Source: a virus
Direction: 5' to 3' (one strand)
Virus record (IMG/VR): IMGVR_UViG_3300042923_001273
Location: 1 to 21,435 of that record
Length of the DNA: 21,435 nucleotides
Shown: one piece after another, positions 1 to 21,435 of the stretch
Numbering within the stretch: position 1 is the first letter of the stretch
Layout: every line of letters starts with the position of its first letter
Made by a program: the position numbers and the translations under genes
The notes under the pieces: model-generated
Told to the model about the DNA's origin: nothing
Databases searched by the model: none
What the model saw: only the letters and a program-made list of their open reading frames with translations

Positions 1-75
1 CGGGAAGAAGCCAAAGAAGACGAACAGGAGATGTCCCCTGTGACCGTGGAAGTGGTCCCGGCGTTAAAAAATTAA
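1..75 (+). CDS. C-terminal end of an unidentified protein (partial)
   Basis: An open frame runs in from the left edge and stops at TAA 73-75. It encodes about 24 residues, starting REEAKEDEQEM and ending VVPALKN. The visible tail is charged and mostly acidic, then ends in a short hydrophobic stretch. The stop lies 46 bases before the next start with no hairpin between, so the gene is probably co-transcribed with the RNase H-like gene. Too little is visible to name a function. Confidence 0.6.
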   Translation, partial: REEAKEDEQEMSPVTVEVVPALKN

Positions 76-121
76 ACCTGCGGCGTATTCTCTGAACCTT
101 TTAAGTTTGGAGAGTACCCGC

Positions 122-1699
122 ATGTCTTTGAAGTTTGATGGAATCCCGGAACCCCGGTCTTTTGGTGCTGTACTTTATACCGATGGCGGGTCCCGGTTAC
201 AAGAAGGCTTGGCGTCGTGGGCGATACACGGGTACTTGTATCCCATGGACGAGCCCAAGAAAATCCGCTTCACGAAAAAGAAAGATGCCCCAAGCAACAC
301 CGGTTACGTTGACGGTCGCCTGGGGCAGCTTACTAAAGAATTCCCTGTGGGCGACCGTACCCTCGCCGATGGCGTAAAACGGGAAATGTTCACCTACCCC
401 AACAACCCGCAATCACTGCCGGTGGAACCGACCCATTTCCTTGACTGGTATGGTGGCCGTCCCAACGCGACAGTGAACGCAATGGAGTTGCTGGCCATGA
501 AAAAGGCCTTCGACTTCATCTTAGAAGCTGAACCGGTTCAGGTGTGTATTATCGCTGATTCACAACTGACCCTGAAGACGCTGTTGAGAGACTTTTACAC
601 TTGGGAAGCACGAGGCGGGATTAAGTCCGACGGTGCCCCGGCGAAGAACTGGGAGCTGTGGGTCGAAACCATTGCCGTGTACCGCGCTGTCCAGGCCAAG
701 AACATTGATGTGCGCTTTGCGTGGGTCAACAGTCATACTGGCGACCCAGGTAATGAGAAGGCGGATTACAACGCCAACAAAGGAATGATTCTGGAACTCC
801 GGGCCTCTGGAGAAGATCGGTATATTACGAAAGTTCCCAAAGAGTATACGGTCAAGACCAAACTCAATTGTCGTCTGATGGAACAGCGTTGGTGGTATGG
901 CCTCTGCGACAGAAAATCGAGCGACTATGGCATTGACGGTAAACACGTCTACTTCTTTGGAAACCATGGTAAAGCCGAAGAGGAGGAGGACCTGATTGGG
1001 AAGAACACCGCGACGTCCAAAATATCGGTGCTGGTGACTTCCGAACCTGAACCTGTCCTGGACCTCCTGGCAACGAAGCTTGAGAAGCGTTACTACCGTG
1101 GCGTCTCTGAGGTGACTCTGGGCTACCTGGAGAACATCCTGAAAACAGAGCGATATGCCGCGTTTCTGGAAGAAGGCGAGGACATCCTCTACCCGGTACC
1201 GGATAAACCGTTGTTGATTTCACCGGACAAGGTCCCGATTCTCAAGACCTTACAGCCGGCGTACCACGGGTTTACTCTGGTCGAGCATCTGTCAGCCCAT
1301 GTAAGACTGATAGAGCAATACCTGCGCGGGGACGATGCCCTGGTTCTGACGGACCTCACCGACCTGGTGTACCGTCAGCTCGAAGAGAAGTCGAAAGTGG
1401 TCTACAAAACACAGCCGCAGATTGACCCACCGAATAACACGGTGACCTTTCCGCTGAATTACTGTGTAGACTTGAAAACAGTCGAGACCCGTAACGTGAA
1501 GTTGAAGATGGGGGCAGACATTCCCACTCGCAACACGCTGGCCGCAGTGAGTGGACCCAGCACGAAAGTGTGGGGTGTTACCTACCGTGAAGCCGCAACC
1601 GCGTTTCGCTACTTCACCCTCATCGAGACAGAAGAAGGTTTGCTTCTGACAGCTTCGTTAAAGTCTAATCAGATTATTTTACTTGGAAAACGCGTATGA
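122..1699 (+). CDS. RNase HI-like protein with a long unknown C-terminal region
   Basis: This 525-residue protein has an RNase HI fold in its first about 225 residues. All four acidic catalytic positions are visible: D21 in YTDGG, E122 in AMELLA, D146 in IADSQ and D215 in GNEKAD. H205 lies in the usual VNSHTG loop. RNase HI cuts the RNA strand of RNA-DNA hybrids, so a role in removing primers or R-loops during phage replication is likely. A stretch of about 60 residues between D21 and E122 is longer than in a minimal enzyme. Residues 226-525 match nothing I recognise. ATG 122 is chosen because GGAGAG at 109-114 is a well-spaced ribosome binding site; an in-frame TTG at 107 lacks one. The stop overlaps the next start as ATGA. 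The RNase H call is firm; the job of the C-terminal half is unknown. Confidence 0.88.
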   Translation: MSLKFDGIPEPRSFGAVLYTDGGSRLQEGLASWAIHGYLYPMDEPKKIRFTKKKDAPSNTGYVDGRLGQLTKEFPVGDRTLADGVKREMFTYPNNPQSLPVEPTHFLDWYGGRPNATVNAMELLAMKKAFDFILEAEPVQVCIIADSQLTLKTLLRDFYTWEARGGIKSDGAPAKNWELWVETIAVYRAVQAKNIDVRFAWVNSHTGDPGNEKADYNANKGMILELRASGEDRYITKVPKEYTVKTKLNCRLMEQRWWYGLCDRKSSDYGIDGKHVYFFGNHGKAEEEEDLIGKNTATSKISVLVTSEPEPVLDLLATKLEKRYYRGVSEVTLGYLENILKTERYAAFLEEGEDILYPVPDKPLLISPDKVPILKTLQPAYHGFTLVEHLSAHVRLIEQYLRGDDALVLTDLTDLVYRQLEEKSKVVYKTQPQIDPPNNTVTFPLNYCVDLKTVETRNVKLKMGADIPTRNTLAAVSGPSTKVWGVTYREAATAFRYFTLIETEEGLLLTASLKSNQIILLGKRV

Positions 1700-2058
1700 T
1701 GAAGAAGACGATTATAGACGGGATAAGTCAGCGAGTGCTCAACGATAAAATGCGGCGAATGCTCCTGACCGGTGCCCTCTATCTACTTCTCGCTGAAGCG
1801 AACGATAAGGAACCAGACTTAGTTACCCTGAACTCTGAATTGGGGTTCCTTCAAGACCCGCGAGGTTTTCTGCTGAGCAAGTTCCTGGCTCATTACTGGA
1901 AGTCGCGCTTGGATGCCACAAGTTATACTCGGATTCCCGAGGACAGACTTGAGCGGTATCTGGTTTTGATTGTTCCCTCCTGGTTACGTTATCCCGAAAG
2001 CGGGAAGTACAACATGGAACAAGATGTCAGAACAGTCGTTCATATCGCCACGGCATAA
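1696..2058 (+). CDS. Small hypothetical protein, translationally coupled to the RNase H gene
   Basis: This encodes 120 residues and starts at ATG 1696, which overlaps the previous stop by ATGA; a second in-frame ATG follows at 1699. The overlap suggests translational coupling. The protein is mixed helical and basic near the N-terminus (MMKKTIIDG), with a leucine-rich stretch around residues 22-33 (MLLTGALYLLLA) that is too short and interrupted to be a confident membrane segment. I recognise no domain. The gene ends just before a strong bidirectional hairpin that closes this operon. Confidence 0.75.
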   Translation: MMKKTIIDGISQRVLNDKMRRMLLTGALYLLLAEANDKEPDLVTLNSELGFLQDPRGFLLSKFLAHYWKSRLDATSYTRIPEDRLERYLVLIVPSWLRYPESGKYNMEQDVRTVVHIATA

Positions 2059-2065
2059 AACGAAA

Positions 2066-2105
2066 GGCCTACACCGGGACATCAGTCCCGGTGTAGCGCC
2101 CTTTT
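2066..2105. terminator. Bidirectional terminator hairpin between convergent genes
   Basis: A perfect 12-bp stem, CTACACCGGGAC (2069-2080) and GTCCCGGTGTAG (2085-2096), closes on an ATCA loop. A T-rich stretch follows on each strand (CGCCCTTTTAT on +, GCCTTTCGTTTT on -). It lies between the stops of two genes that face each other, so it probably ends both transcripts. Confidence 0.85.
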
Positions 2106-2940
2106 ATACCGCGCGCATCAGTTTGGCCACGGCTTCCCGCATGGCAATCTCATGACTGGTGAACAGTGTGCGCACCACCGCGTAATACTCAATCGCTTCC
2201 GCCACGTTATACGCAGTGGCCGAGATGTTCGCAATGGTCTTGCCGCTCAGACGGAACTGTTGGTTGGAGTCCTTGATGTTAGTGGACAGCTCATCCACCA
2301 TGCGACGCAGGTCATCAATCTCCGCAGAGAGCAGGTTCGGGTTCGACTTGGCCAGGGCGTCGTGGTAGTTGTGGGTCGCCCCCAGTACTTCTGCCATGTC
2401 GCTGTTACGCTTGACACACTCCCCGTACGGACGAATCGCCACGCGGCTGTTGCCACCGACCGCCGCTTTCAGGGCTTTGTGCAGCAGCTCAAAGTCAATG
2501 ATGTTGGTCTGCACGTTGGTGGAGGCGGCTGAGAACTGTTCCGGGTTGCTCAGGGCAATCGCCAGGTGTTTCTTGAACGGCATGATGATGTCGTCCAGGA
2601 TACGGGTTGAGAACTCGACACCGGGACCCAGGGCGTGCAGGAACTCGGGCCAGCTGACCACCAGACCGGGCGTGACCGGAACACGGATAGGGGCCAGGTC
2701 CATGTAGTTGACGTTGGCCAGGCGTTGCAGGAACACTTCTTCCTGACGTTTTGTTTTTACATCAGTGCTGAATATAGTGTCCTTGATACCCGCCAGACGT
2801 AAATCGATGTTCTGACCCACATCGACCAGGAACGTTGACAGCTTCTCGACTGTGCCGGCCAATGGGCGGTGCACCGACAGAGCTTCAATGGCCACCACGG
2901 ACTTGGCCGTACGCAGCGTGGTAAGATTGTTAATTAACAT
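2104..2940 (-). CDS. Hypothetical helical protein, possibly a virion protein
   Basis: The 278-residue product starts at the reverse-strand ATG 2940-2938, with AAGGA about 10 bases upstream. It looks largely alpha-helical, with long amphipathic stretches, for example LLSAEIDDLRRMVDELSTNIKDS near residue 205 and AIEYYAVVRTLFTSHEIAMREAVAKLM at the C-terminus. No enzymatic motif, signal peptide or membrane segment is visible. It sits alone on the minus strand between two plus-strand operons, with a shared upstream region at 2941-3041. A structural or internal head protein is a guess from its helical, unmotifed character only. Confidence 0.75.
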   Translation of the reverse strand: MLINNLTTLRTAKSVVAIEALSVHRPLAGTVEKLSTFLVDVGQNIDLRLAGIKDTIFSTDVKTKRQEEVFLQRLANVNYMDLAPIRVPVTPGLVVSWPEFLHALGPGVEFSTRILDDIIMPFKKHLAIALSNPEQFSAASTNVQTNIIDFELLHKALKAAVGGNSRVAIRPYGECVKRNSDMAEVLGATHNYHDALAKSNPNLLSAEIDDLRRMVDELSTNIKDSNQQFRLSGKTIANISATAYNVAEAIEYYAVVRTLFTSHEIAMREAVAKLMRAV

Positions 2941-3041
2941 AGCGGTTGATTCCTTGAGCGAGAAACGGGGTTAACATAAAAATACATGTACGCTACCAAT
3001 CTTACGACCAATACCCTTTTTAATTCTTCAAAGGAACGCAC
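2941..3041. promoter_or_regulatory. Divergent intergenic region with AT-rich promoter candidates
   Basis: These 101 bases separate two genes transcribed away from each other, so they should hold a promoter for each. The middle is AT-rich (GTTAACATAAAAATACATGT at 2969-2988). On the minus strand it reads TTATGT at 2979-2974, which fits the TATG-containing late promoters I recall for phiKZ-like phages. The plus-strand gene has AAAGGA about 7 bases before its ATG. The promoters are inferred from position and base composition. Confidence 0.4.
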
Positions 3042-4469
3042 ATGTTTTTCTTAGACCCTATTGTGGGCGGCGGGATTCCTAAAGAAGCGGCCGCTGATGC
3101 TTCTACACCTAAACTGAACGTCGGCTGCCTGTTCGACCACTTCTCTGGTCGTTATACCAAAGGCGCCCACGGCGAAATGATTCTCAACGGCGGGATGTCA
3201 CACATCTCGGCGGTAGTGGGTAAAAACAACCAGTACAAGTCAACCACCGCAGACTACTTCATGTCGGCGGCGCAGAACAACTACTACGATGTGGGCAACA
3301 GCTTCTACAACGAGACCGAAGGGTCCCGTGATATGGAAGGTCTGGAGTTCCGCATGAAGCACTTCGAGCGCAACCGCGCGGAAGGGATAATCGGCAACCC
3401 GAAATTCTTCCTGACCAACATGAACAAGATGTCCGGGGAAGAGTACTGGTCAGCCCGCCGTAAATACGGTGAGGCCAAAGTCAAGGCCAAAGGGTCGATG
3501 TTGGAAACCCCGTTCCTGAACGCAGACGGTACCTTTATCAAAGTCGTGGCGCCCACGTTTGAAGAGTGGGACTCCTGGTCCATGACCACCTTCGGGGCGA
3601 TTGAAGACAAGGTCTCCAAGCTGGATGTCGATGACTCGAAGAACAACATGCTCTTCGCCAACGACGGGATGTACAAAACCCGTATCCTGATGCAGATGCC
3701 AGGGGAAAATGGCCGTACCGGATTCTACTCGATGATGACCGCACACATCGGGAAGAAGATGAACATGGACATGAACGCGCCGCCTGAGAAAATCATGGCG
3801 TACATGCAGGCGGACTCGGTGCTGAAGAACGCCACCGAGAAGTTCACCTATATCCCAAACAACATGTGGTTGTGCCACTCCCAGAAGCCTCACCTGGACG
3901 ACAACGGGATTCCGGTGTACGGCCGTGGCCAGATGGGCGAGAAGTTCGAGAAAGACATGGTGGAAGTGACCATCATTAACCTGCGTGGTAAGTTCGGCCA
4001 ATCCGGTGCCCCGTTTAAAGCGCTGTACTCCCAGACCGAAGGCCTGCTACCGCACCTGACCCAGCTGCACTATATCCGTGCTGGGAACAAGTACTACGGC
4101 ATGGACACCAACACGCAGAACATGTCATTGGACTTCCTGCCGGACGTGAAGTTCACCCGTAACAGCATTCGCGGTAAGATTGACGAGAACTACAAGCTGC
4201 GTCGTGCCCTGCAACTGACAGCTGACCTCTGCCAGATGAAGAACGTGATGTGGTACCTGGGCGATGCCATCAACATGCCGCCACCGGATATCTTTACCAA
4301 AATCAAAGAGCGTGGCTATGACTGGGACGAAATCCTGGGCGGTACTCGTAGCCACTGGCAATTCAACGGCGTGAAGGAAGACAAACACTTCTTGTCCGCC
4401 TACGACCTCCTGCGCATGGCCACCGGGGAATACCACCCGTACTGGATGGCACCGCTAAAGAAAAAGTGA
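3042..4469 (+). CDS. UvsX/RecA-like recombination ATPase
   Basis: The 475-residue product carries a variant Walker A loop, G60-KNNQY-K66-S67-T68, in which an aromatic residue replaces the last glycine. T4 UvsX has the same kind of substitution (GPSKSFKS, from memory). About 20 residues later, DVGNSFYNETEGSRD matches the position of the UvsX/RecA strand that ends in the catalytic glutamate (LFYDSEFG in T4). Further on, FYSMMTAHIGKKMN and NMWLCHSQKP resemble later core strands of RecA-family ATPases. UvsX proteins coat single-stranded DNA and carry out strand exchange for recombination-dependent replication and repair. The length exceeds T4 UvsX (about 390 residues). The start has AAAGGA upstream. 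It leads a run of genes ending at 7039. The RecA-fold call rests on these motifs; the exact UvsX role is inferred. Confidence 0.72.
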   Translation: MFFLDPIVGGGIPKEAAADASTPKLNVGCLFDHFSGRYTKGAHGEMILNGGMSHISAVVGKNNQYKSTTADYFMSAAQNNYYDVGNSFYNETEGSRDMEGLEFRMKHFERNRAEGIIGNPKFFLTNMNKMSGEEYWSARRKYGEAKVKAKGSMLETPFLNADGTFIKVVAPTFEEWDSWSMTTFGAIEDKVSKLDVDDSKNNMLFANDGMYKTRILMQMPGENGRTGFYSMMTAHIGKKMNMDMNAPPEKIMAYMQADSVLKNATEKFTYIPNNMWLCHSQKPHLDDNGIPVYGRGQMGEKFEKDMVEVTIINLRGKFGQSGAPFKALYSQTEGLLPHLTQLHYIRAGNKYYGMDTNTQNMSLDFLPDVKFTRNSIRGKIDENYKLRRALQLTADLCQMKNVMWYLGDAINMPPPDIFTKIKERGYDWDEILGGTRSHWQFNGVKEDKHFLSAYDLLRMATGEYHPYWMAPLKKK

Positions 4470-4477
4470 GTTAAGTG

Positions 4478-4762
4478 ATGACCAAAGAAGAAGCGCGCTT
4501 CCACCTTATCATGGCGATGAGTCGCCATTCCCAACGGGCGGCGAATAAGTTTGAGCGCCGCTTTCACCATGAGCCGCGTGAGCGTTCCAGCCACAAAGCG
4601 GAAATGAAAGAAATCAACGAGTTCTGGCACAAAGAGCTTCAGCGCCTGAACCCTGTGGTGGCAAAGCTCGCCATGGAACTACCGGTTGACCGCGGTATTG
4701 ATGTCTGGATTAAACACTTTGAGCGTGACCTGATGGACAGCATCGTCACCCATTGGGGGTAA
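4478..4762 (+). CDS. Small charged hypothetical protein
   Basis: This encodes 94 residues (MTKEEARFHL start) and lies 8 bases after the UvsX-like stop. ATG 4478 is preferred to the GTG three bases earlier; neither has a strong ribosome binding site, so translation may depend on coupling with the previous gene. The protein is rich in histidine, arginine and lysine (RRFHHEPRERSSHKAE around residues 26-41) and looks helical. I recognise no family. Its place directly behind a recombination ATPase suggests, weakly, a DNA-related accessory role. Confidence 0.7.
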   Translation: MTKEEARFHLIMAMSRHSQRAANKFERRFHHEPRERSSHKAEMKEINEFWHKELQRLNPVVAKLAMELPVDRGIDVWIKHFERDLMDSIVTHWG

Positions 4763-4795
4763 CCGCCCCCATCGTCCAACTGCCGAGGTGTAGGT

Positions 4796-5293
4796 ATGGG
4801 CAAAATCTACGTGATGGTGTCGGGCAGCCGACACTATACCCGTTACTTTGAGTTCGCGAAGAAGATGGACCACATTCTGGCGAACTTCAATAAGAAAGAC
4901 ATCGTGTTTGTGGAAGGCGAAGCTGCCGGGACAGACTACCTGGGGTTCCTGTACGCGTTACGGCGGGGTCTGAAACACATCGGTTACCCCGCAGATTGGG
5001 ACGAACACGGCAAGAGTGCCGGCTACATCCGCAACGTCGAAATGATGGAAGTGGCCCAGTTCTGTATTGCTTTCTGGGACGGGAAGAGTCGGGGTACCCA
5101 ACACGTCGTGCGTAACTGCCATCGTTATGACGTAAGCCTTCGCACTATTCAAATTGAACCGGAGAACCGACATGCAAAACAGAGAAAAGGTCACGGCGCT
5201 TGGCGTAAAGTTGATGGAGCAACTCTTTCCCGGTACCGGAAACGGCGCGCTGCTCAAGGAGGACCTCGACCGACTGAGCAACCAGGAGTTTGA
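4796..5293 (+). CDS. SLOG-family (YspA/DUF2493-like) nucleotide-binding protein with overlapping C-terminal extension
   Basis: The first about 120 of 165 residues show the SLOG Rossmann-like pattern: an N-terminal strand ending in VSGSR (8-12), the glycine loop EGEAAGTD (40-47), the signature SAGYIRN (74-80), and FWDGKSRGT (93-101). SLOG proteins bind nucleotides or nucleotide-derived ligands; phage and bacterial members are suspected in NAD- or nucleotide-signal handling, but the ligand here is unknown. ATG 4796 has GAGG at a good distance. The core ends near residue 120, yet the frame continues 45 residues as an arginine- and lysine-rich tail. Almost all of that tail lies inside the start of the next gene in another frame, an overlap of 122 bases. 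The tail may be a read-through product of a lost stop rather than a functional domain. Confidence 0.82.
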   Translation: MGKIYVMVSGSRHYTRYFEFAKKMDHILANFNKKDIVFVEGEAAGTDYLGFLYALRRGLKHIGYPADWDEHGKSAGYIRNVEMMEVAQFCIAFWDGKSRGTQHVVRNCHRYDVSLRTIQIEPENRHAKQRKGHGAWRKVDGATLSRYRKRRAAQGGPRPTEQPGV

Positions 5294-5849
5294 TGCCCGC
5301 ATGAAAGACTGGGCCGTGGGCAAAGGGAGTCCGGTCGCCGTGCTGCCCAACCTCACCGAGAACGTGGTGACCGTGGACCACTTAAAGGCCGTGGCGGATA
5401 AGTGGAACGTCAACATGTACCAACGCATCCTGATGTCAGACCCGGATACCGGCCGTGAGTTTTTGTCACCGCTGCGGTATATGGTGCTGAAGATTGGGGT
5501 GGTGCGGTTGTCCCAGATGCAGGAAACCAAGCAGAGTATCCCGGAAGACAACATGTCCGTGGATGAACTCACCGGGCAGGTCACGGGGGATTCGAAAGGG
5601 TCCCGTCTCTCCTTCCCGGAACTCGGTAACCTGGCCTCGGGCGAACACGACAACGGGATTGTGGAATTGATTTCCGTGCGTGGGGGTGATGAAGCGGCCA
5701 ACCGCCAGCTGGAGTATGACATTGAAACCACCGGCGTTGGGTCGTTAGCGCGTGCCCAGGCGGCCGGAAGCGGCACCACCGTGAACCGTAACTTCGCCAC
5801 CTTCCTGCGCGTGGCGCACCTGGATACCACGCTGGATAAAGGACGTTAA
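5172..5849 (+). CDS. RNA polymerase beta-subunit C-terminal-like protein (part of a phage multisubunit RNA polymerase)
   Basis: The 225-residue product lines up by eye with the C-terminal part of bacterial RNA polymerase beta (RpoB). RILMSDPDTGREFLSP (85-100) matches LFDGRTGEKFDRP. RYMVLKIGVVRLSQM (102-116) matches GYMYMLKLNHLVDDKM. GQVTGDSKGSRLSFPELGNL (125-144) matches the [20 protein letters not shown] region. ELISVRGGDE (155-164) matches the TVKSDD region. In phiKZ-like phages beta and beta-prime are split over several genes, so a stand-alone piece of this size is expected. The subunit would join other phage pieces outside this window to form a rifampicin-insensitive polymerase. Whether it belongs to the virion or the non-virion enzyme cannot be told. 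ATG 5172 is chosen for GGAGA at 5161-5165; an upstream TTG has no such site. It overlaps the SLOG gene by 122 bases. Confidence 0.72.
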   Translation: MQNREKVTALGVKLMEQLFPGTGNGALLKEDLDRLSNQEFDARMKDWAVGKGSPVAVLPNLTENVVTVDHLKAVADKWNVNMYQRILMSDPDTGREFLSPLRYMVLKIGVVRLSQMQETKQSIPEDNMSVDELTGQVTGDSKGSRLSFPELGNLASGEHDNGIVELISVRGGDEAANRQLEYDIETTGVGSLARAQAAGSGTTVNRNFATFLRVAHLDTTLDKGR

Positions 5850-5850
5850 G

Positions 5851-6363
5851 ATGAACATCGTGTTGGAAGTCGCCAATCGGGCGATGCAGTATCGCCAGCG
5901 GGCGTCGGAGATTTGGTACCGGGAAAACAGCGAAGGGGAGCTGGCCCCGGAGTACAAAACCCTGGACAGTTTCCTGACGCAATTTGAAGCCGGCTCGCAA
6001 CTGCTGGAATTGATGGTGATTGATAACCTGCGGGAACTGGCGGAGAAAGTGTTTGGGGATATCATCACCCAGAACTTTGTGCTGGACTTGCAGTACTACG
6101 TCTTCTCTATCTACCCGGCGGAAGACGTGAAGGAGTTGGTGCGGCGCCTGGCATTTGGACTCTGTCTGCAACGGACGCCAAACTACGAAACGCCCGCTGA
6201 GAGTGTGGCCCCGGATGACAACACGGCCTACAGTTTAACCGAGGCAGACGTGCAGGCGGTGTTGACGGCCAACTTCTGGGTGGTCGGGTTACTGCTGCTG
6301 CCGTTGGCCCAAGGGACGGAGGTACCGCAGAATGGAACCAATTCGCCTGCTTCTGTCTCTTGA
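5851..6363 (+). CDS. Hypothetical protein downstream of the RNA polymerase fragment
   Basis: This encodes 170 residues; its ATG follows the polymerase-fragment stop by one base, with AAGGA upstream. The first about 120 residues look helical (QLLELMVIDNLRELAEKVFG). Near the C-terminus a leucine-rich stretch (FWVVGLLLLPLAQG, about residues 142-155) is followed by a low-complexity tail rich in N, S and P. I recognise no family. The gene overlaps the next one by 32 bases, so the pair is probably translated together. A link to the phage polymerase is suggested only by position. Confidence 0.75.
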   Translation: MNIVLEVANRAMQYRQRASEIWYRENSEGELAPEYKTLDSFLTQFEAGSQLLELMVIDNLRELAEKVFGDIITQNFVLDLQYYVFSIYPAEDVKELVRRLAFGLCLQRTPNYETPAESVAPDDNTAYSLTEADVQAVLTANFWVVGLLLLPLAQGTEVPQNGTNSPASVS

Positions 6364-7039
6364 TGATGTCTACGACACCCGCTTCTCCTTAATGAACCAG
6401 CTGAATGTTCACGCGGCGATTGCCGCGGTGAAAGCCGGGTACGGGACGCGGGTATCGGACCACGTTATCTGGCGCTCGTTGAAAATCAGTGAAGAGGCCT
6501 GGCGGGCCAAGTACCGCAAACGGGATGACCAGGTGCTGATGCGGTCAGTGCGCAGTAAGATGTACAACCTGTTGGTGGAATTGCACCAGGACGTTGAACG
6601 GGTGCCCCGCGACTTACCGGGGGTGCCCAACATCGAACTGACGGTGAACGAATGGCCGTATGCGCTGTCCAAGGAAGTGCAGGATGCCCAGCGGGAGGTG
6701 ATGCACCATTTCCTGCCGCCCAATGTCCCGATTCGGTTTATCCGGCGTAACCCCAAGCAATTGACGCCCCGCTTTCTGGCGGAGTCGTACAGCCACGTCA
6801 TCATGTACGATTTCACCGAGTGGTGTTTATTGCATGAGAACACCGAGGAACACGGTAACCTGCTCAGTGTGCAGTTTATCCTGCCGTCCTTGTTGCGGGA
6901 GCTGCCGACGGTTGAGGACGGCGAGGCGTTTAAGGAACCGATTGCTGAAGTGGGTATTATGGGTATGGTAGAGCGGAGCCTCGCCCCGGTGTTAGACCTG
7001 CGCTTTATCGAGGTCGACCACTGGAACGTGCCGAACTAA
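6332..7039 (+). CDS. Hypothetical protein, last gene of the UvsX/RNA polymerase operon
   Basis: This encodes 235 residues. ATG 6332 lies inside the previous gene in a different frame and has a strong ribosome binding site, GGAGG, at 6318-6322. The protein has a mixed helix and strand character with a basic central part (RRNPKQLTPRF near residue 136). No catalytic motif, signal peptide or membrane segment is apparent. It ends six bases before a perfect 14-bp hairpin. I do not recognise the family. Confidence 0.78.
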   Translation: MEPIRLLLSLDDVYDTRFSLMNQLNVHAAIAAVKAGYGTRVSDHVIWRSLKISEEAWRAKYRKRDDQVLMRSVRSKMYNLLVELHQDVERVPRDLPGVPNIELTVNEWPYALSKEVQDAQREVMHHFLPPNVPIRFIRRNPKQLTPRFLAESYSHVIMYDFTEWCLLHENTEEHGNLLSVQFILPSLLRELPTVEDGEAFKEPIAEVGIMGMVERSLAPVLDLRFIEVDHWNVPN

Positions 7040-7045
7040 CATACA

Positions 7046-7077
7046 CCAGTACAGGAGGGACCACCCTCCTGTACTGG
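7046..7077. terminator. Perfect 14-bp hairpin between convergent genes
   Basis: CCAGTACAGGAGGG (7046-7059) and CCCTCCTGTACTGG (7064-7077) pair without mismatch around an ACCA loop. Genes converge on it from both sides. Neither strand has a real T tract after the stem, unlike the other hairpins in the window. It may stop polymerase by its strength alone or protect the transcript 3' ends. Confidence 0.7.
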
Positions 7078-7083
7078 ACCGTA

Positions 7084-7653
7084 TTAGTTTTCTTGTTCGC
7101 CGCGGCGTAAATGTGGGTTGTCGCTTTCCATCTTCTCAAAGAACTGGTCGGCGGTAATCTCCACGGTGGTTTCGTCCATCTCCCCTTCCAGCACATGGGG
7201 ACGGGGCAGGCGCGATTTGTCCATGGCCCCTGACGTACGAGCCGGTGCGACCACCAGGGTTTTGCCCCCACGTTCGGCTTCGAGCTGCGCCCGTTCCAAC
7301 AGTTCCGCCACCTTCTGGTCATTGGCCAGCGATTTGTCGGCCTGTTTCAGACGGCGCTTCCCGAACACCTGTTTATCCATCCCGTCCAGGGTCGCCAGCA
7401 CCACCTTCACGGTGTCGAGGTCATCTGGTACCTTACCGCCTTTGAACAAGCCGTTGACAATCATCTTACGGATGTCTTGGGTGTAGTTGAAGTCTTCGTC
7501 ACCGGGTTGTTCTTCCGCCTCGCCACTGACCTCGTCTTCTTCACCTTCCGGTTTGTACACGGGGATATAACCCGACGGTTTTTTCGCCTCGTCGACTTCT
7601 TCAAAATCCCCGTCAGCAATGTTGTCTTCATCGACGAATTTAAACGCGTCCAT
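7084..7653 (-). CDS. Hypothetical protein with acidic N-terminus
   Basis: The product has 189 residues and starts at the reverse-strand ATG 7653, with GGGGAG seven bases upstream. The first about 55 residues are strongly acidic and probably disordered (EGEEDEVSGEAEEQPGDED). The middle (about 57-120) is helical and reads IRKMIVNGLFKGGKVP, then VLATLDGMDKQVFGKRRLK. That layout reminds me loosely of small phage packaging or terminase-accessory proteins, but the resemblance is weak. The C-terminal part is charged and linker-like. It is the only minus-strand gene between 2940 and 16480. Confidence 0.72.
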   Translation of the reverse strand: MDAFKFVDEDNIADGDFEEVDEAKKPSGYIPVYKPEGEEDEVSGEAEEQPGDEDFNYTQDIRKMIVNGLFKGGKVPDDLDTVKVVLATLDGMDKQVFGKRRLKQADKSLANDQKVAELLERAQLEAERGGKTLVVAPARTSGAMDKSRLPRPHVLEGEMDETTVEITADQFFEKMESDNPHLRRGEQEN

Positions 7654-7683
7654 TGGGTTCTCCCCCTAACTTAATCTTAAGAA

Positions 7684-7691
7684 TATATTAC
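7684..7691 (+). promoter_or_regulatory. Candidate phiKZ-type early promoter (TATATTAC)
   Basis: TATATTAC sits in a short AT-rich patch, 51 bases before ATG 7743, in the divergent gap between a minus- and a plus-strand gene. From memory, TATATTAC is the conserved core of the early promoters read by the virion RNA polymerase of phiKZ. It is followed by TGTAGTG. A similar arrangement (TATATATCC then TAGTG) occurs at 11789-11802. The motif is seen in the sequence; its use as a promoter is inferred. Confidence 0.5.
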
Positions 7692-7742
7692 TGTAGTGAG
7701 CACCAACATTGGGTTGCAGTTACAGCATGGAGTATACATACG

Positions 7743-8258
7743 ATGTTCGGACTACTTAGAAAGTACCGGGACCGGGCAAAGCTCAAACGGGCAAAGTTGT
7801 TGCTTGCCGAAAACGACGAGACGATAGATGTCAGTCCGGAAAATGTTTTAATCTTATGGGAAGGGTTAAGGGCTGCTCGTATTGAAGAGACGATACTGGT
7901 TCGCCACTTCTCCCAACGCCAGCGTTTCCACATGACGGCGCTGGAGTGTTTGAGTAAACTGGAACAAGCTACCGAGTTGGCGAAAGTGCATGTCGACCCC
8001 GAACGGGTGTTCTACCCGCCGGAACCGCGAGAGTATACCCTGGCTGGGTGGCTCAGTGACGGGAAAGGGCGTCGGTTGTCGTACATTGACTTTCTGTTGG
8101 AACTGGATGCAGTGATTCGTGAACACGCAGAGTACATGGAGCTTTCCAAGGAGTACGATGCAGAACACCTCTACGAGTACCGCACAGAACAACTGTACTA
8201 CCCGTACTGCGATATAATCACCTTTCTGGAGGTTATTCTTCGCCGACAATTACAATAA
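7743..8258 (+). CDS. Hypothetical protein behind the candidate early promoter
   Basis: This encodes 171 residues. The frame is open from 7653, but ATG 7743 is chosen because GGAG at 7729-7732 precedes it and because the extra upstream codons would overlap the divergent gene start. The N-terminus is basic (LLRKYRDRAKLKRAKLLLAE), and the C-terminal third is rich in tyrosine and acidic residues (ELSKEYDAEHLYEYRTEQLYYP) and probably helical. I recognise no family. The candidate TATATTAC promoter would make it an early gene, possibly for host takeover. Confidence 0.75.
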   Translation: MFGLLRKYRDRAKLKRAKLLLAENDETIDVSPENVLILWEGLRAARIEETILVRHFSQRQRFHMTALECLSKLEQATELAKVHVDPERVFYPPEPREYTLAGWLSDGKGRRLSYIDFLLELDAVIREHAEYMELSKEYDAEHLYEYRTEQLYYPYCDIITFLEVILRRQLQ

Positions 8259-8280
8259 CTTACTGAAATAAAGGTCTACA

Positions 8281-9063
8281 ATGAGAAACGGTCTACCAAT
8301 GCGATTCGCCCTCGGCATGGAATTTCATGACGAAGACGATACCGATGTCAGTGGGCTGAATATCCTTGCACTCATGTTCCGGAAGATAAAAGGGGATTTA
8401 AACATATCCTCTCGCGTTTGGTCGACGATGATGACGCGGTATCTGAAAGACCCCCGCAACGAAGTGACGCAAACGTCACGTGGGCGGTCCTCTGAACGCA
8501 GTAATCTGACGCGGGCTCTCGGCGCACCCGGCATGACCTTCAAGAACTTTGTCAAGGGCATTCGGTTACTCGACCCGAAAGAAGTGCAGTTGATTCTGGA
8601 ACTGGAGTTCCCGGATGAGACGCGGGTACGACATACCACGACCATCAACCAGGAAGCGCTGTACATGCACTTCCACAACGAGAAGTATCCGGAGCGACAG
8701 AACGTGCTCGCCACTATGTTCCGTGCGGTGAAAAACGTCATGGGCATTGGGGAAGAGAAATGGCGTGAACTGATGCAGGCGTACCTGGACAATCCCGCAA
8801 ACGGCTTTGTAGAGCTTTACGAAGCGGAATCGGGCGTAAAGACCAAGGTCACTGACAGCGGTAAACGCAGTTCCGAGCGCAGTAACCTGACGCGCGGTCT
8901 GGGGAATCCAGACATGACAATAAGGGTTTTCACCAAAGGCCTGAAAGTACTGAATCCAACGAACATTCATTTGACAACGAAGTTAGACTTTGGGAACGGC
9001 CGCACCAGTTCCCATACTGTCTCTGTTGTCGGCAGTGCCCTCGTAGCAGTGGGGGACGACTAA
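8281..9063 (+). CDS. Unknown protein made of two copies of one domain
   Basis: The 260-residue product contains an internal duplication. Copy 1 is about residues 27-120 and copy 2 about 141-250. Both open with N-[IV]-L-A-x-M-F-R, both have a tryptophan-led helix (WSTMMTRYL, WRELMQAYL), and both carry the signature RSSERSNLTRxLGxPxMT, then FxKGxxxLxP (69-99 and 196-226). Each ends in a strand-like stretch with a histidine (RVRHTT, RTSSHTV). The basic helix followed by LTRxLG could be a nucleic-acid-binding helical unit, but that is inference. The gene follows 7743-8258 by 22 bases and ends at a terminator, so the two form one unit, probably early. No known family is recognised. Confidence 0.8.
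   Translation: MRNGLPMRFALGMEFHDEDDTDVSGLNILALMFRKIKGDLNISSRVWSTMMTRYLKDPRNEVTQTSRGRSSERSNLTRALGAPGMTFKNFVKGIRLLDPKEVQLILELEFPDETRVRHTTTINQEALYMHFHNEKYPERQNVLATMFRAVKNVMGIGEEKWRELMQAYLDNPANGFVELYEAESGVKTKVTDSGKRSSERSNLTRGLGNPDMTIRVFTKGLKVLNPTNIHLTTKLDFGNGRTSSHTVSVVGSALVAVGDD
8359..9030 (+). repeat. Duplicated domain-coding segments within one gene
   Basis: 8359-8640 and 8701-9030 encode the two copies of the domain described for the gene at 8281. The best-kept DNA is the stretch coding SSERSNLTR, with GAACGCAGTAATCTGACGCG in copy 1 and GAGCGCAGTAACCTGACGCG in copy 2. Copy 2 has about 13 extra residues before this signature. Divergence elsewhere shows an old duplication. Confidence 0.75.
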
Positions 9064-9068
9064 CACTG

Positions 9069-9096
9069 AGGGGGCGCTGCCCCCTTTGTTTTTTTC
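9069..9096 (+). terminator. Rho-independent terminator
   Basis: AGGGGGC (9069-9075) pairs with GCCCCCT (9079-9085) around a GCT loop, followed by a T-rich run TTTGTTTTTTTC. It comes six bases after the stop of the duplicated-domain gene and ends that unit. Confidence 0.9.
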
Positions 9097-9111
9097 TTCG
9101 AGGGCAGGGTA

Positions 9112-10179
9112 ATGGCACAGAACGATTTGAACAACAAGCTCGCGGCATTTAAACAGACGACCCAACAGGCGGCCAAGGTTACGGATGCCACCAGTACGCT
9201 GGTGACCACCAAAGCCAAAGACACGTTGTTGGTGGTTGACGGGTATGGCAAAACCGCCAAAGACACGTTGACCAACATGAAGAACGACATTCAGGGGCGC
9301 ATCGCCGCGGCCAAGAACTGGTTGTTCAATACCGAGATTGGTGACCTGGGGTCGTTGAACGAAGCCCTGGCGACCGCCAATGCGGTGAAGAAAGACGTGG
9401 CGGCGCTGAACCAACAGTTGTCCGATGCGGTCAACGGCACGGTCTCGACGGTGCGGGGCATTTCCAGTGGGGTCTTAAACGCCGCACAAGACCAGCTCAG
9501 CGTGTTAAACAAGATTCCCTTTGACACGGTCACGAACGGGAAAGGCGGCGTGCTACGGGTGCTCCTGGGCGCTACCGTGCCGGAGATTAACAACCTGGTT
9601 GACATGACCAAGCGTTTCGTCCCTAACCTTAAATCGGAACTGAACCGTTACGAGGACCTCTACGCCCAAACCGCGCTGAAGGTCTCCTTGTTAGGGAATG
9701 CGGCTGGGTTAGGCATGACCGAGGTGATTGACCGGGTAATGGAGACGGACCCCAACAACGTGGTGTTAAAGACCGCGCTGATTGACCAGTTCGACACCGC
9801 CATCCGCAACGGGGACCTCAGTATCATCAACAGCATCCTGAACAACCTGGGCGTCGAGTATACGCTGGGTCGCTACCCGAATGCGGTGCAGGAGATTCTT
9901 CAGAACTACCGGATGCCGCTTGGCACCACCGCCGTGGACTACCCGGCAGCCGCCACGGCGTTACTGACCACCGTGCAACGCTTTGACCCGACCTGGGACA
10001 AACTCGCCGGTTACCCGCAGTTCAATAACCTGTCAGTCTTTACCCTGGCGTCGGAAGACACCCGCCTGGCGTTTGGTACCCTGCCAGACTACCAACGGTT
10101 AATGGCCGTGGCGCGGCACTACTCCCCGCTCCCGCTGAAGACCGAGCTCAAACAGATGTATCGCTACGCCTTGCTGTAA
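9112..10179 (+). CDS. Helical protein, probable virion component
   Basis: The 355-residue product begins MAQNDLNNKL. The first about 120 residues form a low-complexity helical region rich in A, T, K and Q, with a short repeat (TKAKDTLLVV and TAKDTLTNM). Such regions often make coiled coils in tail or head proteins. The rest is a helical domain without catalytic motifs. GAGGGCAGGG upstream gives a ribosome binding site. It directly follows a terminator with almost no promoter room, so it may be read by leakage through that terminator or from a promoter inside it. A virion role is inferred from composition only. Confidence 0.75.
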   Translation: MAQNDLNNKLAAFKQTTQQAAKVTDATSTLVTTKAKDTLLVVDGYGKTAKDTLTNMKNDIQGRIAAAKNWLFNTEIGDLGSLNEALATANAVKKDVAALNQQLSDAVNGTVSTVRGISSGVLNAAQDQLSVLNKIPFDTVTNGKGGVLRVLLGATVPEINNLVDMTKRFVPNLKSELNRYEDLYAQTALKVSLLGNAAGLGMTEVIDRVMETDPNNVVLKTALIDQFDTAIRNGDLSIINSILNNLGVEYTLGRYPNAVQEILQNYRMPLGTTAVDYPAAATALLTTVQRFDPTWDKLAGYPQFNNLSVFTLASEDTRLAFGTLPDYQRLMAVARHYSPLPLKTELKQMYRYALL

Positions 10180-10189
10180 AAAAATACGT

Positions 10190-10488
10190 CACCGTGGTAA
10201 GTATGTCCCCGTGTACAGAGACCTGCTGAAATCCTCCCTATCGTCTAAATCTTACCCCCCCCCCTGAATGAGCGTTTAGCGACCCTCCCCTCAGGATGAT
10301 AAAAGACACTTCTCTTGTCTGAGCGGCGGAGAAAGAAATGTAGGTGGCCCTCGAAAGCCTAATTGGGAGTCCCCAGCGCGCTATGGCCGCTACAGCGGAT
10401 ACAATACTTCAGGTTCTGAGCCGGTGTACCACGGGTACGTTGCAGAGGGAGGGGCTTCGGCCCCTCCCTTATGCTGTTTCTTTTTTCA
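10190..10488 (+). ncRNA. Candidate structured RNA or long leader in a 415-base gap
   Basis: No convincing gene lies in 10180-10594, which stands out in a window where most gaps are under 60 bases. The stretch contains several local hairpins: CCTGA/TCAGG (10263-10267 with 10291-10295), AGACA/TGTCT (10304-10308 with 10316-10320), TGGG/CCCA (10364-10367 with 10372-10375), CCGC/GCGG (10387-10390 with 10395-10398) and CGGTGTACC/GGTACGTTG (10422-10430 with 10434-10442, three wobble pairs). It ends in a strong UUCG-capped hairpin. It also has a run of ten C at 10255-10264. No RNase P, tmRNA, tRNA or hammerhead core is recognisable. Short stems of this kind occur by chance, so the RNA is a hypothesis. 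Confidence 0.35.
10446..10486 (+). terminator. UUCG-capped terminator-like hairpin
   Basis: AGGGAGGGGC (10446-10455) and GCCCCTCCCT (10460-10469) pair perfectly around TTCG, a very stable tetraloop. The T-rich run TTTCTTTTTT lies at 10477-10486, seven bases past the stem, so termination may be less sharp than at the other sites. It separates the 10180-10445 stretch from the gene at 10595. Confidence 0.75.
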
Positions 10489-10502
10489 CGTAACACCTTC
10501 AC

Positions 10503-10510
10503 TTATGTAG
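10503..10510 (+). promoter_or_regulatory. Candidate late-type promoter motif (TTATGTAG)
   Basis: TTATGTAG follows the hairpin and T tract and precedes ATG 10595 by about 85 bases. The same TTATGTA core occurs at 15920, again just after a terminator and before a gene. TATG is the core I recall for phiKZ late promoters. The motif is short and can occur by chance. Confidence 0.25.
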
Positions 10511-10594
10511 ACGCCAACCACGGCACTGTAGCCACAAAGTGGGTAACGCTACACCCTTGTATAAAACCCGTAACCCTTGTAAAGGAAAAGTCAC

Positions 10595-11728
10595 ATGCGT
10601 AAAGTCACTGAAGTTGAGCAGACCTTTGAGAAGTACGGTATTCAAAGCCAAGGCGATGAAATCCTGTTTAACCAGACGTTCTTTCTCCACAGCGACGATG
10701 TCCAGACCGAAGCCAACATCAACAGCTACGTGATGGGTGAGAGCAAGAACACCCAGCTCTTTGACAGCCTCACCAACCTGAATGGGCTGAAACCGTTCCA
10801 GTGGGCGACCCGGTCCTTACAGCACGTCGTTAAGACCCAGCCCCATGACATGTACTGTCCCGAACCTGCGTCGTTCACTGACGAGTACGTGGACCTGCTG
10901 AAACTGTTAAACTGTGTCGGGCATTTCACGGGCATGAACGTGACGTTCTACGGGACCCCGCACAAAGGGGAGCAAACGCTGCGCATTGATGTCCCCAGCG
11001 ATGTAGAAAACCCCGCCGCCTTTGTTAAGAAGGTGCAGGAACTCTACCAGGCCAATCGCCGTAACGTGGCCTACCTGAACGCCACCGCGGTGTGCTGCAC
11101 CGTCAACGGGATTGACACGCTCTACCGCATCATGTGGTCGCTGAACCGCCTGTTGTTGTCCGCGTGCAAAGACGCCGAGAATTTTGTTCCGGGTCAGGTC
11201 TCACTGTTCACTCCCCGCCTGACCAAACTGAAAACGGTCAAGGTGGTAGGGCACATCGACCAATACTGCGGCGGTCTCCACACGGAATATCTGCTGTATG
11301 CCAACGCGGAGACCTTCTCCCAGTGGATGCACCGGTTGAGCAGAGGCGGTCACCAACGGCCAACGCTGTACACCGAGCGCCTCACGCAAAACGTAGAGTT
11401 TGTACGCCGTCAGCTGTGTGAAGTACTGGAACGTCGCCTCACCCCCGACGACTACCGGGATTTCACCGCCACCTGGGTGTTGAACAACTGTGAAGCAGGT
11501 CCCACGGAACACCACACCGGGTACTTCATCCAGTTGAAGCGCCTGTACGATGAAAGTGATAAACACTTACCGTTCGCGAAGTGGGTGAAAGCCTGTTTAA
11601 AGGGCGACCAGGAAGAGGGTGACACGAGCGCTTTCACGCTCGCCTGGGATGCCCACCTTAAACTGCACCCGGGTTCCGTCAACGACATGAGTAAGTTCAC
11701 CCAGCTTCTGGAAGAGTTAGTCCAATAA
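10595..11728 (+). CDS. Hypothetical 377-residue protein
   Basis: The start ATG 10595 has AAAGGAAAAG upstream. The protein appears globular, with a mixed helix and strand pattern and seven or more cysteines (for example AVCCTVNG around residues 166-173 and DQYCGGLHTEYLLYANAE). The cysteines do not form an obvious zinc motif. No signal peptide or membrane segment is visible. It stands alone between a terminator-like hairpin upstream and another downstream, so it is probably a single-gene unit. I do not recognise the family. Confidence 0.82.
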   Translation: MRKVTEVEQTFEKYGIQSQGDEILFNQTFFLHSDDVQTEANINSYVMGESKNTQLFDSLTNLNGLKPFQWATRSLQHVVKTQPHDMYCPEPASFTDEYVDLLKLLNCVGHFTGMNVTFYGTPHKGEQTLRIDVPSDVENPAAFVKKVQELYQANRRNVAYLNATAVCCTVNGIDTLYRIMWSLNRLLLSACKDAENFVPGQVSLFTPRLTKLKTVKVVGHIDQYCGGLHTEYLLYANAETFSQWMHRLSRGGHQRPTLYTERLTQNVEFVRRQLCEVLERRLTPDDYRDFTATWVLNNCEAGPTEHHTGYFIQLKRLYDESDKHLPFAKWVKACLKGDQEEGDTSAFTLAWDAHLKLHPGSVNDMSKFTQLLEELVQ

Positions 11729-11738
11729 CAGCAGGTTT

Positions 11739-11766
11739 AGCAGGGTGGGCAACCGCCCTGCTTTAT
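11739..11766 (+). terminator. Terminator hairpin after the 377-residue gene
   Basis: AGCAGGGTGG (11739-11748) pairs with CCGCCCTGCT (11753-11762), including one T-G wobble, around a GCAA loop, followed by a weak TTTAT. The T tract is short, so leakage is possible. Confidence 0.7.
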
Positions 11767-11788
11767 GCCGGTTCCAATCAATCTAAAG

Positions 11789-11802
11789 TATATATCCTAG
11801 TG
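11789..11802 (+). promoter_or_regulatory. Candidate early promoter, TATATATCC-TAGTG
   Basis: TATATATCCTAGTG lies about 20-30 bases before ATG 11820 and resembles TATATTACTGTAGTG at 7684-7698: both start TATAT and end TAGTG. It would drive the six-gene run 11820-14363. The match to the phiKZ TATATTAC core is imperfect. Confidence 0.4.
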
Positions 11803-11819
11803 GTGAAATAGGAACACTA

Positions 11820-12164
11820 ATGAGTCCTATCCATAAACTCTTGCTGTTATTCCACCACCAGGGAAACACGTTTACCATGTTACACACTCACCCCGCTCGC
11901 GAGATTAACTTCATGCAAGCTTTAGCCAATGGCACACTCGCCAGTATTCTGGGTGCCGACGATGACACCGCCGTGTTCAACGGCAAAGATTACCAGCAGT
12001 ACAGCACCGCCGTCCTTTACGTGATGCGCAAAGGGCTGGAAAGCAAAGTTCGAGAAATGACCCGTGGTATCCCAGGCGTCGCAGAGTACGGCGTACCCAA
12101 AGCTGTCCACGATGAACTGCGTGCCGTGAAGCACGCCTTACGCAACAAAGAGTTCTACTACTAA
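11820..12164 (+). CDS. Small unknown protein, first gene of the six-gene operon
   Basis: This encodes 114 residues from ATG 11820, with AGGA six bases before it. An alternative ATG at 11877 has a weaker, more distant site but a TTTACCATG context like two later genes, and would remove 19 hydrophobic N-terminal residues. The body starts NFMQALANGTLASILGADD and ends KHALRNKEFYY. This layout is shared with the gene at 12538 (DFMQHTYSELSVMLSA to KIKAGEFAY), so the two look like diverged paralogues. The function is unknown; its place directly behind a candidate early promoter suggests an early gene. Confidence 0.72.
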   Translation: MSPIHKLLLLFHHQGNTFTMLHTHPAREINFMQALANGTLASILGADDDTAVFNGKDYQQYSTAVLYVMRKGLESKVREMTRGIPGVAEYGVPKAVHDELRAVKHALRNKEFYY

Positions 12165-12173
12165 GGAGTATTG

Positions 12174-12524
12174 ATGAAAACAATTCGGATATTTGACCCA
12201 TCTGGACAGACCCCGCGGCTCTGGGACCTGGCGCCGTTGGCAGAGTTTGACCCCCGGGACCGGGAAGAGGATGGCGGTGTCCGGACGGTGTATGACGGTG
12301 ACAACTACATGGACCTGACCTGCCAGGAGTTGGTGGTGGTCATCCAGGGGCTGGAGCCGCAGAGTGAACAGTGGCGCATCGCGATGAATGCGTACACGGT
12401 AAAAGACCGCCTGGGCTATACCCGTATCGTGGAGAACGAGCGCCATATCCCAGAACCTGTTGAACCTTTCCATTCTCACAACGAAGGCTTAGAACGTCTG
12501 CGTCGTGCTTTAAAGACCAAATAA
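12174..12524 (+). CDS. Small unknown protein, possible distant paralogue of its neighbours
   Basis: This encodes 116 residues. ATG 12174 is preferred to TTG 12171 because AAGGAG at 12163-12168 is correctly spaced. Residues around 46-62 read NYMDLTCQELVVVIQGL, which matches the [FY]MxxTxxELxV pattern of the gene at 12538. The N-terminal part (FDPSGQTPRLWDLAPLAEF) is not shared. The C-terminus is basic (GLERLRRALKTK). It starts nine bases after the previous stop, in the same operon. Confidence 0.75.
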   Translation: MKTIRIFDPSGQTPRLWDLAPLAEFDPRDREEDGGVRTVYDGDNYMDLTCQELVVVIQGLEPQSEQWRIAMNAYTVKDRLGYTRIVENERHIPEPVEPFHSHNEGLERLRRALKTK

Positions 12525-12537
12525 GGAAACCGACCCT

Positions 12538-12774
12538 ATGTCCACTGCTACCATCCCAACCGTGTGGAACGGCCATGACTTTATGCAACACACCTACTCG
12601 GAGCTGAGCGTGATGCTCTCCGCGGCCCGGGATGAAGCCATTCTTCAGCAACACCGTTTGTTCCAGCGTAACCCCGACAACATCACGGCCTACAACGCAC
12701 TCCCGTACCGCAAACCGGACGTGATTCATGCGGCCATGATTGCCAAAATTAAAGCCGGCGAATTCGCCTACTAA
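12538..12774 (+). CDS. Small unknown protein of the FM-motif family
   Basis: This encodes 78 residues, with AAGGA upstream of ATG 12538. It carries DFMQHTYSELSVMLSA at 14-29 and ends KIKAGEFAY. Both regions resemble the gene at 11820, and the first also resembles the gene at 12174. It looks fully helical. Tandem diverged copies of small proteins are typical of early host-takeover regions in large phages, but no activity can be named. Confidence 0.75.
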   Translation: MSTATIPTVWNGHDFMQHTYSELSVMLSAARDEAILQQHRLFQRNPDNITAYNALPYRKPDVIHAAMIAKIKAGEFAY

Positions 12775-12813
12775 TTCTCTTACCCCGTGGCTTGACCACT
12801 AAAGGATTTTACC

Positions 12814-13110
12814 ATGCAAATCGAACTGAAAACCGTTGCCGTTCTGACCCTGTCTGCCAAAGAAGCCGAGCACGCCCTGACCTCCCTGGAAGCTCAACTG
12901 GCCGGTCCCCGTACCGCGTACGTGATTCTGAACTCCGAGTCCTACCGTAACCTGTGGGCGCAGCTGACCCGTCGCCCTATCAGCTACACCCTGACCTGGA
13001 CAGAAGGGTTACGGGTGCGGGCCTACCTGGCGCAGTATGTGGAAAAAGACAAGAAGCATGACGTGCGCATTACCCCGAACGTGCTGCGTGATATGCCTAT
13101 CTACCGTTAA
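12814..13110 (+). CDS. Small hypothetical protein
   Basis: This encodes 98 residues (MQIELKTVAV start) behind AAAGGATTTTACCATG, a leader almost identical to that at 13501-13517. The sequence suggests a compact helix and strand fold with a basic, aromatic middle (YRNLWAQLTRRPISYTLTW). No known family. It is fourth in the operon. Confidence 0.75.
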   Translation: MQIELKTVAVLTLSAKEAEHALTSLEAQLAGPRTAYVILNSESYRNLWAQLTRRPISYTLTWTEGLRVRAYLAQYVEKDKKHDVRITPNVLRDMPIYR

Positions 13111-13124
13111 CAGGGAGCCTGACC

Positions 13125-13499
13125 ATGAAGCTACCGGAAAAGGACCAGCACCAGTATATTGAAACACTGCAAAGCTGGCGCAACAATGTTGAGGTGGCCA
13201 CCAAGTTTGCCCGCAACATTGAAGCCAAACTGGTTCATGCCAAAGGCCGGGGGAGTCCGTCCCTGGTCAAAGCGTTACACGCGATGCACCCGTTGATTAT
13301 TGACGCGTATGTCGACCTGGTGCGCAAGGGCGTCTATGACCCCAGCCCAGAAGACATGCGTCGCATCATTGCGAAAGCGGCCTCACCAACGCAGGCCACT
13401 ATCGTACACCGCCACCGGGATTGGATAGTGAACCACTACTACCTCCAGTGTACCCGGGTTTACCAACAAATTCTGTTTCCAAAACCAACTCATTCTTAA
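13125..13499 (+). CDS. Small basic hypothetical protein
   Basis: This encodes 124 residues, with AGGGAG well placed before ATG 13125 and a gap of 14 bases from the previous stop. It appears helical and basic (KFARNIEAKLVHAKGRGSPS around residues 26-45) with an aromatic end (HRDWIVNHYYLQCTRVYQQ). Nucleic-acid or protein binding is possible; nothing specific is recognised. Confidence 0.75.
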   Translation: MKLPEKDQHQYIETLQSWRNNVEVATKFARNIEAKLVHAKGRGSPSLVKALHAMHPLIIDAYVDLVRKGVYDPSPEDMRRIIAKAASPTQATIVHRHRDWIVNHYYLQCTRVYQQILFPKPTHS

Positions 13500-13514
13500 C
13501 AAGGGGATTTTACC

Positions 13515-14363
13515 ATGATGCTGGACACTGCCACCTCACTGAACGAAATGATGACTAAGCAACTTAACGACCTGAAGAACACCCTTGATTACACCCGGAT
13601 GTTTCGGGCCATCACGCATCTTCCGACTAACATGCCTGACGGCCCCGACCGACTGAAAGAAGTGGTCTCTGCCACCATCGACAGCGTCCTGGACTCACCG
13701 CATAACGCGCACATTAACGTGGTTCGTTTTAGTGTGCGCCAGCAGTTCCCGGAGATTCACGACCGTTTTATCAATAAAATCGCGGAGGAGATAAGCGATG
13801 TGTTGAACTCGTCTCTTATGAAAATCGTGGCGCCGGGATATGTCATTACCAAGGACATCCTGTCAACCGAGATGGAGTTCATCAGCCAGTACGCCACCAA
13901 AACGGATCTCCAGCAATTATTAGACGAAGACCTGAAAGCCAAAGGGTTCGACGACGCGACTGTGTCCGCCTACTCCGGTCGCTTAACGGAGTGGTTACGT
14001 TATGTACTGGAATGTGCGAACACGGGTCAGGCACCGGACCTGAGCGAAGAACTCGACCTGGCGCTCGCCGGAGAACCGTTACTGAAAGATTACTTCGTGA
14101 CGGCACTCGCCTCCGAAGTGCGCAAAGCCATGCACTCTCGCCGTCAGGGTGCGCTGCAAGACTTCGGCAGCAGCCTGGTGAAACCGGTGCGTCAGCCACA
14201 ATCTGAACCCGGTGCCAACACCGTGAGTGAAAGCTTTACCTTCACCAGCGTCGAAGCTAACCGCTTACGTGAAATGCTCTATAACCTCCAACTCGACAGC
14301 AATGAAACGCTGAAGGTGACCCGGACCGATGAAGGTCTGGTTATCCAGTTCCTGTTGAAGTAA
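13515..14363 (+). CDS. Hypothetical 282-residue helical protein, last gene of the operon
   Basis: ATG 13515 follows AAGGGGATTTTACC; a second ATG comes directly after it. The protein is largely helical. A linker near residues 220-240 (VKPVRQPQSEPGANTVSES) separates the main body from a small C-terminal domain of about 45 residues that ends NETLKVTRTDEGLVIQFLLK and looks like a beta hairpin after a helix. No known family is recognised. It closes the operon at the terminator at 14370. Confidence 0.78.
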   Translation: MMLDTATSLNEMMTKQLNDLKNTLDYTRMFRAITHLPTNMPDGPDRLKEVVSATIDSVLDSPHNAHINVVRFSVRQQFPEIHDRFINKIAEEISDVLNSSLMKIVAPGYVITKDILSTEMEFISQYATKTDLQQLLDEDLKAKGFDDATVSAYSGRLTEWLRYVLECANTGQAPDLSEELDLALAGEPLLKDYFVTALASEVRKAMHSRRQGALQDFGSSLVKPVRQPQSEPGANTVSESFTFTSVEANRLREMLYNLQLDSNETLKVTRTDEGLVIQFLLK

Positions 14364-14368
14364 CTTCA

Positions 14369-14399
14369 GAGGGCGGTCTTTACCGCCCTTTTCTTTTTT
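14369..14399 (+). terminator. Rho-independent terminator
   Basis: AGGGCGGT (14370-14377) and ACCGCCCT (14382-14389) pair around CTTT and are followed by TTTCTTTTTT. It ends the six-gene operon. Confidence 0.92.
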
Positions 14400-14423
14400 G
14401 GCCAGTGAAGAAAGGAATGGATC

Positions 14424-14825
14424 ATGGCTTTAGATTTTCCCCTACGCCTTGAAAGTCTTGCTGACCAACCGTCGCAAGACAGTGCGTTGATTTGTATCGA
14501 GCACCGGGTGTTGATAACGTTAGACTACTGGAGTGCGATGCGAAATATGTTCCGGGTGGGCACGCCGGAATACGCTCGAATCTTAGACCAACAAACCGAA
14601 ATCTTTGGCGATGCCATGGAGATGTGGTTTCAGGAACTGCGCCGCACCAAGATTATCGCGGTCGGGGATATGTACTTCAATCCGATGGCGGTCGTTGAAG
14701 AAGCGGGTTACGGTCTGACGGTGGCGGTGACCCGTTCGATGATTACCACCGTGGCCCATCGTCAGGTGGGTGACGATTACGAACTGCATTTACTGTGGAA
14801 TTCAAAACTTAATGAGGGGGTTTAA
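14424..14825 (+). CDS. Small hypothetical protein, first of a three-gene unit
   Basis: This encodes 133 residues, with AAAGGA eight bases before ATG 14424. It starts MALDFPLRLESLAD and has a helical middle (YARILDQQTEIFGDAMEMWFQELRRTK) followed by strand-like segments (IIAVGDMYFNPMAVVEEAG). No domain is recognised. Its stop is directly before the start of the exported-protein gene, so translation of the two is probably coupled. Confidence 0.75.
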   Translation: MALDFPLRLESLADQPSQDSALICIEHRVLITLDYWSAMRNMFRVGTPEYARILDQQTEIFGDAMEMWFQELRRTKIIAVGDMYFNPMAVVEEAGYGLTVAVTRSMITTVAHRQVGDDYELHLLWNSKLNEGV

Positions 14826-14826
14826 A

Positions 14827-15333
14827 ATGGGTATGTCAATGAAAGCGGTAACCGGGATTCTGTTGGTGTTAGTGGTGTGGGCCATGCAAACGTTACGGGC
14901 TGACGCCTCAGAAGCGGTACAAGGGCGCAACGGCTCCATCGTCTTCTCCTGTCCGGTGGAAGGCGGCAAGTTCGCGCAGGTCCTGGTGAAGGACAAGATG
15001 CTTCAGTACAAGTTCGGGACAGACCCCCGCCAACCTGAGATTGCGGTCCCTGCCGACCCGCGTGACCAGAGCCAGGTTCACTATGCGTACACCGCGTACG
15101 CTAAAGGCGGTTCCCTGTACATTCGCTTTACCAACGGGGACTACAGCTACGTGGTCTACTCCGGGCAAGGCGAGGGCTGGGCACGCGAAGACATCACGGT
15201 GTTCAAAGGGCTGGACAAAGTGAAACGCATCAACTGTGTTAAGCAGGCCCGGAGCACAGCGGTGTATGACTTTATCGCTTACGGTAACGATGACAGTGCC
15301 AATGGGCTGGATATCGTATACGGACAACAGTAA
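14827..15333 (+). CDS. Small exported protein with signal peptide
   Basis: The 168-residue product starts at ATG 14827, behind GAGGGGG at the right distance. It has a clear Sec-type signal peptide: MGMSMK, then a hydrophobic core (ILLVLVVWAMQTL), then ADA at 25-27 as a cleavage site. The mature protein has two cysteines, C42 and C137, that could form a disulfide in the periplasm. The pattern, with a cysteine near the start, then YKFG, then SLYIRFTNGDYSYVVYSG and a final cysteine, reminds me of small exported proteins of unknown function in Gram-negative bacteria. The gene may therefore come from a host. Exported phage proteins often act in superinfection exclusion or lysis control; which applies here is unknown. 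Confidence 0.8.
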   Translation: MGMSMKAVTGILLVLVVWAMQTLRADASEAVQGRNGSIVFSCPVEGGKFAQVLVKDKMLQYKFGTDPRQPEIAVPADPRDQSQVHYAYTAYAKGGSLYIRFTNGDYSYVVYSGQGEGWAREDITVFKGLDKVKRINCVKQARSTAVYDFIAYGNDDSANGLDIVYGQQ

Positions 15334-15345
15334 CGCTGAGGAGCA

Positions 15346-15885
15346 ATGATGCCACGCTACAGTCAACGGGAGGAAGAACTCGCTACTTTCTTCTTACAGG
15401 GCCGGCAAGGTAATGTCCTCCTGGGGTTCTATTGCGGGTATTCCACCGAGGAGGTTGCGCACTTTCTGGTGAGCAGTACGATACGGGCGGACAAACACGT
15501 CGGGGCCAAAGTGATAGACCGGATTCCCTATTTCGCAGAATGGCGCGCCCTGCGAAACAAGCACCCGGTCGCCTGGCCGGTGGTACCGACCGTGAAGGAC
15601 TTCCATGAGGGCCTGGAGGCGGCGCGAGAACGTATCGCCGCAGCACGCATGGCAGAAGAGGACACCAGTACCCTGGCAGGCATTGAGAACGTTGCAGAAG
15701 CCGCAACCCATCAACGCAACGACGGGTATGAGTACACCACGTTCCACCGGGATGTGATACGGGATGTCGTGCAGTTGGCAGAGCGCTGCGGGTTACGGGT
15801 CACTGACCGTCCGGGTAAGTTACACGGTCGCCCCCAGACCTTTCGCCGACTGGATTTCCTGAATCTCCTGCCGGAGAACGAATAA
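15346..15885 (+). CDS. Hypothetical protein, last of the three-gene unit
   Basis: This encodes 179 residues, with GAGGAG upstream of ATG 15346; an ATG three bases later is an equal candidate. The protein looks helical: YSQREEELATFFLQGRQGN and YSTEEVAHFLVSS near the start read like short helices joined by a turn, as in DNA-binding helix-turn-helix units, but no family can be named. The C-terminus is basic (GLRVTDRPGKLHGRPQTFRRLDFL). It ends at a terminator. Confidence 0.75.
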   Translation: MMPRYSQREEELATFFLQGRQGNVLLGFYCGYSTEEVAHFLVSSTIRADKHVGAKVIDRIPYFAEWRALRNKHPVAWPVVPTVKDFHEGLEAARERIAAARMAEEDTSTLAGIENVAEAATHQRNDGYEYTTFHRDVIRDVVQLAERCGLRVTDRPGKLHGRPQTFRRLDFLNLLPENE

Positions 15886-15886
15886 A

Positions 15887-15918
15887 AGAAGGGGGCTGTC
15901 GCCCCTTCTTTTTTTTTT
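15887..15918 (+). terminator. Rho-independent terminator
   Basis: AGAAGGGGGC (15887-15896) pairs with GCCCCTTCT (15901-15909), with one bulged G, around TGTC, followed by about ten T. It ends the three-gene unit. Confidence 0.92.
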
Positions 15919-15919
15919 G

Positions 15920-15927
15920 TTATGTAC
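15920..15927 (+). promoter_or_regulatory. Candidate late-type promoter motif (TTATGTAC)
   Basis: TTATGTAC sits immediately after the T tract of the terminator and 23 bases before ATG 15951, the only space in which a promoter for this isolated gene could lie. It shares TTATGTA with 10503-10509. It is short, so this is tentative. Confidence 0.3.
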
Positions 15928-15950
15928 CCGTCACCCGTGAGGTTTTCCCC

Positions 15951-16442
15951 ATGCACGAAATGTTATTATCGGCCCGGAAGAAAGGTGGGATTCTTCCCGC
16001 CTATTCCGACTTCCAGACCTATCTCAACAAAAACGTTCCCGGCACGCTAACGGCAGGGACCTCTGCCCAGAACACGACGGGGTATCGCCAGACGACCTTG
16101 AACATTGTCGACCAGGGAACGATGTGGGGAACATGTTGGCTGAATTACTTCACGTACGATTCCATCCTGATCCGTGTAGCCCGCCATGCGTTCCCCGACA
16201 AAGTTACCGCCGATGAGAACATCACCGCCAAGCGGGTGGTGGCCGCCAAGTATGTTTTTCAGGGAAGCCGCCCGGCTTACCAGGGGTTGACACGTAATGG
16301 CTATACCTCGTCTAACTACGGTTCCTTCTCAGGACAACAGATGGTTGATTTCATTTATTGGGATGCTGTCCTCGGTAAAGTCATGCGCCTGAACCCGTTC
16401 CTGGGCGAAGCGCCCAAAGAGTTCGATGGAAAGTTGGTATAA
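15951..16442 (+). CDS. Hypothetical protein, single-gene unit
   Basis: This encodes 163 residues from ATG 15951, with GTGAGG eight bases upstream; ATG 15960 is an alternative. The N-terminus is basic (MLLSARKKGGILP). The middle contains aromatic, tryptophan-rich segments (GTMWGTCWLNYFTYDSILIR around residues 56-75) and repeated serine, glycine and tyrosine (YTSSNYGSFSG). No signal peptide or family is recognised. It lies between two terminators and faces the minus-strand virion genes. Confidence 0.75.
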   Translation: MHEMLLSARKKGGILPAYSDFQTYLNKNVPGTLTAGTSAQNTTGYRQTTLNIVDQGTMWGTCWLNYFTYDSILIRVARHAFPDKVTADENITAKRVVAAKYVFQGSRPAYQGLTRNGYTSSNYGSFSGQQMVDFIYWDAVLGKVMRLNPFLGEAPKEFDGKLV

Positions 16443-16472
16443 AAGAGAGGGCTTGCGCCCTCTCTTTTTTTT
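16441..16472. terminator. Bidirectional terminator between convergent genes
   Basis: GAGAGGGC (16445-16452) and GCCCTCTC (16457-16464) pair around TTGC. The stem extends by A-T pairs into an A run on one side and a run of T on the other, so it works on both strands. It serves the plus gene ending at 16442 and the minus gene ending at 16480. Confidence 0.92.
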
Positions 16473-16479
16473 GTGCCCT

Positions 16480-18651
16480 TTAACCACGGTCCCCTTTGGA
16501 CAGGGCACTGAGTAACATCCCCCGGTTACCGTCAAACAGGGCGTTGACACGGGAACTCACCGAGAACCACTTGTTGAACGACGACATGTTGGTGTACCAG
16601 TTACGTTTGAGCTTGTCCATTTTGTAGACCTGCTCAGACAACCCACAACTGGCCAGGACCGACATGTAATCGCCCATAGACGAGTCCTGCGGGAACAGGA
16701 GCTTGTTCCACTGGGTGGGGTCAATCACGCGCCAGCCACTGATTTCGTTCATCGGCATGTGCACCACCGAGGAGAGGTCTTCAAAAGTACAGCGCAAGTT
16801 AATGCCGCGGTACTTCCCGGACTGACTCCACGGCGCATTGCTCACCCCACGTTCAATCTCCAGTGACTTAAAGAGGGCCAGACGACTCTGTCCACGCCCC
16901 CGACAATACCACTCACACAGGAACGGTGACCCGTAGGCGCCGGTGCCCTCCGAGCGCGGCAGGATACCCGCCAACATCATTATCATCGGCAGAATCTCGG
17001 TCTGGTAGCGACAGAGGTCATTGCCGTACGGTGCCCGCAGCTGCATCGTAAAGGATAACTGGTTGAACTGGGCTGACGACTCATCGTAGTGTTTCGGGAT
17101 ATCAACGAAGGCGTTACCGGCTAAGGCCCCCACCCCGGCAATGTGTAACGAGTCTGCGACCCCGGTGGCAATGTCCTTCACGAAGTTGGCAATCGCCCCG
17201 ATACCCGGGATATTAGACAAGTTACCGTCCGCCAGGGAGATACGCATGTTACGGTTGTTGGCAGACGTCGAGTTAAACGCCTGTCCCACGGTGGATTCCC
17301 GCGAGGAGTTCGAGAACGACTCCGACACCGAGTCCCGTCCGTCAATACGGAAGGTCACCCAGGCTGAACCGTCTTTCTGTGCCCCACGGAAGGTGGCCCA
17401 GGCCCCTTCGTAGTTTTCCGTACTGAAGAAGTCCTTGACCGTTTCGTAGGTGGAGACCAGCAACGACTCCGAACCCCCGCCTTGTGCCTGCGTCGCCGCA
17501 TCGGTGGCAGGTGCCGTGTTCTCTTCCGCAGTCTTGTTATCCGGGTTGGCCTCGGGTGCGGTGTTCTTCACGGCCACTGACGAGTTCGTGGCTTCTTCCC
17601 CGTCCGGACTGGTGGTGGTCCCTGATAACAACCGCCCATCCGTCTGCCCGTAGTAGGCGTTCAGGAAGTCTTCGGTGCTGGCGTACTCCGGTGTCATGGC
17701 TGCCGACATCACCCGTGACGCGGCCCCACCCTCAACCCACTGTCTGACGGCCTGCATCACACCGTTAGGGTTTCCTTGCTGCGCGGCGGCAATCCTATTC
17801 ACCCCTTCATTAAACGCGTTAGCGAGCCGCTGAGCGCGTGTAGCGACGGCATAGACATCAATGCCGGTCAACACCTTCCCGTCGTCGTCCCGGGACTTGT
17901 AAATGTCCGGGGCCATCTTGGCGTACATGTTGGCTTCGGCATCCGATGGCTGGAACTCTTTCTTGGCAATCGCACTGACCTGTTCCTGCGAAAGTTTCAT
18001 TGAGCCACCCGGGGTTAAGCCGGTCTGCTCAGCAAAGCGCATCCAGGACCCCGTGGACTTGGACGTCAGTTCCATGTTGGCGGCGATGGTGTTGGCCATG
18101 TCGTTGACGTACTTCCAGTAGGTCCCCATCATCGGCTTGAGGTAGGCAAAGCGGGTGCTGGTGACCTCGGTGAAGAACTTCCACGCGGTGCCAATCATAA
18201 TCAGCGGCAACAGGCGCAAACTGAACGCCCAGCCAATCGCTTTCCCGATAAAGGACCCGATGGTGTTGGCACGCCCGGTACGCACCAGACGGGAGTCATC
18301 GGCGTTGTAGAAGTTACCAAAGAAGCTGGTCAGGCTGTTGTACACCGGGATACCGTAACGGATGTGCACCAGGTTGGCGTTGTCGTCAATGGTTTCACTG
18401 TACCACCGGCCCATGCCCGGGGAATAGGGCATGTCTTTCTCGCGTTGCAGGATGTCCAGGTAACGGGGAGCAACCGGGTCCGCATTGTCACTCGGCTGCG
18501 GCGGGGGGTTCATGGCAAAGTTTTCCCCGAGACCGGTTCCCGTGTACTTGTAATACGCTGACGTGTAGTTGCGGTAGTACGTGTCTTCCGCGTTAATCGC
18601 ATTTTTGGGGAGCAAGTTAGATTGCCGCACCCAGCTGCTGTCTTTAATCAT
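16480..18651 (-). CDS. Large virion structural protein with a hydrophobic segment
   Basis: The 723-residue product starts at the reverse-strand ATG 18651, with GGAG eight bases upstream. A hydrophobic stretch at about 131-160 (IGWAFSLRLLPLIMIGTAW) could cross or enter a membrane. A low-complexity linker at about 344-393, rich in T, N, A and E with a repeated NTAP, divides the protein. The C-terminal part contains VDIPKHYDESSAQFNQLSF, then LRAPYGNDLCRYQ, then GSPFLCEWYCRG. I recall this order from large structural proteins of jumbo and SPO1-like phages (PkxWxxS, LxxPYGN, SPFL). It is read with the hydrolase-bearing virion gene upstream but is separated from it by a terminator hairpin. The structural role is likely; its exact place in the particle is unknown. 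Confidence 0.7.
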   Translation of the reverse strand: MIKDSSWVRQSNLLPKNAINAEDTYYRNYTSAYYKYTGTGLGENFAMNPPPQPSDNADPVAPRYLDILQREKDMPYSPGMGRWYSETIDDNANLVHIRYGIPVYNSLTSFFGNFYNADDSRLVRTGRANTIGSFIGKAIGWAFSLRLLPLIMIGTAWKFFTEVTSTRFAYLKPMMGTYWKYVNDMANTIAANMELTSKSTGSWMRFAEQTGLTPGGSMKLSQEQVSAIAKKEFQPSDAEANMYAKMAPDIYKSRDDDGKVLTGIDVYAVATRAQRLANAFNEGVNRIAAAQQGNPNGVMQAVRQWVEGGAASRVMSAAMTPEYASTEDFLNAYYGQTDGRLLSGTTTSPDGEEATNSSVAVKNTAPEANPDNKTAEENTAPATDAATQAQGGGSESLLVSTYETVKDFFSTENYEGAWATFRGAQKDGSAWVTFRIDGRDSVSESFSNSSRESTVGQAFNSTSANNRNMRISLADGNLSNIPGIGAIANFVKDIATGVADSLHIAGVGALAGNAFVDIPKHYDESSAQFNQLSFTMQLRAPYGNDLCRYQTEILPMIMMLAGILPRSEGTGAYGSPFLCEWYCRGRGQSRLALFKSLEIERGVSNAPWSQSGKYRGINLRCTFEDLSSVVHMPMNEISGWRVIDPTQWNKLLFPQDSSMGDYMSVLASCGLSEQVYKMDKLKRNWYTNMSSFNKWFSVSSRVNALFDGNRGMLLSALSKGDRG

Positions 18652-18660
18652 TACCTCGAC

Positions 18661-18694
18661 TCCATAAAAGAAAAGGGGCGGTTTCCCGCCCCTT
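18661..18694 (-). terminator. Rho-independent terminator on the minus strand
   Basis: Read on the minus strand, AAGGGGCGG pairs with CCGCCCCTT around GAAA, followed by TTCTTTTATGG. It comes just after the stop of the hydrolase-bearing gene and before the ribosome binding site of the 723-residue gene. The second gene therefore probably depends on read-through or its own promoter. Confidence 0.85.
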
Positions 18695-18697
18695 CTG

Positions 18698-21435
18698 TTA
18701 TTTCCCTGGTCGGCGCGTATTAAACGGCATCGCAGGTTTTTCAGATTGGCTACGCACAGGGATATTGTTCATAGCATTCTCTGCCGTGCTTGGGGGACTG
18801 CTCGGGGCATTAACGGTATCACTACCGGCCCCGTTCTTCTCCAGGTACTGAGACATCAGCTTGACCAGGGTTTGCAGCTCTTTCAAGCTGTTCTCCTGGG
18901 CAACGACCCCGCGTTCCATCAGTTGGTCTGGGGAGACGCCCTGACGCGCCTGCTGGGTCACCACTTGCTGTGCCGATTCCCGTGACGCGGCTTCAACCCG
19001 TTGCCGGGCGGTTGCCAGACGGCGGTGTTCATCCACTTCAGAGGACGGGTTCGCCTGCGGGACCATGGTGATAGCCGAACTGCGGGGACCGGCTAAACTC
19101 GGACCGCTGTTCGCCGGACTGGAGCCGACCGCAGTAGTCGGAAGCGACGGGGTCACTTCCTGACCACCACTGCCACCTGCCGGTTTGGCAACCGGAGGCG
19201 TCACCTCCTGACCGGTTGGGGCGGTCACCGTTGCGCCCGGCTTTTCCACCGCACCCTTGTTAGAGAGTCCGACGTCTTTGCCGTTGGTGACCACATCCAT
19301 CCAGTAGTTGGTTTTCTCCTCACGGTCATCCATGCCGTTGGGCACCTGCACGTTACCGTTAACGGCACGGGAGACGTTGATGAGGTTGAGCCCACCGCGT
19401 TTCGCTGCAAACGGTCGTACCCGGTCCATCCAGTAAGCCAGCGCCAGCTTCTCCGCGTTCTCCGGGATTTCCGCCAGTTCCGGGTGATTGACCAGGTCCA
19501 GCCCAATCATCTTCCCGTACTTCGCGTAGTTGGCCCGGCCGGTAATCTGAATCCAGCCTCGACCCCGGTAGCGGGTACCGTCCCCTGGGTTCACGTTTCC
19601 TAAGTCTCGTCGGCCCTCGTACGCGGACCCATCGGCAATTTCCTTATTGTAGATAAAGTTCCCGGACTCGTGCGAGACCTGTCCCATGAACAACGCCAGC
19701 TCTGACCCACTCAAGCCGGCTGCTTTCGCCGCCGCCATCATGCTCTCGGCGTGCTGCTTGGCGGACCCACTGAGTTTCACCGATGCCCCACTGCCACCGC
19801 CGTAACCGGTGCCTGCGCTTTCGAATGACGTAGAGAACCCGGCATTCTTGGCGTAGTTGCCAATCGCGACGTCCTGGGTGCGGTAATTGCTGTTCCCGGT
19901 GGCTTTCGCCAGGTCACCCATCAAGTCCCGGGCTTTGCTACTCAGGGCATTGTTTACCTTGCGGCTCACGTCCCCGGTAGGTTGCCCGGTGTACTTCGCT
20001 TGCACCGCACGGGCGGCCGCTTGCGATTCATCGTACTTGTCCTTTTGCAAGGACATCTTGATGGCATCCAGGTTCGGCTGAATTACCGCTGGGTCCATCC
20101 CGGCCCGCTCACCAGCAAACGGTGAGGCGTTGATCGACCAGATACTGACCCGCTGACCGTTGACGGTGCTGCCCGCATCATTGATGAAGTTAGCAATCTT
20201 CAACAGCTCATCGGCTTTGAACCGCATCCAGCCCGTGAACGGGTCGGAATTCGGGTCGACCTTCTTCGACTGTGCCAGGAAGTTCAGGTACACCGGCAAG
20301 AAGCGTTTCTGGAACCAGAGGTCCCAAATTGCCCGGGCATCGGCGTCTGCACGGGATAGCCCAAACTTCGGCCCGTGGAGCACATACGCAGTCCCGGGGT
20401 CCCCGGCATAGGTCGCCTGGCCATTCCCACCGTAGTCAATGTCAATCAACATGTCCTTCTCAAGTTTCAGCAGGACGTTGACGTAGACTTTGTCCAGGGT
20501 GGTCAGACCGTAGGCTTTCATACGGATGGTGGTCAAATCGTCAATGCGGTTGTTCTTCGCAATGATGTCATCTTTGGCCTTGTCACCGGTAATCACCCCC
20601 AACGTGCCCCGTTCACCGGCACCGTAGTAGTTGTCCAGTTTACTCTTCACCATACCCGGGGGAAGCTGGTTCAACATCGGACGGTTAATGGTGGGACCCA
20701 GCGGACTCTCGACCTTCTGCGCGGCAATCGTGCTTTTCTGCTGCGCCACTTTCTGTCCTTCCGTGGTCTTGTGCAAGGTCGCCGCGGCGGCGTACGCTTT
20801 CTCGATGGCCACAATCGTCGCTTCCACGGTCCCGGTCCCCACCACACTGGTCTGGTTCTGGAACGGCGCGGCCTGCACGTAGTACGGGCTGCTGGACGCA
20901 TCTGCATCAATCTTCGTGGCCCGGGCATACGCCGGCTTCAGACCGTCAGGCAGGTCTTGCATGACTTTCGCCATCGACTTACCCGGGGCCCGGCGGTTGA
21001 ACTCGGTGAGGTTACGCAGGAACACCGGTTTAAAGCGGCGCTCAAACCAGGTGATCCAATCCAGGGTTGACTTGCGCGACTCGGGACCAAAGCCAAAGCC
21101 GGAAATCAATTCCGGGAACGGCAGGGTACCAATCACCGGTTGCCCCATCTGGTCGAAGGTGACTTTCTTCATCACTTCCGCTTCCAGCGCCAACACCTTA
21201 CCGCCCTGCTCCTTGTCATTGATACGCACGCCATACTGCGCGAGACGCATCTGCTGGAACAGGTCCTGGCGGTCCGCATACGCTTTCCAGCCGCGGTAGA
21301 TAAGGTAACCGGCACCAATGGCTAACGCTGCACCGACCGCAACCGGGGCAGAGAGTAACGCCCCGCCTACCGCCATGGCACCACGCGCTGCCCACCCCAG
21401 CGGGGAAAGCAGAGCACCCCCTAACGCCATTGCCC
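18698..21435 (-). CDS. Virion protein with duplicated domain and GH19 peptidoglycan hydrolase (N-terminus cut by window edge)
   Basis: At least 910 residues are visible. The first about 45 are alanine- and glycine-rich hydrophobic segments (AMALGGALLS, AMAVGGALLS, then a likely membrane segment). Because this 18-residue repeat begins at the window edge, the ATG at 21430 is probably internal. Two related domains follow, at about 61-190 and 302-440. A GH19 (chitinase-like) hydrolase lies at about 575-700, with QVSHESGNF (E588), KE597, YEGRRDLGN, GDGTRYRGRGWIQITGRANY and a trailing NG motif. E588 and E597 are nine residues apart, the spacing I recall for the catalytic pair of phage GH19 endolysins. 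The tail is proline-, serine- and threonine-rich (two GQEVTP copies). It is most likely a particle-borne enzyme that cuts the cell wall during DNA entry, not a free lysin. Confidence 0.85.
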   Translation of the reverse strand, partial: AMALGGALLSPLGWAARGAMAVGGALLSAPVAVGAALAIGAGYLIYRGWKAYADRQDLFQQMRLAQYGVRINDKEQGGKVLALEAEVMKKVTFDQMGQPVIGTLPFPELISGFGFGPESRKSTLDWITWFERRFKPVFLRNLTEFNRRAPGKSMAKVMQDLPDGLKPAYARATKIDADASSSPYYVQAAPFQNQTSVVGTGTVEATIVAIEKAYAAAATLHKTTEGQKVAQQKSTIAAQKVESPLGPTINRPMLNQLPPGMVKSKLDNYYGAGERGTLGVITGDKAKDDIIAKNNRIDDLTTIRMKAYGLTTLDKVYVNVLLKLEKDMLIDIDYGGNGQATYAGDPGTAYVLHGPKFGLSRADADARAIWDLWFQKRFLPVYLNFLAQSKKVDPNSDPFTGWMRFKADELLKIANFINDAGSTVNGQRVSIWSINASPFAGERAGMDPAVIQPNLDAIKMSLQKDKYDESQAAARAVQAKYTGQPTGDVSRKVNNALSSKARDLMGDLAKATGNSNYRTQDVAIGNYAKNAGFSTSFESAGTGYGGGSGASVKLSGSAKQHAESMMAAAKAAGLSGSELALFMGQVSHESGNFIYNKEIADGSAYEGRRDLGNVNPGDGTRYRGRGWIQITGRANYAKYGKMIGLDLVNHPELAEIPENAEKLALAYWMDRVRPFAAKRGGLNLINVSRAVNGNVQVPNGMDDREEKTNYWMDVVTNGKDVGLSNKGAVEKPGATVTAPTGQEVTPPVAKPAGGSGGQEVTPSLPTTAVGSSPANSGPSLAGPRSSAITMVPQANPSSEVDEHRRLATARQRVEAASRESAQQVVTQQARQGVSPDQLMERGVVAQENSLKELQTLVKLMSQYLEKNGAGSDTVNAPSSPPSTAENAMNNIPVRSQSEKPAMPFNTRRPGK

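Follow-up and report, generated by a model that had tools for sequence, protein, structure and literature searches.

The window analysed here is a 21,435-base IMG/VR virus record, without further contigs, whose left half matches the genome of Erwinia phage PhiEaH1 gene for gene, in the same order and on the same strands. Its features are as follows (vRNAP, virion RNA polymerase; beta-N and beta-C, the N- and C-terminal pieces of a split beta subunit).

107 to 1699, plus strand: RNase H gene, syntenic with PhiEaH1 rnhA and phiKZ gp155 (PHROG 3265, synteny).
3042 to 4469, plus strand: UvsX-like recombinase gene, syntenic with phiKZ gp152 (PHROG 97; 73% to PhiEaH1).
4796 to 5293, plus strand: SLOG-type (YAcAr/DprA-like) gene, whose last 122 bases are also the first of the beta-C gene (Pfam PF10686, E 1.5e-10).
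5161 to 5164, plus strand: GGAG, a likely ribosome-binding site, seven bases 5′ of the beta-C ATG (read from the sequence).
5172 to 5849, plus strand: predicted vRNAP beta-C gene, ortholog of phiKZ gp149, SPN3US gp218 and PhiEaH1 gp171 (PHROG 3233; PhiEaH1 66%; phiKZ gp149 31%; hhalign to RpoB).
5256 to 5735, plus strand: RpoB-aligned stretch of beta-C, residues 29–188 against E. coli RpoB 1158–1312 (hhalign).
5562 to 5621, plus strand: family-conserved DELTGQVTGDSKGSRLSFPE, residues 131–150, counterpart of a 21-letter RpoB string (alignment of the family, hhalign).
5851 to 6363, plus strand: next gene after beta-C, occupying the place of phiKZ gp148 (33% to PhiEaH1 gp170; related to phiKZ by position only).
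6332 to 7039, plus strand: phiKZ gp147 ortholog (PHROG 3328, synteny).
16480 to 18651, minus strand: ortholog of PhiEaH1 gp148 and phiKZ gp182 (PHROG 3181; 70% to PhiEaH1).
18698 to 21430, minus strand: C-terminal part of a tail-associated endolysin (phiKZ gp181, PhiEaH1 gp147), truncated where the contig stops (PHROG 3201).

The left half reads RNase H, a small ORF, a reverse ORF, UvsX, a small ORF, the SLOG-type gene, beta-C, two genes and a reverse ORF, and includes the gene order uvsX, beta-C, gp148, gp147. At the right end the gp182- and gp181-like genes lie on the minus strand, as they do in PhiEaH1, where the gp180- and gp178-type vRNAP genes come next after the endolysin gene; the endolysin/chitinase-like domain of the window product occupies about residues 558–722. 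The interval 10595–15885 is a variable region, a run of small ORFs with no PHROG match among those scanned and few weak counterparts elsewhere in PhiEaH1. The product of 8281–9063 contains an internal repeat (RSSERSNLTRALGAPGMTFKNFVKGIRLLDP and RSSERSNLTRGLGNPDMTIRVFTKGLKVLNP), and PHROG 4910 matches two stretches of it.

The beta-C frame opens with an ATG at 5172 and its stop ends at 5849, giving a protein of 225 residues. Comparison with L003 (dN 0.128, dS 0.69) shows purifying selection on the gene; this 3.9 kb contig (85%), the sole close relative obtained from the IMG/VR search, does not extend far enough to reveal further parts of the phage. The tail of the SLOG/DprA-like gene and the start of beta-C share their 122 bases of DNA in different frames, and an open frame at the same relative position overlaps beta-C by 71–122 bases in L003, PhiEaH1, Moabite, FBKp24 and PCH45. 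In two of these the deposited beta-C start lies downstream of the conserved ATG, namely PhiEaH1 (L001, 20034–20678, ATG at 20001) and Moabite (L004, 6238–6678, ATG at 6001), and the proteins of both records probably lack part of their N-terminus.

With an E of 1.3e-66, residues 1–223 of the product give a full-length match to PHROG 3233, 'RNA polymerase beta subunit'; the model of this family also matches somewhere in the genomes of E. coli, Thermus and Deinobacterium that served as controls. Homologs were found in 272 phage records, with PhiEaH1 the best at 66% identity over the whole length, and the homolog-bearing phages among the matches listed are giant (>200 kb) phages of Erwinia, Pseudomonas, Serratia, Klebsiella, Salmonella, Vibrio and others. 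In phiKZ, PHIKZ149 is annotated as an RNA polymerase beta subunit and structural head protein; it is flanked by counterparts of rnhA, uvsX and gp147, and the window protein is therefore taken to be the ortholog of phiKZ gp149 and SPN3US gp218. Sequence and gene order together mark the 5172–5849 product as a syntenic ortholog of phiKZ gp149 and PhiEaH1 gp171. It is an ordinary member of a known family, the role and split of which have already been described; what is added here is a new sequence in a contig related to PhiEaH1. The preliminary description of this DNA had held that such a gene is easily left as a hypothetical protein, which is true of many GenBank records ('hypothetical' or 'virion structural') but not of PHROGs and RefSeq, where it is labelled RNA polymerase beta subunit.

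The same description had recognized by eye the last part of RpoB, with its TGE-F-P, YMLKL and GQRFGEME regions, and these motifs proved to be real and colinear. Beta-C presents DPDTGREFLSP, YMVLKIGVVRL and LTGQVTGDSKGSRLSFPEL in RpoB order, the counterparts in RpoB being DGRTGEQFERP, YMYMLKLNHLV and a 22-letter string respectively. Most of the conserved QRFGEME string has indeed been replaced, as had been observed, and in its place the gp149 family carries the specific sequence DxLTGQxTGxSKGSxxSxPE. Single-sequence Pfam and PDB searches with beta-C returned no RpoB and chance matches only (nitrohydrolase, thioredoxin), and a search of the 21 kb contig with PF00562 gave no match. A profile of 14 orthologs had E. 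coli RpoB 1156–1310 as its top PDB matches (E 0.014), whereas with 52 sequences the HMMER profile no longer found RpoB in the PDB. When the 52-sequence profile was aligned by hhalign with a profile of RpoB 900–1342, residues 29–188 matched E. coli RpoB 1158–1312 with an E of 1.6e-5 and a score of 44.3, while 40 column-shuffled profiles scored at most 24.1 and the reversed profile 14.1. Each sequence method on its own gives modest support for the relationship. The AlphaFold2 model of beta-C (mean pLDDT 76.7, pTM 0.41, with low-confidence segments at 110–127 and 140–144) retrieved RNA polymerases in all 50 of the Foldseek matches listed, the best being chain C of the AR9 non-virion polymerase (E 7.5e-3, probability 0.94); no match reached E 0.001 or better and TM-scores were low, as expected for a piece modelled outside its complex. 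The profile and structure-prediction searches, both proposed as checks in the preliminary description, agree with its reading.

The piece was also said to lack the catalytic lysines, and no GDK-x7-K motif was found in the 225-residue protein. In E. coli RpoB these lysines lie in GDKMAGRHGNK (residues 1063–1073); in the phages the motif is found in the gp178-like partner, as GDKGVVANQMK at 1375–1385 of the 1451 residues of phiKZ gp178 and as GDKLVVGNQLK at 1428–1438 of the 1504 residues of PhiEaH1 gp145. In hhalign the end of gp178 matches RpoB (E 0.0024) up to about RpoB 1109, and beta-N therefore ends just before the region that beta-C matches; with the catalytic lysines at the very end of gp178, the two pieces are thus complementary. 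In the non-virion enzyme gp71-73 carries the catalytic lysines, so that beta is split elsewhere (PMC8287921), and PhiEaH1 gp008, a gp71-73 ortholog of 765 residues, has its own lysine motif at 406. That the beta splits of the virion and non-virion polymerases differ is already published (PMC7598289). PHROG 3295, the non-virion beta-C family of gp71-73, has no match in the window protein; a profile built from two sequences of the end of non-virion beta-C, too shallow to serve as a test, gave no significant alignment with either RpoB or the gp149 family.

Whether another beta C-terminal piece makes this one redundant, a point on which the preliminary description had made its reading depend, was examined in 22 related records of 206–325 kb because the 21 kb contig is too short for a full subunit set. 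The PHROG 3233 gene is single-copy in 22 of 22, and all 22 also have the gp178 family (beta-N) and a separate gp71-73 family. Each relative has a separate non-virion beta-C and a beta-N ending before the region, neither of which makes the gp149-type piece redundant, and this supports the vRNAP beta-C assignment. The beta-N (gp178) and beta-prime (gp180, gp80, gp176) genes are not present within the window; the full set of further beta and beta-prime pieces that had been suggested for a search was found in PhiEaH1, which has orthologs of gp178, gp180, gp80 and gp176 (vRNAP) and of gp71-73 and gp74 (non-virion). By analogy with these relatives, the phage of the window would be expected to encode the other vRNAP subunits as well. 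The beta-N gene is interrupted near profile position 1050–1073 in seven of the 22 phages (G002, G005, G007, G009, G010, G015, G016), with stops between the halves in some and an open frame in others, and this shared site looks like recurrent introns or inteins; in G006, G008 and G014 interruptions lie near positions 294–411 or 574.

Published work on the orthologs bears directly on function. SPN3US gp218 (222 residues) was listed as the vRNAP beta-C by Thomas et al. 2016 (PMC5105663), and particles of an SPN3US beta-N mutant are missing every vRNAP subunit, gp218 included (PMC5105663). A gp218 amber mutant reported in 2017, in which all five subunits are lost, identifies the gene as essential (PMC5694885). 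Precipitation of tagged phiKZ gp180 also brings down gp149 (PMC10612078), and the beta-C orthologs of both phages are packaged in the virion (PMC5105663, PMC10612078). No vRNAP structure was found in the literature searched.

Three other explanations were weighed. Virion and non-virion beta-C are both split C-terminal pieces of a phage beta subunit, and the best Foldseek match is to the AR9 non-virion enzyme, which would suit a counterpart of gp71-73. We rejected this assignment as highly improbable given the length of 225 residues, the missing GDK-x7-K, a full-length match to PHROG 3233 and none to 3295, and the gp149 synteny of the gene; moreover, PhiEaH1 has, as a separate gene, a gp71-73 ortholog of 765 residues that itself carries a lysine motif, and the two families are distinct genes in 22 of 22 relatives.

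A virion structural protein derived from an RNA polymerase that has lost its role in transcription would account for the 'virion structural protein' label of many records and for the replacement of most of the QRFGEME string. This purely structural reading was likewise rejected, being marginally less probable still: the phiKZ ortholog co-precipitates with gp180 (PMC10612078), that of SPN3US is lost from virions along with the rest of the vRNAP subunits (PMC5105663), and beta-N stops short of the beta-C region, so that the enzyme would otherwise be without it. That the resemblance to RpoB is a coincidence and the protein something else accords with the weak single-sequence scores, yet profile, fold and published evidence converge on the same RpoB stretch, and the hhalign match with its shuffled and reversed controls contradicts a chance origin, for which the likelihood is negligible.

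We therefore favour, with a probability of about 0.96, a reading in which the window protein belongs to the multisubunit vRNAP of a jumbo phage of phiKZ type, close to PhiEaH1, and is its beta-C subunit. The earlier proposal, a C-terminal piece of a split beta of phiKZ type, is borne out and can be narrowed, as an ortholog of phiKZ gp149, to the virion enzyme. Homology, conservation, synteny and the complementarity of the beta pieces in relatives come from this analysis, while packaging, complex membership and essentiality are taken from the phiKZ and SPN3US papers; the protein of this uncultivated phage would have the same function as its orthologs. In such a scheme, the bacterial beta subunit would be divided into a gp178-like beta-N, ending just past the catalytic-lysine segment, and a beta-C that would contribute the final ~225 residues, among them the TG-EF, YM-LK and QRFGEME regions. 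Beta-C would assemble with beta-N and three beta-prime pieces (gp180, gp80 and gp176 orthologs), and the vRNAP containing it would be packaged in the head and then ejected along with the DNA, where beta-C may take part in early-gene transcription independent of the host enzyme. The stretch replacing QRFGEME (D-LTGQ-TG-SKGS--S-PE) is conserved across the gp149 family, and the loop 110–144 has low model confidence; that they mark a vRNAP-specific joining of beta, or a refolding after passage through the tail, absent in cellular enzymes, is a speculative and rather unlikely suggestion. The gene places the contig firmly among those phages of phiKZ type that carry in an RNA polymerase of their own, and it enlarges by one sequence a subunit family already described, that of a five-piece polymerase without alpha subunits.

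Among known proteins, PhiEaH1 gp171 (YP_009010224.1, Iapetusvirus) is closest, sharing gene order and 66% identity over the full length; its deposited start lies 33 bases past the conserved ATG, and it is otherwise the same protein. The vRNAP beta-C of phiKZ, gp149, has 224 residues, is likewise placed after uvsX and aligns end to end with the window protein, although at 31% identity and with a gene start that no SLOG-type gene overlaps. SPN3US gp218, the 222-residue product of an essential gene, is homologous over its full length but is only ~24% identical and has a short deletion in its N-terminal half. The C-terminal region of E. coli RpoB (1158–1312) is colinear with beta-C, but there it is a segment within one chain of 1342 residues and retains the 18-letter conserved string that is mostly replaced here. 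The non-virion beta-C of phiKZ (gp71-73) and AR9 is also a split C-terminal piece of a phage beta subunit and provides the nearest solved fold, but it is about three times longer than the window protein and includes the catalytic lysines.

Follow-up and report, generated by a model that had tools for sequence, protein, structure and literature searches.

A predicted promoter-terminator unit for a short non-coding RNA at the border between two operons of a phiKZ-like jumbo phage

The 415-nt gap at positions 10180-10594 of the window, by which we mean the whole 21,435-nt stretch of viral DNA analysed here, is best explained as an operon boundary with a promoter-terminator unit that would make a non-coding RNA of ~270 nt, an explanation to which we give an even chance. 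The order at the boundary would be the stop codon of the upstream gene, a promoter (P1), a short non-coding unit, a terminator, a second promoter (P2) and the next gene. Most likely, transcription by the non-virion RNA polymerase of the phage itself would run from G10205 to a UUCG terminator. The first bases of the RNA would pair with the bases preceding that terminator, so that a closed domain would lie ahead of the terminator hairpin. This hairpin, at 10445-10470, would serve the mRNA of the upstream core block as well, and P2 would initiate the gene at 10595. We infer the activity of P1, efficient termination, stability of the RNA and any regulatory role in trans. The gap itself holds no gene, carries a terminator and promoter motifs that are rare in shuffled sequence, and shares its layout with the corresponding locus of Erwinia phage PhiEaH1. 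The two promoters, the terminator, the RNA with its stem arms, the 5' UTR and both flanking genes described below all lie on the plus strand.

The 21.4-kb window, a fragment from IMG/VR, has a gene order collinear with that of PhiEaH1 (Iapetusvirus). The annotation of this phiKZ-like jumbo phage lists a nuclear shell protein, PhuZ and multisubunit RNA polymerases. Judged by its sequence, the source of the window is likewise a phiKZ-like jumbo phage, with PhiEaH1 as its nearest named relative. Window genes from 107 to 10179 correspond to the PhiEaH1 block rnhA-gp165, with 33-73% protein identity, and 16480-21430 holds counterparts of gp148 and gp147; between them, 10595-16442 is a lineage-specific island holding a few weak matches. 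The gap is the border between the conserved core block and this island, and an operon boundary. The last gene of the core block (9112-10179) encodes a phiKZ gp164-like virion-associated protein with 52% identity to PhiEaH1 gp165 and tblastn matches in 119 phage records; the annotation of its relative in phage Moabite names phiKZ164. The first gene of the island (10595-11728) is of unknown function, with 22% identity to PhiEaH1 gp149 (E 3e-7) and no family in Pfam or PHROG. Elsewhere in the window, the protein encoded at 8281-9063 consists of two similar halves (SSERSNLTR..L..P.MT occurs twice), an internal duplication, and the gene at 15951-16442 has an unannotated 39% homologue at PhiEaH1 127963-128436, within the largest 'gap' of that genome.

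The original prediction had described 10180-10594 as the only large gap, as free of any plausible gene and as matching no recognisable RNA class, and all of this held. No other space between predicted genes of the window exceeds about 110 nt. Across the 218 kb of PhiEaH1, nine gaps reach at least 300 nt, or roughly one every 24 kb, so that about one would be expected per 21 kb and the length of the window gap is usual for the lineage. The longest ORF within the gap has 49 aa, starts from GTG and is without relatives; we also considered a hidden or decayed gene and rejected it, since no frame resembles neighbouring or PhiEaH1 genes. An Rfam search returned no family above the gathering threshold, permissive thresholds gave nothing for the gap, and the predicted RNA had no match at E<=3. 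Searches for tRNA or tmRNA and for sigma-70 promoters within the gap were negative, and protein and DNA-pattern searches of the phage collection, IMG/VR, GTDB genomes and plasmids yielded no alignable or close relative spanning it. A run of ten C at 10255-10264 is of a type prone to sequencing or assembly errors.

The terminator-type hairpin with a UUCG loop, also part of the original prediction, is found at 10445-10470 (GAGGGAGGGGCTTCGGCCCCTCCCTT), where sequence and folding give a GC-rich stem of 11 bp (-23.4 kcal/mol) followed by the U-rich tail TTATGCTGTTTCTTTTTT, as in an intrinsic terminator. UUCG terminators of the same kind number 24 in PhiEaH1 and are standard for the lineage. The TATG at 10470 was rejected as a promoter because it belongs to the terminator tail (TTATGCTG). 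Among the TATG sites in PhiEaH1 same-strand gaps, one set consists of hairpins directly trailed by TTATGCTG, and we assign these to terminators since they are also present at convergent gene ends. TATG lies in the tail of 28 of the 121 PhiEaH1 intergenic hairpins, and TTATGCTG(C), found directly after many terminator hairpins, may serve the phage polymerase as a terminator signal. Hairpins directly trailed by TTATGCTG(C) occur in the window at 10445-10477 and 11740-11771 and in PhiEaH1, for example, at 84920, 98208, 108754 and 179585.

The promoters are predicted from a two-part motif. In phiKZ, late transcription starts at the G (+1) of TATG, and the motif of the middle promoters is AAanTTACc, placed near -24 (PMC4666361). 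In same-strand gaps of PhiEaH1, TATG is enriched in the sense direction (24 vs 6), and a second set of these sites has an A/T tract ending in TAC 14-16 nt upstream. The resulting motif, A/T tract-TAC-N14-16-TATG, joins the phiKZ middle upstream element to the late TATG start; it comes largely from PhiEaH1, where it was derived by inspecting intergenic regions, and its statistics are partly post hoc. We used a strict form, [AT]6-TAC-N14-16-TATG, and a wider form, [AT]6-[ATC]AC-N14-16-TATG, in which one base class was broadened so that P2 would match. In PhiEaH1, all eight matches of the strict and wider motif are intergenic, though only 6.9% of the genome is. The strict motif has a single match in the window, P1, and the wider motif has two, P1 and P2, both in the gap; 0.3% of shuffled gaps hold one match of the wider motif and 0.01% hold two, and shuffled windows hold a mean of 0.1.

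P1 (10179-10205) reads AAAAAATAC-N14-TATG, with TATG at 10202 and a predicted start at G10205, 26 nt past the stop codon of the upstream gene. P2 (10481-10507) reads TTTTTTCAC-N14-TATG, with TATG at 10504 and a predicted start at G10507, and would serve the next gene. Both thus have an AAanTTACc-like upstream element, AAAAAATAC in P1 and TTTTTTCAC in P2, each 14 nt from TATG. PhiEaH1 gp149 is preceded by a terminator and TTATTAC-N16-TATG, in the same place and order as those before the window gene at 10595. Independent support for the form of P1 comes from four distant jumbo phages (loci L015/L016, L018, L025 and L027), in which AAAAAATAC-N15-TATG is found just before uvsX; the motif stands at 9906 in L015, 9905 in L018, and 9908 in both L025 and L027. 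Across the distant-phage loci, which were fetched by their uvsX gene, 10 of the 16 motif matches lie within ORFs. The last 124 nt of the gap (10471-10594) form a unit of their own, in which P2 is followed by the 5' UTR (10507-10594) of the gene at 10595; this UTR has an AAAGGA ribosome-binding site at 10581-10586 and an ordinary fold (z = -0.21).

Other promoter candidates in the gap were rejected: the middle motif AA..TTACC at 10248 occurs inside genes too and is unenriched in PhiEaH1 gaps, and the TATG at 10382 is without an upstream element. The early promoter of the lineage is a clear 46-nt motif, CTAA-N11-GTATATATTAC-N5-TGA, with 18 good sites in PhiEaH1 that on inspection lie upstream of genes; the best score for such a virion RNA polymerase promoter in the gap was -8.6, whereas 16 of the 17 PhiEaH1 training sites scored 32-47. 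Two early promoters of the PhiEaH1 motif do lie elsewhere in the window, at 7666-7711 and 11773-11818, and the former implies a true start downstream of 7711 for the gene at 7653-8258.

P1, the next terminator at 10445-10470 and the absence of a plausible ORF together predict a non-coding RNA of roughly 270 nt (10205-10470, ~266-275 nt). No ORF with a convincing ribosome-binding site lies between P1 and the terminator, so that, by prediction, the unit has the promoter of its own, the terminator of its own and the lack of an ORF that define a small-RNA gene. That the gap makes a short phage non-coding RNA is plausible on these grounds, at about an even chance. The earlier proposal of a new phage RNA is plausible through the predicted promoter P1 upstream of the terminator, a feature outside the original argument; the argument then offered for it, many stems and a switch, fails against shuffled sequences and folding energies. 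The multiple hairpins do not exceed chance: z against shuffled sequence is -0.62 for the whole gap, -0.57 without the terminator (10180-10445) and +0.97 for 10260-10445, and the body of the predicted RNA (10205-10443, z +0.43) folds no better than shuffles. PhiEaH1 gaps of at least 150 nt mostly fold more strongly, many with z below -2.5 and several at -3 to -6. The proposed switch pairs CCTCCCT, which lies at 10233-10239 and not one base earlier as first given (10232-10238), with AGGGAGG at 10446-10452; forcing this fold costs about 21 kcal/mol (-79.3 vs -100.6), and the pairing is at chance level, since 43% of shuffles hold a 7-mer able to pair fully with the terminator arm. No second fold close in energy to the one with the terminator, as a riboswitch or attenuator would have, was found in the gap.

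The closing stem pairs a 5' arm beginning at +1 (10205-10216) with a 3' arm just before the terminator (10426-10438); its pairing probability is about 0.45-0.81 and 0.3% of shuffles equal it, for a stem noticed after folding. A longer stem, in which 10186-10199 would serve as an alternative 5' arm for 10427-10440 (12 of 14 pairs) only in read-through RNA from the upstream gene, was rejected. This gap-end duplex (-33.2 kcal/mol) is somewhat rare, as 0.4% of shuffles and 0.7-2.4% of genome windows form one as stable (p about 0.004-0.02); it needs RNA from upstream of P1 and is lost once the folded sequence is extended by 200 nt of the gene before the gap.

In PhiEaH1, 244 nt separate gp165 from the likely start of gp164, and a match to the promoter motif, with a start at 136565 on the minus strand, comes right after the gp165 stop. 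In the RNA predicted from 136565, the first six bases pair with bases 56-61, followed by an 18-bp hairpin and a U-rich tail; an early promoter lies beyond the hairpin. The fold after gp165 has z of -4.5 from +1 and -5.5 for a 160-nt stretch that is identical at all 160 positions in three isolates. Neighbouring genes, compared between two of the three, differ by 0.5-4%, a contrast that is only suggestive. This non-coding stretch (locus L007, 8063-8222; PhiEaH1 136437-136596; z -5.5) is a better RNA candidate than that of the window itself. The window RNA and the PhiEaH1 RNA have no common sequence. In the more distant phages Moabite, FBKp24, PCH45 and SPLA10, a hairpin lies directly 3' of the same gene. 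Elsewhere in PhiEaH1, at 3623-3781, a second gap has a promoter motif past a stop codon, followed by about 80 nt free of genes and then by a strong terminator that immediately precedes the next gene. A wider proposal, which we consider rather doubtful, gives PhiEaH1-like phages a non-coding RNA gene whose position behind the gp164/165-type virion gene is conserved and whose TTAC-N15-TATG promoter is read by the phage polymerase. The +1 end of the RNA would close onto the bases before the terminator, its sequence would evolve fast, with complete turnover from one species to another, and it may act on host or phage mRNAs.

A plain operon boundary remains close behind the reading with an RNA unit. 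The core operon would have a long 3' UTR running to the terminator, P2 would follow, and the P1-like motif would be inactive or would add read-through, with no discrete functional RNA. This we hold to be possible, at somewhat below an even chance: the hairpins directly after the same gene in Moabite, FBKp24, PCH45 and SPLA10 fit it, terminator-then-promoter arrangements are common in PhiEaH1, and the gap body is neither unusually folded nor conserved, but it accounts neither for the P1 motif nor, given how compact the genome is, for the roughly 240 nt from stop to terminator. The gap could alternatively be an attenuator leader, in which P1 drives the gene at 10595 through a conditional terminator controlled by protein or RNA and P2 is a second, unregulated promoter. 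Promoter, leader and terminator do stand in the right order upstream of that gene, and phiKZ p40 has a 180-nt 5'-UTR RNA possibly ended by premature termination (PMC8545117). We nevertheless judge this improbable, as there is no competitive antiterminator, the suggested pairing being both 21 kcal/mol worse and common in shuffles, and the PhiEaH1 homologue gp149 has a terminator and promoter without such a leader. Least probable of all, and by our estimate very improbable, is that the gap is what is left of a decayed gene or of a DNA insertion: the 12/14 inverted repeat does flank the gap and the gene content of the island varies among relatives, yet no frame resembles neighbouring or PhiEaH1 genes, the sequence has no obvious target duplication, and no DNA relatives of the gap were found.

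To our knowledge, nucleus-forming jumbo phages have so far yielded very few non-coding RNAs. A predicted promoter-RNA-terminator unit in the same place in two divergent phages would add a second lineage, with a target that is testable in the isolated phage PhiEaH1. A 2020 review described the middle and late promoters of these phages as unpredictable from sequence (PMC7598289); the two-part motif singles out intergenic sites cleanly in PhiEaH1.

Among known systems, phiKZ makes non-coding RNAs derived from UTRs, and a Grad-seq study reported two candidates (PMC8545117). The PHIKZ298 3'-UTR RNA (about 100 nt) resembles the predicted window RNA in that it comes from a nucleus-forming jumbo phage, lies downstream of a gene, ends at the intrinsic terminator of that gene and lacks an ORF; no separate start has been mapped for it and it is regarded as a processing product (PMC8545117), whereas the window RNA has a predicted promoter motif. 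P1 and P2 each combine both elements of the phiKZ middle and late promoters (PMC4666361), with TATG at the predicted start; unlike in phiKZ, the elements are joined 14-16 nt apart, and we infer that the polymerase of the window phage recognises them. The PhiEaH1 region after gp165 (136411-136596) is alike in locus, in its promoter motif after the stop codon, and in its non-coding stretch, strong hairpin and further promoter; it differs in its unrelated sequence, in a shorter (about 100-125 nt) and strongly folded RNA, and in being followed by an early rather than a TATG promoter. MicX of Vibrio cholerae, an sRNA from an mRNA 3' end with its own promoter (PMC9438474), likewise has a promoter near the gene end and a common terminator, but sRNAs of that type, unlike the predicted window RNA, are bacterial and made by the host polymerase.
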